Assembly (NCBI RefSeq): GCF_036556685.1
Contig: NZ_CP140614.1
Span: 310,001-374,000, forward strand
Direction of reading: 5' to 3'
Origin: Sulfurospirillum sp. 1612
GTDB lineage: Bacteria; Campylobacterota; Campylobacteria; Campylobacterales; Sulfurospirillaceae
DNA length: 64,000 bases
Part shown: in pieces, positions 1 to 64,000 of the stretch
Layout: each line of letters begins with the position of its first letter
Position numbering within the stretch: the stretch's first letter is position 1
Translations under genes and position numbers: made by a program
Notes under the pieces: model-generated
Seen by the model: only the letters and a program-made list of their open reading frames with translations
Told to the model about the DNA's origin: nothing
The model's database searches: none

Positions 1-741
1 GCAGGTATTGTGACCAGTGTTTGTGTTGTGGGCTCAACTTTTATTATCGGCTATATTGTCGGTACGAAAGTCTTGAAACTTGACAGAGACACGACGATTC
101 TCACAACAGCAGGGAGTTCTATCTGTGGTGCCGCTGCTGTTTTAGCAACCGAACCAGTGGTCAATGGTGAACCGTATAAAAGTGCGATTGCTGTTTCTAC
201 TGTGATTATTTTTGGAACTACCGCGATGTTTTTGTATCCATTTTTATACAAAGCGGGATTAATTCCACTAAGCCCTCAAGATATGGGGATTTATATCGGT
301 GGTACTATTCATGAAGTCGCTCACGTAGTGGCTGCGGGTAATGCGGTGGGTCCAGAGACAGCCAAGACTGCGGTTATTGTGAAGATGATTCGTGTGATGT
401 TATTGGCACCGTTTTTGTTGATTTTGGGATTTTGGTTAGCAAAAAGCGTCCACAGTGTCGGGACGAAACAAAAAACAAAAATCACTATACCTTGGTTTGC
501 AGTATTTTTTATCTTGGTAGCGGGATTTAACTCTTTTAACTTCGTTCCAATGCAATTGGTTAGCGATATTAATGCAATCGATACGTTTTTACTCACTATG
601 GCAATGACTGCCCTAGGGATGGAAACCAGTAAAGATAAATTTAAAAATGTCGGGATGAAACCAATCTACTTAGCTGCTATACTATTCTTGTGGCTGATCT
701 TTGGCGGATTTTACATCGTGAAATTTGCTACAGCCTTATAA
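1..741 (+). CDS. YeiH family membrane transporter (5' end missing)
   Basis: C-terminal part of a polytopic membrane protein of the YeiH/UPF0324 family, often annotated as a putative sulfate exporter; the substrate is not established. The reading frame is open from the first base, so the true start lies before the window and the GTG at 10 is only an internal codon. About seven hydrophobic segments are visible. The family-typical stretch GGTIHEVAHVVAAG (about residues 97-110 from the GTG) holds conserved His and Glu residues. A 15-bp stem-loop follows the stop. Family assignment is fairly safe, transport function is not shown. Confidence 0.8.
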   Translation, partial: AGIVTSVCVVGSTFIIGYIVGTKVLKLDRDTTILTTAGSSICGAAAVLATEPVVNGEPYKSAIAVSTVIIFGTTAMFLYPFLYKAGLIPLSPQDMGIYIGGTIHEVAHVVAAGNAVGPETAKTAVIVKMIRVMLLAPFLLILGFWLAKSVHSVGTKQKTKITIPWFAVFFILVAGFNSFNFVPMQLVSDINAIDTFLLTMAMTALGMETSKDKFKNVGMKPIYLAAILFLWLIFGGFYIVKFATAL

Positions 742-748
742 ACTATCA

Positions 749-785
749 GGATGCAGATTTAAGATTTATACTTGAATTTGCATCC
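749..785 (+). terminator. Stem-loop after the YeiH family gene
   Basis: The arms 749-763 and 771-785 pair over 15 bases with two G-U wobbles around a seven-base loop (ATTTATA). It sits eight bases after the TAA stop. No clean T-run follows (CCTCCTTCTTCC), so it may be a weak terminator or an mRNA-end stabiliser. Confidence 0.6.
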
Positions 786-920
786 CCTCCTTCTTCCTTC
801 GTAAACTCCTCTAGCACATTTTATGTAAAATAAGTTTTTTTTATTTTAATTTTCTCATGATAAAGGTACAAAACCTTAAAAATGTATAAATATGTACAAT
901 TAATGTCATTTTATTTAAAA

Positions 921-961
921 GTATTACAATTTTATGGAAAGTTTAAGTATTCTTGTAATAG
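921..961 (+). promoter_or_regulatory. 41-bp conserved element upstream of livK-type gene
   Basis: This 41-bp block is repeated, 36/41 identical, upstream of livH (18812-18852, minus strand). It contains TTTAAGTATT at 942-951 and outer inverted half-sites TATTACAA (922-929) and TTGTAATA (953-960). TTTAAGTnTT is the classical upstream box of Campylobacter sigma-70 promoters; a TAAAAT at 968-973 could be the -10. The identity outside the TTTAAG core goes beyond a generic promoter and suggests an operator for a shared regulator, PaaX being the obvious local candidate. That assignment is inference. Confidence 0.6.
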
Positions 962-1012
962 TATTTTTAAAATACGGGTGAATTTATTCATCTTATTATA
1001 AAGGAAACTAAT

Positions 1013-2158
1013 ATGAAAAAGATCTTTAAAGTCGTTTTGGGATTGTTGGTCTTAGGATTTACCTATGGTGCGAATGCCGCTGATACTATCAAAATCGGTG
1101 CCTTAGTGGCAGCAACGGGTCCGGCCTCTTTTCTTGGAGATCCTGAGCTTAAAACCTTGGAATTGTATGTTGATAAAATCAATAAAGAAGGCGGTGTTTT
1201 GGGCAAAAAATTGGAATTAGTTGCCTATGATACGGGGGCGAGTCCTAAAAAAGCGACGACGTTTGTGAAGCGACTCATTAGCCAGGACAAAGTCGTTGCG
1301 ATTCTTGGCGGATCTGCTTCTGGTGAGACGATGGCGATTATTCCATTTATTCAAAGAGCCAAAGTTCCTTTGGTGTCGATGGCCGGTTCGATTAAAATCG
1401 TACAACCAGTAAAGTCGTATGTTTTTAAAACCCCAGCCACAGATAGGATGGCATGTCAAAAGATATTTGAATATCTAAAATCAAAAGATAAAACTCACAT
1501 TGCGTTGATATCAGGCAATGGTGGTTTTGGTAAATCAATGCGCAAGCAATGTAAAGATGTGGCACCCAATTATGGTATCAAAATATTAGCAGATGAGACG
1601 TATGGTCCAAAAGATACTGATATGACAGCGCAATTAACCAAAATCAAAAATACAGCCAATGTGCAAGCGGTTGTGAATCCAGGTTTTGGACAAGGACCGG
1701 CGATTGTGACGAAAAACTTCAAACAATTGGGAATGACACAAATGTTGGTACAATCACACGGTGTGGCCTCTAAGAAATTTATCGAACTCTCCGGCGATGC
1801 CAGTGAGGGCGTCATCGTAGCATCTCCTCCGGTAGTGGTCGCATCTCTTTTGGCAGACTCTAATCCCATCAAAAAAGTCTCTTTAGACTATATCAAAGCG
1901 TATGAAGACAAATACCATGCCCCGACATCTACCTTTGGTGGTTATGCGTATGATGCCCTTTATTTAGTCGTTGATGCGATGAAAAGTGCCAAATCAAGTA
2001 ATCCAAAAGCGATACGCGATGCTTTGGAAAATACGAAAGATTATGTGGGATTAAATGGTATTTATAACATGAGTAAAAAAGATCATTTAGGACTGGATTT
2101 AAATTCTGGTATTCAAATGTTAGTGATCAAAAATAATGATTGGGCATTAGCAAAATAA
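1013..2158 (+). CDS. LivK-type ABC transporter substrate-binding protein, probably for an aryl acid
   Basis: Periplasmic binding protein of the branched-chain amino acid / aromatic acid (HAAT) class, 381 residues, normal length for the family. The start has a good RBS (AAAGGA) and a Sec signal peptide: MKK, a hydrophobic core, and a likely cleavage after the AnA near residue 22. The mature part begins with TIKIGALVAATGPASFLGD, typical of type I periplasmic binding proteins. It stands alone, about 15 kb from the livHMGF genes, but shares a 41-bp upstream element with livH, so I infer that it is the binding component of that importer. Position beside the paa genes suggests phenylacetate or a related aryl acid; leucine-type amino acids remain possible. 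Confidence 0.85.
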   Translation: MKKIFKVVLGLLVLGFTYGANAADTIKIGALVAATGPASFLGDPELKTLELYVDKINKEGGVLGKKLELVAYDTGASPKKATTFVKRLISQDKVVAILGGSASGETMAIIPFIQRAKVPLVSMAGSIKIVQPVKSYVFKTPATDRMACQKIFEYLKSKDKTHIALISGNGGFGKSMRKQCKDVAPNYGIKILADETYGPKDTDMTAQLTKIKNTANVQAVVNPGFGQGPAIVTKNFKQLGMTQMLVQSHGVASKKFIELSGDASEGVIVASPPVVVASLLADSNPIKKVSLDYIKAYEDKYHAPTSTFGGYAYDALYLVVDAMKSAKSSNPKAIRDALENTKDYVGLNGIYNMSKKDHLGLDLNSGIQMLVIKNNDWALAK

Positions 2159-2197
2159 TTTATTACATATTTTATTTGTAATATAGATTTTAATGTA

Positions 2198-2228
2198 GTA
2201 GATGTAAGCGTTCATCGCTTACATCTAC
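2198..2228. terminator. Perfect 13-bp inverted repeat between convergent genes
   Basis: Arms 2198-2210 and 2216-2228 are perfectly complementary with a five-base loop (TTCAT). It lies between the stop of the LivK-type gene and the stop of the convergent PaaY-like gene, so it is placed to act as a bidirectional terminator. No strong T-run follows on either strand. Confidence 0.65.
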
Positions 2229-2235
2229 GCTACTT

Positions 2236-2832
2236 CTACTCATACTTGGTTTTAAAGTGCATCTGACATCGAATCGCATCGCGCTCTTCATTTGTTTGTG
2301 ATAATGGATCACATTTTTCAAGATTATCGATACAATCGTAAGCCAAATCAGTATACGCTTTGGTTCCTTTTGTTTTCCAATCAATCTCTTCACGTCTCAG
2401 TTCACGTCTGACCTTGATAGGATTACCAAAGGCTAGATGATTATCAGGAATAATAGTTTTAGAAGGAATCAATGATGATGCTCCTATGATGGCGTTTTCG
2501 CCCACAACCGCTTCATCCATGACGACACTTCCCATGCCGACCATCGCATTGTATTTCACCACGCATCCATGCAAGATGACCGTGTGTCCAATGTGACCGT
2601 TTTCTTCGACGACGACATCAAGATGAGGAAATGAGTGAATGACACAACAATCTTGGATATTTGCATTTTTTTGGATGATAATACGACCAAAATCACCGCG
2701 GATTGAGCAAAGAGGGCCGATATAAACCCCCTCATCTATAAAGACATCACCGATAATCACCGCACTCTCATGAACAAAAGCTTTCGGGCTGATAACCGGT
2801 ACCATCCCATCAATTTTATAAATTTGCATCAT
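2236..2832 (-). CDS. paaY: PaaY-like hexapeptide-repeat protein (gamma-carbonic-anhydrase fold thioesterase)
   Basis: A 198-residue left-handed beta-helix protein with many hexapeptide repeats (about residues 12-140). The conserved histidines in HSFPH and HIGHTVILHGC are those that bind metal in gamma-carbonic anhydrases. In Escherichia coli, PaaY hydrolyses CoA adducts formed by side reactions of the phenylacetate pathway, which fits the context. It overlaps the end of the PaaN-type gene by four bases and is translated from one of two adjacent ATGs, so the two form an operon divergent from paaF. The C-terminal 45 residues extend beyond the helix, as in PaaY. A generic YrdA-type protein is the alternative. 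Confidence 0.82.
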   Translation of the reverse strand: MMQIYKIDGMVPVISPKAFVHESAVIIGDVFIDEGVYIGPLCSIRGDFGRIIIQKNANIQDCCVIHSFPHLDVVVEENGHIGHTVILHGCVVKYNAMVGMGSVVMDEAVVGENAIIGASSLIPSKTIIPDNHLAFGNPIKVRRELRREEIDWKTKGTKAYTDLAYDCIDNLEKCDPLSQTNEERDAIRCQMHFKTKYE

Positions 2833-4484
2833 GCATCCCTTTTAATGGTGACAACAGAATATCTCCCTGAGACAAAATTTTCGTTAGTAAGTGCACAATT
2901 GGCCGCTTTATTATCTCCGGTGGCATGAAAATCGGTAAAGGCCATAGAGTGATTGATAATCACACCGCCAATTAAATTGACAGAGAGATTGACCTTTTCA
3001 TCAATAGCAATGGCTTCTACCTTTTCTATAAAGTCTTCATCTGAACTGTACACTCCTGCGGTAATGGCGCCATGATGTTTGATGGTATCTTGCCAAACGT
3101 TTAGGGAATCTTCTCGTGAATCGGTTTCGATGAGTAAAATCACTGGCCCAAAATGCTCAGATTGATAGCGCTCTTTATCTTTGGCAGAGACTTTCACCAC
3201 AGCCGGTGTCTTGATGGTCGCATTGTCAAACAGCGGATGTTTGATGTCACGCGATGGAAGTAACATGGTGCCGAGAGTATCGGCCTCTTTCACCCTTTGG
3301 CAGATGCCATCATTTTGGATTGCTCCCAAGATCTCAACCGCACGCTCATCCACGGAGAGAAGTTTTTCGATACTGCCGGTGATGATAGCAGCGACGTCAT
3401 CAAAGGAGATTTTCTCTCCATTAGAGATAATCCCATCTTTTGGAATAAAGATATTTTGTGGAGCCGTACACATTTGTGATGAATACAAGCTAAGGGCCAA
3501 GGAGAGGTTTCTTCCCATGGCTTTGAGGTCATTAAAGTGATCGACGATGACACAATTGACACCGGCTTTTTCGGTATAAACATTGGCTTGAGGCGCATTT
3601 TTTTCCAGCCAATCACCAAATCCAGTGCTTCCGGTGAAGTCGATTAATTTCACATGCTCATCTTTGACGAGTTTTTGAGTTTCAGCGCGATCTTCACTAA
3701 TAATCATGGAGATAACATTGGGATTGATTCCATTTTCTGCCAATACGTCACGTGCAATCTTAACACTGAGGGCAATTGGCAAAATGACATTACTATGGGG
3801 TTTATAGATGACAGAATTGCACGCTAGTAATGAGGAAAAGAGTGCCGAATAAGAATTCCATGTTGGAAATGTGGAGCATGTGATGATGACAGAAATCCCT
3901 TTGGGTACGACCACAAATTTACGGTTTGTAACAATGGGTGGATTTTTGCCCATTGGTTTTTCAAAACGAGATGTTGTAGGAATGTTTTTTAATTGTCGAT
4001 AGGTATAAGCCAAAGCTTCAAGTCCACGATCTTGTGCATGAGGACCTCCGGCTTGAAAAGACATCACATAAGGTTGTCCGGTTGTATGCATCACGGCATT
4101 GGCCATTTCAAAACTGTGTTGGTTCAAACGATCAAGTATCTCAAGACAGATACCCGCGCGCGTATCAAGGGGAATCTTTTTCCACTCTTGCATGGCACAA
4201 AGCGCGTCCTTGATTAAAGTATCTGCATCGATGGCAGGATATTTGATATTGAGGTCAAACCCATAAGGTGACACTTCAGAGCCAAGATAAGTGTTACTTT
4301 TTAACCCATCTATTTCAAAATGTTTTCCACATTGTGATTGAAAAGATTCTGTTGCTTTTTCTTTTGCTCCCTCTCCATAAACTTTTGAACTTGGCATTTC
4401 AAAGTAGGGTGACCAAAAACCTCTATTGCTGATTTCCTCGAGTGCTCGCTTCAGTGTTTTGTTATGCTTCTCAAAAAGACTCAT
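2829..4484 (-). CDS. paaN: PaaN-type aldehyde dehydrogenase (PaaZ-like, no hydratase domain)
   Basis: Aldehyde dehydrogenase superfamily protein of 551 residues matching the PaaN family: FTGSTGFG near residue 280 is the NAD-site glycine motif, and QMCTAPQN carries the catalytic cysteine. In the aerobic phenylacetate route the enzyme oxidises the semialdehyde made by ring cleavage of oxepin-CoA. Bifunctional PaaZ is about 680 residues with a C-terminal MaoC-like hydratase that opens the ring; here the protein stops at the end of the dehydrogenase, so that activity must come from another protein. RBS AAGGA before ATG. Divergent from paaF over an AT-rich 164-bp region. Function is confident at pathway level; exact substrate is inferred. 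Confidence 0.85.
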   Translation of the reverse strand: MSLFEKHNKTLKRALEEISNRGFWSPYFEMPSSKVYGEGAKEKATESFQSQCGKHFEIDGLKSNTYLGSEVSPYGFDLNIKYPAIDADTLIKDALCAMQEWKKIPLDTRAGICLEILDRLNQHSFEMANAVMHTTGQPYVMSFQAGGPHAQDRGLEALAYTYRQLKNIPTTSRFEKPMGKNPPIVTNRKFVVVPKGISVIITCSTFPTWNSYSALFSSLLACNSVIYKPHSNVILPIALSVKIARDVLAENGINPNVISMIISEDRAETQKLVKDEHVKLIDFTGSTGFGDWLEKNAPQANVYTEKAGVNCVIVDHFNDLKAMGRNLSLALSLYSSQMCTAPQNIFIPKDGIISNGEKISFDDVAAIITGSIEKLLSVDERAVEILGAIQNDGICQRVKEADTLGTMLLPSRDIKHPLFDNATIKTPAVVKVSAKDKERYQSEHFGPVILLIETDSREDSLNVWQDTIKHHGAITAGVYSSDEDFIEKVEAIAIDEKVNLSVNLIGGVIINHSMAFTDFHATGDNKAANCALTNENFVSGRYSVVTIKRDA

Positions 4485-4496
4485 TTTAATCCTTTA

Positions 4497-4648
4497 GTGT
4501 ATTATGTTTATAGAAATATTATTATATATTTTATTAATAATATATTAAATTCCTAAAAAATCGCATTTTTTTTAAGCTTTTATAAATATTACATTTGTTA
4601 AACTTTTTGCAGAAAACTTGAAATACATTTTTTTCATAAAGGGTAAAA
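4497..4648. promoter_or_regulatory. Divergent paaN/paaF promoter region
   Basis: Very AT-rich region between two divergent operons. It holds a 9-bp inverted repeat, ATATTATTA and TAATAATAT separated by ten bases, around 4526-4553. TTTAAG occurs at 4571, 78 bases before paaF, a distance similar to that in front of livK. On the minus strand, 4606-4586 reads AAAGTTTAA, four bases, TGTAATA: the core of the livK/livH element with three bases missing between the blocks. It is probably the site where the paa genes are switched, but no operator is proven. Confidence 0.5.
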
Positions 4649-5419
4649 ATGAGTTTTGAAGATATAAAAATCGAGCTTCATGAAGATGACATTCTTCTCA
4701 TTACTTTGAATCGTAATGAAGTATATAATGCACTCAGAACTCAAACACTACAAGAGATAAGTGCCGCATTATTACATTATAAAGAGACGATTAAATGTGT
4801 AGTTTTGACCGGGGGAGAAAAAGTATTTGCTGCTGGTGCTGATATTGATGAATTGGCGACAAAAGGGACTTTAGAATCGCTTCATGATACACGCACCTCT
4901 TATTGGGAGTCAATCAAAAATTACAAACACCCAATAATCGCCGCAGTCAATGGCTTTTGCTTGGGTGGTGGCTGTGAATTGGCGATGCATTGTGACATTA
5001 TTATTGCAGGTGAAAAGGCAAAATTTGGGCAACCAGAAATCAATCTTGGCATCATGCCAGGAGCGGGGGGTACCCAACGCAGTGTGAGAGCGATGGGTAA
5101 ATCCAATGCGATGTTACTGTTACTATGTGGAACATTTATCGATGCAAAAAGGGCACAAGAGATGCATCTTGTTTCCGAAGTGGTTGCCACCGATGAGACT
5201 ATCAATCGGGCATTGGAGCTTGCCAGTGTCATTGCATCAAAATCTCCACTCGCCATTAGTGCGATAAAAAGTGCAGTTTTAGAATCATTTGAAGGGGGGC
5301 TTAATGCCTCGTTAAAGTATGAAAAAATGCTCTTTTCCGGACTTCTCTCTAGTGAAGATAAAACAGAGGGAATAAACGCATTTAAAGAAAAACGAAAACC
5401 AAATTTTAAGGGAAAATAA
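4649..5419 (+). CDS. paaF: Enoyl-CoA hydratase, PaaF-like
   Basis: Crotonase of 256 residues. It has the oxyanion-hole segment AAGADI and both catalytic glutamates of true hydratases: GGGCELA (about residue 112) and FGQPEI (about residue 132), followed by PGAGGTQR. In the pathway PaaF hydrates 2,3-dehydroadipyl-CoA to 3-hydroxyadipyl-CoA. First gene of a seven-gene rightward operon; its TAA shares a base with the ATG of the next gene. RBS AAAGGG. A second very similar crotonase lies at 14649-15422, so which of the two is the real PaaF cannot be decided from sequence. Confidence 0.85.
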   Translation: MSFEDIKIELHEDDILLITLNRNEVYNALRTQTLQEISAALLHYKETIKCVVLTGGEKVFAAGADIDELATKGTLESLHDTRTSYWESIKNYKHPIIAAVNGFCLGGGCELAMHCDIIIAGEKAKFGQPEINLGIMPGAGGTQRSVRAMGKSNAMLLLLCGTFIDAKRAQEMHLVSEVVATDETINRALELASVIASKSPLAISAIKSAVLESFEGGLNASLKYEKMLFSGLLSSEDKTEGINAFKEKRKPNFKGK

Positions 5420-6210
5420 TGTCATATACTACTATCAAATTGGAGTTGTCTCAAAGTATCGCACAATTGACACTCAATCGACCCGAAGTTTTTAATTCAC
5501 TGAATGAAACCATGCACGAAGAGCTCAAAGATGCACTGATGCGAATCAAAAGTGATACAACAATTCGCGTGTTGGTCATCACAGGAGAAGGACGCGCCTT
5601 TTGTGCTGGACAAGATCTCAATGATCGTTCTGTCAATAATCAAGATGAGAAGATTGACCTTGGTGCTTCTATTGAAAAGAAATACAATCCCCTTATCACA
5701 TCAATTTATAATTTAGAAATTCCAGTAATCGCCAAGATTAATGGAGTGGCAGCCGGAGCAGGAGTGGGGATTGCACTCGCATGTGATTTTGTCATCGCCT
5801 CAGAGCGCGCCTCTTTTATCCAAGCGTTTTGTAAAATCGGTTTGGTACCTGATAGCGGTATTAGCTATTTCTTGCCGCGACTTATCGGGATGGCACGAGC
5901 TAAAGCCTTGTGTATGCTAGGGGATAAATTAGAGGCAAGCGTGGCATTAGAATATGGATTGATTACGAAAGTGTGTCCAAAAGAAACACTCGATGAATCC
6001 GTGTCACAATTGGCAACACAACTCTCAAAAGCACCGACTTATGGACTCTCTTTAATCAAAAAAGAGCTCAATGCTTCGATGGAAAACTCCCTTGATGCAC
6101 AGTTGGAATTAGAAAAAAATCTCCAACGACGTGCTGGATATTCTAACGATTACAAAGAAGGGGTGAATGCATTTTTACAAAAGCGTGCCCCTGAATTTAA
6201 AGGAAACTAA
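5419..6210 (+). CDS. paaG: 1,2-epoxyphenylacetyl-CoA isomerase, PaaG
   Basis: Crotonase superfamily, 263 residues. Unlike its neighbour it lacks the two hydratase glutamates (GAGVGIALA and FIQAFCKIG instead) and has the aspartate in VPDSGISYFLPR that acts in PaaG. PaaG converts ring-1,2-epoxyphenylacetyl-CoA to oxepin-CoA and later shifts the double bond of a downstream intermediate. Its presence is the strongest sign that an epoxide of phenylacetyl-CoA is really formed in this organism. Overlaps paaF by one base and is followed after one base by paaH. Confidence 0.88.
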   Translation: MSYTTIKLELSQSIAQLTLNRPEVFNSLNETMHEELKDALMRIKSDTTIRVLVITGEGRAFCAGQDLNDRSVNNQDEKIDLGASIEKKYNPLITSIYNLEIPVIAKINGVAAGAGVGIALACDFVIASERASFIQAFCKIGLVPDSGISYFLPRLIGMARAKALCMLGDKLEASVALEYGLITKVCPKETLDESVSQLATQLSKAPTYGLSLIKKELNASMENSLDAQLELEKNLQRRAGYSNDYKEGVNAFLQKRAPEFKGN

Positions 6211-6211
6211 G

Positions 6212-7732
6212 ATGAAACTGGATCAAAATGCACGTATTGGTATCGTAGGGGCCGGTATCATGGGGCGAGGTATTGCTCAAGTTGTTGCCAAGTCAAATCA
6301 CTCTGTCGTTTTGTATGACAATTGGGATGGGGCTGTTGATAATGCGATGAAAATCAATGAACAAGAATTATCAAAATTGGTACAAAGAGGCAAGCTTACC
6401 CAAGAGAAAAAGGACAAGACGCTGGCATTGATAACCCCTAGCATGAAAATCGAAGATCTCGCAGATTGTGATTTGATCATCGAGGCCATTATTGAAAATT
6501 TGGAGATTAAACAAAAAGTATTCAAAGAATTAGAAACAATCTGTGGCGATGTCGTGATTGCCTCAAATACTTCATCGATTTCGATCTCTGCTTTGGCTAA
6601 TGGGATGCAAAGACCCCAAAATATCATCGGATTGCACTTTTTTAATCCCGCACCTATCATGAAACTTGTTGAAGTGATATCGGGATTGCAAAGTGATCAA
6701 AATATCATTCAAGATGTTTATGCCCTCGCCAATTCTTGGGGTAAAAAAGCGGTATTGGTGAAATCCAGTCCCGGATTTATCGTCAATCGTATCGCCAGAC
6801 CTTTTTATGCGGAAGCTTTGCGGGTTTATGAAGAGGGAGTTTCAGATTTTGCGACGATTGATGCGGTTGTGAAAAGTCATGGAGCCTTTCGCATGGGACC
6901 GTTTGAATTGATGGATTTGATTGGCAATGATACCAATTATGCTGTGACACAATCTACTTTTGATTCTTATTACCAAGACCCCAGGTTCAAACCTTCACTG
7001 ACCCAGCAAGAGTATGCCCAAGCGGGTTTGCTAGGACGCAAATCAAATCAAGGATTTTATACCTATCATGATGGAAAGCCAGTAGAAGAGCCCAAGCTAA
7101 ATATTGCAACCATCAAACCCACGCCAATTGAGGAGATTTTCGTACACGGAGACCTTGGAATGGCCAACAGTCTCATTGCAATGTTTGAGCAGGCTGGAAT
7201 TCGTGTCAACAAAAAAGAAGGAACGGGATTTTTAGAGTGCCATGGCGTTATCCTCTATCTTGCCAATGGGAAAATGGCCACAGAAGTATCAAAAGAGCTC
7301 GATTATAATGAAGTCGCACAGTTTGATATCTGTATGGACTATGAAAAGAGTGAATTCATCGCCGTAGCCCGTTCACTTTTAGCCTCTGATGACACACTCA
7401 ATACCCTAGCGGCACTCTTTGATAAGATTGGCAAAAAGACTCTCATCGTGAAAGACTCCCCCGCGCTTATCATGATGCGTACTATTAGTATGCTAGTCAA
7501 TGAAGCCTCATCTGCTGTGACGCACCGTGTGTGTGATGTCAAAAGTGCTGATATCGCGATGGAAAATGGTGTGAATTATCCGATTGGGCCTTTTAAATGG
7601 GCTGACAAATTAGGAATTGATTGCATCGTAAGTGCCTTGGATCGATTGGAAGCATTTTATAAGGATACAAGATACCGAACAGATCGAGGTTTGATCGAAA
7701 AAAATTTAACAGGAAGTAAATACTATGAATGA
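6212..7732 (+). CDS. paaH: 3-hydroxyacyl-CoA dehydrogenase, PaaH
   Basis: NAD-dependent 3-hydroxyadipyl-CoA dehydrogenase, 506 residues, the two-module 3HCDH architecture of PaaH/PaaC. The Rossmann motif GAGIMGRG is at about residues 11-18; the catalytic region NTSSISI, GLHFFNPAP and SSPGFIVNR follows. A second 3HCDH C-terminal module is at about 390-490 (VNEASSAV, NYPIGPF). The start at 6212 has RBS AAAGGA; an upstream in-frame extension would run inside paaG and is rejected. It ends eight bases inside paaI, indicating translational coupling. Confidence 0.88.
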   Translation: MKLDQNARIGIVGAGIMGRGIAQVVAKSNHSVVLYDNWDGAVDNAMKINEQELSKLVQRGKLTQEKKDKTLALITPSMKIEDLADCDLIIEAIIENLEIKQKVFKELETICGDVVIASNTSSISISALANGMQRPQNIIGLHFFNPAPIMKLVEVISGLQSDQNIIQDVYALANSWGKKAVLVKSSPGFIVNRIARPFYAEALRVYEEGVSDFATIDAVVKSHGAFRMGPFELMDLIGNDTNYAVTQSTFDSYYQDPRFKPSLTQQEYAQAGLLGRKSNQGFYTYHDGKPVEEPKLNIATIKPTPIEEIFVHGDLGMANSLIAMFEQAGIRVNKKEGTGFLECHGVILYLANGKMATEVSKELDYNEVAQFDICMDYEKSEFIAVARSLLASDDTLNTLAALFDKIGKKTLIVKDSPALIMMRTISMLVNEASSAVTHRVCDVKSADIAMENGVNYPIGPFKWADKLGIDCIVSALDRLEAFYKDTRYRTDRGLIEKNLTGSKYYE

Positions 7733-8171
7733 AAAACAATTAGCAGAAGCATGTGTCAAAGCTTTGAATGAAAAAGCGATGTTTGAAAATCATCTTGGAG
7801 CCAAAATTGTTGCTGTCGATGCGGGTTATGCCAAACTGGTCATGCCGGTACAAGAATTTATGCTAAACGGACACCGAACGTGCCAAGGGGGTGCTATCTT
7901 TTCATTTGCAGATGCCGCCTTTGCGTATGCGTGTAACGGTCGTAATGTCCCTACTGTGGCTTTTGCTTGTGATATTACCTTTGTCAAGCCTGCTTTTGAG
8001 GGTGATGTCTTGACGGCTGAGGGTGTGGAGAAATATTTATCTGGCAGAAATGGTATTTATGATATTAAAGTGAGCAATCAAAAAGGAGAAACCATCGCCT
8101 TATTTGTCGGAAAATCGCGTGCGGTGGCCGGTAGTATTTTAGATGAGAAACAATTAAAGGAGATACAGTGA
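7725..8171 (+). CDS. paaI: Hotdog-fold acyl-CoA thioesterase, PaaI
   Basis: 148-residue hotdog thioesterase. The motif GHRTCQGGAIFSFADAAF has the residues typical of PaaI (Asn-Gly-His, Gly-Gly and the acidic Asp in the hotdog helix). PaaI releases CoA from ring-hydroxylated phenylacetyl-CoA derivatives that would otherwise tie up CoA, so it protects the pathway when the oxygenase stalls. Overlaps paaH by eight bases and paaJ by four. Confidence 0.87.
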   Translation: MNEKQLAEACVKALNEKAMFENHLGAKIVAVDAGYAKLVMPVQEFMLNGHRTCQGGAIFSFADAAFAYACNGRNVPTVAFACDITFVKPAFEGDVLTAEGVEKYLSGRNGIYDIKVSNQKGETIALFVGKSRAVAGSILDEKQLKEIQ

Positions 8172-9391
8172 GTGATGCATACATCGTAGATTATATACGA
8201 ACACCGGTAGGATCATACGGTGGCGCTTTATCGTCTGTGAGACCTGATGATTTGAGTGCTATCACGATCAAATACCTTATGGAACACAATCCCTCTATCA
8301 ATTTTGAAGAGGTTGATGATGTGATTATGGGCTGTGCAAACCAAGCAGGTGAGGATAACAGAAATGTGGCACGGATGGCCTCTTTGTTAGCAGGACTTCC
8401 TTATCAAAGTGGCGGTACCACCATCAACAGACTTTGTGGCTCTGGTATGGATGCTATTTCGATGGCGGCACGCAGTATCAAAACCGGTGAATGTGATCTC
8501 ATCATCGCAGGCGGTGTCGAGTCAATGTCACGTGCTCCTTTTGTGATGCCCAAGGCAGAACAAGCCTTTACCCGCTCTAACGCGGTCTATGATACGACTA
8601 TTGGATGGCGATTTGTCAATCCAGTCTTAAAAGAACTCTATGGCGTGGATTCGATGCCCGAAACCGCAGAAAACGTTGCGCAAGAATTTGGCATTACAAG
8701 AGAAGACCAAGACCGTTTTGCTTATCATTCTCAAATGAAGTGCAAAGCCGCAACACAAAGAGGTTTTTTCAAAAAAGAGATTGTTCCGGTGCGTGTTAAA
8801 AGAAGAAAACAAGAGGATTTGATTGTAGATTGTGATGAATTTCCAAAACCCAATACTACGATGGAAGTATTAGCCACTTTGCGTGCTCCTTTTGCTAAAG
8901 TTAATGGAAGTGTTACCGCGGGTAATGCCTCTGGTGTAAATGATGGGGCAGGGGCGTTTATCATCGCATCGAGTGCGGCACTAAAAAGATATAATTTAAA
9001 ACCAAGAGCGAAAATTATCATCGGTGCGGTCGCTGGAGTACCGCCACGAATTATGGGAATGGGACCGCTATACTCCACTCAAAAAATCTTGAAAAAGAGT
9101 GGCTTGAGTTTAGATGATATGGATGTGTTTGAACTCAACGAAGCATTTGCATCGCAGTCTTTGGCTACATTACGAGGTTTGGGACTCAAAGATGACGAGG
9201 CAAAAGTCAATCCAAACGGTGGAGCGATTTCAATCGGACACCCTCTTGGAATGAGCGGTGCGAGACTTGTGATGACCGCGTTGAATCAACTCGAACAGAC
9301 CAATGGTAAATACGGTCTATGTTCGATGTGTATTGGTGTGGGACAAGGGATTTCGATAATCATAGAAAACTTAAATTCAAGCAAGGAGTAG
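8168..9391 (+). CDS. paaJ: 3-oxoadipyl-CoA thiolase, PaaJ
   Basis: Thiolase of 407 residues starting at a GTG with RBS AAGGAG. It has the nucleophilic cysteine in NRLCGSGMDA, ELNEAFASQ, the histidine in NGGAISIGHPLGMSGAR, and the C-terminal cysteine in CIGVGQG. PaaJ cleaves 3-oxoadipyl-CoA to succinyl-CoA and acetyl-CoA, and earlier 3-oxo-5,6-dehydrosuberyl-CoA. The operon context makes this more likely than a general acetyl-CoA acetyltransferase. Confidence 0.88.
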   Translation: MSDAYIVDYIRTPVGSYGGALSSVRPDDLSAITIKYLMEHNPSINFEEVDDVIMGCANQAGEDNRNVARMASLLAGLPYQSGGTTINRLCGSGMDAISMAARSIKTGECDLIIAGGVESMSRAPFVMPKAEQAFTRSNAVYDTTIGWRFVNPVLKELYGVDSMPETAENVAQEFGITREDQDRFAYHSQMKCKAATQRGFFKKEIVPVRVKRRKQEDLIVDCDEFPKPNTTMEVLATLRAPFAKVNGSVTAGNASGVNDGAGAFIIASSAALKRYNLKPRAKIIIGAVAGVPPRIMGMGPLYSTQKILKKSGLSLDDMDVFELNEAFASQSLATLRGLGLKDDEAKVNPNGGAISIGHPLGMSGARLVMTALNQLEQTNGKYGLCSMCIGVGQGISIIIENLNSSKE

Positions 9392-9393
9392 AG

Positions 9394-10695
9394 ATGGAAA
9401 AGAGTAAAAGAACGGTAAGTTATGAACCAAAAGAGCTTATCTCAAAGGATGAATTGACGGCGCTTCAAACCAGAAGAATGAAAAATACATTGCTTCGAGC
9501 CTATTCATTTGTGCCCTACTATAAGAAAAAGTGGGACGAACACGGAGTGCATCCTGATGATTTTACTTTTTTGGAAGATATTAAAAAATTTCCTTTTACC
9601 ACAAAAGAAGATTTGAGATTAAACTATCCATTTGGACTCTTTGCGACACCGATGAGTGATATCGTGAGACTTCATGCATCAAGTGGAACAACCGGCAAGC
9701 CAACAGTCGTAGGATATACGCAAAATGATATTAATATGTGGGCTGATTTGGTGGCACGCTCCATCCGACTTGCCGGTGGACATCGTGGCGATATCTTACA
9801 TGTCTCTTATGGATATGGGCTTTTTACCGGAGGATTGGGTGCGCATTATGGTGCGGAGCGACTTGGTTGTACGGTCGTACCAGCATCTGGTGGATTTACC
9901 GATAAGCAAGTGACCCTGTTAAATGATTTTAATGCCAATATTATCATGGTGACCCCTTCGTACATGCTCAATATCATAGAAGAGTTAGAAAACAGAGGAA
10001 TTGACCCCCGAGATACTGCATTAGAGATTGGTATTTTTGGTGCGGAGCCTTGGTCTGTTGAGATGAAAAATAAGATTGAAGAAAAAGTGGGGATTTCCGC
10101 CATTGATATCTACGGACTCTCTGAAATGATGGGACCGGGTGTGGCATGTGAATCTTTTGAAGATCGCGGTGATTTGTATGTTTGGGAAGATAGTTTTTAT
10201 CCAGAAATCGTTGATCGTGATACGTTTGAACCCATTGAAGATGGCCAAGAGGGTGAGTTGGTATTTACTACATTGACACGCGAAGCCCTACCGATTATTA
10301 GATACCGAACCAAAGATCTCTCCACCCTTTACCAGGGCGATTTACTCAATATGCGAAAGATGAAGCGTATTACAGGACGTACTGATGATATGATGATTAT
10401 TCGCGGGGTGAATGTATTCCCATCACAAATCGAGGAAATCTTGCTCAAAATCAAAGCACTGTGCCCATGTTATCAGTTGGTTATCACGCGAGAACACAAT
10501 ATGGATGACCTCTCCATCGATATCGAGCCAAATCCAAATGTGAATGAAACCGAGATTAATAGTGCGGTGAAGACGTTGAAACACAAAATCAAATCAGGAA
10601 TCGGGATTTCTGTAAAAGTTAATGTCAAGCCAATCGGTGGTATTCCAAGAAGTCAAGGAAAAGCTCAAAGAGTTGTGGATAAAAGAAAGAAATAA
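9394..10695 (+). CDS. paaK: Phenylacetate-CoA ligase, PaaK
   Basis: Adenylate-forming ligase of 433 residues, the usual PaaK length. The P-loop-like motif HASSGTTGKPTVVGYT, the IYGLSEMMGPGVACE segment and the C-terminal RTDDMMIIRGVNVFPSQIE hinge are all present. It activates phenylacetate with ATP to phenylacetyl-CoA, the entry substrate of the ring oxygenase. The start at 9394 has RBS AAGGAG two bases after the paaJ stop; the longer in-frame version would lie inside paaJ. Confidence 0.9.
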   Translation: MEKSKRTVSYEPKELISKDELTALQTRRMKNTLLRAYSFVPYYKKKWDEHGVHPDDFTFLEDIKKFPFTTKEDLRLNYPFGLFATPMSDIVRLHASSGTTGKPTVVGYTQNDINMWADLVARSIRLAGGHRGDILHVSYGYGLFTGGLGAHYGAERLGCTVVPASGGFTDKQVTLLNDFNANIIMVTPSYMLNIIEELENRGIDPRDTALEIGIFGAEPWSVEMKNKIEEKVGISAIDIYGLSEMMGPGVACESFEDRGDLYVWEDSFYPEIVDRDTFEPIEDGQEGELVFTTLTREALPIIRYRTKDLSTLYQGDLLNMRKMKRITGRTDDMMIIRGVNVFPSQIEEILLKIKALCPCYQLVITREHNMDDLSIDIEPNPNVNETEINSAVKTLKHKIKSGIGISVKVNVKPIGGIPRSQGKAQRVVDKRKK

Positions 10696-10698
10696 AAG

Positions 10699-11304
10699 AT
10701 GCATTATTTAGAAGTAAAACTCGAGAAGCCATCGAAAACAGTTGATACATCGAGTTTTGTTTCTGAGATTATTAGAGCTCAAGATGATGTTATTTTGCGC
10801 TCTAATCATGCATTTTATGCCAAACGTTTGTTGGAATTGGGATTTTTATTTAATCCGACGACTCAAGGCTATGCGATGACCCAAACCCTTGATTTTGATA
10901 CGCTTTTTTTTCTTGCCAAAGAGATTGAGCTGCTCAAATATCATAAATTAATGCACGGATTTGTTCAATTGAAAATCCATCATGATAGATTATATTTTTG
11001 GGATACGGCCTTGATTTATGAGGGGATGGATTCTTTTGAATATTGTCTCAAATATCACAATATATTCCCACTGGAATCTGGCTATGTTCTCACCAAATCG
11101 GATGCAATACATACCGATATCTTAGAATTTGCAAATTGTATTAGAAGATATCAGGAACCAACACTAGCTTTTATCACCAAAGGGCTACTATGGGACGCGA
11201 AAGAGGGGGTAATCATCGAGAATACCCCTAGTGTGAATCGGAGAGAATATATTTCAAAAAATGATGCAAAAATATTTGATTTGTATTCTTTTCCTCAAAA
11301 GTAG
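10699..11304 (+). CDS. Unrecognised 201-residue protein, last gene of the paa operon
   Basis: I do not recognise this protein. It is soluble with no signal peptide or membrane segment. It starts three bases after the paaK stop with a weak RBS and ends 71 bases before paaX, so it almost certainly belongs to the paa operon. Visible features are many aromatic residues, a His-rich segment LKIHHDRLYFWDT (about 95-107), and CLKYHN and FANCIRR with its only two cysteines. The context would allow a role in regulation, in ring opening, or as an accessory factor of the diiron oxygenase, but nothing in the sequence decides between these. Confidence 0.75.
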   Translation: MHYLEVKLEKPSKTVDTSSFVSEIIRAQDDVILRSNHAFYAKRLLELGFLFNPTTQGYAMTQTLDFDTLFFLAKEIELLKYHKLMHGFVQLKIHHDRLYFWDTALIYEGMDSFEYCLKYHNIFPLESGYVLTKSDAIHTDILEFANCIRRYQEPTLAFITKGLLWDAKEGVIIENTPSVNRREYISKNDAKIFDLYSFPQK

Positions 11305-11309
11305 GCAGC

Positions 11310-11375
11310 TATTTAGAATTCTTTTGTGAAAACTTTGATAAAATACATCAAATTAAATAGCAATAGGAATGAACA
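11310..11375 (+). promoter_or_regulatory. Probable paaX promoter
   Basis: TTTAGAATTCTTTTG followed by TTTGATAAAAT resembles the Campylobacter sigma-70 pattern (TTTAAGTnTT, a T-rich block ending in G, then the -10). An AGGA stands seven bases before the GTG of paaX. PaaX probably also acts here on its own gene, but no palindrome stands out. Confidence 0.4.
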
Positions 11376-12308
11376 GTGAAAAACAATCAAAATACGAATG
11401 AAGTCGATGAGTATTTAGAAGCACTACTCAAAGAGATTTCCCCCAAAGCAAAATCATTAATTATTACCTTTTTTGGGGATACCGTTTTCCCTTATGGTGG
11501 TACCATTTGGTTGGGCTCATTAGTGAAATTTATGGAAGAGTTTGATATTAGCGAAAAACTGACACGTACCTCGATATTTAGACTCACAAAAGAGGGCTGG
11601 TTGAGCTCAAAAAAGTTTGGTAGAGAGAGTTATTATTCACTGAGTGATTATGCCATCGACCGATTTGTCAAAGCGCATTATAGTGTTTATGCCTATGATG
11701 AACAAGATGAGGATCATAACTGGATTGTTTTATTTACCAATGCTCTAAAACCGGCAAAAGAGTTTGAATTGTCCAAGATTTTGAAAAAAGAGGGCTTTGC
11801 ATCGCAATCAAAATTTACCTATTTACATCCCAATTATAAGATGGAATATATGCAAGATATTTTGATTAAATATGAATTGCAAAATGATGTTTTACTCATC
11901 AATGGCACAGCAGATATGCCGATGAACAAAGAGATGCTAAAAGATATGGTCAATGTCTTTTGGGATTTAAAAGATGTTGAAGAACGCTATCAGAGTTTTA
12001 TCACCAAATTTAGGAAAATTTTCACACTGAAAACACCGATTGATGAATTTAGCACAAAACAGTGTTTTATTCTGAGAATTTTATTGATTCATGAGTATCG
12101 AAGGGCTCTTTTATTTGACCCAAAATTAGGAAATGAATTGGTTTCGGTAGATTGGTTAGGAAAGGCTGCTGCTTCTTTAGTGGACTCTCTTTATAGCTCC
12201 ATTCACAATCAAGCCAATGAATATATCAGAGAAAACCTCCTCACAGTAGGGGGCAATAACCCCAAACTTCAAAAGTCCTATTTTAGTAGATTTGGCGGAT
12301 TGAAATAA
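11376..12308 (+). CDS. paaX: Phenylacetic acid degradation transcriptional repressor PaaX
   Basis: GntR-like winged-helix repressor of the PaaX family, 310 residues, full length. The N-terminal motif SLIITFFGDTVFPYGGTIWL and the recognition-helix region LTRTSIFRLTKEGWL (about residues 66-80) are diagnostic. The C-terminal DFRIL-type domain includes LLIHEYRRALLFDP. In other bacteria PaaX represses paa operons and is released by phenylacetyl-CoA. It lies between the catabolic operon and the oppositely oriented diiron/reductase pair, which supports common regulation. GTG start with AGGA seven bases before it. Confidence 0.92.
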   Translation: MKNNQNTNEVDEYLEALLKEISPKAKSLIITFFGDTVFPYGGTIWLGSLVKFMEEFDISEKLTRTSIFRLTKEGWLSSKKFGRESYYSLSDYAIDRFVKAHYSVYAYDEQDEDHNWIVLFTNALKPAKEFELSKILKKEGFASQSKFTYLHPNYKMEYMQDILIKYELQNDVLLINGTADMPMNKEMLKDMVNVFWDLKDVEERYQSFITKFRKIFTLKTPIDEFSTKQCFILRILLIHEYRRALLFDPKLGNELVSVDWLGKAAASLVDSLYSSIHNQANEYIRENLLTVGGNNPKLQKSYFSRFGGLK

Positions 12309-12313
12309 TCCGC
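12295..12313. terminator. Small inverted repeat at convergent gene ends
   Basis: GCGGATT (12295-12301) and AATCCGC (12307-12313) pair perfectly around a five-base loop and overlap the stop codons of paaX and the convergent reductase gene. A short bidirectional terminator is possible; the stem is only seven base pairs. Confidence 0.4.
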
Positions 12314-13332
12314 TACCCTACTTGTTGGGCGAAATACTCTTCCATGTGGATTAAATCTTCTTCCGCTCCAAGTGCTTCGACGGTTTTTTTACAAGATTCG
12401 ACAAAGGGAACGCTTCCTGCAATATAAATAGAATAATTTGCAAGATTTGGCAGTAAATCCGGTAAAATAGCATCGATTCGACCTTCTAATCCTCCATCTT
12501 TGTTGCTTTCTTGTGTGAGGGTGTATTTGTATTTAAAATTGACATATTTGGATTCTAAATATTTCATCTCACCAAAGTGCAAGAGGTCTTTTTTGGTTTT
12601 TGCTGAAAATAGCAACGTAACGGGATTTTTGTGACCGCGGCTGAGGTAAGCATTCAAAAGGGATAAAATCGGTGCCAAACCGCTTCCTGATGCCAAACAG
12701 AGAATCGGAGTATCGACACTAGGGTCTCCCAAAAATGTGCCATAAGGCGCATTGACTTTGATATTATCGCCGATATTTGTATCATGATGAATCCAAGGAC
12801 TTGTTTTGCCCTCCGCTTCTTTAGTGATAAAAAAGCTCAATTCCCCGTTTTGTTTTGGTGCATTTGCGATAGAATAAGGACGCAGAGGATGCTCATCAGT
12901 TCCCTCGCCAATCATCGCATATTGCCCAGGCCAAAATTTGATTGCTTTGCCTAGTGGCAAGAGTTTGAGTTCCATAATTTTATCGGTTCGCTGTATTTTA
13001 TCAGTGATGATGTGCCAAGAATTTTCAACCGGAGGAAAGAGTTTCGGTTGGGCATCTTGAGTTCCAAATTCAATTTCTAGCACATCAGAAGTTGGTTTTG
13101 CCATGCACATTAAACCATATCCTGCGGCTCTGTCTGCTTGAGATAGTGCCATGTCCATGACAAACCCTTGGTCAAAGGTACCACTTAAAACTTTGATCTT
13201 GCACTCTCCACAAGCACCAGCTCGGCAATTGTTAGGTAGGGCGTATCCTTGTTTTTCTAAGACGGAAAGTACGGATTCCCCATCGGGGCAATCGATAGAT
13301 TTGCCCGATGGTTGGATGATTATTTTTTTCAT
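12313..13332 (-). CDS. Ferredoxin-NAD(P)H reductase (N-terminal 2Fe-2S) of a two-component oxygenase
   Basis: Flavin/iron-sulfur electron-transfer protein of 339 residues. Residues 1-90 are a plant-type [2Fe-2S] ferredoxin with cysteines 36, 41, 44 and 76. An FAD domain (RPYS at 151-154) and an NAD(P) domain (ASGSGLAP at 214-221) follow. This order, ferredoxin first, is that of BenC and MmoC reductases; PaaE of the classical epoxidase has its ferredoxin at the C-terminus. The gene follows the diiron protein after 24 bases on the same strand, so it very likely supplies electrons from NAD(P)H to that diiron centre. The partner is inferred; the domains are clear. Confidence 0.88.
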   Translation of the reverse strand: MKKIIIQPSGKSIDCPDGESVLSVLEKQGYALPNNCRAGACGECKIKVLSGTFDQGFVMDMALSQADRAAGYGLMCMAKPTSDVLEIEFGTQDAQPKLFPPVENSWHIITDKIQRTDKIMELKLLPLGKAIKFWPGQYAMIGEGTDEHPLRPYSIANAPKQNGELSFFITKEAEGKTSPWIHHDTNIGDNIKVNAPYGTFLGDPSVDTPILCLASGSGLAPILSLLNAYLSRGHKNPVTLLFSAKTKKDLLHFGEMKYLESKYVNFKYKYTLTQESNKDGGLEGRIDAILPDLLPNLANYSIYIAGSVPFVESCKKTVEALGAEEDLIHMEEYFAQQVG

Positions 13333-13356
13333 GATCTTTGACCTATATTAAATTTT

Positions 13357-14382
13357 TTAGAATACTGGGATGATGTCTTCCATATCGATATCATTGACTT
13401 CTTTGCCTGTGATACCTACTTCTGGAATCGCTGGGAATTCTGTATCGTATTTATCTAAAACCCCTTTGAGGTTCAACATGGCATTTTTCCAATTCTCTTT
13501 TTTCGCTTCATATTCAGGGATGTGAAAACCAGCTTCCCTAGCAAAAGCTTCCCCTTCTCTTTGATTGTCGATAAAGTCTGATGGAATATCCCAAAAATCA
13601 AGAGGTGGCTCAAATAAGACTGCGGAGAGGAACAGATAACCGGCTCTGATTTGTTTGGTAATCGTCGCTTTATCTTCATCATTGAGTTTTGGATAATCGC
13701 GCTCCATCAATGTCAAGATGATGGCCATATGACGCCCTTCATCCATACCGATTTTCTTAAAGCCCTCTTTAAATACAAGCTCACTACATCCTGCTGACAT
13801 TTGATGAAAGATAGTAGCTGCTGCGATTTCACCCATCAAAAATGATGAGAAAAGGACCGCTAGAGAGTATTTTGGCACGGCATGTTTGTAACCATCCCAA
13901 TATCGTCCCCCATTGTAATACAACCATTTCGCATTTTTTTGGAGTCTACGACCGATGTCGGTTTTGGGTGTATAGGTGATTGGGTCTGGATGTTCTAATA
14001 ATTTTGTGATAGCCATACCACACATTTGTTCGTGATTTTGTTCATCTCTTGTAACAGAAAAGAAACATCTTCGTACTAAATCCTCTTCATGCAATTCATA
14101 AGTCTTAATCAGTGCAGATGCAAATACCGGTGGCGCAGAAGCATCAAATACAGAGAGGATGGTCCACCAATAAGCGATAGACTCTCTTTGTTCCCATGTG
14201 TATTTTGAAACATCAAAAGTATCCCAAGGCAGTTTTGCAGGGTCCCAATACTCTCTTTGAGAGGCATCCCAGATTTCTTGTAACTTCATGGTTTCATTAA
14301 CCCAACTTAGTGGATAAACATTTGGCTGTTCTGTTGGTGGTGGTAATTCCATTGTGCCGGCAAGTTTTTCTCTGCTTGACAT
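13357..14382 (-). CDS. R2/ferritin-like diiron oxygenase, candidate phenylacetyl-CoA epoxidase
   Basis: A 341-residue, mostly helical protein with the carboxylate-bridged diiron signature of the ribonucleotide reductase R2 / R2-like oxidase class: E114-x-x-H117 (DEQNH), E185 (MGEIA) about 30 residues before E215-x-x-H218 (DEGRH), and D80 (FDASAPP) 34 before E114 as likely first ligand. It is not PaaA or PaaC by motif, and it is shorter than BoxB (about 470). No R1 subunit or other nucleotide-reduction gene is near; instead it is paired with an oxygenase-type reductase inside a complete paa cluster that lacks paaABCDE. I infer that it activates O2 on phenylacetyl-CoA. General annotation as ribonucleotide reductase beta chain is the main alternative. 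RBS AAGGAG. Confidence 0.72.
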   Translation of the reverse strand: MSSREKLAGTMELPPPTEQPNVYPLSWVNETMKLQEIWDASQREYWDPAKLPWDTFDVSKYTWEQRESIAYWWTILSVFDASAPPVFASALIKTYELHEEDLVRRCFFSVTRDEQNHEQMCGMAITKLLEHPDPITYTPKTDIGRRLQKNAKWLYYNGGRYWDGYKHAVPKYSLAVLFSSFLMGEIAAATIFHQMSAGCSELVFKEGFKKIGMDEGRHMAIILTLMERDYPKLNDEDKATITKQIRAGYLFLSAVLFEPPLDFWDIPSDFIDNQREGEAFAREAGFHIPEYEAKKENWKNAMLNLKGVLDKYDTEFPAIPEVGITGKEVNDIDMEDIIPVF

Positions 14383-14480
14383 TTTTGCTCCTTATAAAGT
14401 TTTATATAAATATAATTCAAAAATTTATCTATAACTAAAATTATTGTATCATATATATTTTAATAAATGCTTAAATTCTT
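14383..14480 (-). promoter_or_regulatory. Probable promoter of the diiron oxygenase/reductase pair
   Basis: On the minus strand TTTAAGCATT begins at 14475, 93 bases before the start codon, like the TTTAAG boxes in front of paaF, livK and livH. TATGAT/TACAAT hexamers downstream could serve as -10. The outer half-sites of the 41-bp liv element are not conserved here. Confidence 0.4.
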
Positions 14481-14583
14481 ACTTTTTTGGAACAAATAGT
14501 GCAAATTATGACCAGAAAGAAACAGCTAAACTATAAGTATTTAAGGGATTTTATCAATATTTTGAGTTAATGAGATGTTTTTG

Positions 14584-14621
14584 AAATATAACTATACTAA
14601 AAAAATAGTATAGTTATATTT
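14584..14621 (-). terminator. Perfect 16-bp hairpin after the liv operon
   Basis: Arms 14584-14599 and 14606-14621 are exact complements with a loop of six A. It lies just downstream of the crotonase gene that ends the leftward liv operon and before the diiron gene, so it separates two transcription units. A T-run (TTTTTT) lies on the plus-strand side; the minus-strand side has only TTTC. Confidence 0.75.
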
Positions 14622-14648
14622 TTTGTATTATTTTGAATCTATAGTGGA

Positions 14649-15422
14649 TTAATTTTTAAAGTTTGGTGGGCGCTTTTGGATGAAGGCTTCCATCCCCTCG
14701 ATTCTATCTTCCAGTGCCAATGTGGTATAAAAAGATTGACGCTCAGCGGCGAGTCCTGCTTGTAGGTTGGATTCGTAGGCATTATTGATGGACTCTTTAA
14801 TCAATCTCACCACGGGTTTGGACATTTTGGCGATTTTCTGAGCGATTTTAATGGCTTCACTTTTGACATCATGATCTACAATTTGTGAGACTAATTTAAA
14901 AGATGCGGCCTCTTCGGCGTCAATGATATCACCGGTCAAACACAGATGCATCGCTTTGGATTTTCCGATTGCTTTGGTGAGTCTTTGTGTGCCTCCCGCT
15001 CCTGGCATGGTACCGATTTTGACCTCAGGTTGTCCAAACTTTGCACTTTTATCACAGATGGCAATATCGCATAAGAGCGCCATCTCACAACCGCCTCCTA
15101 GTGCATATCCACTGATGGCCGCGATGATGGGTTTGATGTGATGCTCTAGGGCATACCACTCTTTTTTGATAAATTCATTCTGATAAGCGCTGGCAAAATC
15201 TAACTCTGCCAACTCTTTGATATCTGCTCCCGCTGCAAACACTTTTTCCCCACCGGTTAATACCACCGCTGCTATATCAGGATTGGCATCAAAATCTTTG
15301 ATAGCATTAGAAACCTCTGCCAGCAAAGCGTTATTGATGGCATTGTAAGCTTCGGGTCGGTTGAGTGTGATGATGCCCACACCATTATCTAATTCTTCCA
15401 CAATAATATTTTTATAATTCAT
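14649..15422 (-). CDS. Second enoyl-CoA hydratase in the liv operon
   Basis: Crotonase of 257 residues with both hydratase glutamates (GGGCEMA and FGQPEV) and PGAGGTQR, closely resembling the PaaF-like protein at 4649-5419. Its ATG follows the livF stop directly, so it is the last gene of livH-livM-livG-livF-ech. Co-transcription with an importer and nearness to the oxygenase suggest that it works on the same CoA thioesters. It could be the actual PaaF, or the missing oxepin-CoA ring-opening hydratase that PaaN lacks. Confidence 0.83.
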   Translation of the reverse strand: MNYKNIIVEELDNGVGIITLNRPEAYNAINNALLAEVSNAIKDFDANPDIAAVVLTGGEKVFAAGADIKELAELDFASAYQNEFIKKEWYALEHHIKPIIAAISGYALGGGCEMALLCDIAICDKSAKFGQPEVKIGTMPGAGGTQRLTKAIGKSKAMHLCLTGDIIDAEEAASFKLVSQIVDHDVKSEAIKIAQKIAKMSKPVVRLIKESINNAYESNLQAGLAAERQSFYTTLALEDRIEGMEAFIQKRPPNFKN

Positions 15423-16148
15423 TTACATTCCTAAATAAGCTTCTTTGACACGTTTGTCTTTGATTAAATCTTCTGAATTGCCACTGAGTACAATCTCTCC
15501 GTTTTCAAGAACATAAGCATGATTGGAGATACTCAGCGCAAAATAAGAATTTTGCTCAACCAAAAAGACGGTCATGTGAATTTTTTTTAACTCTTCGATA
15601 AAGGCAAAAATCTCCTCGACAATCACCGGAGCCAATCCCATCGACGGCTCATCCATCAATAAGAGATCAGGCTTTGACATCAAGGCCCTGCCGATGGCGA
15701 GCATTTGCTGTTGTCCGCCGGAGAGATTGCCAGAGATGATCTCCTTTTTCTCAAAAAGAATTGGAAATTTTTCATATACAAAATCCAAATCATCCTGAAT
15801 ATCATTTTTGTTGCTTCTGGTATAAGAGCCCAACATAAGGTTGTCATACACGCTCATGGATTTGAAGAGTTCGCGTCCCTCAGGCACTTGAGCGATGCCA
15901 AGTTTGACTCTTTTCTCCGGCAATGATTTTGTGATATCAATATTGTCTTTGTAGATGATATCCCCACGATCTTGTATTTTAAGCCCGGAGATGGTTTTCA
16001 TCAACGTCGTTTTTCCTGCGCCATTGGCACCGATGAGCGCGACGATTTCGCCTTTTTTGATTTCTATATTGATATTTTGCAACACATGAATGTGTCCATA
16101 ATGACAATCTAAATCACTGATTTTCAGTAGCGTATCAGACTTATGCAT
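15423..16148 (-). CDS. livF: ABC transporter ATPase LivF-type
   Basis: ATP-binding subunit of a branched-chain amino acid/aromatic acid (HAAT) importer, 241 residues. Walker A GANGAGKTTL, signature LSGGQQQML and Walker B LLLMDEPSMGL are all present. Overlaps livG by eight bases. In the paa context the transporter probably imports phenylacetate or another aryl acid; substrate class is inferred from neighbours only. Confidence 0.88.
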   Translation of the reverse strand: MHKSDTLLKISDLDCHYGHIHVLQNINIEIKKGEIVALIGANGAGKTTLMKTISGLKIQDRGDIIYKDNIDITKSLPEKRVKLGIAQVPEGRELFKSMSVYDNLMLGSYTRSNKNDIQDDLDFVYEKFPILFEKKEIISGNLSGGQQQMLAIGRALMSKPDLLLMDEPSMGLAPVIVEEIFAFIEELKKIHMTVFLVEQNSYFALSISNHAYVLENGEIVLSGNSEDLIKDKRVKEAYLGM

Positions 16149-16911
16149 GTAAGGATCCTTCCCCTAAATAGGCTTTGATGACTTCGGGATTTGATGCAAT
16201 CTCTTTAGGCGTACCCTCGGCTAATTTTTTCCCAAAATTCACCACAGTGATAAAATCTGAAATATTCATAATCATCTTCATATCATGTTCAATCAACAAA
16301 ATAGTAACGCCCTCAGCGGCAATTTCACGAATAATCTCAGCAATCTCAGCCGTCTCCGTACCATTGAGCCCGGCGACAGGTTCATCAAGCAGCAACAATT
16401 TTGGATTGTTGGCTAGGGCTCTGACAATCTCGACTTTTTTGAGCACCCCATAAGAGAGCGCGGAGCATTTTTTATACGCCACACTTTCCAGTCCGATGCG
16501 TTTGAGGTGGGAGAGGGCGATGTGTTTGAATTTTTCTTCATCATCAATGATGGATTCAAACTGAAATGAGCATTTAAGCAGGCTTTTGTTCATATTGATG
16601 TTAAATCCCAAAAGCACATTTTCCATCACGGTCATGTTTTCGCAAATCTCTAGATTTTGGAAGGTTCTTACGATATGTTGGTTCACCAGTTTGTGTGTTG
16701 GCGTATTGGTAATCTCTTTGTCATTAAAAAAGATTTGTCCCTCCTCGATTGAATAGATACCAGAAATCATATTTACCAGTGTGGTTTTACCTGCACCATT
16801 GGGGCCGATGAGGGCGTGAATCGTGCCCTCTTTTACTTCAAATGAGATATCATCGAGTGCTTTTAATCCTCCAAAGCTTTTCGAGAGATTGGAGATTTTT
16901 AGTAAACTCAT
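16141..16911 (-). CDS. livG: ABC transporter ATPase LivG-type
   Basis: 256 residues, LivG class: Walker A GPNGAGKTTL, the HIVRTFQNLEIC Q-loop, a signature slightly divergent from consensus (LSYGVLKKVEIVRAL), Walker B LLLLDEPVAGLN, and the C-terminal extension ending KAYLGEG. Starts in an ATGA overlap with the livM stop, with GGAGG just before. Confidence 0.88.
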   Translation of the reverse strand: MSLLKISNLSKSFGGLKALDDISFEVKEGTIHALIGPNGAGKTTLVNMISGIYSIEEGQIFFNDKEITNTPTHKLVNQHIVRTFQNLEICENMTVMENVLLGFNINMNKSLLKCSFQFESIIDDEEKFKHIALSHLKRIGLESVAYKKCSALSYGVLKKVEIVRALANNPKLLLLDEPVAGLNGTETAEIAEIIREIAAEGVTILLIEHDMKMIMNISDFITVVNFGKKLAEGTPKEIASNPEVIKAYLGEGSLHA

Positions 16912-17849
16912 ATTTCCTCCTTTCTAAACCGATCAAAAATGGAGACGATTCCTTTTGGCATAAAAATCATGACAAAGATGATAATAGCCCCAAAAACCAT
17001 CTGTTCATAATCGTGCAGTGATGTCAAAAGCTGTGGTAGTGCGGTGATGATGACCGCTCCAAAAACCGCGCCATAGATGCGTCCTAATCCTCCAAAAACA
17101 ATCATAACCACCAATTGGATAGAGCGGGTAAAACTGGAATCTGCTGGAGAGATAAATCCTGAATAATACGTATAAAGACTCCCTGCAATCGTTGCGATGA
17201 CAACGGAGAGTACAAAGACATAGGTCTTATAATAAGGAACATCTGCACCGATGGATTTGGCCGCAGTCTCTGAGTCTCGAATACAGCGAAGAATCCTTCC
17301 AAAAGGTGAATGAATCACATTTTGAAGGGCCCAAATCGAAAAGACCAAAAGAAATGCTGAGATGACATACCATTGCATATCATTTTCAAATACATAGCCA
17401 AAAATACTAAATTGTGATACGCCCATACCATCAGGACCGCCTGTGAGATCGGATTGATTGGTGAGGACCAATGAGATGATGATACCGATGGCCAAAGTGC
17501 CCATCGCAAGATAATGTCCTTCGAGTTTGAGGATGGGTTTGGATACCAAAAAGGCCAAAGCAGCCAAGACGATGCAGGATATCATGATACTCAAAACCGG
17601 ATCAAATTCAAATGTTGTTGATAAAATCACCGCCACATAAGCACCAAGTCCGGCAAAAGCCCCATGCCCTAGGGAGATTTGTCCCGCATAACCGACTAAC
17701 ATATTAAGACCAATACAGATGACGGCATTGAGCATGCTCGTAATGGCAATTTCATAATGGAAACTATTTTGCAATAACATAGGCAAAATACACAATATCA
17801 CAATCATCAAAACGATGCCCTTGTCTAAAAATAAACCTTTATTTCTCAT
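16908..17849 (-). CDS. livM: ABC transporter permease LivM-type
   Basis: Inner-membrane permease of the LivM class with about nine hydrophobic helices and the family motif GYAGQISLGHGAFAGLGAYV. I place the start at the ATG one base after the livH stop (314 residues). An in-frame TTG at 17879 would overlap livH by 29 bases and has no better RBS. GDP-type loop EAA motif region (RCIRDSETAAKSIG) is the ATPase contact. Confidence 0.85.
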   Translation of the reverse strand: MRNKGLFLDKGIVLMIVILCILPMLLQNSFHYEIAITSMLNAVICIGLNMLVGYAGQISLGHGAFAGLGAYVAVILSTTFEFDPVLSIMISCIVLAALAFLVSKPILKLEGHYLAMGTLAIGIIISLVLTNQSDLTGGPDGMGVSQFSIFGYVFENDMQWYVISAFLLVFSIWALQNVIHSPFGRILRCIRDSETAAKSIGADVPYYKTYVFVLSVVIATIAGSLYTYYSGFISPADSSFTRSIQLVVMIVFGGLGRIYGAVFGAVIITALPQLLTSLHDYEQMVFGAIIIFVMIFMPKGIVSIFDRFRKEEI

Positions 17850-17850
17850 C

Positions 17851-18744
17851 TTACACTCTCGCAAATTTTTTAGACCCAAACAGACCGCCTGGGAAGAAGA
17901 ATAGAATCAATAGCAATACGATAAAGGCGACGGCATCTTTGTATTCGCTACTCAAATAACCTGCGACAAAAGATTCCAAAATACCAAGGAGTACGCCACC
18001 AAACACTGCGCCAAAGGGATTACCGATACCTCCGATGATCGCGGCACAAAAGCCTTTGAGCCCGAGCATGACCCCAATTTCATAGTTCGTGGAGATGATG
18101 GGTGTCAGTACAATGCCCCCGATAGAAGCAATTCCTGCTGAAATCATAAAATTCCAAATCAAAATCTTGCGTACGGAGATACCTACTAATTTGGCGGCGT
18201 TTTTGTTATCAGCGGTTGCTAGCATTGCTTTTCCGATTTTTGTTTTGTTAAAAAGTACGTATAAGCCCAAAACGATTACCAAAGAGACAAGAATGACCAA
18301 GATGGCTTGTGGCGTAATCGTGGCGCCATAGATAGTGATTGGGGTATTGCTGATGAATGGAGGCAAGGTGTGCATTTGTTTATCAAACACAACCTGTGCG
18401 GCACCTCTTATGAAAATCGAATAGCCCAAGGTTAAAATGATGAGCGATGTCGTAGATGAATTTTTTGATATGGAGACCAGCTTAAATAATATATAGCCCA
18501 GCAATGATGAGAAAAATATCGCAATGGGAAAAGCCAATACAAAAGGAAAATGAGCATAAGATAAAAAGACCGCAGACATGCCTCCTATCATGACAAACTC
18601 CCCTTGTGAAAAGTTGATAATCTTGCTGGAGTTATAAATGACGGTAAATCCTAATCCAACGAGGGCATAAATAAAGCCAACCGTGAGACCCCCAAAGGTA
18701 AATTGTAATAATTCACTCATGAGAAGGGTCTTTAAAAACAACAA
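17851..18744 (-). CDS. livH: ABC transporter permease LivH-type
   Basis: Inner-membrane permease, 297 residues, LivH class with about eight helices and the motif LVGLGFTVIYNSSKIINFSQG. First gene of livH-livM-livG-livF-ech. The operon lacks a binding-protein gene; the LivK-type gene at 1013-2158 shares the upstream 41-bp element and is the probable partner. Confidence 0.87.
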   Translation of the reverse strand: MLFLKTLLMSELLQFTFGGLTVGFIYALVGLGFTVIYNSSKIINFSQGEFVMIGGMSAVFLSYAHFPFVLAFPIAIFFSSLLGYILFKLVSISKNSSTTSLIILTLGYSIFIRGAAQVVFDKQMHTLPPFISNTPITIYGATITPQAILVILVSLVIVLGLYVLFNKTKIGKAMLATADNKNAAKLVGISVRKILIWNFMISAGIASIGGIVLTPIISTNYEIGVMLGLKGFCAAIIGGIGNPFGAVFGGVLLGILESFVAGYLSSEYKDAVAFIVLLLILFFFPGGLFGSKKFARV

Positions 18745-18811
18745 ATTTATGTATGATCTCTTTCATATTAAGTCCTTTGATTTTGATATGTAAGGGGTCT
18801 CTTCAAAAAGT

Positions 18812-18852
18812 CTATTACAATAATACTTAAACTTTACATAAATATGTAGTAC
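18812..18852 (-). promoter_or_regulatory. 41-bp conserved element upstream of livH
   Basis: Minus-strand copy of the block at 921-961, 36 of 41 bases identical and the same length. It contains TTTAAGTATT, and the half-sites GTACTACA and TTGTAATAG. It ends 67 bases upstream of the livH start. Conservation between two transport loci 17 kb apart points to shared control. Confidence 0.6.
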
Positions 18853-18883
18853 ATTATTTTTTTTATTTTTTTTTATTACTTTT

Positions 18884-20032
18884 TTACATTTTATTAAGTT
18901 TTCTTATATGTAAGGCGTAAATGAGTTTTTTCATAAAAAGTGCAATTTTTCCACTGAGATTGATAGAAAAAAGCTTACCGATGGCACAATTGGTTCCTCC
19001 TAAATCGATAAAAATTCCTTTATTGGAGATATTATTTTTGGTGCCCGTTTTGTGCTCGAGACGCTTGAGGATATTTTTTGATACCAATAAGGCTTGCATT
19101 CTCGCAGCTTGTGCTGTGGGTGCTTGGAAATTATTGGTTTTGACATCACGTGCTTGCACGACATCTCCGATGGCATAAGCATTGGGATAGGAAGGAATCT
19201 GATAATACTCATCAACGATGTATTGATTTCGTGGATTTGGGGTGATGCCATCGCTAGTTTTCTCTATCGCATTGCCTATGACTCCGATGACAAAGATCAG
19301 AAGATCATAATCAATAGCACTCCCATCAGATAGGATGATTTTGTTTTCATCTAACTCAGAAGCAAACCGTTTGGTGATGATTTTGATGCCTAATTGCTCG
19401 CATCTAAGGCGTGATTTTTCGATCAAAAAAGGATCCATATTGGGCAAAATCGTATCGAGGCCTTCTACTAATGTAACATCAATATTTTGGGGCGTTAAAT
19501 CATGAGATTGGATGGTGTGTGCATATTCACAAGCGATTTGCAATCCCGAAACACCTCCTCCCACAACGACAATATGACGATTTTTGGGCTCTGAATGCAA
19601 GAGGTCTAAAAAGGCTTTTCGATAAAAATCAAGATGCTCAATCGCTTTGATATCTTTGGTAAATTGGGTTACATTTTTGATTTGAGAAGGAAAAAACGAG
19701 CAAGAACCGGTCGCGATTACAACGACGTCATAGTCGTATCTTTGGGAGTTTTTTGTTTGGATGAATTGTTCGTTGAATGCTATATGTGTCACTTCATCTT
19801 GGATAAATTCGATACCGTTTTTTTCACAATAAGTACGATAATCATACAAAAGCTCGGACCGATTATAATATCCTGATAAGTATTTATGGATGTGTGTTTG
19901 CATCAAATGATGCGGGGCTTTGTCGATGAGGGTAAGCGTGAGATTATTGTGTCCTTTTAATTCGTGCAAAAGCGAAATACCAGCATAACCGCCACCTATG
20001 ACTATGATCTTTTTTTTGTTGTTTTGATTCAT
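18884..20032 (-). CDS. FAD-dependent pyridine-nucleotide oxidoreductase (NDH-2-like)
   Basis: Flavoprotein of 382 residues with two dinucleotide-binding motifs: VIGGGYAGISLL at the N-terminus for FAD and VVVGGGVSGLQIA near residue 159 for NAD(P). NAYAIGDVVQ near residue 290 contacts the flavin. It resembles the type II NADH dehydrogenase/sulfide-quinone reductase group. There is no CxxC redox pair. A C-terminal basic, hydrophobic stretch (KIALFMKKLIYALHIRKL) could hold it at the membrane. It stands between the liv operon and iorAB, so it might reoxidise NADH from aromatic breakdown, but this is only context. Confidence 0.75.
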   Translation of the reverse strand: MNQNNKKKIIVIGGGYAGISLLHELKGHNNLTLTLIDKAPHHLMQTHIHKYLSGYYNRSELLYDYRTYCEKNGIEFIQDEVTHIAFNEQFIQTKNSQRYDYDVVVIATGSCSFFPSQIKNVTQFTKDIKAIEHLDFYRKAFLDLLHSEPKNRHIVVVGGGVSGLQIACEYAHTIQSHDLTPQNIDVTLVEGLDTILPNMDPFLIEKSRLRCEQLGIKIITKRFASELDENKIILSDGSAIDYDLLIFVIGVIGNAIEKTSDGITPNPRNQYIVDEYYQIPSYPNAYAIGDVVQARDVKTNNFQAPTAQAARMQALLVSKNILKRLEHKTGTKNNISNKGIFIDLGGTNCAIGKLFSINLSGKIALFMKKLIYALHIRKLNKM

Positions 20033-20202
20033 TCATAATCCTATATAAATTTACAGATAATAAATAATACACTTATAACTGATTTAATTATTTTTTTGTA
20101 GTATAACATAAAACACTTGATAAAATATTAGATAAATATCCCTATAACTGAAGATTAAGTAGTTTTTGTATAAAATTAATAATTCTAAATTGAAAGGATT
20201 CG

Positions 20203-20988
20203 ATGAAAAGTTGTACTTTTGAACTGATCGTCAACATTTTGACCTACGCCATAAAAAATCAAGGCACGGCTTTCTCGCAAAAAGATTTTAAAAATGTTGT
20301 TTATACCAAAGAGTTTCACAACCTCGATATCAACGCTAAGATTGCAGATGGATGTGAATACCTACTAAAGAGAGGATTTTTGCAAATCCAAAATACTAAT
20401 TTGATGTATTATGAAAAGTATAAATTGCCAGATACTATCAGCATCAACACCGAAAACTATACGAAAGTATTCAAAGAGTTGTCAAAACGGATTATTTTGA
20501 TGCATGAGGGCAAAGAGATGATCAATGACACTTATGAAGTCAAAGATGATTATGCCGATATCATCGATGCGGTGGACATGACCAATTCTGATTTTTTCTC
20601 TCAAGAAGATGCCAAAGAGATGCGAGTGACCATCTCAAAAATTCTCGTCTCTTTAAATGTTGAAACCAAAGCCCACTATTCTTTACTCACCATTCTTCAA
20701 TTGCTGGAATTAAAATCTGCGATGAAGGTCAAAATAAAAACAAAAGAGTGCGAATTTGCAGCCACTAATGTCAAGTTTAATAAACTACAATTTAATGATG
20801 CTAGCATTGTATTGCATTTTGATAAATGTTCATTTGAGATTGATGGTATCGAAGATATTTTATATATTGATTCTATCGATACTCTGCCATTGCAAGAACA
20901 CATTAAAAAATCCAAAAATATTCTCAAATCCTATCCTGAAGATGCAACGAGAGAGTTTATTGCATTTTTAGATAAATATGCATCTTAG
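20203..20988 (+). CDS. Unrecognised 261-residue cytoplasmic protein upstream of iorAB
   Basis: No family recognised. The protein is soluble, with a helical N-terminal half that could be a winged-helix-like segment (LTYAIKNQGTAFSQKDFKNV, then a second helix and YLLKRGFLQIQN) and a beta-rich C-terminal half. RBS AAAGGA. It ends 25 bases before iorA on the same strand, so the three genes are probably one operon. A regulatory role is possible from the N-terminal pattern but unproven. Confidence 0.7.
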   Translation: MKSCTFELIVNILTYAIKNQGTAFSQKDFKNVVYTKEFHNLDINAKIADGCEYLLKRGFLQIQNTNLMYYEKYKLPDTISINTENYTKVFKELSKRIILMHEGKEMINDTYEVKDDYADIIDAVDMTNSDFFSQEDAKEMRVTISKILVSLNVETKAHYSLLTILQLLELKSAMKVKIKTKECEFAATNVKFNKLQFNDASIVLHFDKCSFEIDGIEDILYIDSIDTLPLQEHIKKSKNILKSYPEDATREFIAFLDKYAS

Positions 20989-21013
20989 ATTTCACAAAAA
21001 GGGGAGTTGATTT

Positions 21014-22822
21014 ATGAAACAAATTCTTATGGGGAATGAAGCCATTGCTTTGGGCTTGATTCATGCAGGTGTTGATATGATTTCTGGATATCCCGGAACA
21101 CCATCAAGTGAAATCCTAGGGAGCTTTCAAAAGTATCAAAAACATTTTGACCTCCAAGCGTATGCACAGTGGGCGACGAATGAAAAAGTTGGATTTGAAG
21201 TGGCGTATGCTGGAGCAATTGCTGGTAAAAAAACCTGTGCTACGATGAAACAAGTGGGATTAAATGTCGCTAGTGATGCATTGATGAGCGCGGCTTATAT
21301 CGGGCTTAAAGGGGCGATGTTGCTGGTGAGTGCCGATGATCCGGGATTTTATTCTTCTCAAACCGAACAAGACAGTCGCAGTTTTGCAAAATTTGCCAAA
21401 ATCCCTGTCTTAGACCCTGCAACTCCACAAGAAGCTTATGATATGGTCAAACTCGGACTTGAAATCTCACATCAGTTTGAAAGCGTTGTGATGTTGCGCC
21501 CGGTCATGAGGGTGAGTCATGCCAGAGAGATTTGTGATGTGGATGATGCACTCAATTTTGAGCCTAATGAGGGGAAATTCATCAGAGATATTCCTAGATG
21601 GGCAGGTGTGCCACCGACGGGTAGGTTTCGTCAAGGTTTGGAATTAATCGAGAAAATCGAGAGTATCAAAGCATTTAATTGGAACAATTTAATAGAACCC
21701 AAAACCAAAAATCTCACCGGCAAAAAAGTTCTCTGTCTCACCAGTGGTACGGGTGATGGTTATGTGAAAGAGGCCATAGAAGAGATGAAAATTGAAGCTG
21801 ATGTACTCAAATTTGATATGCCTTATCCTTTGCCAAAAGAGCAAATCGAAGCACTGTTTGAAGACTATGAGAGAGTCATCGTCTTTGAAGAGAGTTATCC
21901 TTGTATCGAAGAGCAGCTCAGCTCCCCAAAACTTCATGGTAAACTCACCCATGATTTACACGTGATTGATGAATTTACTAAAGATAAAGTGCTCGCGGCC
22001 TTCTCCAATGTTGGCATCATTCAAAAAAGTGATTTTTACAAAAATGAAAAATACGAAAATGAGCTACAAAATCGTCCACCAAACCTCTGCCCGGGTTGTC
22101 CGCACCGTGATGTATTCTTCTCGATGATGAAGGTTTTTAAGAAAAACAAATCCATCTATGCTTCTGACATCGGATGTTATACATTGGGATTGAATCAAGG
22201 AGCGATTGATGCGTTTTTATGTATGGGAGCTTCCATCTCACTGGCGAGCGGTTTCTCACTTGCTGATACCAATAAAACAGTTGTTGCTACCATCGGAGAT
22301 AGTACCTTTTTACACTCAGGTGTTGCGCCACTTATCAATGCGGTGAGTCAAAACCATCGCTTTGTCTTGTTGATTTTAGATAATTCAACCACCGCGATGA
22401 CCGGACGACAAGTCACGCCAGAACGCGCTAATCCACAGCATATTGACATCAAAAAAATAGTCCAAGGTTGTGGTGTGGAGTGTTTGGAATACGAATACGT
22501 CCCTGAGATTGATAAAACCATTGATTTTATGAAAAGTCTAAAAGAGCGCTATCAAGCATCGCTTGGGCCAGTCGTGGCGGTCATTCGAGAATTTTGTGTC
22601 TTGGATAAAGAGATTTCATATGAAAAACTCCCCGGGACTTATGCACAAGTGGATCAAGACAAATGTGTGGCGTGTGATATCTGCACGACGGCGTATAAGT
22701 GTCCTCCGATGGCTTATAATGAAGACCATAAGATTGAAATCGATCCTTTTTTATGTATCGGATGTTCTGCCTGTTTGGATGATGTGTGTCCAACGGGTGC
22801 TTTTGAGGAGGTACAACGATGA
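21014..22822 (+). CDS. iorA: Indolepyruvate/arylpyruvate:ferredoxin oxidoreductase, alpha subunit
   Basis: 602-residue thiamine-diphosphate enzyme subunit. Residues 1-180 form the pyrimidine-binding domain (GVDMISGYPGTPSSEIL). NLCPGCPHRDVF and GDSTFLHSG with DNSTTAMTG form the TPP/Mg site near residues 355-460. The C-terminus has two 4Fe-4S motifs (CVACDICTTAYKCP and CIGCSACLDDVCP). The enzyme converts aryl-2-oxoacids such as phenylpyruvate and CoA to arylacetyl-CoA, CO2 and reduced ferredoxin. Next to a paa cluster it would feed phenylalanine-derived carbon directly into phenylacetyl-CoA without PaaK. RBS GGGGAG. Confidence 0.9.
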   Translation: MKQILMGNEAIALGLIHAGVDMISGYPGTPSSEILGSFQKYQKHFDLQAYAQWATNEKVGFEVAYAGAIAGKKTCATMKQVGLNVASDALMSAAYIGLKGAMLLVSADDPGFYSSQTEQDSRSFAKFAKIPVLDPATPQEAYDMVKLGLEISHQFESVVMLRPVMRVSHAREICDVDDALNFEPNEGKFIRDIPRWAGVPPTGRFRQGLELIEKIESIKAFNWNNLIEPKTKNLTGKKVLCLTSGTGDGYVKEAIEEMKIEADVLKFDMPYPLPKEQIEALFEDYERVIVFEESYPCIEEQLSSPKLHGKLTHDLHVIDEFTKDKVLAAFSNVGIIQKSDFYKNEKYENELQNRPPNLCPGCPHRDVFFSMMKVFKKNKSIYASDIGCYTLGLNQGAIDAFLCMGASISLASGFSLADTNKTVVATIGDSTFLHSGVAPLINAVSQNHRFVLLILDNSTTAMTGRQVTPERANPQHIDIKKIVQGCGVECLEYEYVPEIDKTIDFMKSLKERYQASLGPVVAVIREFCVLDKEISYEKLPGTYAQVDQDKCVACDICTTAYKCPPMAYNEDHKIEIDPFLCIGCSACLDDVCPTGAFEEVQR

Positions 22823-23355
22823 GATATCAAGTCGTCATAGCTGGTATTGGTGGACAGGGTGCTGTTTTCTTGGTCAAAGTGTTAAGTATCGCCGCTGCTC
22901 TTCTTGATGAGGAGTGTATCGGGACGGAGAATCACGGGATGAGCCAACGTGGGGGTTCGGTGTCGTGTTATGTCAAAGTAGGGGATTTTTACTCTCCGGC
23001 AATCGATCAGGGACAAGCTGATCTTTTACTGGCTCTTGATGGTGATGAAGGATTGCGAAATATCCAATACCTCAATAAAACAAAGGGCACCCTGCTTGTT
23101 AATGCTGGTGAAAATTTCCCCGAGCTTGAGTATGAAACAGTAAAAATCGATGCCTATCAAAAAGCAAAAGCGAAAGAATTTGACATCCAAGCACTCAATG
23201 TTTACATGCTCGGGATAACGTTAGCAAAAGATCCAAATTTCCCTTTTTCGCAAGCAGAAATTGAGAAGGCCATCACACAGATGAATGCAACAGTAGCAGA
23301 TAAGAATATTAAAGTGTTGCATCAAGCGATGAAGGATGCCCAAGCATCACGCTAA
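22819..23355 (+). CDS. iorB: Indolepyruvate/arylpyruvate:ferredoxin oxidoreductase, beta subunit
   Basis: 178-residue gamma-type domain subunit of 2-oxoacid:ferredoxin oxidoreductases, with IAGIGGQGAVFLVKVL and GTENHGMSQRGGSVSCYVK near the N-terminus. It begins in an ATGA overlap with iorA and completes the heteromeric enzyme. Confidence 0.9.
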   Translation: MRYQVVIAGIGGQGAVFLVKVLSIAAALLDEECIGTENHGMSQRGGSVSCYVKVGDFYSPAIDQGQADLLLALDGDEGLRNIQYLNKTKGTLLVNAGENFPELEYETVKIDAYQKAKAKEFDIQALNVYMLGITLAKDPNFPFSQAEIEKAITQMNATVADKNIKVLHQAMKDAQASR

Positions 23356-23370
23356 GGCAATCTGGTCTCT

Positions 23371-23823
23371 TTATGTTTTTAGAAGAGCACTTTGGTACGT
23401 TCCGGTTTGGATTTTTTTTCTGATTTCCCATTGTACTAAATTGATAACAAACTGTTTGTTACCGCCTTTGATGCTCGCCATAATCTGTGAATCACAATGT
23501 TCGCAAATAAAATCGGTTTTCGTTAAATCCGAGATTGCGTTATGGTTTGTATCATCATATACCAAGGCTTGATGGCACTTAGGACAATAGCACCATAGAT
23601 TACAGATGGTGTTTTTCTTCCAATTCCAACGCCATGGGAGGTCATAAATCACATCTGCTTTATAGGCGAAATATTTTGCTCTTGTTAGTCTCTTGATGAG
23701 AAAAAAGATACCAATAATCACCATAAGAGCCAAACCAAAAGCTAAAAAGATAGGGCGCTCATGCAACAGATATTGTATCACGGGAGTATCTATAATAGTG
23801 TTAATATAAGCGGGTACTGTTAT
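23371..23823 (-). CDS. Small membrane protein with a zinc-ribbon-like tail
   Basis: Not assigned to a family. From the ATG at 23823 it has 150 residues: a hydrophobic segment near residues 25-45 (IFLAFGLALMVIIGIFFLI) and then a cytoplasmic domain with CPKC and CEHC pairs about 30 residues apart, likely a zinc ribbon. An in-frame TTG five codons upstream is an alternative start; neither has a clear RBS. Convergent with iorB, 15 bases apart. Confidence 0.65.
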   Translation of the reverse strand: MTVPAYINTIIDTPVIQYLLHERPIFLAFGLALMVIIGIFFLIKRLTRAKYFAYKADVIYDLPWRWNWKKNTICNLWCYCPKCHQALVYDDTNHNAISDLTKTDFICEHCDSQIMASIKGGNKQFVINLVQWEIRKKIQTGTYQSALLKT

Positions 23824-23956
23824 CATGATACACGACAAGTAGAGGGTAATTGAAAGTAACTGTCTCAGATTTGATAGAAAACTCCTTAGCCTTTAAAATA
23901 TTACATTGTAACGTTATTTTATTAAATTATTTATTTATGAAACGTTTTGCTTTGGG

Positions 23957-24748
23957 TTAAAAAAAGAGTTCATAATTGATATTAGGTCTTTTAATGAGCT
24001 CAGTGCCTTGGTGCATACTGAGACCCTTTTTCTCTGAAAGAGTACTCTTGACGATGGCTTTGTTATAGGGGAGTACATCCTCACGGTTGAGGTATTCATC
24101 GATATTCATCCATCTGGCTTCTAGTATCTCATGATTATCTTGGATGTCGATGTGGGTGGATAAGGGTGTGGCGATAGCGATGACATAAAGATTGGATTCT
24201 CCAAATTGAGCAGGTAAAAAATGTCCGAGACTGGTGATTGCCTCAAAAGTGACATCGATACCGGTTTCTTCAAAAACTTCTCGCACGACTGCTTGGGAGA
24301 TATTTTCACCATCATCGATAAATCCACCAGGGAGTTTGTACGTCTGCCAAATGCGATCTTTGATGACCAAGAGATCATCGTCATGACGCACGACGACCCC
24401 CACGCCTAGCGTGTGATTGACAGCGGTGGGTATGATGGGATTTTTGATGAGTTTTTTAACAAGCGTAATATCGCGTTCATTACAATGATGAAAGAGAAAT
24501 CCATGCTGGGTCAAAATAGGAATAAATTTAGAGTGTTCAATAGAGAGTGTGATCCACAGGAGTTTTTTTGTTGTGAGATTTTTCAAGATGACTTGAATTT
24601 CTTTTTCAAACTCTAACAGGGAGTGTTGGATATTAAGGCAGGTGATACTGATGCCATCATAGCGATCTTCTTTCAACTCAAAAGAGGTAAAATCATAGTG
24701 TGCTTTCAAAAAATTTCCTTCATCAAATAACTGGGCACATATTAGCAA
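23957..24748 (-). CDS. Nudix hydrolase with N-terminal pre-Nudix domain (NUDT6-like)
   Basis: 263 residues in two parts. Residues about 120-240 are a Nudix domain with a complete box: G, five residues, E, seven residues, REVFEETGI. Residues about 1-100 resemble the pre-Nudix domain of NUDT6 (WITLSIEHSKFIPILTQHGFLFHH), an arrangement best known in eukaryotes and plant NUDX proteins. Substrate unknown, probably a nucleoside diphosphate derivative. The start is uncertain: the frame opens with TTG (24748), no ATG is near, and no strong RBS is visible. Divergent from mutS. Confidence 0.8.
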   Translation of the reverse strand: MLICAQLFDEGNFLKAHYDFTSFELKEDRYDGISITCLNIQHSLLEFEKEIQVILKNLTTKKLLWITLSIEHSKFIPILTQHGFLFHHCNERDITLVKKLIKNPIIPTAVNHTLGVGVVVRHDDDLLVIKDRIWQTYKLPGGFIDDGENISQAVVREVFEETGIDVTFEAITSLGHFLPAQFGESNLYVIAIATPLSTHIDIQDNHEILEARWMNIDEYLNREDVLPYNKAIVKSTLSEKKGLSMHQGTELIKRPNINYELFF

Positions 24749-24808
24749 CTTTTTGATAAGATTTCAACTGCAACCAAACTCCAAGAAAAATTTTGCTAAA
24801 ATCCCCTC

Positions 24809-27760
24809 ATGATAAATACAGAAGTAGCAGAAATTTTAACAGATAAGTCAAAGCTCCTTACCGCAGCATATTTTGATATTCAAAAACTGTTTGAACAAAA
24901 ATATGGCAAAGATGTCGTGGTATTGATGGAAGTAGGCACATTTTTTGAGACTTATGAAGTGAACAATGAAAAGCTCAAAATCGGCAAAGCCAAAGAGATT
25001 GCGGAGCTTTTAAATATCCAACTCACTAGAAAAAATAAATCAATTATTGAAAATTCAAAAGAAAACCCCCTCATGGCAGGTGTCCCTGCGGTGTCATTTG
25101 AAAAACACTTAGCCCGTATTATCGCAGAACAACGCTATACGGTTGTCATCATCCGCCAACGGGGTGTCCCACCCAAAGTAAGCCGTTATCTTGATGCCAT
25201 TATCAGTCCGGGTACCAATTTTGATTTTGTCGTCGATCAAGACGAAAACAATATCACCTCCCTTGTCATTGATAAATATCAAGACAATAATTACCATATC
25301 GGATACAGTGCGATTGACGTGACCACGGGCAAATGCTATTATAATGAAGTCTATGGTACCAAAGAAGATGGCAGTTTTGCACTTGATGAGATTTTTAACT
25401 ACATGCACATGCACAAAACATCCGAAGTCGTGGTTACATTTGCGGATAAATCAATCCAACAACAAGAGATTATTGAGTATTTAGAACTCAGCTCCAAAAC
25501 CTTTCATATCGGCACGTTTCATCCGAAGATTTCCTATCAAAATGAACTCTTTAAAAGTGTTTTTCGGATTGAGACACTACTCTCACCCATCGAGCATCTT
25601 GATATGGAACTCAGCCCACTGGCGAGTGAATCATTGGCGATTTTAATCGATTTTGTCATTGGTCATGATCCCCATATCATCCAAAAGCTCTCCCATCCCA
25701 ATCGCCTTGATACCAGTCGTTTTGTCTATCTAGGCAATAATGCCCTAGAACAGCTCAATATCATCGAAACACCACACAACCCTTCTGTATTTAAGCTAAT
25801 CAATGCGACATCTACGGCGATGGGAAAGCGATTGTTAAAAGAGCGCCTTACCCATCCAATCAAAGATGCCAAAGAGATTAATCGTCGCTATAAACTCTCA
25901 GATGAATTATTTGATTATCATGGGGCTATTGAGAGTGAATTGGGAAATATCTATGATATCGAGCGCCTAACGCGTCGTATCAAACTCACGCGATTGCACC
26001 CGTATGAACTAAATTATCTCTATGACTCCTTAGTCTCAATCAGAGAAGTGGTACGATTTATGGAAAATTACCGTTTTTTCACGCCACCGTGTAGTTCGGA
26101 AGAATTGGGCTTATTTATCAAAGCGATTGATGCCACCTTTGATTTGAATGTTTGTGGTAGATACATGCTCAAAGATGTCGATGAAAATATGGTACAAGAG
26201 GGTGTAGATCCCAAAATCGACGCCCTTTTGGCTGAGAACCGGGCACTTAAAGAGAAGGTCAATATTTTTCGTAAGCATATTTTGGACATTCTGGGACAAT
26301 CCAATGAAAACTTTGTGACGATTAACCGCTTGGATAAAGAGGGCTTTTATATTGGTCTGACTAAAAGCAGATTTATGAGTATCAAAGAGGCGTTGCTCCA
26401 ATCCCATTTGATTGTTGATGATACGCTCTATCTTTTCAAAGATTTTTCAATCAAAGTTCAGACGACCAACGTCAAAATCACCAATACACTTATCAATGAG
26501 ATTTCCGACAAATACGTACACAATGCTAAAAAGATTGTAGAATTAAACAAAGCACTGTTTAAAGAGATGGTGATGGAATTTGAGAAAAAATTTGCCACGC
26601 TGTTAGAGGACTTAGTACTATTTATCTCCGAAATCGATGTGGCGGTTTCCAATATCAAAACATCAAAAAAATACGGTTATGTTAAGCCACAGATTATCCA
26701 AAAAGAGTCTAATGATACCAACTTTATCGAATTGTGCGATGTGCGCCATCCCATCATCGAGGCCAATGAAGGGCGTGGCGTGTATGTGCCTAATGATATT
26801 ATTTTGGGTGATTTGAGCTGTGCCAAAGAGATTGATGCTGAGAATGTTATCTTGAAAGCGGCCAAAGCAGAATCATTGTTTCTTAAAAAAACGCACGGGA
26901 TTTTACTCTATGGTATCAACAGCTCCGGCAAAAGCTCCCTTATGAAAGCCATAGGTATTTGTGTGATTTTGGCGCAAGCAGGATTTTTTGTGCCGGCTCG
27001 GTCGATGCGATTGATGCTCTTTGATAATATCTTTACACGGATTTCTGCGGCTGATAATATCGCCAAAGGGCTCTCCTCGTTTGCAGTGGAGATGATGGAG
27101 CTCAAAAATATCTTTAATCGTGCCAACAAAAAATCCCTCATCTTAGGTGATGAGATTAGTCACTCAACCGAAACACAAAGTGGTGTCAGTATTGTAGCAA
27201 GCGCTATTTTAAAGCTGGCGAAGTTGGAATCTCTCTTTTTGTTTGCCACCCACTTGCATCAATTGCCTCTGCTCAAAGAGATTGCCGCACTCAAAAACGT
27301 CCTCTCTTTGCACTTGAGCGTGATGTATAATCATGATGAAGACAAGCTGATTTTTGATAGAAAACTCAAATTTGGAAGTGGGAGTTCACAGTATGGTTTA
27401 GAATTTGCCAAATCACTTCATATGGATGCAGAGTTCTTAAAAACCGCCAATGCCATACGAAAACGCATCAGTGATGAGTATGCGCCGCTTGAGCGATTGT
27501 CGCAGAAGAAAACGAGTACCTACAACAAAGAGCTTTATCTCTCCACTTGTGCGATTTGTGGTAAAAAAGCAGACGATGTCCATCATATCAAAGCACAAAA
27601 AGAGGCCGATGATACAGGGCGGATTGACCATATCAACCAAAATCACCGCTACAATCTTATCCCTCTTTGCAAACATCACCACAAAATGGTACATGAGGGC
27701 AAAATCATCATCGAGGGTTTTGTTGCTACGTCAAAAGGCTTAGAGCTTATCATCAAGTGA
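24809..27760 (+). CDS. MutS7-type MutS with C-terminal HNH endonuclease domain
   Basis: 983 residues. N-terminal mismatch-binding domain with the F-x-E motif in GTFFETYE; connector, lever and clamp regions follow; the ATPase has Walker A GINSSGKSS near residue 705, LGDEIS Walker B and ATHLHQ. After the ATPase comes an HNH/zinc nuclease: C914-x-x-C917, HH at 925-926, N949, C954, then HHH at 956-958 and H962. This fusion is known in the MutS7 branch of Campylobacterota and in octocoral mitochondrial MutS, where it is proposed to combine mismatch recognition and nicking in one protein. No mutL is in the window. It overlaps the convergent eutC by eight bases. Confidence 0.9.
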   Translation: MINTEVAEILTDKSKLLTAAYFDIQKLFEQKYGKDVVVLMEVGTFFETYEVNNEKLKIGKAKEIAELLNIQLTRKNKSIIENSKENPLMAGVPAVSFEKHLARIIAEQRYTVVIIRQRGVPPKVSRYLDAIISPGTNFDFVVDQDENNITSLVIDKYQDNNYHIGYSAIDVTTGKCYYNEVYGTKEDGSFALDEIFNYMHMHKTSEVVVTFADKSIQQQEIIEYLELSSKTFHIGTFHPKISYQNELFKSVFRIETLLSPIEHLDMELSPLASESLAILIDFVIGHDPHIIQKLSHPNRLDTSRFVYLGNNALEQLNIIETPHNPSVFKLINATSTAMGKRLLKERLTHPIKDAKEINRRYKLSDELFDYHGAIESELGNIYDIERLTRRIKLTRLHPYELNYLYDSLVSIREVVRFMENYRFFTPPCSSEELGLFIKAIDATFDLNVCGRYMLKDVDENMVQEGVDPKIDALLAENRALKEKVNIFRKHILDILGQSNENFVTINRLDKEGFYIGLTKSRFMSIKEALLQSHLIVDDTLYLFKDFSIKVQTTNVKITNTLINEISDKYVHNAKKIVELNKALFKEMVMEFEKKFATLLEDLVLFISEIDVAVSNIKTSKKYGYVKPQIIQKESNDTNFIELCDVRHPIIEANEGRGVYVPNDIILGDLSCAKEIDAENVILKAAKAESLFLKKTHGILLYGINSSGKSSLMKAIGICVILAQAGFFVPARSMRLMLFDNIFTRISAADNIAKGLSSFAVEMMELKNIFNRANKKSLILGDEISHSTETQSGVSIVASAILKLAKLESLFLFATHLHQLPLLKEIAALKNVLSLHLSVMYNHDEDKLIFDRKLKFGSGSSQYGLEFAKSLHMDAEFLKTANAIRKRISDEYAPLERLSQKKTSTYNKELYLSTCAICGKKADDVHHIKAQKEADDTGRIDHINQNHRYNLIPLCKHHHKMVHEGKIIIEGFVATSKGLELIIK

Positions 27761-28571
27761 TAGTTGTTTGAGTCTCATGATAGATAGTTCCCGTGATAAA
27801 ATCTTCGGATGTGCGATCTTTGAGCTGGACTCCTGAGAGCTGTAATCTTCTAGACTCCCTCAGCAAATAAAGCGCCTTTTGCGCTGCTTTTTCAGGGCTC
27901 AATCCCTCTGTGCGAATATTGGAGATACAGTTTCTATCCACATCCGTAGTCCCGATTTTTGGATGCCATGTGAGATAAAGCCCTAGGCTATCAGGGGAAC
28001 TAAGACCGGGACGTTCCCCAATCAAGATAAGTGTCATTTTTGCGTTTAAAATCTCACCAACCTCATCGCCGATTGCCACACGTCCTTGTTGCACAAGAAC
28101 AAGAGGTGCGAGATTCCACGTTTGAGCATCCCTATCCAGCGCATGTCGTAGCTGTACTAAAAAGGGGATGGCATGATTGTTGATGGCTTGAGAAGAGAGT
28201 CCATCGGCGATGATAATCGAAAGATCATACACCCCTTTTTCAGACTGTAATGTTTCACAAGAGGGGGAATCTAGCCTGCGACCCAAATCAGGACGCTGGA
28301 GGTATGTGTCTCTATTCTTGGCTTGAGAGTGCACACAAATGAGGGCTTTAAAATCGTTTTGTTTTAACTCGGCTGTGAATTTTGGTATATCAAGCGGTTC
28401 ATGGACGGCATCTTGTGCCTTAGCATGAGCAAGCTCAAATGCTAACATATGAGAAGTTGGAATACTGATTCCCGCACGTCCGAGACCAATCCTCGCATCG
28501 GTATAGTGACGGAGTTGTTGCCAAGGATTTTCTGTGTGCGTGGATGGTATATTATCATTGTCGTGTTGCAT
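27753..28571 (-). CDS. eutC: Ethanolamine ammonia-lyase small subunit
   Basis: 272 residues, EutC family: LRHYTDARIGLGRAGISIPT at the N-terminus, LSIIIADGLSSQAI near residue 130, LVLVQQGRVAIGDEVGE and ILIGERPGLSSPDSLG following. With EutB and adenosylcobalamin it forms ethanolamine ammonia-lyase, which splits ethanolamine into acetaldehyde and ammonia. Normally eutC follows eutB directly; here eutB lies 7.4 kb away on the same strand with an efflux operon between. No microcompartment or EutA genes are visible. Confidence 0.9.
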   Translation of the reverse strand: MQHDNDNIPSTHTENPWQQLRHYTDARIGLGRAGISIPTSHMLAFELAHAKAQDAVHEPLDIPKFTAELKQNDFKALICVHSQAKNRDTYLQRPDLGRRLDSPSCETLQSEKGVYDLSIIIADGLSSQAINNHAIPFLVQLRHALDRDAQTWNLAPLVLVQQGRVAIGDEVGEILNAKMTLILIGERPGLSSPDSLGLYLTWHPKIGTTDVDRNCISNIRTEGLSPEKAAQKALYLLRESRRLQLSGVQLKDRTSEDFITGTIYHETQTTIT

Positions 28572-28724
28572 CGTCTCTCCACTGCATTTCGTTTTTATTA
28601 TTTTACCTTACAATTTCTTTGATGTCTCATGCGAGTTGCTTCATTTGTAGATAATGGGGGCAGAATCAGTAAAATTATCTCTTATTTTTGGCATAATAGC
28701 ATCATAATAAAAAGGCTTGTGAGA

Positions 28725-29573
28725 ATGATAACATTAAAAAAATTGGAAAATGGTTTTGAGTATATTGAAGTTGAAAACCAAAGTGCCCACGCAAAAATTG
28801 CGCTACAAGGAGCTCATATCTTTCATTTTGCGCGCCATCATGAGAGACCTATTTTATGGTTGAGTCAGAAGAGTGATTTCAAAAAGGGTGTAGCAATCCG
28901 CGGTGGCGTGCCGATTTGTTGGCCCGCATTTGCCAAAAGCAATCCCGATCTTCCTCAACATGGCTTTGCAAGGACTGCGATGTGGACATTGGGTGAATGC
29001 CAAGAGATTGACGCGCATACGACAGAGATAACCCTCATCTTGCGCCACAATCAAGAGCGCTTAAAACTGTGGCATTATAAATTTGAACTCTGCTTGAGTA
29101 TCACAATCTCAGATCAATTGACCATGGCGCTAAAAACAACCAATTTAGATACGCGCGCTATGAAACTCACTCAAGCATTGCACTCTTATTTTGATGTGGG
29201 AGCAATTTCTGATGTGAGGATAAAGGGCTTGGATCAAAAACCTTATCATGATTCACTCAAAGACCAAGAAAAAGTTCAAGAAGGAGACCTTTTTATAACA
29301 AAAGAAGTGGATGTTATCTATCAAAAAGTGGATAAAAGGATACAACTCATAACCAAAGATAGTATTCTAAATATCGATAACAGCGGTTCTAGCTCGCTTG
29401 TTGTGTGGAACCCTTGGCGCGAGAAATGCAAGCATACCAGCGGGATGAGTGAGGGGGACTACTTGCAATTTGTCTGTATTGAATCTGCCAATGCTCGTGA
29501 AGATTTCAGAATCATTCCTCCCGGAGGTACTCATATTTTGAGTGCTACTATTTCAAAGCACAGGATAATATAG
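28725..29573 (+). CDS. D-hexose-6-phosphate mutarotase (YeaD-like)
   Basis: Galactose-mutarotase-fold enzyme, 282 residues from the ATG at 28725 (MITLKKLENGF). The frame runs 32 codons further upstream, but that part is unlike the family and its region contains the likely promoter. Motifs: GGVPICWPAF, LPQHGFART with the catalytic His, and VVWNPW near the C-terminus. It interconverts anomers of glucose-6-phosphate-type sugars in the cytoplasm. Stands alone between eutC and the convergent tolC-type gene. Confidence 0.85.
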   Translation: MITLKKLENGFEYIEVENQSAHAKIALQGAHIFHFARHHERPILWLSQKSDFKKGVAIRGGVPICWPAFAKSNPDLPQHGFARTAMWTLGECQEIDAHTTEITLILRHNQERLKLWHYKFELCLSITISDQLTMALKTTNLDTRAMKLTQALHSYFDVGAISDVRIKGLDQKPYHDSLKDQEKVQEGDLFITKEVDVIYQKVDKRIQLITKDSILNIDNSGSSSLVVWNPWREKCKHTSGMSEGDYLQFVCIESANAREDFRIIPPGGTHILSATISKHRII

Positions 29574-29587
29574 AGTAGAAGATTACT

Positions 29588-30721
29588 TTATATTTTAAAA
29601 TAAAGACTTAAGAGCTGCTTTTTGATATTGAGTTGATACGTTTGTATGTCGAGTTTCCTAATCTCCATAGAATTTTTCAGCATTTGTACATCATCGATTG
29701 TTTTATATCCTGCCTCATACTCTTCTTGTGTTGTTTTCAAAAGTGCTTGATATAAGTTGATATCTTCTTGTGCTAAGCGGATTCTCTCATGATAATTTTT
29801 TATATTCAAGATAACACTATCATAATCAATGATAGCATTTCTCTTTTCTTCGTTGAGCTTTTGTTGGCTGATGAGGTATTCTAATCTAGAGTGTTGGATA
29901 TCATTTGAAGCACTATAACTGAGGGGAAGGTTTAAAGATAATCCATAATAGTGATACGCATCACCCTCACTATAGCCCATCTTCGCATCAACACTGAGAC
30001 GTGGCATATAATCACTTTTTTTGATTTTGTATAAGGCGTCATTGACTTTTGTAGTGGCTTTGGCATATTGAATGGACAAGGCTTGTTTGAGATAGAATGC
30101 TTTACTAATCAATTTAATATCAGGGATTGAGAGCGCCTCAATAGACTTGGTAGTATATTTTTTGATGGTATTGATATTGGTTAATCTTGTGAGTTTTAGC
30201 CCTTTTGCTGCATCTTTATACTCATTTTTAGCCATAATAGCATTATTTAAATCACTAATATCTAGTTGTCCTTGTTTGTATTCAGAGGTCTTATGTTTGA
30301 CTTCAATCATACTACTTTTGAGATTTAAAAGATTTTGTTTTAAGCTGATATCATTGAGTTTGATATCGATTAAGGTACTAAAAAGGGTATTAAGATCCTC
30401 TTTTGTGTTGACATCGATATCTAAGAGTTCCATCTTTTTGAGCTCTTTTGCATATTGTATTTGAGAGCGAATGCCACCAAATTTAAAAATATCTTGGGAA
30501 ATAGTGAGAGAATAATCATCGGTCGTGTTATTATTTTGATCTTTTATAACGCTAGTATTGAGAGTAATATCACTAAGCCAATCGTATTGATTGACGCGTT
30601 CTTTTTCGCTACTTTGTTGCTTCTCAAGTTCAATAATATTTTGTTTTATAGGAGAAAGCACGTCGATATCGCTCGCATTGAGGCTTACGATTATGAATAC
30701 AATAAAAAAGAGAGGTTTCAT
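29588..30721 (-). CDS. TolC-family outer membrane efflux protein
   Basis: 377 residues with a Sec signal peptide (MKPLFFIVFIIVSLNAS) and long alpha-helical coiled segments typical of OEP/TolC subunits. The conserved closing pattern (LLKTTQEEYEAGYKTIDDV, ANSMEIRKLDI-like) is visible. Somewhat shorter than TolC. Last gene of the RND pump operon; its ATG overlaps the adaptor stop by one base. Confidence 0.8.
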   Translation of the reverse strand: MKPLFFIVFIIVSLNASDIDVLSPIKQNIIELEKQQSSEKERVNQYDWLSDITLNTSVIKDQNNNTTDDYSLTISQDIFKFGGIRSQIQYAKELKKMELLDIDVNTKEDLNTLFSTLIDIKLNDISLKQNLLNLKSSMIEVKHKTSEYKQGQLDISDLNNAIMAKNEYKDAAKGLKLTRLTNINTIKKYTTKSIEALSIPDIKLISKAFYLKQALSIQYAKATTKVNDALYKIKKSDYMPRLSVDAKMGYSEGDAYHYYGLSLNLPLSYSASNDIQHSRLEYLISQQKLNEEKRNAIIDYDSVILNIKNYHERIRLAQEDINLYQALLKTTQEEYEAGYKTIDDVQMLKNSMEIRKLDIQTYQLNIKKQLLSLYFKI

Positions 30722-31422
30722 TATTGAAACTCCACTTTTACGATGTTACCGAAGTTGTCATCTTTCAATACTACGGTGACTTTATATGCGGAGACAAAAC
30801 TCTCATCGATGGTTTTATCGATTTTTTCTATTTTTGCATCGGTTTCATTTCCATTGATAAGCACTTTTTTATTTTGAATATTTTTCATATCTTCTTTGCT
30901 CACATATACAATGAGTTTTGATTTTGATATATCATAAGCTGTGGCGAGTTTACTCCCGATTGCAACATAATCTCCCACATTGACATTGATATTTTTTATG
31001 TATTTATTGTTGACATATAGGGACTTTTTCTTGATAGTATCTTGGGTGCTACTGATGGAGAGTTTGATATTTGAAATGGTGACTTTTAAATCTAAGACAT
31101 CATAATATTTTTGATCTTTATCATACTGACTTTTTCCACTAATTTTGAGAAATTTTTGATAGTTTTTCTCAAATAGTTTTAATTTTTCATTATAAAAAGC
31201 CAACTGTTCTTTATAAAGTTTCAGATTAGCACGTTCTAGTGAATCATCGAGTTTTATTAAAAGCTTACTGACCACTTTGGTCTCATCATTTTTATCAGCA
31301 TAGCTGATGGTCCCGGAGGTTTGTGCATATAAAGTATAGGCCTCGTAAGGCTCAATCTTTGCCATATAACTTTGAGCTGACAAGACCAAAGGAAACAGTA
31401 AGCAGAGTATCATTTTTTTCAT
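30721..31422 (-). CDS. Periplasmic adaptor (HlyD/MFP) of RND pump
   Basis: 233 residues with a signal peptide ending near SAQS. A barrel-sandwich half (YAQTSGTISY ... LLIKLDDS) surrounds a predicted coiled coil (about residues 60-120), followed by the second lipoyl half (INVNVGDYVAIGSKL). Shorter than most adaptors, with a reduced C-terminal membrane-proximal domain. Sits two bases after the RND gene. Confidence 0.8.
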   Translation of the reverse strand: MKKMILCLLFPLVLSAQSYMAKIEPYEAYTLYAQTSGTISYADKNDETKVVSKLLIKLDDSLERANLKLYKEQLAFYNEKLKLFEKNYQKFLKISGKSQYDKDQKYYDVLDLKVTISNIKLSISSTQDTIKKKSLYVNNKYIKNINVNVGDYVAIGSKLATAYDISKSKLIVYVSKEDMKNIQNKKVLINGNETDAKIEKIDKTIDESFVSAYKVTVVLKDDNFGNIVKVEFQ

Positions 31423-31424
31423 TT

Positions 31425-34400
31425 TTAATCCTTTATCTTAAAAAAAGTTGCGTAGAGGGCAGGCACATAAAAAAGGTTTAATATCGTTCCCCATGCAATC
31501 CCAAAGCCCAAAGAGATGGCGATGGGTTGGAGCATGACAGATTGTCCTGTTGGGAAAAATATCAAGGTTAACAGCCCTAAAATCGTGGTAATTGATGTGA
31601 TGAGGATCGGGCGGACTCTCTGTTTTGCTCTTTGGAAAAATTCTGCTTTATTGGTCGTACCGTGAAGAAAATCGAGCATGATAATCCCATCATTGATGAC
31701 GACACCCGCAAGCCCCATCATTCCTATGAGAGATTGTGAGTTGAGGTTGATTCCCATGATAAAGTGCCCTACGATAGCGCCAACTGCGGTAAAAGGGATA
31801 ACCGAGAGGATGATAAAAGCACTTTTGAATGAGGGAAAATTTACCAGCAATGTGATAAAAATCAAAAAGAGTGCGACGATTAAAGCTTTGAGCATGTCAC
31901 TTTGCATCTGTTGGCTTTTTTCTCTTTCACCTCCGAAACTGACTTGTATTCCCTGTTTTCGAAGTGATTGCAAAACGGGCTCAATCTTTTTGAGCACTTC
32001 ATTGGCGGTTATGTTACGTTTTTTTACATTGGCATAAACATTTTTTTGAATGACGCCATTTTCTTTTTCGATTTTTTCAAAGTTTCGCTCTATCGTAAAA
32101 GAAACCAAATCTTGGAGTTCTATTTTTTTGGAATCTATCGTAATCAAAAAGTGTTTTAAAGCCTCTAAATTATCTTTATTTACAGATTCAGTGATAATCT
32201 TGATAATACCATCATTATTGTAAGTATTGGCTTGTTCTTTTTCTGTAAAATAATTTTTCACCTGATTGGCGATTTCACTATCACTTAAGCCTAAGGAATG
32301 TGCATAAGAATTGAGTGTGAACTTGTACTCTTTTTCACCGAGGTTTGTATTGTCAGTGATATCAACCACCCCTTTAATCTGTGCCAGAGCTTTTTTCAGC
32401 GTCGTGATTCCCTTGAGCAAAAGCGTTTTATTTTCATTGCTTAATTTTAATTCAATATCCGTTCTAACAATGCCAATCCTGCTCGATACGACATTAAATT
32501 CTACCACCTTATCTTGCTTGGCTAAAGGTTCAACCAAAGCACGGATTTTTGCTTTGACTTCGGATACATCGAGCGTTCTTTTTTTATCGACTTGTGCAAA
32601 ATCAAAACTAAGATTGAGGATTGGATTGACATATTTTTCTAAAAAGTTATCCGCCACTTTATCATAGAGTTCAAGTGTCAAGGTGAAGCTATTTTCAGCC
32701 GTTTCCCCACCTCCAATCAAACTTGTAAATCTTCCCACCGTGGTATCAACATTTTCAATAAAAAGTTTTTCTTTATTTTTTAAGAGTATTTTTTCATATT
32801 TTTTGACAATGGCATCACTCTCTTGCAGTGATTTTGAATCGTCAAGTTTGAAGGAGAGCGTGACATTTCTTGAATCCATATCTGGCATCATTTGAAACCG
32901 ACTTTGTGAAATAAAAAAGAACGTTATGAGTGGGATACTCACAAAAAATAGAAACAAAAAACTTTTTTTATAGTGAATAATCTTGTGCAAGAGTCTTTCA
33001 TAAAAATTATAAAGAGGGCTCCAGTCAAACATTTTATCTTTGCGTTTTAAAATATGTTTTGCATGTAATGGCAAAAATAAGAAAGATTCTATCAAAGAAG
33101 AGGCAATCATGACCGTCACGACAATGGGTACGAGTTTCATCAAAATTCCCATCTCTCCACTGATTAACAACATCGGCAAAAACGCAAATATTGTCGTAAA
33201 AGAGGCGATGAGTACGGGAGCTAGCATCTCTTTGGTTCCCTTGATGACCGCTTGATTGACCTCTTCGCCTTCATCTAGGTGTCGTTGTATATTCTCACTC
33301 ACCACAATCGCATCATCGACAACAATACCCAGACATATGAGCATGGCCATCATGGAAATCATATTGAGACTATAACCGGTCTGTTCGATGAGTAGAAGAG
33401 AGAGTATAAAAGAAAAGGGAATTCCCATCACGATGACTAAAGAGAGCCTTGTACTGATGAGCAAGTGGATACAAAGCCCCACTAAAATCAGCCCTAATGT
33501 GATATTGGCGATGATGGTTTTGATTCTATCTGTGAGAGGTCGTGAACTGTCTCTTGTGATGGAAAAAATCAAATCAGGATTGGAGTTTTGGATCTGATTG
33601 ATGCGTGCTTTAATCGCATCTGAAATAGCGATAGAATCACCATCGGTACTACTATAAACACGCAGTGAAATTGTGGTATTTCCATTGAGCCTTGAGATAG
33701 TATCATCGATAGGATAGTCAATACTCACCGTGGCGATATCTTTGAGATAGACTTTTTTATCATTGACTTTTATGATGGTATTACGCCATGCTTGTTTATT
33801 AAATTTGTCATTATTGGCACTCAAATAGACATGATTGCCCTTTTGGTCAATCTCTCCAACAGGGTAAATATAAGAAAAATTCTTTATGGCATTGGCCACT
33901 AAATCACTGTCGAGTCCATAGGTATTTATTTTTTTCTCATCCAATGTTATTTTGATTTGTAAATCGCTATCGCCATAAACATTGACTTCACTAACATTGG
34001 CGATTTGTAGCAGTTTTGTTTTAATAGAATCTGCGATATTTAGAAGTTCTTTTTTTGTTTTTGTGGCAGAAGATAACGAGATATTTAAAAGAGACATTTG
34101 TCTTTGACTTTTGGTGACAGTTGGCGTGGTCATATCACTAGGGAAGTATTTTTGTGCTGAACTCACAGCATCTTCTACTTCATCTTTTACCGTTTGTGGG
34201 TCGGTGCCATCTTGCAATTCAATAGTAATAGAAAAGCTGCCATTGCTTACTGTTGTGGTGACATCGGCAATACCGGAAATGGTGTCGATTTGATTTTCTA
34301 TCTCGGTTACCGCGAAGTTATTAAGACTATCAGCACTCGCCCCACTATAATTGCCACTGACAGTAATAGAATCAAGAGAGACAACAGGGAACATCTCTTT

Positions 34401-34502
34401 TGGTATTTTTACATAGGCAAAAACTCCCATGACCAATATAAAAACAAGCAAGGTGTGATTGAGCCTTGAATTTTTCAAAAAGTATTCTATTATTTTGTTC
34501 AT
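31425..34502 (-). CDS. RND-family efflux transporter (AcrB/HAE-type)
   Basis: 1025 residues, full length, twelve membrane helices in two halves with two large periplasmic loops. Helix 4 carries the proton-relay acidic pair in GIVVDDAIVVSENI; the second half has GVVINDGIIMLDF. Divergence of periplasmic regions from AcrB suggests a different substrate range (the HAE/CusA-like group found in many Campylobacterota), unknown from sequence. First gene of a three-gene pump operon (RND, adaptor, TolC), located between eutB and eutC. Confidence 0.87.
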   Translation of the reverse strand: MNKIIEYFLKNSRLNHTLLVFILVMGVFAYVKIPKEMFPVVSLDSITVSGNYSGASADSLNNFAVTEIENQIDTISGIADVTTTVSNGSFSITIELQDGTDPQTVKDEVEDAVSSAQKYFPSDMTTPTVTKSQRQMSLLNISLSSATKTKKELLNIADSIKTKLLQIANVSEVNVYGDSDLQIKITLDEKKINTYGLDSDLVANAIKNFSYIYPVGEIDQKGNHVYLSANNDKFNKQAWRNTIIKVNDKKVYLKDIATVSIDYPIDDTISRLNGNTTISLRVYSSTDGDSIAISDAIKARINQIQNSNPDLIFSITRDSSRPLTDRIKTIIANITLGLILVGLCIHLLISTRLSLVIVMGIPFSFILSLLLIEQTGYSLNMISMMAMLICLGIVVDDAIVVSENIQRHLDEGEEVNQAVIKGTKEMLAPVLIASFTTIFAFLPMLLISGEMGILMKLVPIVVTVMIASSLIESFLFLPLHAKHILKRKDKMFDWSPLYNFYERLLHKIIHYKKSFLFLFFVSIPLITFFFISQSRFQMMPDMDSRNVTLSFKLDDSKSLQESDAIVKKYEKILLKNKEKLFIENVDTTVGRFTSLIGGGETAENSFTLTLELYDKVADNFLEKYVNPILNLSFDFAQVDKKRTLDVSEVKAKIRALVEPLAKQDKVVEFNVVSSRIGIVRTDIELKLSNENKTLLLKGITTLKKALAQIKGVVDITDNTNLGEKEYKFTLNSYAHSLGLSDSEIANQVKNYFTEKEQANTYNNDGIIKIITESVNKDNLEALKHFLITIDSKKIELQDLVSFTIERNFEKIEKENGVIQKNVYANVKKRNITANEVLKKIEPVLQSLRKQGIQVSFGGEREKSQQMQSDMLKALIVALFLIFITLLVNFPSFKSAFIILSVIPFTAVGAIVGHFIMGINLNSQSLIGMMGLAGVVINDGIIMLDFLHGTTNKAEFFQRAKQRVRPILITSITTILGLLTLIFFPTGQSVMLQPIAISLGFGIAWGTILNLFYVPALYATFFKIKD

Positions 34503-34618
34503 TACTAGTATCTTCTTTATAAATTTATGGGGAATAATATCGCACGTATGTTAATGAAGTCTAATCAGTTTGTTACTGATATGTATCTGCACAGAGGCTT
34601 ACTAGTAGATTTTATCTC

Positions 34619-35875
34619 TTATTGCAAAGAACCCTTAGGAAGTTTTTTGAGTCTTGAATGATACAATGAAAACACTGATGCGGCGACTAGACATAGGGCC
34701 GAAAATCCAAAAATCACACCATAATTTCCGGTCAAATCGGTCACAATTCCTGCGATAAGGGGTCCGATGATTTGTCCCACACCGAAGAAAAGTGTGAGAA
34801 AACTGAGAATGCGTGCGGTATGTGAGGGACCAAAAAGTTCAGCACTCAATGTAGCCATAATCGAAGGAACAGCCCAGGTAGAAAACCCAAAGAGACTCGC
34901 TGAAATCAGTAGGTAAAAAGAAGGAATCGAAAAAGCCAAAAGTGCATGGGATAGGGCTTGAAACCCAAAGAGAATCCCCAGCGTCTTGCTTCTTCCAATG
35001 CGATCACTGACAATCCCAAATAGCGGACCAGAAAAAAGACTTGAGATACCAAGAACAGCCCAAAAGGTTCCCGATATATCCGTACTGACATGCCATTTTG
35101 TCACAGCAGCAGCCACGAAAAACGTCATATACATGATGGCCGTCATCCCAAATATAAAAAATAAAAATCCTGTCCTCAAAAAAGGTGCATCTGTAAAAAT
35201 CTCTTTGGTGGTGAGCGTGTCTTCTGTCGGTTTTGTTGAGGCATGAGGTGTGAAAGCTAAGAGTGTTTTTTTGGTGAAAATACCCACAGCAATAATCATG
35301 ATAGCAAAAATCCCCCAACTCACACGCCAGGCAAAAGGCAGGGTATGGTTAATAAGTGGGACAATGGCACCACTGATGATGATAGAGAGACCAATCCCCG
35401 CTACAACAATGCCCGTGGCTCGGCCTTTGATTTGTGGTGGCACGACTTGTGCGATGTAGGTCATCACCGCGATATTGGCCAATGCGCCGAAAAATCCCGT
35501 AATAATAAAAGCAATCGCGACCCAAATATAATGAGGAGCAATCGCCATAAGCAACATGCTTGCCGCTTGTGTCCATAGTGATCTTGTAATCAAGGTGGCG
35601 ACGGAGTACTTGGCATAAAAACGCGCCACTCCAAAGAGTCCAATAAAATATCCTATAAAGTTTGCACTGCCTACGATACCCGCTTGTGTGGCATTCATTC
35701 CCAGTTCCATTTGCATATTGGGTAAAATCATTCCAAAAGCAAAGCGTGCCAATCCTAAACAGGAAAAAACAATAAAAATACCTGAGACGAGCGGTCCAAG
35801 ATGATGGCGCAAACTCATGGAAAATTCGCAGAGATTGGGTTCATAGTCTTTCCTTGTGATAATGTCATCAGTCAA
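34619..35875 (-). CDS. MFS transporter, YbfB/YjiJ-like
   Basis: Twelve-helix major facilitator protein, up to 418 residues. The pattern GLARFAFGMILPNMQ in helix 1 matches the YbfB/YjiJ group. The frame starts at a TTG (35875); an ATG at 35818 (MSLRHHLG) would give 399 residues and fits family N-termini better, but neither has a clear RBS. It lies downstream of eutB on the same strand with a 106-bp gap containing a 7-bp hairpin, so it may be co-transcribed; an ethanolamine-related role is speculative. Confidence 0.75.
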   Translation of the reverse strand: MTDDIITRKDYEPNLCEFSMSLRHHLGPLVSGIFIVFSCLGLARFAFGMILPNMQMELGMNATQAGIVGSANFIGYFIGLFGVARFYAKYSVATLITRSLWTQAASMLLMAIAPHYIWVAIAFIITGFFGALANIAVMTYIAQVVPPQIKGRATGIVVAGIGLSIIISGAIVPLINHTLPFAWRVSWGIFAIMIIAVGIFTKKTLLAFTPHASTKPTEDTLTTKEIFTDAPFLRTGFLFFIFGMTAIMYMTFFVAAAVTKWHVSTDISGTFWAVLGISSLFSGPLFGIVSDRIGRSKTLGILFGFQALSHALLAFSIPSFYLLISASLFGFSTWAVPSIMATLSAELFGPSHTARILSFLTLFFGVGQIIGPLIAGIVTDLTGNYGVIFGFSALCLVAASVFSLYHSRLKKLPKGSLQ

Positions 35876-35888
35876 AGATGATAGTGTG

Positions 35889-35913
35889 AAGGCAGTATAT
35901 AGGTATCTGCCTT
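35889..35913 (-). other. Inverted repeat between eutB and MFS gene
   Basis: AAGGCAG (35889-35895) and CTGCCTT (35907-35913) pair around an eleven-base loop that is itself partly palindromic. It may be a terminator after eutB or an attenuator before the MFS gene. No T-run. Confidence 0.35.
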
Positions 35914-35981
35914 ACAAAAGAATAAGATGCTACACAGAATACCATATTATCAAAAATTCTTATATAAAAATACCAAATTAC

Positions 35982-37373
35982 TCAAAAGTTTTCTATGGAT
36001 TTGGCAAAACTTTGTGGCAATTTATCATTCAAAATGACAAGGTCTCCATCCTTAAATATTTCCATTTTTTCTAACCACGCTGCAAATTCCGGTGCGGGGT
36101 CAAGATTCAAAACACGTCTGGCATAGAGGGCATCATGAAAGGAGGTACTTTGATAATTGAGCATAATATCATCGCTTCCTGGCACTCCCATGATAAAAGT
36201 ACATCCCGCGACTCCGAGTAAGGTGAGCAAATTATCCATGTCATTTTGATCCGCTTGGGCATGATTGGTGTAACAAATATCGCAACCCATTGGAAGACCG
36301 AGTAATTTGGCGCAAAAGTGGTCTTCCAAACCTGCCCGTGTGATTTCTTTGCCATCATAAAGGTACTCAGGTCCGATAAAACCCACGACGGTATTTATCA
36401 AAAATGGATCAAAGGCTCGTGCTAAGGCATAGGCTCTGGCTTCGCAAGTTTGTTGATCAACGCCAAAGTTAGCATTGGCGGAGAGGGCGCTTCCTTGTCC
36501 GGTTTCAAAATACATGACATTGTTTCCAACAGTCCCCCGATGTAAACTAAGAGCCGCCTCTTGTGCTTCTTTTAGCAGATTTAGATTCACACCAAAGCTC
36601 GCATTGGTGGCTTCAGTCCCTCCTATGGATTGAAATACTAGATCCACGGGAGCTTTTTTTTCGATTGCCTCAATGGTGTTGGTGACATGAGTTAGGATGC
36701 AAGATTGTGTGGGAATTTCATATTTTTGAATAATCTCATCGGTCAGTTTTAAAAGTTTTGTGACTTGTTCGAGATTGTCGGTTGCGGGATTGATGCCGAT
36801 GAGGGCATCTCCGTTTCCATACAGCAATCCATCTAAAATACTCGCAGCAATCCCTTGTGCATCATCAGTAGGATGATTGGGTTGCAATCTTGTGGAGAGA
36901 TGTTTGGGCAATCCTATGGTATTTCTAAAGGCGGTGGTGACATGGCATTTTTGGGCTATCATGATAAGGTCTTGGTTACGCATGATTTTGCTCACCGCCG
37001 CGGCCATTTCTGGTGTGATACCCTTTCTGATTTGCTGCAACACTTTAGGCGTTGCGACATCACTCAAAAGCCAATTGCGAAAATCCCCGACACAAAGATG
37101 AGCAATCGGTGCAAAGGCGTCATGATCGTGAGAATCGATGATGAGTCGCGTGATTTCATCGTCCTCATAAGGGATAAGCGGCTCTTCTAAAAAGGTCTTA
37201 AGCGGGACTTCGGCGAGACACATTTGGGCGATAATGCGCTCTTGTTCCGAATGCGCACCAAGACCTGCGAGCCTGTCACCGGAGCGTTTTGGCGTAGCTT
37301 TTGCCATCAAATCGGCTAGGTTTTTAAAGGTATAACGTTGCGTGCCGTAAGTAAATTGGTACTTTTGTAGCAT
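35982..37373 (-). CDS. eutB: Ethanolamine ammonia-lyase large subunit
   Basis: 463 residues, EutB family TIM-barrel protein: GDRLAGLGAHSEQERI, GDALIGINPATDN, FQSIGGTEATN with the glutamate-containing substrate region, and CYTNHAQADQNDMDNLL near residue 365, which lines the cobalamin/substrate site. Start at ATG 37373 with GAGGAA five bases upstream; the TTG immediately before is not used. Needs adenosylcobalamin and EutC (27753-28571). Acetaldehyde-using genes are not in the window, so ethanolamine may serve mainly as nitrogen source. Confidence 0.92.
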   Translation of the reverse strand: MLQKYQFTYGTQRYTFKNLADLMAKATPKRSGDRLAGLGAHSEQERIIAQMCLAEVPLKTFLEEPLIPYEDDEITRLIIDSHDHDAFAPIAHLCVGDFRNWLLSDVATPKVLQQIRKGITPEMAAAVSKIMRNQDLIMIAQKCHVTTAFRNTIGLPKHLSTRLQPNHPTDDAQGIAASILDGLLYGNGDALIGINPATDNLEQVTKLLKLTDEIIQKYEIPTQSCILTHVTNTIEAIEKKAPVDLVFQSIGGTEATNASFGVNLNLLKEAQEAALSLHRGTVGNNVMYFETGQGSALSANANFGVDQQTCEARAYALARAFDPFLINTVVGFIGPEYLYDGKEITRAGLEDHFCAKLLGLPMGCDICYTNHAQADQNDMDNLLTLLGVAGCTFIMGVPGSDDIMLNYQSTSFHDALYARRVLNLDPAPEFAAWLEKMEIFKDGDLVILNDKLPQSFAKSIENF

Positions 37374-37448
37374 CAAAATTCCTCATGATAATCTTTGAGT
37401 TATTTTACCACATTATGGCGCTGTTGCACGATGATGAAAGCGTATGAA

Positions 37449-38630
37449 TTAGCCTTCTTGTGTTTTGATAAGGGGGTTTTTAAATATTTTGCTATACATA
37501 ATCGTACACAATGATAAAAGACCCAAGATCAAAAGCTGCAATGTGACAAAATCCCAACCGCCTTTTTCCCAGCACCATACCCCTATAAAAGTTCCAAAGG
37601 CACCCCCGACAAACATCGAAGACATATAAGCGGTATTGATTCTGCTGTGAGCACGCTCATCGAGTGTGTAAATTTGCGCCAAATTGGTGATTTGAATCGC
37701 TTGAAATCCAACATCAAGCAAGATTGTGGCGATGATAAAAGCCCAGAGACTTGATTCAAAATAGCGAATAGCCAAAATGCTGATGAGAATCAACACGATA
37801 GCGATGAGCTTGGTAAAGCTCGCATCAAATCGATCGGCCAGTTTGCCAATTTGCGGTGCTAACACGACGCCAGTAATCGCTAAAATCCCAAATAAGCCGA
37901 TGATATCACTACCATAATGAAAAGGCGCTAGGGAGAGTTTGAATGTCAAAGTCGTCCAAAACGAACAAAAAATCCCAAAAGCGAGTGTGATAAGCAATGT
38001 GTTGCGTCGCAGGAGTGAAAACCGCTCTAATTGTAAAATCGAGGATTTCAAAAGAGAGAGATAACTTTTGGTAAAATGCGATTCCATATTGGGGAGCGTT
38101 TTATAAATAGCGAGCATACAAAGGGTGACTAAAATCGCTGAGAGTCCAAAAACATAGTGCCAATTATCAAACCAATCACTGATATAGCCACTGAGTGTTC
38201 TTGCTAATAAAATACCAGCTAAAAGACCGCTAAAAATCGTCCCAACTGTTTTGCCTCTTTCTTTAGGACTCATCGCAGCAGCCATGGGAATAATCACTTG
38301 TGCAGCAGCAGCAAAAGCTCCGAGTAAGAGACTTAGGGCATACAAAATATAAATATTTTCACTGATAGCAAGACCTATCAATGTCAGTGCTGAGAGGAGG
38401 TGTAAGATAATGATTAACTTTTTGCGGTCCATCTTGTCACCTAAGGGACTGACAAAAAAAAGACCCAACCCATAGCCTGCTTGTGAGAAAGTCGGAAGAT
38501 TTCCTACTGCAAGGTGACTGACATGTAAATCCTGTGCAATGGTATTTAAAATCGGTTGATTATAATATATATTTGCGACATTAACGCCAGCAGCAATTGA
38601 CATTACCGTGAGTTGTTTTTGCGTGATCAT
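37449..38630 (-). CDS. MFS transporter, DHA1-like
   Basis: Twelve-helix major facilitator protein of 393 residues from ATG 38630, which has a good RBS (AAGGAA). A longer frame upstream (to 38753) crosses the divergent promoter region and is rejected. The loop 2-3 signature GDKMDRKKLI is present. Likely a drug or metabolite exporter of the AraJ/YnfM kind. Divergent from the PhnA/YjdM gene. Confidence 0.78.
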   Translation of the reverse strand: MITQKQLTVMSIAAGVNVANIYYNQPILNTIAQDLHVSHLAVGNLPTFSQAGYGLGLFFVSPLGDKMDRKKLIIILHLLSALTLIGLAISENIYILYALSLLLGAFAAAAQVIIPMAAAMSPKERGKTVGTIFSGLLAGILLARTLSGYISDWFDNWHYVFGLSAILVTLCMLAIYKTLPNMESHFTKSYLSLLKSSILQLERFSLLRRNTLLITLAFGIFCSFWTTLTFKLSLAPFHYGSDIIGLFGILAITGVVLAPQIGKLADRFDASFTKLIAIVLILISILAIRYFESSLWAFIIATILLDVGFQAIQITNLAQIYTLDERAHSRINTAYMSSMFVGGAFGTFIGVWCWEKGGWDFVTLQLLILGLLSLCTIMYSKIFKNPLIKTQEG

Positions 38631-38736
38631 GATATTCCTTGTAAACCTAATATGAAATAGTATCAAAAATTCTCTCATTTTGATAACAATGCTAACTAAA
38701 ATTTTCTCTCGCTTTGTATAAAAAGTAATTTTTGAA

Positions 38737-38742
38737 TATAAT
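38737..38742 (+). promoter_or_regulatory. -10 box of the yjdM gene
   Basis: TATAAT preceded by TTTTTGAA, matching the T-rich block ending in G that precedes -10 boxes in Campylobacter sigma-70 promoters. It is 28 bases before the start codon. Confidence 0.6.
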
Positions 38743-38769
38743 GCGGACATCAAAATGATAAGGAATGCT

Positions 38770-39111
38770 ATGGAATCGTTACCAAATTGCCCAAAATGTC
38801 ACAGTGAATATACCTATGAGGATGGAGATTTGTTGGTGTGTCCAGAATGTGGATATGAGTGGAATAAAACGCAAGAGACTGAAGATGAGGAGTTTACAGT
38901 CAAAGATTCAAATGGTGCCACATTACGCAGTGGTGATGATGTGACTATCATCAAAGATCTTAAAATCAAGGGGAGTTCTTCTGTCATCAAAGTCGGTACA
39001 AAAATCAAAAATATCAAATTAGTTGAGAGTGCGGATGACCACAATATCGATTGCAGAATTTCAGGAGTTGGAGCGATTAAAATCACTCCAAAATTTGTCA
39101 AAAAATCTTAA
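38770..39111 (+). CDS. yjdM: YjdM/PhnA family zinc-ribbon protein
   Basis: 113 residues. N-terminal zinc ribbon CPKC ... CPEC within [22 protein letters not shown], then the PhnA core domain ([25 protein letters not shown]). This matches E. coli YjdM (older name PhnA), whose biochemical role is not settled. Start at ATG 38770 with AAGGA before it; the ATG five codons upstream lacks an RBS. Confidence 0.88.
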
Positions 39112-39139
39112 AATATAAGAGTCTTTCGACTCTTATATT
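39112..39139. terminator. Bidirectional terminator, perfect 12-bp stem
   Basis: Arms 39112-39123 and 39128-39139 are exact complements with a TTTC loop. It starts right after the yjdM stop and ends in the stop codon of the convergent peroxiredoxin gene; AT-rich arms give T-rich tails on both strands. Confidence 0.85.
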
Positions 39140-39752
39140 ATGATAAAATCTCTTCGATTGTGATGTAATCACCGACACGACCGGTCATCTTTTCGACATC
39201 GGTATTAACTGGAAGTGTTTTTTTACCAGGTACCCAACCCGCAGGGCAGACTTCACCCGTTTTAGTAGCATGTTGCCATGCGCTTACTTGTCGCAAGAAT
39301 TCATTGACATTTCTACCTACTGATGGTGCTTGTACTTCTTGGGCTACAACAACACCGTCTGGATTAATCAAAAATCTACCACGAAGTGCTTGACCTTCTC
39401 CTTCAATCATCACACCAAATGCACGACTGACCGTACCGGTTGGGTCTGCGCCGATTGTCAATTTCAATCCTTTTAGTAATGGTTCTGTTTCGACAAATCT
39501 TTTGTGTGAAAATTTGGTATCAGTTGAAACTGCTAATATCTCAACACCCATTTCTTGAAATTCATCATATTTTGCATTCATAGCGGCAATTTCTGTAGGG
39601 CATACAAATGTAAAGTCTGCTGGGTAAAAGCATACAACATGCCATTTGCCTTTGTAATCATCACTGTTTACGGTTGTGTAATGTCCTGTTTTTGCATCAT
39701 ATGCATCCATCTTAAATTCTGGTACTTGTCTTAATACTAAACTTGAGCTCAT
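39138..39752 (-). CDS. 2-Cys peroxiredoxin (AhpC/Prx type)
   Basis: 204 residues from the ATG at 39752: typical 2-Cys peroxiredoxin with peroxidatic cysteine in FYPADFTFVCPTE and resolving cysteine in GEVCPAGW. It reduces hydrogen peroxide and organic hydroperoxides in the cytoplasm. ATG 39752 has GAGG eight bases upstream and matches family length. The frame continues upstream to a second ATG (39836) that also has a good RBS (AAAGGA) and would add an acidic, Glu/Asn/Thr-rich 28-residue extension; both products may be made. Confidence 0.9.
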   Translation of the reverse strand: MSSSLVLRQVPEFKMDAYDAKTGHYTTVNSDDYKGKWHVVCFYPADFTFVCPTEIAAMNAKYDEFQEMGVEILAVSTDTKFSHKRFVETEPLLKGLKLTIGADPTGTVSRAFGVMIEGEGQALRGRFLINPDGVVVAQEVQAPSVGRNVNEFLRQVSAWQHATKTGEVCPAGWVPGKKTLPVNTDVEKMTGRVGDYITIEEILS

Positions 39753-40082
39753 GTTTTTTTCCTCTTTTTTTATATTTTCTGTTGTCGTGTTCTCTTGCTG
39801 TTCATCAGCAATAACTTCAAGTGTGTCACATGCCATTTCATGTCCTTTCATCTAGTTGATAATATTTTCCAACTGAGAAATTATCTCACAATTATACTTA
39901 AAAGAAAATTAATTAATTGCAAAAAATTACTATTTAGATGATAATTTACAAAAATAACTAAAAAAACCTATAATTATCAATCTTAACATCTTTATATGAA
40001 TTATCATGATAGAAAGTCGCAGGGGTTGACGATATTGTGATATAAAGGATAAAATATAAAAAATATTATAAGGAAATGACTG

Positions 40083-41441
40083 ATGCACGAAAATCCAAAT
40101 CAAATATACCTTCCTTGGGAACGGTTTTTTAGAGCCAAGATTCACTCTCCTTTTGAGGCTTTTTTACATGCACAAATGACCAGTGGTGCGATCTTAATGT
40201 TGATGACCGTGGTTGCTTTGTTGTGGATTAATTCACCCTTAGCTGAGATTTACGAGCATATTTTGCACACGCATATTACGCTCAGTATCGGATCATTTAC
40301 CTTAGATCATGATGTACATTTTTGGGTCAATGATGGTTTGATGACGCTCTTTTTCTTTCTGGTGGGGCTTGAAATCAAGCGAGAGATACTCGTAGGGGAA
40401 TTATCTGATATCAAAGTTTCTATCTTACCGATACTCGCTGCGATTGGTGGGATGATTATTCCGGCCATTATCTTCCAAATCATCACCAATGGACAAGAAG
40501 GAAGTGAAGGCTGGGGAATTCCGATGGCTACGGATATTGCATTTGCGGTGAGTGTGATTGTATTGTTGGGAAATCGTGTCTCAAAACAGTTGGTGACTTT
40601 TTTGGTTGCATTGGCCATTGTTGATGACCTGGGTGCGGTGAGTGTGATTGCAATCTTTTATACGGCACAAATTAATATGATGGCATTGATGATTGCTATT
40701 GGTTTGTTTTTCGTACTCATTGTCTTTAACCGTTTTGGTATTCGTTCCGCATTACCGTATGGTATTGTGGGAGTATTTATTTGGTTTTTTATGTTGGAAT
40801 CTGGCGTTCATGCGACTATTGCTGGCGTTTTGGTGGCGATGACGATACCTTCTTTACCAAAATTCAATCCCAAACTCTTTTCGCAACCTATGAAAAAGAT
40901 GCTGGATGATTTTTGTGACTATCCGATTGGCGATGATTTTGTTTTAAAAGATGAGCAAAAAATCATCGTCAAAAAGATGAAACAAAAAATTATCGGGGTA
41001 GAAGCTCCTTTGAACCGATATGAAAATGCATTGCATTTGCCAATAGGGTTGATGATTATTCCATTGTTTGCCCTCATCAATGCGGGAATCCCCATCGATT
41101 TTTCATCTTTGGGCATGCTCTTGGGTCAACCGGTGAGTCTGGGCATCATCTTTGGTTTGGTTGTCGGAAAGGTAATCGGTATCTTTGGAGTCTCATGGCT
41201 AGCGATAAAATTGGGCATTGCAAAATTGCCTGAAAATGCAACAATCAGTCAACTTTTTGGTGTCTCTTTCTTGGGAGGTATTGGATTTACGATGAGTATT
41301 TTCGTCGCTGATTTGGCATATTCAACCAACCCAGCACTTTTGGTTCAATCCAAAACCGCAATTTTGAGCGCTTCTGTATTGGCAGGATTGATAGGATATT
41401 TTTGGTTGCGATTTGTCGCACACAAAAAGCAAAAAGACTAA
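40083..41441 (+). CDS. nhaA: Na+/H+ antiporter NhaA
   Basis: 452 residues, longer than E. coli NhaA (388) because of a hydrophilic central loop (about residues 265-320). The two adjacent aspartates of the ion site are in VALAIVDDLGAV, and the family sequence WINSPLAEIYEH and GLEIKREILVGEL is present. Exports Na+ in exchange for protons at the inner membrane. RBS AAGGAA. Monocistronic. Confidence 0.93.
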   Translation: MHENPNQIYLPWERFFRAKIHSPFEAFLHAQMTSGAILMLMTVVALLWINSPLAEIYEHILHTHITLSIGSFTLDHDVHFWVNDGLMTLFFFLVGLEIKREILVGELSDIKVSILPILAAIGGMIIPAIIFQIITNGQEGSEGWGIPMATDIAFAVSVIVLLGNRVSKQLVTFLVALAIVDDLGAVSVIAIFYTAQINMMALMIAIGLFFVLIVFNRFGIRSALPYGIVGVFIWFFMLESGVHATIAGVLVAMTIPSLPKFNPKLFSQPMKKMLDDFCDYPIGDDFVLKDEQKIIVKKMKQKIIGVEAPLNRYENALHLPIGLMIIPLFALINAGIPIDFSSLGMLLGQPVSLGIIFGLVVGKVIGIFGVSWLAIKLGIAKLPENATISQLFGVSFLGGIGFTMSIFVADLAYSTNPALLVQSKTAILSASVLAGLIGYFWLRFVAHKKQKD

Positions 41442-41618
41442 AAGAGCATAACACTTGAAGACTACAAAGGGGTATAATACTTTTTGAATCAATGATGAAA
41501 CTTAAAATATAGATTCAAGTCAATATTTTATTTTATTCAAATATTAATATGCAATAATTTCGCATTTGATAGGTATTCCTACCCCTCATCATGATTGATA
41601 ATAGTATAAAGGTATTAT

Positions 41619-42794
41619 GTGAAAAGAACTGAAAATCGAGCCTATTTGATTGTATTATTGGCTATTTTATCTTCGGTGGCACCCATTGGCACCGATACGT
41701 ATATCCCCTCAATTCCTAATATTGCCAAAGTGTTTCATGTCAGTATCCAAGAGATTGAGTTGACACTGTCTATCTTTTTGATAGGATTTTCTATCGGTCA
41801 AATATTTGGTGGACCGCTTTCTGATCGATATGGGAGAAGAAAAAGCTCTATCGTGGGATTGCTTGGATTTAGTGTGGTGAGTCTGCTGATTGTGTTTAGC
41901 ACTTCGATTTATGAATTGTGGATTTATCGTTTTATTGAAGCATTTTTTGGAGGGATTGTCGTGGTCAATGGCTCTGCTGCTGTTCGAGACCGATTTCACG
42001 GTGAAGAAGCCGCAGAAGTATTTTCTCTCATTGGTACTGTGAGAAGTCTCGCTCCACTCATCGCTCCGGCAATTGGGTCATTTATCATCCACTTTTTTTC
42101 ATGGAAAGCGGTTTTTATCTTTTTGAGCGCGTACTCTGCGATTGTGGCTTTTATGGTATGGCGCAGTTTACATGAGAGTTTTACGTACCAAAAACAAGAA
42201 ATCCTCAAATCATATCTGGGTGTCTTGACGCACAAAACCGCAATGAAAGCGATGCTCGTACTCTCCTTTAGTTTCTCAGGCATGTTTATTTTGATTTCAA
42301 AATCACCTTTTATTTATATTGAGTATTTTCATATAAGCACGGATGAATTTCCCCTCTTTTTTGGATTTAATTTTGTAGTACTGATTGGGATGATCAAAGT
42401 CAATCTCATGCTGTTGAAACATTATAAGGCCGTACAGCTCATCATATTTGCTATTTTGATTCAAATCTTAGCCGCTGGGTTGTTGATGCTGAGTTATAAA
42501 GGCATCAATTTGATGACGGCGATGATGCTAATCGCGACGTATATGAGCATGATGGCCTTTATTTTTGGGAATTGTATGGCCTTAGCGTTGGAGCATTTTT
42601 CCAAAAATGCGGGAGTAGCCTCATCGGTCGTGGGTGTTTTACAATTTGGTGTCGGCGCTTTAATCTCTTCACTGGCATTGATGTATCATAATGATGATTT
42701 GCTACCTATTGGTGTGAGCATTGGCATCGTATCGTGTGTTTCATTGCTTTTGATTCTATCCTATCCACGAGGCAAAGAGACACAATTGGCTTAA
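41619..42794 (+). CDS. MFS multidrug transporter, Bcr/CflA type
   Basis: 391 residues, twelve helices. GTDTYIPSIPNI in helix 1, GGPLSDRYGRRKSS in loop 2-3 and the WRSLHESF region are typical of the Bcr/CflA drug-resistance group. GTG start preceded by AAAGG. Substrate unknown. Confidence 0.82.
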   Translation: MKRTENRAYLIVLLAILSSVAPIGTDTYIPSIPNIAKVFHVSIQEIELTLSIFLIGFSIGQIFGGPLSDRYGRRKSSIVGLLGFSVVSLLIVFSTSIYELWIYRFIEAFFGGIVVVNGSAAVRDRFHGEEAAEVFSLIGTVRSLAPLIAPAIGSFIIHFFSWKAVFIFLSAYSAIVAFMVWRSLHESFTYQKQEILKSYLGVLTHKTAMKAMLVLSFSFSGMFILISKSPFIYIEYFHISTDEFPLFFGFNFVVLIGMIKVNLMLLKHYKAVQLIIFAILIQILAAGLLMLSYKGINLMTAMMLIATYMSMMAFIFGNCMALALEHFSKNAGVASSVVGVLQFGVGALISSLALMYHNDDLLPIGVSIGIVSCVSLLLILSYPRGKETQLA

Positions 42795-42857
42795 TGTTGT
42801 CTTTTTACAAGTTTTGACATTTGCGATATAATACACCAAATCAATTTTAGGTGCATC

Positions 42858-43295
42858 ATGATAAAAAAAGAAAAGCCAACATGGTATATTGTAACATTCC
42901 ATATCATCATGACGGCAATCATTTTCCCATTTTTTGGCCTTTTGGCGGGATATTTTCTGATTAAGTTTTTTGGCAATATGTTGCAAAGTGGGACGCTTGT
43001 GATCATCAAAGATATCATCAGTATTGGATTTTTCTTTTTGGGTGTTATGTATTCGCTTATTTATATTGACAAGAAAATACTTATTAAGAAGCCATTAAAT
43101 TGTTCAAAAAATGCTATATTGATGTTTACGATTTTGATTCTTTATGTATGGAGTGTTCATATTGCCAACAATCCCAATACCATCGCTATGGTTTATAATA
43201 CGTTATTTTACGGTATTATTTTCTTGATTTTTTTTATCATGACACGGCAATATTTCACAAAATTGGCTCAAAATTCTAAAGATAGCGGAAAATAA
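42858..43295 (+). CDS. Small four-helix membrane protein, unknown
   Basis: 145 residues with about four hydrophobic segments and basic ends; no family recognised. A GATATAAT -10 box lies at about 42825-42832, giving a short leader, so it has its own promoter. Followed 45 bases later by the helicase gene on the same strand. Confidence 0.65.
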   Translation: MIKKEKPTWYIVTFHIIMTAIIFPFFGLLAGYFLIKFFGNMLQSGTLVIIKDIISIGFFFLGVMYSLIYIDKKILIKKPLNCSKNAILMFTILILYVWSVHIANNPNTIAMVYNTLFYGIIFLIFFIMTRQYFTKLAQNSKDSGK

Positions 43296-43340
43296 AGCAA
43301 AACGTCGTCACCTATATCCATCAAACAAGGAATCCATCAG

Positions 43341-44588
43341 ATGTCATTTTCAATGTTTAATCTCTCGCGTCCTTTGACGCAGGCACTCTCTCATCATGCG
43401 TACATCACACCAACGCCCATACAAAAAGCAGTGATTCCTCTCATACTAAAAGGCAAAGACCTCCTCGCGCAAGCTCAAACAGGAAGTGGCAAGAGCGCAA
43501 GTTTTGTCGTGCCTATTTTAGAGAGATGGTCCTGGCAAATAGGGGAAGGAAAGCCAAAAATTTATGGGCTAGTCTTAACACCTACGCGAGAATTGACATT
43601 GCAAGTGGCGCAAACATTTGAGACTTTAGGTGCTTGCTTTGCTCGTACACCCAAGGTCGTGAGTTTGATTGGTGGAGAGCAAATTGGGGCTCAACTCTAT
43701 GCCGTGCAACAAGGGTGTGATATTGTCGTAGCCACATCGGGACGGTTACTTGATGTGATAAGTAAAAAGCAGATGAATCTAAATCATGTGAAATTTTTCG
43801 TACTCGATGAAGCAGACAGGATGCTCGATGAAGGATTTGTACAAGAGCTTGGACTTGTCCTCAACGCCTTGCCAAAAACGCGACAAAATCTTCTATTTTC
43901 AGCAACCTATCCACCAAAAATTCAAAATATCGCTTCTAAGATAACGCAATCTCCGGTCATGGTGACGATTCAAGATGAAACGCCGACTGTAGCCAATATA
44001 ACACAACGCATGATTTGTGTCAATCGCGAAAATCGGGGACCGCTGTTGCGTCATCTACTCAAAGCCAATCCATGGAAATTGACTTTGGTTTTCATGGCCA
44101 ATAAAAGAGCAACTGATAATATTGCAGTAAAATTTCGCAAACATGGCATCGCCGCTTTGTCATTCCATGGTGACCTAGACCAAGAGGAGCGCAATCTCAC
44201 CCTTTCAGATTTTAAAGCCAAAAAAATTCGCGTTCTCTTTGCCACAGACATTGCTGCACGGGGTTTGGATATTGAGGATATTGATTGTGTCATAAACTTC
44301 GACGTGCCACGTGCGCCGGCTGATTATATCCATCGCATCGGACGCAGTGCGCGTGCTGGAAAATCTGGGATGGCCATCTCCTTTGTGGGATTGGAGGACC
44401 AAGAACATTTTGCATTGATTCAAAAAAAATGTGAGATTCATCTTTTGCCAGAGCACATTGTAGGGTTTGAGCGCGTGGGAGAGCCTTTAATGCGCCAAAA
44501 AGGTAGCGCTCCCATCAAAGGCAAGCGAAAAAGCAAAAAAGATAAAGCCAAAGAGCGTGCCGCAGAAGAGGGAAAAACACGAGATTAA
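43341..44588 (+). CDS. rhlE: DEAD-box RNA helicase, RhlE type
   Basis: 415 residues with all helicase motifs: Q motif, AQTGSGKSA (I), PTRELTLQV (Ia), LDEADRMLDEG (II), SATYPP (III), FATDIAARGLDIE (V) and HRIGRSARAGK (VI). A basic Lys/Arg-rich tail (RKSKKDKAKERAAEEGK) follows, as in RhlE proteins. Probably acts in ribosome assembly or cold-condition RNA turnover. RBS AAGGAA. Confidence 0.88.
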   Translation: MSFSMFNLSRPLTQALSHHAYITPTPIQKAVIPLILKGKDLLAQAQTGSGKSASFVVPILERWSWQIGEGKPKIYGLVLTPTRELTLQVAQTFETLGACFARTPKVVSLIGGEQIGAQLYAVQQGCDIVVATSGRLLDVISKKQMNLNHVKFFVLDEADRMLDEGFVQELGLVLNALPKTRQNLLFSATYPPKIQNIASKITQSPVMVTIQDETPTVANITQRMICVNRENRGPLLRHLLKANPWKLTLVFMANKRATDNIAVKFRKHGIAALSFHGDLDQEERNLTLSDFKAKKIRVLFATDIAARGLDIEDIDCVINFDVPRAPADYIHRIGRSARAGKSGMAISFVGLEDQEHFALIQKKCEIHLLPEHIVGFERVGEPLMRQKGSAPIKGKRKSKKDKAKERAAEEGKTRD

Positions 44589-44607
44589 TAGGTCTCTTTG
44601 TCGCTTT

Positions 44608-45027
44608 TTAGCGTTTATCGATGCTAAATTTACCTGCTCCTAAAAACATCAAAGCAAGAGCACCTGACATAAAAAGTAATGGCGTTTCAATCATCAAAGC
44701 ACCCGTTTTGGCATTGAGATTGAAAAAATGAGGGTAACTGATGAGATAGATTGCAAAACCCATCGTAAATGCGTAGAAAAAGCTACTGATTCTGGTATAA
44801 AATCCTAAAATAATCATAATCGGCATAACAATTTCTCCCAGATAAACACCATAAGCCAATGCTTCAGGAAAACCAGCCTTGACGACTAAGTGAATCACGC
44901 CATCAATCCCATGCATGAATTTTTTGTACCCATGAAATAACATCAATGACCCCAATGCTAATCTGAGAATCAATTTTCCTATATTATCACTCAAAATTGC
45001 AGCTAAATAATGTTCTAAATTCCTCAC
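44608..45027 (-). CDS. DoxX family membrane protein
   Basis: 139 residues, four helices, DoxX family pattern (RLALGSLMLFHGYKKFMHG, GFPEALAYGVYLGEIVMPIMIILG). GTG start with RBS AAAGGAG. Function in this organism is unknown; family members are linked to quinone or thiosulfate redox and to membrane stress. Confidence 0.82.
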   Translation of the reverse strand: MRNLEHYLAAILSDNIGKLILRLALGSLMLFHGYKKFMHGIDGVIHLVVKAGFPEALAYGVYLGEIVMPIMIILGFYTRISSFFYAFTMGFAIYLISYPHFFNLNAKTGALMIETPLLFMSGALALMFLGAGKFSIDKR

Positions 45028-45122
45028 TCAAACTCCTTTATGGAAGATAATGTCAGCATCATACTTTTTTTTACTTTTAAAATCCGTTAAAACAAGGAAG
45101 ATAAGAGCCAATCACACGCATC

Positions 45123-46004
45123 TTATATCTCGATTCCAAAGAAGTATTTGACGCCATATCCAATCCCAAAAGAGATAATTGCTACGCCAAAAGTGATGGC
45201 GGACATTTGCGCAACACGAATCCAAAAAGGCACATCTTTGGCGACGGAGATATAAAATGTGTATAAAAGAATCGCAACAAAAGCAAAAACAAACATCACC
45301 AAAAGCGCCAAAGCCATGGTATTGATGAGAAAGAATGGCATCACCAACATGGCGGTGGTCAGAATGTAAGCGCCTCCTGTATAGAGTGAATACGTAGCCG
45401 GACTGATGTCATCATTGGGATTTTCTTTGGATTCAAGATAGGCAGACCCAGCCATAGAAAGCGATGCGGCAATCCCCATAATCAATCCAGTAATCCCGAC
45501 GATGAGCGTCTTATCAAAGGCCAAAGCGATTCCGCTGAGGGTTCCGGTTAATTCTACCAGCGCGTCATTCATCCCCAAAACAATGGCACCCGCGTAGAGG
45601 AGTTTATTATCATGAAGCATATCGACCAGTTCGATTTCATGTGTGAGTTCTTGTTGGTAGATATGTTTGGATTCGGGGTATATATCAAAAAGTTCTTTAT
45701 AAAATTCCTCCGCCTTTTCCTCTTTTCGTTCCAAGTATTTGAGACTAAAGGAGGTACCAAAAATCTTCACAAGAAAGAGATACCACATCACAAACCAATG
45801 TTGTGCTTGGATTTCCTTTTGTGTGATTTTAAACCAAAATTCATAGTGTTGTTTCTCTTCTTCGGCAATTCTTTCAAATATTTTTGTATTTTTCTCATGA
45901 TGTTGCCGGTGTGCCAAGATGGAGTAAATCGTGTAATCATTAATCTCGTTTTGCTGTTGTCGCAGTGCTTTTTTCATTCGTGTGTCATTTAATGTTGCTG
46001 TCAT
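45123..46004 (-). CDS. Ferritin-like/VIT1 fusion, MbfA-like iron exporter
   Basis: 293 residues. The N-terminal half (about 1-140) is a rubrerythrin/ferritin-like domain with paired ExxH metal motifs (EEEKQHYEF, ELTHEIELV). The C-terminal half is a VIT1/CCC1 transporter with about five helices and conserved GMNDALVELTGTLSG and SMAGSAYLESKE. This architecture is that of MbfA/Erv proteins, which export iron from the cytoplasm in other bacteria. Direction of transport here is inferred from that. RBS GAGGAAC. Confidence 0.85.
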   Translation of the reverse strand: MTATLNDTRMKKALRQQQNEINDYTIYSILAHRQHHEKNTKIFERIAEEEKQHYEFWFKITQKEIQAQHWFVMWYLFLVKIFGTSFSLKYLERKEEKAEEFYKELFDIYPESKHIYQQELTHEIELVDMLHDNKLLYAGAIVLGMNDALVELTGTLSGIALAFDKTLIVGITGLIMGIAASLSMAGSAYLESKENPNDDISPATYSLYTGGAYILTTAMLVMPFFLINTMALALLVMFVFAFVAILLYTFYISVAKDVPFWIRVAQMSAITFGVAIISFGIGYGVKYFFGIEI

Positions 46005-46106
46005 ATTCTGTTCCTCTTTTCCTCAATGCAATTTTACCTAAAATTTGCATAATCAGAGATGGAATCTTTTTTGCTTATATCTTTGAAATCTTTCAAAGGA
46101 GCGAGC

Positions 46107-46565
46107 ATGCAGCTTGATACCACCATCAATAATACGCTAAAAACGTTGCAAAATTCAACCACCATGAAAGAAAAATCAGTGTATGATTCACAAAAAATCG
46201 AAACATTTCAATCGCTTCTTGAAAAAAGCGACTGGCAATCGGGATCTTCTGCTGAGTATGTCAAAATCCAAACACCAGCCAATCAAGCAGATGTTTCAAA
46301 TTTTTTGAGTCAATTACATGATAAAGGGGCCATTCAATTTTTTACAGATTTAAATCAAGAAAAAATTGATAAAAAAATAGAAGAGTATCGGCAGAAATTA
46401 GAAGATAAAATGGGAGATAACCCAGAATCATCACAAAAGATTGAAAAACTTGTCGAAGATTACAGGAAGCAAATCATAGAAGACTTAAAAGAACAAATGC
46501 GTGCCAAACAAGAGGAGAAAGGTCAAGAGACACGTACCCCATTTGAAATCTTGTTACAAGCATAG
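46107..46565 (+). CDS. Hydrophilic coiled-coil protein, unknown
   Basis: 152 residues from ATG 46107, which has AAAGGAG in front; the frame upstream to 46059 has no RBS. Highly charged; residues about 85-140 form a long predicted coiled coil (KIEEYRQKLEDKM ... LVEDYRKQIIEDLKEQMRAKQEEK). No signal peptide, membrane segment or cysteine. No family recognised; its position before an ABC-F gene gives no clue. Confidence 0.65.
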   Translation: MQLDTTINNTLKTLQNSTTMKEKSVYDSQKIETFQSLLEKSDWQSGSSAEYVKIQTPANQADVSNFLSQLHDKGAIQFFTDLNQEKIDKKIEEYRQKLEDKMGDNPESSQKIEKLVEDYRKQIIEDLKEQMRAKQEEKGQETRTPFEILLQA

Positions 46566-46652
46566 TCGCATCCCTACTCGAGGTCATTTCAATTAATCTT
46601 AACATCATCTAATTATGTTAAAATTCCAGATAATCAAATCAAAAAGAGCATC

Positions 46653-48491
46653 ATGATACAACTCAATAATATTTCTAAAAGCTTTGCAACCGTGGAGCTT
46701 TTGAGCCATATAAATCTTAAATTAACTCCTAAAAGTCGTGTCGGATTAGTCGGACGCAATGGAAGTGGTAAATCAACACTTTTCAAGATAATTCTCGGCG
46801 AATTGGAAGCCGATAGTGGTGAGATTTCAATCCCCAAAAATTACCGAATCGGTGCACTCAAGCAACACCTCGAATTTACCGAAAATACAATCTTAGATGA
46901 GGTGGCTTTGGCACTAGGTGAAGAGGTGAAATACGATATCTATCGGGTCGAGAAAATACTCTTTGGATTGGGATTTTCACAAGAAGATTTGACCCAAAGT
47001 CCCCTCTCTTTCTCAGGTGGGTATCAAATTCGTCTGAACTTGGCTAAACTTTTAGTGCAAGAGCCGAACCTTTTGCTCTTAGATGAGCCGACAAACTACT
47101 TAGATATCGTCTCTTTACGCTGGTTGGAGCGTTTTTTACAGCGTTTTGACGGGGAAGTGATATTGATTACGCACAATCGCGATTTTATGGATAAAATCAC
47201 GACGCACACGATGGGAATCGTACGCAAAAATCTTATCATGATAGAGGGAAATACTCAAAAATTCTATGCACATATCAAAGAGCAAGATGCACTCTATGCC
47301 AAGCAAAAAATAAACCAGGATAAAAAGATTAAAGAGCTTGAAGTTTTTATTGCCAAAAATAAAACACGAGCCTCAACTGCGGCATTGGCGCAATCAAAAG
47401 TCAAACAATTAGAAAAGATCGAGCGTTTGGAAGATTTGAGTAGTGAGGTGGTATTAGATTTTGATTTTAATTACAAAGAGACTCCAGCAAAGATTGTGAT
47501 GGAAGTCGACAATCTTGCCTTTGGATATAAGCAGGATAATATTTTGTTTCAAAATGTCTCTTTTGCGTTGAAAAAGGGAACATGTCTGGGAATTATCGGT
47601 AAAAACGGCAAGGGAAAATCAACACTTTTAAATACGTTAGCGGGTATTTTGACACCCAATAGTGGGACTATCACATTTCATCCGAGCATTACATTTGCGC
47701 ATTTTGGACAAACCAATGTCAATCGTCTCAATCTTGATAATACAGTCTTTGAGGAGATTTATGCGGCCAATCCCAAACTCTCTGTGGGGGAAGCACGCAG
47801 TATTTGTGGGGCGATGATGTTTAGCGGGGAGAGTGCAGATAAAAAAATCAGCTTACTCTCAGGGGGTGAAAAAAGTCGTGTCATGTTAGGTATCGCACTC
47901 TCTCAAGAAGTGAATCTACTCTTTTTAGATGAGCCGACCAATCATCTTGACATGGAATCTATTGCATCACTCACACAAGCAATCGAAAATTTTCCCGGAT
48001 CGGTCGTGCTTGTCACGCACTCAGAAGAGTTGCTCAGACGCGTAGCCGATCAATTAATCGTATTTGGACGTGAGGGCGCACAATATTTTGATGATGGCTA
48101 TGATGCATTTTTGGAAAAAATTGGTTGGGAAGAGGAAGAAAATGAGAAAAAAGAGACTCCCTCACAACCCAAAACAAACCCTTATGAAATCAAAAAAGCA
48201 CGCACCGCACTCTTGCAAGAGCGCAATAAAAAAGCCGCCCCTTTTAAAAAAGAGATAGAACGCACTGAGCAGTTTATTATCGCCGCAGAAGCCAAGATGG
48301 TAGCGTATCAAAAAGCGTTGATTGAGCATATCAACAAGGGCGAACATGATCAGATTTCAGACTTGTCGATGGGATTAGCGGGCTTGGAGAGTGATATTGA
48401 AACGTCTTATTTTAATCTTGAAATTGCTCAAGATAACTTTGATCGTATCATAAATGAATATGAGCAAAAAATCGCGGCTTTGGGTGAGTAA
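46653..48491 (+). CDS. ABC-F family ATPase (Uup/EttA-like)
   Basis: 612 residues with two ATP-binding cassettes and no membrane domain: Walker A GRNGSGKST and GKNGKGKST, signatures LSFSGGYQIRL and LLSGGEKSRV, Walker B LLLLDEPTNYLD and LLFLDEPTNHLD. The inter-domain linker (PtIM) at about 200-270 and a charged C-terminal coiled coil (about 490-612) make it Uup/YheS-like. Such proteins act on ribosomes, in stalling relief or translation control. Confidence 0.88.
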   Translation: MIQLNNISKSFATVELLSHINLKLTPKSRVGLVGRNGSGKSTLFKIILGELEADSGEISIPKNYRIGALKQHLEFTENTILDEVALALGEEVKYDIYRVEKILFGLGFSQEDLTQSPLSFSGGYQIRLNLAKLLVQEPNLLLLDEPTNYLDIVSLRWLERFLQRFDGEVILITHNRDFMDKITTHTMGIVRKNLIMIEGNTQKFYAHIKEQDALYAKQKINQDKKIKELEVFIAKNKTRASTAALAQSKVKQLEKIERLEDLSSEVVLDFDFNYKETPAKIVMEVDNLAFGYKQDNILFQNVSFALKKGTCLGIIGKNGKGKSTLLNTLAGILTPNSGTITFHPSITFAHFGQTNVNRLNLDNTVFEEIYAANPKLSVGEARSICGAMMFSGESADKKISLLSGGEKSRVMLGIALSQEVNLLFLDEPTNHLDMESIASLTQAIENFPGSVVLVTHSEELLRRVADQLIVFGREGAQYFDDGYDAFLEKIGWEEEENEKKETPSQPKTNPYEIKKARTALLQERNKKAAPFKKEIERTEQFIIAAEAKMVAYQKALIEHINKGEHDQISDLSMGLAGLESDIETSYFNLEIAQDNFDRIINEYEQKIAALGE

Positions 48492-48514
48492 ACATAAACT
48501 ACACACGAGGTGAT

Positions 48515-48520
48515 TATAAT
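48515..48520 (+). promoter_or_regulatory. -10 box of the 60-residue gene
   Basis: TATAAT 24 bases before the start codon of the small gene at 48544; followed by AAAGGAG. It shows that the small gene is transcribed independently of the ABC-F gene. Confidence 0.55.
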
Positions 48521-48543
48521 AATAAAAAAGAAAGGAGCTTGTT

Positions 48544-48726
48544 ATGTGTATGATATATAACGCAGTAGAATTATCAAAATCCGTATTGCCGATGCGCAGG
48601 GAAAAGAAAAAACCGGCAACTCCGTTTAATAAAAAACTATTAGAACCCGACCCGAATTTCAAAGATGAGCGGGTTTTGAAATCTCATGAAGAGAAAAAGG
48701 GATTTTTTGCAAAGTTGCTCGGCTGA
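48544..48726 (+). CDS. 60-residue basic protein, unknown
   Basis: A real small gene: own TATAAT, strong RBS (AAAGGAG seven bases before ATG) and its own terminator. The protein is hydrophilic and basic (PMRREKKKPATPFNKKLLEPD), ending in a short amphipathic stretch FFAKLLG. No family recognised. The two cysteine-free halves show no known motif apart from the N-terminal single Cys. Confidence 0.7.
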   Translation: MCMIYNAVELSKSVLPMRREKKKPATPFNKKLLEPDPNFKDERVLKSHEEKKGFFAKLLG

Positions 48727-48735
48727 GCAACTTTG
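48710..48735. terminator. Bidirectional terminator, 11-bp stem overlapping stop codon
   Basis: Arms 48710-48720 and 48725-48735 pair perfectly around GGCT. The stop codon of the small gene (48724-48726) lies in the loop/right arm; the convergent NYN gene ends one base after. GC-richer stem with TTTG/TTTTTT sides. Confidence 0.8.
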
Positions 48736-49452
48736 TTAATTGCCTTTGATTTTAATGTAAATGTGGACATTAGATGAGCCATCATGAAAGTCGCGCTCGT
48801 CCACATCGATATAACTCAGTGATTTGATGAGTTTCCCATATTTGTCATAGCCATAACTTCTTGGATCAAATGAAGGAATATTTTTGTTGATATAAGAGGC
48901 CACACTCGAGAGCCTTGCCCAGCCATCATCTGAAGATACGGCATTGATGGCTTTCATCAAAATATCTTTGAGTTTGGTTTCATCATCTTTTGTTTTTCTG
49001 ACATGTTCTCGCTGTCTTAGATTTTCGGTAAAGATAAATTTATCACATGCGGCGGTAAAAGATTCTGGAGTCTTTTCTTCTCCGAAACCATACACCACCA
49101 ATCCAGCTTCTCTGATTCTTGTAGCCAGTCTTGTAAAATCACTATCTGAGGAGACGATACAAAAGCCATCGAGATGATTTTCATGCAAGATATCCATCGC
49201 ATCGATGATGAGTGAGGAATCGGTCGAATTTTTGCCCGTGGTGTAGCTAAATTGTTGTATGGGTTGAATGGCAAATTTGTGTAAGTGTTCTTTCCAATTT
49301 TTTAGATGTGTGGTGGTCCAATCTCCATAAGCGCGCTTGATGCTCGCAATTCCAAATTTTGATATCTCTTCTAATAGTTCTGCGATGATTGAGGCTTGGG
49401 CATTATCAGCATCAATCAATACGGCTAATTTATCATTTTGTTTTTCAGACAT
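48736..49452 (-). CDS. NYN-domain protein with C-terminal OST-HTH/LOTUS domain
   Basis: 238 residues from ATG 49452, which has a perfect AAGGAGG six bases upstream. N-terminal NYN (PIN-like nuclease) domain with the acidic residues in VLIDADNAQ, TDSSLIIDAMD and VSSDSDFTRLATRIRE. The C-terminus (about 160-235) resembles the OST-HTH/LOTUS domain (DGWARLSSVASYINKNIPSFDPRSYGYDKYGKLIKSL in part). LabA/DUF88 group; probably an RNA-binding ribonuclease. Substrate unknown. Confidence 0.85.
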   Translation of the reverse strand: MSEKQNDKLAVLIDADNAQASIIAELLEEISKFGIASIKRAYGDWTTTHLKNWKEHLHKFAIQPIQQFSYTTGKNSTDSSLIIDAMDILHENHLDGFCIVSSDSDFTRLATRIREAGLVVYGFGEEKTPESFTAACDKFIFTENLRQREHVRKTKDDETKLKDILMKAINAVSSDDGWARLSSVASYINKNIPSFDPRSYGYDKYGKLIKSLSYIDVDERDFHDGSSNVHIYIKIKGN

Positions 49453-49548
49453 GCTTGTCCTCCTTGATGGTTCTATTATACTATTTATTTGCAACGATTT
49501 TCATATTGTGCAATAATTGTAACAAATAAATCGTGAAAAAGGACTGTG

Positions 49549-49767
49549 ATGCCTTATGTTAATATAAAAATTACCCAAGAGGGTGCCACCAAAGCGCAAA
49601 AAAAAGCATTAATTCAAGGGGTGACGGAGCTGTTAGCTAAAACGCTCAATAAAAATCCCAAGACCACTGTGGTCGTGATTGAAGAGGTGAGTATGGATAA
49701 TTGGGGAATTGGCGGTGAAGTTGTGAGTGAGATTAGAAAAAAACAAGAGCAAAAGATTCTATCATGA
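49549..49767 (+). CDS. 4-oxalocrotonate tautomerase family protein
   Basis: 72 residues. The ATG at 49549 puts proline at position 2, so that removal of Met gives the catalytic Pro1; the GTG one codon earlier would not. RBS AAAGGAC. Tautomerase-like pattern PYVNIKITQEGATKAQKKALI and VVVIEEV. Similar to small DmpI/YwhB-type members; physiological substrate unknown, but a possible link to aromatic metabolism exists. Overlaps the next gene by four bases. Confidence 0.85.
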   Translation: MPYVNIKITQEGATKAQKKALIQGVTELLAKTLNKNPKTTVVVIEEVSMDNWGIGGEVVSEIRKKQEQKILS

Positions 49768-50237
49768 TAGAGAGTTTTGCTCCGATTGTAGATGCGCACT
49801 CTCGTATCTTAATCTTAGGTTCTATTCCTTCTGTGAAATCGCTTGAAGCCTCACAATATTATGCACATCCACAGAACGCTTTTTGGTTTATTATGTCTCA
49901 ATTATTTGGGTTCCAGAAGGATATCGCTTATGAGGCGCGATTAAAGATTTTGTTGCGCCATGGCGTGGCACTTTATGATGTGATTGGCACATGCGAGCGA
50001 AAAGGGAGTTTGGATAGTGCGATTAAAAAGATACAACACCAAGATTTCAGAGAATTTTTTCAAAGTTATCCTAACATTGAGGCCGTCTGTTGTAATGGAG
50101 CCAAAGCATACCGCGAATTTACAAAAATCTATAACGGTGATAAAGCCATCTATCCGCTTCCTTCTACTTCTCCGGCTTTTGCCAAAATGCGCAAAGAGGA
50201 AAAACTTGAAAAGTGGCGGATTATCACAGAAATTTAA
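49764..50237 (+). CDS. Hypoxanthine-DNA glycosylase (UDG superfamily family 6)
   Basis: 157 residues, family 6 uracil-DNA-glycosylase-like: GSIPSVKSLEASQYYAHPQN with NAFW directly after, and the C-terminal LPSTSPAFA loop. Members remove deoxyinosine produced by adenine deamination. Starts in an ATGA overlap with the tautomerase gene, so both are co-transcribed. Convergent and overlapping by four bases with the next gene. Confidence 0.82.
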   Translation: MIESFAPIVDAHSRILILGSIPSVKSLEASQYYAHPQNAFWFIMSQLFGFQKDIAYEARLKILLRHGVALYDVIGTCERKGSLDSAIKKIQHQDFREFFQSYPNIEAVCCNGAKAYREFTKIYNGDKAIYPLPSTSPAFAKMRKEEKLEKWRIITEI

Positions 50238-50854
50238 CGCAGTTTCAAGGTGACCTCATAATAATCTTGGCTTTTTCCTTGCTCAAATCCAAAGCCGCGA
50301 AATATTGCGATTTTTTCTAGATTTTTGACCTCTTGTTCATTTTCTACTATCAATTTGAGCGTGTCGCCTGGGTAGTGGTTGAGTGTCGCTTTTAATTGAT
50401 GCATGGCATCAGGTACGGGTAAATTTCTCCTAGAATCGCGTGGTTTTCCTCGCGTATCAAGGATACCATTGCTTAAATTTAGTGGGATTTTGTATTCGCT
50501 CATGAGTCTTTTAGAAGAGGCCTTCCATCCCTCTTTACTTAAATCTTTTTTGCCAAAGAGTGCACAATGACACGTGCCGTATTCTGCAATCTCATCTTCG
50601 ATAAATTCGCAAGGGCACAGCATTTTTTTGTTGAGATCTGCATCACTTGAGGGTTCAAAACAAGGGCAAAATCGTTTGCCAAAAGTCGCGTCCATCTCGC
50701 TGAGCCAAATTTTTAGGTTCGTACTCATCATCCAACTGGGGTTGAGGGCATATTGCTTTTGATTGATATATTTTTCCATCCATTTTGTCTGTTTTTTGAC
50801 TTGATGTCTGTAAGTCCATAAATCTTTAAAAAATCCTATCATCATTTTGAGCAT
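50234..50854 (-). CDS. FTR catalytic-like domain fused to a cysteine-less TusA-like domain
   Basis: 206 residues from ATG 50854 (AGG six bases upstream). The central part has three Cys pairs, CPC (63-65), CPC (80-82) and CHC (95-97), the signature of the ferredoxin:thioredoxin reductase catalytic subunit, which holds a 4Fe-4S cluster beside a redox disulfide. From about residue 130 a second domain follows TusA proteins: LDTRG, then LPVP where TusA has the catalytic CPxP, then YPGDTLKLIVEN. The sulfur-carrying cysteine is thus replaced by leucine. Redox function is inferred; partner proteins are unknown. Divergent from lpxB. Confidence 0.78.
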   Translation of the reverse strand: MLKMMIGFFKDLWTYRHQVKKQTKWMEKYINQKQYALNPSWMMSTNLKIWLSEMDATFGKRFCPCFEPSSDADLNKKMLCPCEFIEDEIAEYGTCHCALFGKKDLSKEGWKASSKRLMSEYKIPLNLSNGILDTRGKPRDSRRNLPVPDAMHQLKATLNHYPGDTLKLIVENEQEVKNLEKIAIFRGFGFEQGKSQDYYEVTLKLR

Positions 50855-50936
50855 TTTCAACCTTTTATTATTAATTTTCATAGAATTTTATCAAAATTTT
50901 TATATACTACATATAAAAAGTCTTGAGGTCGTTTTA

Positions 50937-51995
50937 TTGAATAATATTAAACTTTTAGTCTCTGCGCTTGAACCTTCGGCAAATTTACATTTGACACCGA
51001 TATTGGATGCGTTAAAAGAGTATGAACTTTTTGGCATCTTTGATGAACGCTTAGGCACCCCTTATCTGCCTTCATCTGCTTTTTCTATTATGGGATTTTT
51101 AGATGTAATTCCTAAAATCAAAAAAGCTAAAAAGGCCATCAAAGCATTGGTAAAACTAAGCTTTGAGGTGGATAAAGTTCTACTGATTGACTCTCCTGCA
51201 TTTAATTTGCCCTTGGCAAAGGCCATCAAAGAGCAAAACCCAAAGGTAGAGATTATTTACTATATTTTACCTCAAGTGTGGGCATGGAAAGCCAAAAGAG
51301 TGGCAAAAGTTGAGAAGTATTGTGATGTTTTAGCCTCGGTTTTGCCTTTTGAACGCCGATTTTACAATCGTGCCACTTTTGTTGGGCATCCTTTGATTGA
51401 TGAGATCAAGGAGCAAAAGCAGGAGTATAAAAAGACCGGAGTCCTCTGTTTTTTGCCAGGAAGTAGAAAAAGTGAAATTCGTGCTTTGATGCCGATTTTT
51501 AGGGAAGTAATCAAGAAAATAGACAAGCGTGCTGTGCTGGTGATTCCAGAATTTTTTACTCAAGAAAAGATTGAAGAACTTTATGGGGATATCAGCGCTT
51601 TTGAGATATCACGTGATGCAAAAGAGGCTTTTTTGCAAAGTGAATTTGCTTTTGTCTGTTCGGGGACGGCCACTTTGGAAGCAGCACTTATCGGTACGCC
51701 TTTTGTTTTGGCGTATAAGGCGAAAAAACTCGATTACATGATTGCCAAAAAATTTGTGAAACTCAAGCATGTAGGCTTGGCAAATATTTTGCTTGATTTT
51801 GAAGGATTTGCACCGTTGCATGAGGAGTTGTTGCAAGAAGAGGTTTGTGTGGAAAAGTTATTGCAGGTGTATCATGATACGAATAGAGAGCAATTTTTTC
51901 AACAGGCTTTAGTGCTTCGCAAAATCTTATATAAAGGCGCACGAAACGATATGTTAGCTATAATAACAAAAAAGAAAAATGACGAGGAGATTTGA
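50937..51995 (+). CDS. lpxB: Lipid-A-disaccharide synthase
   Basis: 352 residues from the TTG at 50937, which has GAGG eight bases upstream and gives the normal N-terminus ([15 protein letters not shown]). LpxB motifs: [41 protein letters not shown] and [11 protein letters not shown]. It condenses UDP-diacylglucosamine with lipid X in outer-membrane biogenesis. First gene of lpxB-greA-argC-lpxH-cheV, all overlapping. Confidence 0.93.
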
Positions 51996-52483
51996 TGCAA
52001 AAAGAACCAATGACACATTTTGGGTTTCAAAAACTCAGTGAAGAACTCAATGATTTAAAGAAAAACCAAAGACCTTATATTGTCAAAGAGATTGATATCG
52101 CTAGAAGTCATGGCGATTTAAAAGAAAATGCTGAATATCATGCAGCCAAAGAGAAACAAGCTTTTATTGAGAGTCGGATTGCAGAATTGAGCGATTTGAT
52201 GACACGGGCGCATGTCATTGACCCGAGTAGTTATGAACATGATAAAGTTCGCTTTGGTACGACTGTTGTCCTTGAGGATTTAGATGATGGTACAGAAGTC
52301 ACATACACGCTTGTTGGCAGTACTGAGAGTAATCCTGATAAGGGGCTCATCTCGTTTCACTCACCCTTAGCCAAGCAACTATTTGGTAAAGAAGAGGGCA
52401 GTGATGTCATCGTCAACCTTCCCGGAGGAGAGAAAGAGTATGAGATTTTAAGCCTTTATTATAAGGAGATTGATTTTGAGTGA
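51995..52483 (+). CDS. greA: Transcription elongation factor GreA
   Basis: 162 residues: N-terminal coiled coil with the conserved acidic tip region ([18 protein letters not shown]) and C-terminal FKBP-like domain ([24 protein letters not shown]). Rescues backtracked RNA polymerase by stimulating transcript cleavage. ATG at 51995 in a TGATG overlap with lpxB, RBS GAGGAGA. Confidence 0.95.
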
Positions 52484-53504
52484 TGTAGACAATAAAATAC
52501 CGGTAGCGATTATTGGGGCGAGTGGTTATACGGGACTGGAGCTGATTAAGTTAATCATCACACATCCTGTCTTTGAAATTGCCTATGTTGGGACCAGTGA
52601 AGGGGGCGTACGTGTCGAAACACTGCACCCCTCACTCCAAGGGGTACTCTCAAAAGAGGTATTAAAAAGTGATGCCAAAGAAATTGCAGCCGTTGCTAAA
52701 GTAGCTTTTTTGGCTTTGCCGCACAAAACGTCTATGGGGTTTGCAAAAGAGCTCTTAGCCCTTGGTGTTAAAGTAGTTGATCTTTCTGCTGATTATCGAC
52801 TCGAACTTGAGACGTATGAACAGTATTATTGTCCGCATACGGATAAAGAGAATATTCCAAAGGCGGTTTATGGATTGCCGGAATTTTATAGAGAGAAAAT
52901 CAAAAACACCTCTTTAGTTGCCAATCCCGGTTGTTATCCTACGGCGGCTTTACTGAGCCTTTTGCCTTTTTGTGATCTCATAGATGCGAGTTATCCCTTG
53001 TTTATCGATGCTAAAAGTGGTGTGAGCGGTGCGGGGAAAAAGTGTACTGAAAAGACACATTTTGTTTCAATTGATGAGAATATTTTCGCTTATAATCCGA
53101 TGATGCATCGTCATGAGCCAGAAATCAAAGAAAAGATGCGATTGCACTCAGGCAAAGATTTTGATGTTAATTTTATTCCGCATCTGTTGCCAATCATCAG
53201 AGGTGAGATGGTGGATAGTTACATGTTGCTTCAAGAAGAAGGCATTGATCCTTTGGCAATCCTAAAAGAGTATTACAAAGATGAACCTTTTGTGAGGATT
53301 TTTGATCATCCTGTGGATATGAAATCTCCAAGTGGTACTCATTTTTGCGACATTTTTGCCAAAGTTGTGGGTAAAAAACTTTACCTTAATGCGGCCATTG
53401 ATAATATTTTAAGAGGGTCATCCTCACAAGCAGTGGCTAATGCCAACTTGATGTTTGGATTTGATGAAAACTTGGGCATGCCGATTATTGCATATGTGCC
53501 TTGA
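52476..53504 (+). CDS. argC: N-acetyl-gamma-glutamyl-phosphate reductase
   Basis: 342 residues. NADP motif [11 protein letters not shown], active-site cysteine in [21 protein letters not shown] and the histidine region HLLPIIRGE. Third step of arginine synthesis. I choose the TTG at 52476 since AAGGAG stands seven bases upstream; the TTG at 52470 is too close to it. Overlaps greA by eight bases. Confidence 0.94.
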
Positions 53505-54231
53505 TATCAAAGAAGGTGCCATCTTTATAAGTGATGCGCATGATAACGATCAGCGAGACTATTTTTGGCAATTTTTGCAACTCATTGCAACCAAACAGAT
53601 AAAAACGCCACAACTTTTTCTCATGGGAGACATGTTTGATTTGCTTGTGGGTGAAGTGCAATATTTAACAGAGAAATATAAAAAGTACATTCAATTACTC
53701 GAGCAATTAGCTAGGGAAATTGATATCTATTATCTAGAAGGCAATCATGATTTTGCACTGAAAGCACTGTTTCATCATGTGCATGTATACACCATCGAAG
53801 AACAACCCCTTATCGCAAGGATTTTGGGACAAAAAGTGCTGTTATTACATGGGGATAAATACGGGAGTATATGGCATCGTGTATATACAAAAATGATACG
53901 AAATAGGCTATTGTTGAGGGTATTGAACCTTTGTGATGTCTGGTGTCAATCGTGTATTTCAAAGAAGATTTCAAACCGACTGCTCCAAAAAAATATTTGC
54001 ACACAGATTGAGGGATTTCCCCATATTATTGATACTAAAATCCAAAACTTTATGACGAAAGAAACCGATTTTATTGCCGAGGGGCATTATCATCAAAATA
54101 AGGCTTTTGAGTGTCATGATATTCAGTATATAAATTTTTCTTCCTTTGCGTGCGAACAAAGTTATTTTGTTGTACAATTCAATACAGACATAAAATTTAT
54201 AGAAAAGAAATTAAGGGGCTTTGATGTTTGA
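53494..54231 (+). CDS. lpxH: UDP-2,3-diacylglucosamine pyrophosphatase-like metallophosphoesterase
   Basis: 245 residues from ATG 53494 (overlapping argC by eleven bases; no clear RBS, so start is moderately sure). Metallophosphoesterase motifs SDAHDND, MGDMFDL, EGNHDF, LLHGDKY and AEGHYHQNK, the LpxH pattern. It makes lipid X for LpxB, which lies three genes upstream, a sensible pairing. A different phosphoesterase role cannot be excluded. Confidence 0.85.
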   Translation: MCLDIKEGAIFISDAHDNDQRDYFWQFLQLIATKQIKTPQLFLMGDMFDLLVGEVQYLTEKYKKYIQLLEQLAREIDIYYLEGNHDFALKALFHHVHVYTIEEQPLIARILGQKVLLLHGDKYGSIWHRVYTKMIRNRLLLRVLNLCDVWCQSCISKKISNRLLQKNICTQIEGFPHIIDTKIQNFMTKETDFIAEGHYHQNKAFECHDIQYINFSSFACEQSYFVVQFNTDIKFIEKKLRGFDV

Positions 54232-55174
54232 TGATAAGGTACTAAAAGTCGGCTCTAACGAAATGGAACTCGTAGATTTTCGGATTCTAAAGCAAGATGG
54301 TGAAAAAATTTATGAGGGAATTTATGGTGTAAATGTATCGAAGGTGCGAGAAATTATCAAATTACCACATCTTACAGAACTCCCCGGGGTTCCTTCTTAT
54401 ATTGATGGTATATTTGACCTCAGGGGTGTGGTGATACCGGTGGTCAATCTTGCAAAATGGATGAATATTAACGAACCTGAAAATGTTAAAACAAAATTGA
54501 GGGTTATTATCACAGAATTTAGTGATATTTTGATTGGGTTTATTGTGCATGAGGCCAAAAGAATTCGTCGTATCAGTTGGAAAGATATCGAGCCTGCCTC
54601 GTTTGTCTCGGGTATGGGCACCCTTGATCGCAATCAAATCACGGGTGTAACGAGAATTGAAAATGATGATGTTTTGTTGATTTTGGATTTGGAGAGTGTG
54701 GTAGAAGAGTTAGGACTTTATAAGCCACAATCTAACATCCTAGAGGATGATTTATTCCATCTTGAGGGTGTCGCTCTCATTTTAGATGATAGTAAAATCG
54801 CAAGAAAACTCGTGAGCGATGCACTGAAACAGATGGGTCTGAAAGTAGTCGAAGCACAAGATGGTGTAGAGGGTTTGAAAAAATTAGAAGAACTCAGCAG
54901 TATCTACAATGACCGTTTAGAAGATGAGCTAAAAGTCATTATTAGCGATGTTGAAATGCCCCAAATGGATGGATTTCATTTTGCAGCGAGTGTCAAAGAT
55001 GATGAACGCTTTAAAAACATTCCGATTATCTTTAACTCTTCTATCAGTGACCACTTTAGTGAGTTGAGGGGCAAAGAGGCGGGCGGTGAGGCCTATTTGA
55101 CAAAATTTGATGCGACGATTTTTTATAAAGAGATATCAAAAGTTCTAAAATCGCATATTAAAGACGAAGAGTAA
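54224..55174 (+). CDS. cheV: Chemotaxis coupling protein CheV
   Basis: 316 residues: N-terminal CheW-like domain (LPGVPSYIDGIFDLRGVVIPVVNL) and C-terminal receiver with the phosphorylation aspartate in VIISDVEMPQMDGF and lysine in AYLTKFD. Couples receptors to CheA and may dampen signalling. ATG 54224, RBS AAGGGG; eight-base overlap with lpxH. Confidence 0.93.
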   Translation: MFDDKVLKVGSNEMELVDFRILKQDGEKIYEGIYGVNVSKVREIIKLPHLTELPGVPSYIDGIFDLRGVVIPVVNLAKWMNINEPENVKTKLRVIITEFSDILIGFIVHEAKRIRRISWKDIEPASFVSGMGTLDRNQITGVTRIENDDVLLILDLESVVEELGLYKPQSNILEDDLFHLEGVALILDDSKIARKLVSDALKQMGLKVVEAQDGVEGLKKLEELSSIYNDRLEDELKVIISDVEMPQMDGFHFAASVKDDERFKNIPIIFNSSISDHFSELRGKEAGGEAYLTKFDATIFYKEISKVLKSHIKDEE

Positions 55175-55184
55175 AGGCAAGAGC

Positions 55185-57500
55185 ATGGATGATATTCAAG
55201 AAATATTAGAAGATTTTTTGATTGAAGCGTTTGAGTTAATTGAGCAAATTGATCAAGATTTAGTGGAGCTTGAAAGTACCCCTGAAGATCTCGAATTGTT
55301 AAATCGTATCTTTAGAGTTGCCCATACGATCAAAGGCTCTTCTTCGTTTTTAAGTTTTGATGTGTTGACTACCCTGACGCATCACATGGAGGATGTCCTC
55401 AATAAAGCAAGACGGGGAGATTTGAAAATCAACCCTGAGGTCATGGATGTCGTACTGGAATCGATTGATATGATGAAAGCCCTCTTGTTTTCAATCAGAG
55501 ACAATGGAAATGATACAGAAATCGGTATGGATATTTCTGATATTTGTGCCCAACTTGATGCCATTTCCCAAGGGAAAGAACTACCAGAAATCACCAGTGA
55601 CACATCAGCTGCTCCTCATGAAACAGTAGAAACCAATACCCAAGAAACAGTGGAAGAAGAGGATTATTCTCATCTGAGTGATGCAGAAATTGAGGCAGAA
55701 ATTGAGCGACTTTTAAAAGAGAAAAAAGAGGAAACTGCCAAGAAAAAAGCGGCAAAAAAACAAGAAGAAGCACCTGTCGTGATGATTGATAAGGCAGAAG
55801 AAAAACCAAAACCAAAACCGCAAGGAACAAAAAAATCCCGTGCCGATGCACCGGTGAAAAAACAACAAGCAAGTGCTATTGAACAGACCATTCGTGTCGA
55901 AGTGAAACGATTGGATCATTTGATGAATCTCATCGGAGAGCTGGTCTTAGGAAAAAATAGATTGTTAAAAATTTATGATGATGTTGAAGAGCGCTATGAG
56001 GGAGAAAAATTTTTAGAAGAGTTGAATCAAGTAGTCTCGTCAATTTCACTGGTGACAACAGATTTGCAAATTGCCGTGATGAAAACTCGAATGTTACCGA
56101 TTGCAAAAGTTTTCAATAAATTTCCAAGAATGGTACGAGATTTATCACGTGAACTCAATAAATCTATTGAGCTTGAGATTACAGGGGAAGAGACTGAATT
56201 AGACAAATCAATTGTTGAGGAGATTGGTGATCCATTAGTTCATATTATCCGAAACTCTTGTGACCATGGTATCGAAGAGAAAGATATACGAATAAACGCC
56301 GGCAAAAAAGAGGTCGGAACGATAGAGCTCAAAGCATATCATGAGGGTAATAATATTGTCATTGAAATCGTTGATGATGGGAAAGGATTGGACCCTGAAA
56401 TTCTCAAAACAAAATCGTTAGAAAAAGGACTCATCACAGAGCGAGAAGCGGATATGATGAGTGACAAAGAAGCGCTGACATTGATTTTTAAACCGGGTTT
56501 TTCTACAGCTACTACCGTCACGAGCGTCTCAGGAAGAGGCGTGGGGATGGATGTGGTGAAAACCAATATCGAAAAGCTCAATGGACTGATTGATATTGAC
56601 AGTGAACTCGGTAAAGGGACGGTAATCAAACTCAAAATACCGTTGACATTGGCGATTATCCAAGCATTGTTAGTAGGCGTCCAAGAGGAATTTTATGCGA
56701 TTCCATTGGCATCTGTTTTAGAGACGGTGCGTATTGAACTTGATGAAATTTATACGGTTGAGGGTAAAAATGTCTTGAGATTAAGAGATGAGGTACTCTC
56801 ACTTGTGCGACTCTCTGATATCTTTGGTGTTGAGAGTGTTTATGAAAATAATGAACATGCTTATGTGGTTGTGATTGGGTTGGCTGAATCCAAATTGGGC
56901 ATTATCGTGGACAGCCTTGTAGGACAAGAAGAGATTGTTATCAAATCCATGGGAGATTATCTCAAAGGAATCGACGGCATCGCAGGTGCTACGATACGAG
57001 GCGATGGTAGGGTGACCCTCATTATCGATGTGGCCGCATTGATGGGATTGGCAAAAGATATCAATGTCGATATTAAAGCAAATACTGAGGCAACGATCAA
57101 GGTCAAAAATCAGCCAAGTGATTATTATGTATTGGTGGTAGATGATAGTCATATGGATCGCAACATCATGATAAAATCTATGCAGCCAATAGGTCTCAAT
57201 GTTGTTGAGGCATCAAATGGACTAGAAGCACTCAATATCATAAAATCAGGAGAATATAATTTTGATGCGGTTTTGATTGATATTGAAATGCCACGGATGG
57301 ATGGATACACACTGGCCAATGAAATTAGAAAATATTCAAAATACAAAAATTTACCTTTGATTGCTGTGACCTCAAGAACGTCAAAATCTGATAGATTAAG
57401 AGGCGTGGAATCTGGTATGAGTGAGTACATCACCAAACCATATTCGCAAGAATATTTAGAGAGTGTCGTGCGAAAAAATATAAAACTGTTAGCGGAGTGA
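55185..57500 (+). CDS. cheA: Chemotaxis histidine kinase CheA with C-terminal receiver
   Basis: 771 residues. Hpt domain with phosphorylatable His47 (RVAHTIKGSSSF); an acidic then Lys-rich linker (about 130-230); dimerisation domain; HATPase (IRNSCDHGIEE, VDDGKGLDPE, SVSGRGVGMDVV); CheW-like regulatory domain; and a C-terminal receiver (LVVDDSHMDRN, VLIDIEMPRMDG, SEYITKPYS) that is typical of Campylobacterota CheA (CheAY). P2 docking domain appears replaced by the low-complexity linker. Lies between cheV and cheW. Confidence 0.95.
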   Translation: MDDIQEILEDFLIEAFELIEQIDQDLVELESTPEDLELLNRIFRVAHTIKGSSSFLSFDVLTTLTHHMEDVLNKARRGDLKINPEVMDVVLESIDMMKALLFSIRDNGNDTEIGMDISDICAQLDAISQGKELPEITSDTSAAPHETVETNTQETVEEEDYSHLSDAEIEAEIERLLKEKKEETAKKKAAKKQEEAPVVMIDKAEEKPKPKPQGTKKSRADAPVKKQQASAIEQTIRVEVKRLDHLMNLIGELVLGKNRLLKIYDDVEERYEGEKFLEELNQVVSSISLVTTDLQIAVMKTRMLPIAKVFNKFPRMVRDLSRELNKSIELEITGEETELDKSIVEEIGDPLVHIIRNSCDHGIEEKDIRINAGKKEVGTIELKAYHEGNNIVIEIVDDGKGLDPEILKTKSLEKGLITEREADMMSDKEALTLIFKPGFSTATTVTSVSGRGVGMDVVKTNIEKLNGLIDIDSELGKGTVIKLKIPLTLAIIQALLVGVQEEFYAIPLASVLETVRIELDEIYTVEGKNVLRLRDEVLSLVRLSDIFGVESVYENNEHAYVVVIGLAESKLGIIVDSLVGQEEIVIKSMGDYLKGIDGIAGATIRGDGRVTLIIDVAALMGLAKDINVDIKANTEATIKVKNQPSDYYVLVVDDSHMDRNIMIKSMQPIGLNVVEASNGLEALNIIKSGEYNFDAVLIDIEMPRMDGYTLANEIRKYSKYKNLPLIAVTSRTSKSDRLRGVESGMSEYITKPYSQEYLESVVRKNIKLLAE

Positions 57501-57505
57501 TCAAC

Positions 57506-58000
57506 ATGAATGAAAAACTAACGCAAGTGTTAAACAAGCAAAAACAACAGATGCAAGAGCCGGATAAAACAGAAGATGATATTATACAGCTGGTCGGTTT
57601 TATCATCGGTGATGAGGAGTATGCGATACCGATACTGAGCATCCAAGAGATTATTAAACCATTAGAATATACTAGAGTACCACAAGTGCCACCGTATGTT
57701 CTTGGCGTTTTTAATCTCAGAGGTGATGTGATTCCTTTGATTGATTTGCGAAGAAAATTTAAATTAGAACCCAAGAATGAAACTAATGAGACACGCTACA
57801 TTGTTATGAAAAATGATGATAATATCGCAGGATTTGTCATCGATCGTCTGACCGAAGCCATCAGGATAAAAAGAAGTCGTATTGATCCACCACCTGAGAC
57901 AATAGCATCAGACACGGGATTGGTTTATGGTATAGGAAAAAGAGACGAGAGCATGCTAACAGTTCTTAAGGTAGATGCATTATTGAAAAGAGACTTCTAG
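57506..58000 (+). CDS. cheW: Chemotaxis coupling protein CheW
   Basis: 164 residues, CheW fold: LVGFIIGDEEYAIPILSIQEI, RVPQVPPYVLGVFNLRGDVIPLIDLR. Links chemoreceptors to CheA. Start at ATG 57506 with GGAG eight bases before; five bases after the cheA stop. Confidence 0.95.
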   Translation: MNEKLTQVLNKQKQQMQEPDKTEDDIIQLVGFIIGDEEYAIPILSIQEIIKPLEYTRVPQVPPYVLGVFNLRGDVIPLIDLRRKFKLEPKNETNETRYIVMKNDDNIAGFVIDRLTEAIRIKRSRIDPPPETIASDTGLVYGIGKRDESMLTVLKVDALLKRDF

Positions 58001-58029
58001 CGAAGTCTCTCATGTAATAAAAATTACAT
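57989..58029 (+). terminator. Two tandem hairpins after cheW
   Basis: First hairpin: AGAGACTTC (57989-57997) and GAAGTCTCT (58002-58010) with loop TAGC, overlapping the cheW stop. Second: ATGTAAT (58012-58018) and ATTACAT (58023-58029) with an AAAA loop. Convergent with the RRM gene that ends at 58054, so it ends the che operon and may serve both directions. Confidence 0.65.
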
Positions 58030-58053
58030 AGTTTATTTTAATCTAAATAAAAT

Positions 58054-58332
58054 TTAGAATCTATTGTTAAAATTTCTTTTTGGTCTTTCTTCTCTAGGTC
58101 TTGCTTCGTTAATTCTTAGAGTTCTTCCTTCAAATTCTTTTTCATTTAAGCTATCAATTGCTTGTTGTGCAGCAGTGTCATCATTCATAGTAACAAATCC
58201 GAAACCCTTAGCTCTTCCTGTTTCTCTATCTGTAATGATCTTTACAGATTCAACTTCTCCGTATTGACCAAATAGATTTTCTAAACCTTCTTCTGTTGTT
58301 GAGTAGGAAATGTTTCCAACGTATATTTGCAT
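58054..58332 (-). CDS. RRM-domain RNA-binding protein
   Basis: 92 residues, a single RNA recognition motif with RNP2 IYVGNIS and RNP1 KGFGFVTM, and a basic Arg/Pro tail (RPREERPKRNFNNRF). Such Rbp proteins are common in cyanobacteria and Campylobacterota and are often cold induced. Start at ATG 58332, RBS AAAGGA. A TATAAT on the minus strand at 58461-58456 suggests a leader of about 115 bases, long for this genome. Confidence 0.9.
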   Translation of the reverse strand: MQIYVGNISYSTTEEGLENLFGQYGEVESVKIITDRETGRAKGFGFVTMNDDTAAQQAIDSLNEKEFEGRTLRINEARPREERPKRNFNNRF

Positions 58333-58455
58333 CTTTTCTTGTCCTTTAAATAGTTTTATATTTATCAATAAACATCAATACACGCTCTGCTTAATATTTT
58401 GAAAATACCCACCATAAGATGCATAGGATTATCGAAAAATATAGTTTAGATAAAC

Positions 58456-58461
58456 ATTATA
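58456..58461 (-). promoter_or_regulatory. -10 box of the RRM gene
   Basis: Minus-strand TATAAT, preceded by TTTTTATAG. The start codon is 124 bases downstream, giving a long untranslated leader. Confidence 0.45.
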
Positions 58462-58562
58462 CTATAAAAATTACGAATTTAGCAATATATTTTTTTAAAT
58501 TGATTTTTATTGGTTTATAAATTGATTTTTTGTATCATTTGGTATTAAAATTAGGACAAAAT

Positions 58563-59195
58563 ATGAAATTATGTGTATTTGATTTTGATTCAACTTTGAT
58601 GGATGGAGAAACGATAGACTTCTTGGCCAAAGCGTTGAATTTTGAAGATGAGGTCTCGCGAATCACCAAAAAAGCGATGGAAGGGGAGATAGATTTTTTT
58701 GAAAGCTTGAGTGAAAGAGTCCGTTTTCTAAAAGGCTTACCCACACAAGCTGTTGATGAAATTTGTCACAATCTACCTTATATGCCAGGCGCGCAAGAGA
58801 CGATTGGGACATTGAAAAAGAGCGGTTATACGGTCGTTGTTTTTAGTGGTGGATTTCGAAATGCTACAAGTTATGCAAAAGAACAACTTGGTTTTGATGC
58901 AGATTTTGCAAATATTTTACATACGAAAGAGGGGGTTTTGAGCGGACTTGTTGGGGGAGATATGATGTTTAATTATTCAAAAGGAGATATGCTGCAGCGA
59001 TTGCAAGCACTCTTAAAGATAGATCAAAAAAACACCATGGTCGTGGGTGATGGTGCCAATGATCTTTCAATGTTTGAATTTGCAGACACAAAGGTTGCGT
59101 TTTGTGCAAAAGAGGTTTTAAGAAAAAAAGCCAATGTCATTATCAACGATAAAGACTTAACAAAAATATTAGAGGAACAACACATATGTATATAG
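58563..59195 (+). CDS. serB: Phosphoserine phosphatase
   Basis: 210 residues, HAD superfamily: DFDSTLMDGE (nucleophile), VVFSGGF, and VVGDGANDLSM. Last step of serine synthesis. Start at ATG 58563 with AGGA upstream; the 11-codon extension to 58530 lacks an RBS. Lacks the N-terminal ACT domains of larger SerB proteins. Overlaps the transaldolase gene by ten bases. Confidence 0.9.
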   Translation: MKLCVFDFDSTLMDGETIDFLAKALNFEDEVSRITKKAMEGEIDFFESLSERVRFLKGLPTQAVDEICHNLPYMPGAQETIGTLKKSGYTVVVFSGGFRNATSYAKEQLGFDADFANILHTKEGVLSGLVGGDMMFNYSKGDMLQRLQALLKIDQKNTMVVGDGANDLSMFEFADTKVAFCAKEVLRKKANVIINDKDLTKILEEQHICI

Positions 59196-60181
59196 AAGAT
59201 TTGAAATTTTCACTTTGGTGTGATTTTGTAGAACGAAGTTTTTTGGAGACAGAATTTGTAGATTTAATCAATGCCGGCACCATTAACGGTGCGACGAGTA
59301 ATCCGGCCATTTTTAAATCCGCGATTCTCACATCACCTGCTTATAAAAAAGATATAGAGGCGATGCAGGATCTGACACCAAAAGAGACCTATGAAGCCCT
59401 CGCGATCAAAGATATTAAAAAAGCAGCTGAAAAATTGTTGCCATTATATAAAAAAGGCGATGATGGTTTTATCAGTATAGAAGTTGATCCTTTTTTATGT
59501 GATGATGCGAATGGGACGATTGAAGAGGGAAGACGTCTGTTTCAACAGATTGATATGCCCAATGTCATGATAAAAGTACCGGCAACAAAAGCAGGATATG
59601 TTGCGATGCAACAACTCATCAGCGAAGGGATTAACGTCAATGCAACATTAATATTTTCAGTTGAACAGACGAAACATTGTCTTGAAGCATTTAAAGCCGG
59701 CAGTGCATCGTGTCAAGCAAGTGTCCTGCCAAAAGCGGTGATTAGCGTCTTTGTGAGCCGATTTGACCGAATGTTAGATACAAAACTTGCGGCGCTTGAT
59801 TTACCCGTCTCAAAAGTAGGTATCTACAATGCCTTAAATGTTTATCGCCTTATTGAGCGTTATGCATTATCCAATGTTCGTTGTTTATTTGCGAGCACGG
59901 GAGTCAAAGGAGATGCCCTAGAGGCGGATTATTATATCAAGGGACTGTTATGCAAAAATTCAATCAATACGGCACCACTTGCTACCATTAAGTATTTTAT
60001 TCAACAAAGTTGTGACAATAACGTGCCAAAAGAAGAAGAGATAGAGTTATTTTTTGATACAATAAAGAAAAGTGGGATTGATGTAGACGCGGCATGCGAT
60101 GCATTGATGCAAGATGGACTGGAGTCATTCAAGGTGGCATTTCAAGAGATACTTGAAACACTTTCGTCCTACAAAAGATAA
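59186..60181 (+). CDS. tal: Transaldolase
   Basis: 331 residues, Campylobacterota-type transaldolase. Schiff-base lysine in NVMIKVPATKAGYVAM, NATLIFSVEQ and VSRFDRMLD nearby; TSNPAIF at the N-terminus. Pentose phosphate pathway, non-oxidative branch. RBS GAGGAAC. Confidence 0.92.
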   Translation: MYIEDLKFSLWCDFVERSFLETEFVDLINAGTINGATSNPAIFKSAILTSPAYKKDIEAMQDLTPKETYEALAIKDIKKAAEKLLPLYKKGDDGFISIEVDPFLCDDANGTIEEGRRLFQQIDMPNVMIKVPATKAGYVAMQQLISEGINVNATLIFSVEQTKHCLEAFKAGSASCQASVLPKAVISVFVSRFDRMLDTKLAALDLPVSKVGIYNALNVYRLIERYALSNVRCLFASTGVKGDALEADYYIKGLLCKNSINTAPLATIKYFIQQSCDNNVPKEEEIELFFDTIKKSGIDVDAACDALMQDGLESFKVAFQEILETLSSYKR

Positions 60182-60222
60182 AAAACGGCATCGGTATGAG
60201 ACCGAAAACGTAAAGGAATGTT

Positions 60223-61416
60223 ATGAACCCAAAACATGAAATAGATATAGAAAGTTTGACTTTTGAGATGACAAAAAAGTTAAAATTCTATCTTGCCAAA
60301 CTAGTAGAACATGGTGGCAGCGACCTTCATATAAAAAGTGGCTCCAATATCCGCGGGCGTATTAATGGTCAAATTCTTCCTTTATCAAAGGAAATAATCT
60401 CTCATACTGATGGGATTACATTGGCAAAAGAGTTGTTACGGACGAGATTTCCGAGTTTGATTCAGCAAAAAAATCTAGATTTCACTTACAAACTCAATGA
60501 AAACTATCGATTTCGTGTCAATATTTTTTTCCAAGTAGAGGGGATTTCTGCAGTTTTTAGAACCATACCGACCAAGTTGCCGACGATAGAGTCACTCAGA
60601 CTTCCTGCTATCATTAACTCATTTTGTGGCATAAACCGAGGTTTAGTGCTCGTCACAGGGCCAACAGGGAGTGGTAAAACGACAACATTGGCGGCGATGA
60701 TTAATTATATCAATAGAACCTACAAAAAGCATATCATCACTATTGAAGATCCGGTGGAGTTTGTTTATAATGATGATAAAGCGATTGTAAATCAACGTGC
60801 CATTGGGCAAGATGCTCTTGGGTTTTCAGATTCACTAAGGGCTGCACTGAGGGAAGACCCTGATGTCATTCTTGTGGGAGAAATGCGAGATTTAGAGACC
60901 ATAGAGACGGCAATGCATGCTGCTGAAACGGGTCACTTGGTATTATCGACACTGCACACATTAGATGCTAAAGAGACGGTCAGTCGTATTTTGGGAATGT
61001 TTCCAGGAAGTGAACAAAATCGTATCAAAATGTCATTGGCCTCTACGCTCAAAGGAATTGTTTCACAACGTTTGGTGCGAACGTTGGATGGTAAACGTAC
61101 GGCGGCGGTTGAAATTTTGGTCAATAATACAAGAATTTCCAGCCTTATTTTAGAGGGGCGCGATACTGAGATTACTGATGCGATTCGAGAAGGAAAAGAT
61201 ATTTATAAATGTCAAACTTTTGATCAATCACTCCTCGATTTGTATGCACAAAATCGTGTATCACGAGAAGAAGCACTCTCAGCAGCCACCAGTAGAAATG
61301 ACTTGGCTTTGGATTTGGATTATTTTGATGCGAATAAAGCATTACAACAAAAAAGTCTAAAATCTAATTCAGAAGAGTTCAGCAAAGACGCAAATATCAT
61401 CGGGTTAAAAAAATAA
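60223..61416 (+). CDS. pilT: Type IV pilus retraction ATPase PilT family
   Basis: 397 residues: Walker A VTGPTGSGKTTTLAAM, Asp box (IITIEDPVEF), Walker B ALREDPDVILVGEMRD and the His box AAETGHLVLSTLHT. The C-terminal AIREG-type motif (DAIREGKD) is present. About 40 residues longer than classical PilT at the C-terminus. Other pilus genes are not in the window. Confidence 0.87.
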   Translation: MNPKHEIDIESLTFEMTKKLKFYLAKLVEHGGSDLHIKSGSNIRGRINGQILPLSKEIISHTDGITLAKELLRTRFPSLIQQKNLDFTYKLNENYRFRVNIFFQVEGISAVFRTIPTKLPTIESLRLPAIINSFCGINRGLVLVTGPTGSGKTTTLAAMINYINRTYKKHIITIEDPVEFVYNDDKAIVNQRAIGQDALGFSDSLRAALREDPDVILVGEMRDLETIETAMHAAETGHLVLSTLHTLDAKETVSRILGMFPGSEQNRIKMSLASTLKGIVSQRLVRTLDGKRTAAVEILVNNTRISSLILEGRDTEITDAIREGKDIYKCQTFDQSLLDLYAQNRVSREEALSAATSRNDLALDLDYFDANKALQQKSLKSNSEEFSKDANIIGLKK

Positions 61417-61430
61417 TTTATATAAGATTT

Positions 61431-61449
61431 AGATTATTTTATGTATAAT
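61431..61449 (+). promoter_or_regulatory. rplY promoter
   Basis: TATAAT at 61444-61449 preceded by ATTTTATG and TTTAGATT (from 61428), 33 bases before the start codon. Fits the Campylobacter sigma-70 pattern. Confidence 0.6.
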
Positions 61450-61481
61450 GTCCGACTTATTATTTTAGAAAAAGGAAAAAA

Positions 61482-62018
61482 ATGTTAGAAGGCATCATTA
61501 GAGAGAGTATCACAAAAAAAGCGACAAAAGAGCTTCGCAGAGATGGTTACCTAATTGCCAACATTTACGGAAAAGGCATTGAAAATATCAATGCTGCATT
61601 TAAAGAAAATGAATTCGTAAAAGCAGTTAGAAATAAAGAAACACTTATATTCCCAGTACGCGTAGGCGGCAAAGAGTATAATGTTGTCATTCAAGAATAT
61701 CAAAAAGATCCTGTAAAAAGTAAATTTTTACATGTTGATTTGCGCGTTGCGCTTCCTGGTGTTCTTGCAAAATACCTTGTTCCTGTAAAACTAACCGGTA
61801 CCCCAAAAGGGTTGAGAAATAAAGGTGTTTTGGCATTAACTAAAAAAAGACTTTGTGTCAAATGTACAGCAGAACATTTACCAAATGATTATACACTTGA
61901 TGTTAGTGATTTGGATGTCAATGAAACCATCTTAGTTCGTGATATTAAAGTAGATAGTAACGTAGAAATCATGGATGAAGATAGAATTTCAATTGTTGGA
62001 GTCATTAAAGCGAAGTAG
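61482..62018 (+). CDS. rplY: 50S ribosomal protein L25/general stress protein Ctc
   Basis: 178 residues, CTC form with N-terminal 5S-rRNA-binding L25 domain (about 1-90) and C-terminal TL5 beta domain. [23 protein letters not shown] and [10 protein letters not shown] are typical. RBS AAAAGGAAA. Upstream of pth, as in many bacteria. Confidence 0.94.
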
Positions 62019-62031
62019 TGATTGCACATAT

Positions 62032-62604
62032 ATGAATCTCATCGTAGGACTTGGCAACCCAGAAGTAAAATACCATAATAATCGACATAACATCGGTTTT
62101 ATGGTTATAGATAAGCTTCTAGAGGGCCTCTCCTACACCACTTTAAACAAACCCGCCTTTAGAGGCAATCTTTATAAATATCACAATCTTTTATTATTAA
62201 AACCTCAAACCTATATGAATCTCTCAGGAGAAAGTGTTCACGCTGTCAGTGATTATTTTAATCCAGAGAAGATTATCGTGATTCATGATGATTTGGATTT
62301 GAGATTTGGAGTATTAAAATTCAAGTATGAAGGTGGCAATGGTGGGCATAATGGCTTGAAATCCATCGATGCGCACATAGGAAAATCCTATTACAGGGTA
62401 CGTGTGGGCATTGGAAAACCCAAAGATAAAGATAAGATTATCTCCCACGTGTTGTCAGATTTTTCAACACGTGAAAAAAAATATTTGGATGAGATTATAG
62501 ACCAAGCTGCAAGGGCCTGCTTGCACTTGATAGAGATGCCATTACAAACAGTAGCCCAACGTGATAGCCTCAATCTGAAGCTTACGAATGAATTACTAAT
62601 ATGA
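62032..62604 (+). CDS. pth: Peptidyl-tRNA hydrolase
   Basis: 190 residues from ATG 62032 (MNLIVGLGNP). Catalytic region HNIGFMVID, KPQTYMNLSGE, HDDLDLRFGVLKFK and GGNGGHNGLKSI. Recycles tRNA from prematurely released peptidyl-tRNA. Thirteen bases after rplY. Confidence 0.95.
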   Translation: MNLIVGLGNPEVKYHNNRHNIGFMVIDKLLEGLSYTTLNKPAFRGNLYKYHNLLLLKPQTYMNLSGESVHAVSDYFNPEKIIVIHDDLDLRFGVLKFKYEGGNGGHNGLKSIDAHIGKSYYRVRVGIGKPKDKDKIISHVLSDFSTREKKYLDEIIDQAARACLHLIEMPLQTVAQRDSLNLKLTNELLI

Positions 62605-63659
62605 AACTGTATCAAAAATATCTAATCCGTAATTATCTCAAAAACTTTTTTGTTATTTTTGTAGCGCTGGAATTTTTTTATCTTGGGATTGATTTATTGA
62701 CCACGTATCAAAAACTCCCAGAATCTGCCAACCTTCAAATCCTTTATACGATGTTTGAGAGTCTGTATGCGATTAATTTTGTCTTGCCATTGTCGGTGAT
62801 ATTTGCGATGATTGCTACGACGGTCTCCATGATAAAATCAAATGAATTGGTCAGTTTAAGAGCATTGGGCGTGAGCCGTCAAGCTTTCACGTTGCCTATC
62901 TTTTTTAGTGCACTAGCGATTATCATGATCTATATCTCGTTGACATTTACCCCCTTTTCTTATGCGAGAGAATACAGCGTCAATATTTTGCAACACAGCC
63001 AAATCTCAACCAATACAGAGGGATTATTTCTCAAAAATGATAACGATTATATCTATTTTGAAAAATTGAACCCTATTAAAAAAGAGGCGAGTAATATCAA
63101 GATATATCATGTCAAAGATATGGATTTACAATACATACTCAAAGCCCAAAAAGGCTATTATCAAGAGAAAAATTGGGTCTTATATCATGTAGAAAAAATC
63201 ATCAAACCAAAGGCGGAAACGCTCGATGGCAAAGGGTTGATAATACAAAAATTTTCCCAGCTTGAAACGCTCAAAGATTTTAGGCCTAAGATTATTGACA
63301 ATATTTATAAAGGCAAAGCCAATCTCTCCGTCTTAGATGCGATGGATGCCTTGAAGTTTTTTAATGCGCAAGGTGTTGATACGAGTAGGCTCAAGACGAT
63401 TATCCTCTCACAACTGTTTATACCCCTATTTGCCCCTTTGTTGATTCTGATTTTTTCATCACGCACACCGGTTATCTCAAGGTATTATAACACGACGCTC
63501 ATCTCTTTTGTGCTGATATTTGTTGCATTGGCGACATGGGGTCTTTTGTTTTTATTTAGTAAGTTAGCCATGAATGCCGTTATCTTACCAGAAGTGGCCA
63601 TTATGATACCGATGCTGTCGCTAGGTATTTTTTCGCTATACTCCCACTTTAAAGAATGA
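62601..63659 (+). CDS. LPS export permease LptF/LptG family (YjgP/YjgQ)
   Basis: 352 residues with six membrane helices, three at each end, around a periplasmic jellyroll domain (about 115-265). Cytoplasmic coupling segment SLRALGVSRQAF matches LptF/LptG. Exports lipopolysaccharide with LptB. Which of the two paralogues it is cannot be decided; many Campylobacterota have an LptG here. Overlaps pth by four bases. Confidence 0.88.
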   Translation: MKLYQKYLIRNYLKNFFVIFVALEFFYLGIDLLTTYQKLPESANLQILYTMFESLYAINFVLPLSVIFAMIATTVSMIKSNELVSLRALGVSRQAFTLPIFFSALAIIMIYISLTFTPFSYAREYSVNILQHSQISTNTEGLFLKNDNDYIYFEKLNPIKKEASNIKIYHVKDMDLQYILKAQKGYYQEKNWVLYHVEKIIKPKAETLDGKGLIIQKFSQLETLKDFRPKIIDNIYKGKANLSVLDAMDALKFFNAQGVDTSRLKTIILSQLFIPLFAPLLILIFSSRTPVISRYYNTTLISFVLIFVALATWGLLFLFSKLAMNAVILPEVAIMIPMLSLGIFSLYSHFKE

Positions 63660-63685
63660 AATTTTTCATTTAGCGTTCATTTTAG

Positions 63686-63691
63686 TATAAT
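63686..63691 (+). promoter_or_regulatory. -10 box of the GtrA family gene
   Basis: TATAAT preceded by TTCATTTTAG, 45 bases before the ATG at 63736. Confidence 0.5.
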
Positions 63692-63735
63692 ATGATTACG
63701 ATAACAGAGATAATAAGAATAAGGTTTTAATAGCA

Positions 63736-64000
63736 ATGCACCACAAGAAATTTGATATTCATCAACTGAAAAGATTTATAATTAGTGGTGGGACCGCTAC
63801 GATATGCCATCTTGGGACGATGGCACTGCTCGTTTGGATTGGAATAAATGCCAGTCTTTCTACCTCAATCGGTGTGGTAGTTGGAGCAATTATTAATTAT
63901 ATTTTCCAATATTATTATACGTTTGATTCCGATTCAAAACATCATAATTCTATATTTAAATATATTATTACGGTCTCAATATCGTTTGTAAGCAATCTTA
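63736..64000 (+). CDS. GtrA family membrane protein (3' end missing)
   Basis: Only the first 88 codons are in the window. They read MHHKKFDIHQLKRFIISGG and then TATICHLGTMALLVW, NASLSTSIGVVVGAIINY and YYYTFDS, the GtrA/DPMS pattern with at least three helices. GtrA-like flippases move lipid-linked sugars across the inner membrane. AAGG eleven bases before the ATG is a weak RBS. Confidence 0.82.
   Translation, partial: MHHKKFDIHQLKRFIISGGTATICHLGTMALLVWIGINASLSTSIGVVVGAIINYIFQYYYTFDSDSKHHNSIFKYIITVSISFVSNL

Follow-up and report, generated by a model that had tools for sequence, protein, structure and literature searches.

Two adjoining genes of the paa cluster in Sulfurospirillum sp. 1612, which encode a predicted diiron protein and a reductase, quite likely form a two-component phenylacetyl-CoA 1,2-epoxidase, acting as the sole enzyme for this step in some bacteria and as a low-oxygen isoenzyme in others. 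This assignment is based on genomic context, co-occurrence and conservation, from which we infer the substrate, the product, the electron transfer and the low-oxygen induction.

Organization of the paa Cluster

The window (the whole stretch of 64,000 nucleotides that was analysed) belongs to a complete campylobacterotal genome consisting of a single contig of 2,377,931 bases (2.38 Mb), and the pair sits inside its paa cluster. Both open reading frames are present at the coordinates and on the strand given in a preliminary description of this DNA, and the phenylacetate genes listed there (PaaF, G, H, I, J, K, N, X and Y) are all encoded. The cluster contains the following features:

2236..2832, minus strand: PaaY-like hexapeptide protein (translation, neighbourhood comparison)
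2829..4484, minus strand: PaaN aldehyde dehydrogenase (708 bits, cut-off 579)
4649..5419, plus strand: PaaF1, enoyl-CoA hydratase-like, with a weaker match to the PaaG profile
5419..6210, plus strand: PaaG 1,2-epoxyphenylacetyl-CoA isomerase (346.7 bits, cut-off 345.15)
6167..7732, plus strand: PaaH-like 3-hydroxyacyl-CoA dehydrogenase (profile searches)
7725..8171, plus strand: PaaI thioesterase (above cut-off)
8168..9391, plus strand: PaaJ-like thiolase (translation; kept in related clusters)
9319..10695, plus strand: PaaK phenylacetate-CoA ligase (620 bits, cut-off 646)
10699..11304, plus strand: 201-aa protein, family unassigned, between paaK and paaX
11376..12308, plus strand: PaaX-family regulator, convergent with the pair (profile searches)
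12313..13332, minus strand: NAD(P)H reductase, 339 aa, downstream of the diiron gene (ORF, profiles, PDB relatives)
13357..14382, minus strand: predicted R2-like carboxylate-diiron oxygenase subunit, 341 aa (ORF, profiles, alignment, model)
14649..15422, minus strand: PaaF2 enoyl-CoA hydratase, upstream of the pair, beyond an inverted repeat (profile searches)
15423..18744, minus strand: LivFGMH-type ABC transporter, which adjoins the pair in several lineages

The NCBIfam cut-offs are passed by PaaG, PaaN and PaaI, while PaaK and PaaX score slightly under theirs. The presence of PaaG implies that an epoxide is made. The pair adjoins paaX, as had been noted earlier, its reductase gene and the convergent regulator gene ending four bases apart. 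The earlier claim that paaABCDE is missing holds for the entire genome, in which a six-frame search with PF05138 (PaaA/PaaC) was negative. The BoxB profile likewise finds no match anywhere in the complete genome, and a true NrdB is encoded at a separate place (G000:C1:45248-46069).

Two further observations concern the surroundings of the pair. Copies of the protein encoded at 10699-11304, 43-48% identical, occur only in campylobacterotal paa clusters. Genes for IorA/IorB-like indolepyruvate ferredoxin oxidoreductase proteins lie near the cluster (21014-23355, plus strand), and their products could be a source of arylacetyl-CoA from aromatic amino acids.

The Predicted Diiron Protein

The ligand set proposed in the preliminary description (D80, E114, H117, E185, E215 and H218) is invariant in an alignment of 84 homologues; the ligands, together with C121, are kept even in two homologues that share 50% identity with the protein. 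At the sequence level the set follows the pattern D/E, ExxH, E, ExxH of the carboxylate-bridged diiron superfamily (ferritin-like, R2-like), and all six ligands fall in long helices of the predicted model.

No Pfam or NCBIfam model reaches its cut-off for this protein, and NCBIfam and PHROGs return no match. The best Pfam match, AurF (PF11583), covers the metal-binding helices with 15 bits against a cut-off of 29.6; membership of the AurF N-oxygenases was rejected on this score. Ribonucleotide reductase R2 (PF00268), BoxB (TIGR03225) and PaaA/PaaC (PF05138) do not match, and a profile-profile comparison with PaaA revealed no relationship. BoxB identity was rejected as well, the profile being unmatched and none being present in the genome. 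A sequence search of the PDB, using the single protein and a 55-sequence profile, gave no significant relative.

An AlphaFold2 model built from 55 orthologues (pLDDT 89, pTM 0.87) is nearly all helical. The solved folds nearest to this predicted model are R2-like ligand-binding oxidases (Z 19-20, up to 19.7, at 10-13% identity), followed by class I R2 (Z 18-19) and the azoxy synthase VlmB (Z 18). PaaABC and BoxB structures are absent among the fold matches listed, with a relationship to them still possible.

The invariant residue C121, four residues past H117 (H+4), is a cysteine and not a tyrosine. We take this position to be that of the R2 radical tyrosine and to be equivalent to C151 in methane monooxygenase (MmoX). 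A cysteine at this place is more in keeping with an oxygenase than with a generator of radicals. The possibility of a true NrdB beside an NrdA, named in the preliminary description as one that would overturn its reading, is not borne out: PF00268 does not match, the NrdB of this genome is encoded elsewhere, and no NrdA occurs among the neighbouring genes. NrdB identity was rejected on the first two grounds and on the cysteine at H+4.

The Reductase

An N-terminal ferredoxin had been predicted for the reductase and is indeed found: the Fer2 domain spans residues 5-81, the FAD domain 113-200 and the NAD domain 213-315. This order of Fer2, FAD_binding_6 and NAD_binding_1 is the one that marks FNR-type oxygenase reductases. 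From the sequence, the [2Fe-2S] cluster would be held by Cys 36, 41, 44 and 76 (Cx4Cx2C...C). The closest profiles are the BenC and MmoC models, and the structural relatives in the PDB are the reductases of carbazole, benzoate and toluene oxygenases. The BoxA profile gives 29 bits against a cut-off of 459. In PaaE the ferredoxin domain comes last, opposite to the arrangement in this reductase.

Distribution of the Pair

In a scan of one genome per species, 159 stretches encode a relative of the diiron protein. The best 80 of these 159 relatives, from at least 80 species genomes, are 75-89% identical to it and belong to Campylobacterota, Alpha-, Beta- and Gammaproteobacteria, Bdellovibrionota and others. 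In 80 of 80 loci the next gene downstream is that of the reductase, with the contig of one of them (L020) ending inside it. Because orthologues are widespread at this identity with the reductase directly downstream, the pair is not a chance association. Its conservation in a paa context, suggested beforehand as a check within Campylobacterota, thus extends well beyond that phylum. The pair is no campylobacterotal peculiarity, and many proteobacterial carriers own PaaABCDE as well, often with an FNR/Anr-type box ahead of the pair.

At least one of six paa markers occurs within the fetched flanks at 49 of the 80 loci; the other 31 have none of the six in their fetched flanks, and several of those contigs are short. 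The gene order is paaF-G-H-I-J-K-pair-paaA...E in Marinospirillum and paaG-I-K-pair-paaA-B-C-D-E in Comamonas, and in Vitreoscilla the pair stands beside paaZ. A multi-subunit PaaABC complex with PaaD and PaaE is not indicated for the diiron protein: at the loci examined the reductase gene is its sole consistent neighbour, and the source genome has no PaaA/C. The gene is widespread but sparse: a sample of Pseudomonadota had it in one of 397 genomes besides the centre.

Two homologues at 50% identity probably represent a second subfamily for another aryl-CoA. On a plasmid of Variovorax sp. RA8 (L094:10001-12053), the gene is accompanied by a different reductase and has as neighbours a CoA ligase, a thiolase, MaoC, an OB-fold protein and an indolepyruvate (aromatic 2-oxoacid) ferredoxin oxidoreductase. 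In Nonomuraea (L095:9959-10981) it has no adjoining reductase. Since the Variovorax homologue belongs to another CoA-ester cluster, specificity for phenylacetyl-CoA need not extend to the wider family, which may act on several aryl-CoA esters. In a MAG named Stygiobacter (L015), the diiron gene groups tightly with Magnetospirillum genes; this MAG is probably mixed.

Probable Replacement of PaaABCDE

The pair occurs repeatedly where the known epoxidase is missing. Among 397 sampled genomes of Campylobacterota, three have the diiron gene, the same three have PaaG, and none has PaaA/PaaC. Identical triples would arise by chance with a probability of about 1e-7 if genomes were independent, although the three represent two genera and the true weight lies below this figure. 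Shared ancestry of related genomes makes p-values overstate independence in general.

PaaA/PaaC are absent in 24 of the 78 carrier loci tested (out of 80), absence meaning no PF05138 match, or weak BoxB-like ones in frames of at least about 500 aa; several of these carriers are incomplete MAGs. Among them are Arcobacteraceae, Sulfurospirillum, Magnetospirillum, Telmatospirillum, a Rhodospirillum MAG and Rhodocyclaceae, together with three Sedimenticola genomes, two of which come from named strains. Most tested carriers own PaaABCDE too.

PaaG exceeds its strict cut-off in all 11 tested genomes lacking PaaA/PaaC outside Campylobacterota and in six of seven distinct campylobacterotal carriers, the seventh falling just under. 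Overall, 19 of 22 genome handles tested lie above it, or 18 of 21 distinct genomes, G061 and G371 being evidently one. The three below are one Sulfurospirillum (just under) and two Bdellovibrionota holding a divergent PF05138 protein. Ordinary enoyl-CoA hydratases of control genomes stay under the strict cut-off.

On the gene tree, the state without PaaA/C requires about 10 changes, at least six of them forced by well-supported branches. The enzyme swap has therefore happened repeatedly, which is the usual signature of interchangeable enzymes.

The sole counterpart of PaaA and PaaC in the genomes of L007, L008, L045 and L056 is a divergent member of PF05138 (E 1e-23 to 1e-39). It is about 280-300 aa long and lies beside enoyl-CoA hydratases in the two Bdellovibrionota genomes.

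Upstream Elements

Two elements were located upstream of the diiron gene:

14443..14451, minus strand: TGATACAAT, extended -10-like element about 60 nt before the diiron start codon (comparison by eye)
14584..14621, no strand assigned: perfect 16-bp inverted repeat with a 6-nt loop, between paaF2 and the pair

Judged by eye, TGATACAAT is conserved upstream of the campylobacterotal orthologues. Hairpins with compensating changes stand at the equivalent place in four campylobacterotal loci (L003, L004, L005 and L098), and the inverted repeat probably acts as a terminator, so that the pair would be transcribed as a separate unit.

In 29 of the 80 loci, confined to 8 of 35 lineages, an FNR/Anr-type box (TTGAYNNNNRTCAA) stands no more than 300 nt ahead of the diiron gene. 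Of the 789 other genes in these loci that have an upstream spacer, 29 are preceded by the same box (odds ratio 15). It is found in 13 of 15 Azospirillum loci, six of seven from Azoarcus/Thauera relatives and four of four from Marinospirillum, and upstream of paaA in three of 40 carriers. Carriers with PaaA/C have the box ahead of the pair in 26 of 49 cases, those without them in one of 24 (one of 16 when Campylobacterota and Bdellovibrionota are left out). This split is expected if the pair is a low-oxygen isoenzyme beside PaaABCDE and a general enzyme in its absence. In owners of PaaABCDE, the box sequence thus suggests a low-oxygen isoenzyme, or else a related second substrate. As the boxes are confined to a minority of lineages, the low-oxygen role is a lead and not a proof. 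At the source locus, and likewise at the other campylobacterotal loci, no FNR-type box is present at up to one mismatch. A near-FNR box with one mismatch (TTGATCTGTATCAT) lies 61-67 nt before paaA of Azospirillum (L101-L108 and L110); through it the canonical enzyme could be repressed when oxygen is low.

Proposed Reaction and Alternatives

In the proposed reaction, two electrons would travel from NAD(P)H to the diiron protein by way of the FAD and the [2Fe-2S] cluster of the reductase, giving the Fe(II)Fe(II) state. The reduced centre would then activate O2 and transfer a single oxygen atom to the phenylacetyl-CoA ring, yielding 1,2-epoxyphenylacetyl-CoA and water. PaaG would convert the epoxide to oxepin-CoA, and an enzyme of the enoyl-CoA-hydratase-type hydrolase kind, PaaN, PaaJ, PaaF and PaaH would carry out the remaining steps. 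A single catalytic subunit would suffice, versus two related ferritin-like subunits and PaaB in PaaABC. In Campylobacterota, Magnetospirillum, Telmatospirillum, Sedimenticola and some Rhodocyclaceae, where no other epoxidase was found, the pair would do this step alone. In Azospirillum, the Azoarcus/Thauera relatives and Marinospirillum it would be an extra isoenzyme, with FNR/Anr probably inducing it when oxygen is low. The compact phenylacetyl-CoA oxygenase envisaged in the preliminary description is therefore supported by co-occurrence and context, with phenylacetyl-CoA as the putative substrate and the epoxide as the putative product.

The substrate could be a related aryl-CoA, for instance 4-hydroxyphenylacetyl-CoA or indoleacetyl-CoA, whose product feeds the paa enzymes or a side branch. 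Most carriers own PaaABCDE too, so a different substrate is possible in those, and both the Variovorax homologue, in its cluster of CoA ligase, thiolase, MaoC and indolepyruvate ferredoxin oxidoreductase genes, and the IorAB-like genes near the source cluster point the same way. We nevertheless regard this as unlikely. Genomes without PaaA/PaaC keep a canonical PaaG, whose substrate in the known pathway is the phenylacetyl-CoA epoxide, and their clusters contain no oxygenase candidate but the pair; moreover, an identity of about 75-80% among orthologues from hosts with and without PaaA/PaaC speaks for a single substrate. The same PaaG-containing clusters lacking an epoxidase, one of them in a complete genome, are left unexplained if the pair, instead of epoxidising the ring, has an accessory task such as clearing stray epoxide or a different by-product. 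This role is very unlikely, even though the pair adjoins paaABCDE in Marinospirillum and Comamonas and PaaABCDE can itself deoxygenate its own epoxide. PMC9765128 cites work on this deoxygenation by the known epoxidase.

A ribonucleotide reductase R2 or R2-like ligand-binding oxidase placed among paa genes by chance can hardly be entertained. These proteins are the closest folds, but the missing PF00268 match, the true NrdB elsewhere, the invariant Cys in place of Tyr four residues after H117, the conserved reductase partner and the recurring linkage to paa genes have already largely refuted it. A last alternative accepts the epoxidase reaction and denies it a special low-oxygen role, the boxes serving another regulator or neighbouring genes. 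Their origin from 8 of 35 lineages, the one-mismatch box at paaA in Azospirillum and a consensus that fits FNR, Anr and DNR alike are in its favour. We find it conceivable but doubtful, since boxes are far more frequent before the pair than before the other genes of these loci or before paaA, and are concentrated in genomes that also own PaaABCDE.

Returning to the epoxidase reading in its broadest form, we lean towards the view that this diiron family, which lies outside the Pfam and NCBIfam models, represents a second, independently evolved way of phenylacetyl-CoA epoxidation. It would be a low-oxygen enzyme of two proteins, sole in microaerophiles and denitrifiers and on FNR/Anr-controlled standby beside PaaABCDE.

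Relation to Published Work

No published description of the pair was found in the open-access literature. A gap-filling study of catabolic pathways (PMC9007349) reported a new oxepin-CoA hydrolase and assigned the oxygenation to paaABCDE. A 2026 survey (PMC13186573) reported PaaA and PaaC in all 825 proteomes having phenylacetate-CoA ligase, and use of the two proteins as general genomic markers for the degradation of phenylacetate has been recommended. Genomes with the pair and without PaaA/PaaC contradict this marker as a general rule, so that the pathway is missed in Campylobacterota, Magnetospirillum, Sedimenticola and others. The novelty concerns the enzyme family, the reaction being already known. 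If the assignment is true, this CoA-ester ring epoxidation, known so far from a multi-subunit complex, could be studied with one catalytic subunit and a reductase. Low-oxygen regulation, if true, would help to explain O2-dependent attack on aromatic rings where O2 is scarce.

Comparison with Known Systems

PaaABCDE (PF05138; PaaE, TIGR02160) shares with the pair the proposed reaction, the place in the paa cluster before PaaG and a diiron oxygenase supplied by a FAD/[2Fe-2S] reductase. In contrast to it, the pair has one diiron subunit instead of PaaA, PaaC and PaaB, has no PaaD, and shows no detectable sequence relationship in its diiron protein; its reductase carries the ferredoxin domain first, unlike PaaE. 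The BoxB/BoxA benzoyl-CoA 2,3-epoxidase resembles the pair in consisting of a single diiron subunit and one reductase and in acting, as proposed for the pair, on an aryl-CoA ester. However, BoxB is about 470 aa long, its profile is unmatched by the 341-aa diiron protein, and BoxA is a different type of reductase.

The predicted fold (Z 18-20) and the ligand spacing resemble those of R2lox and class I R2, from which the protein differs by its low identity (about 8-13%), its own reductase partner and the Cys instead of Tyr at the radical position. The first ligand is Asp in R2, as in the diiron protein, and Glu in R2lox. With the soluble methane and aromatic monooxygenases (MmoX/MmoC), the pair shares an MmoC-like reductase and the Cys four residues past the first histidine ligand, but it is without their second hydroxylase subunit, regulatory protein and matching Pfam family. 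The likeness to the AurF/CmlI N-oxygenases is confined to the weak AurF profile match below the cut-off, and the position of the extra histidine ligand of AurF presumably corresponds to the invariant Ile211 of the diiron protein.
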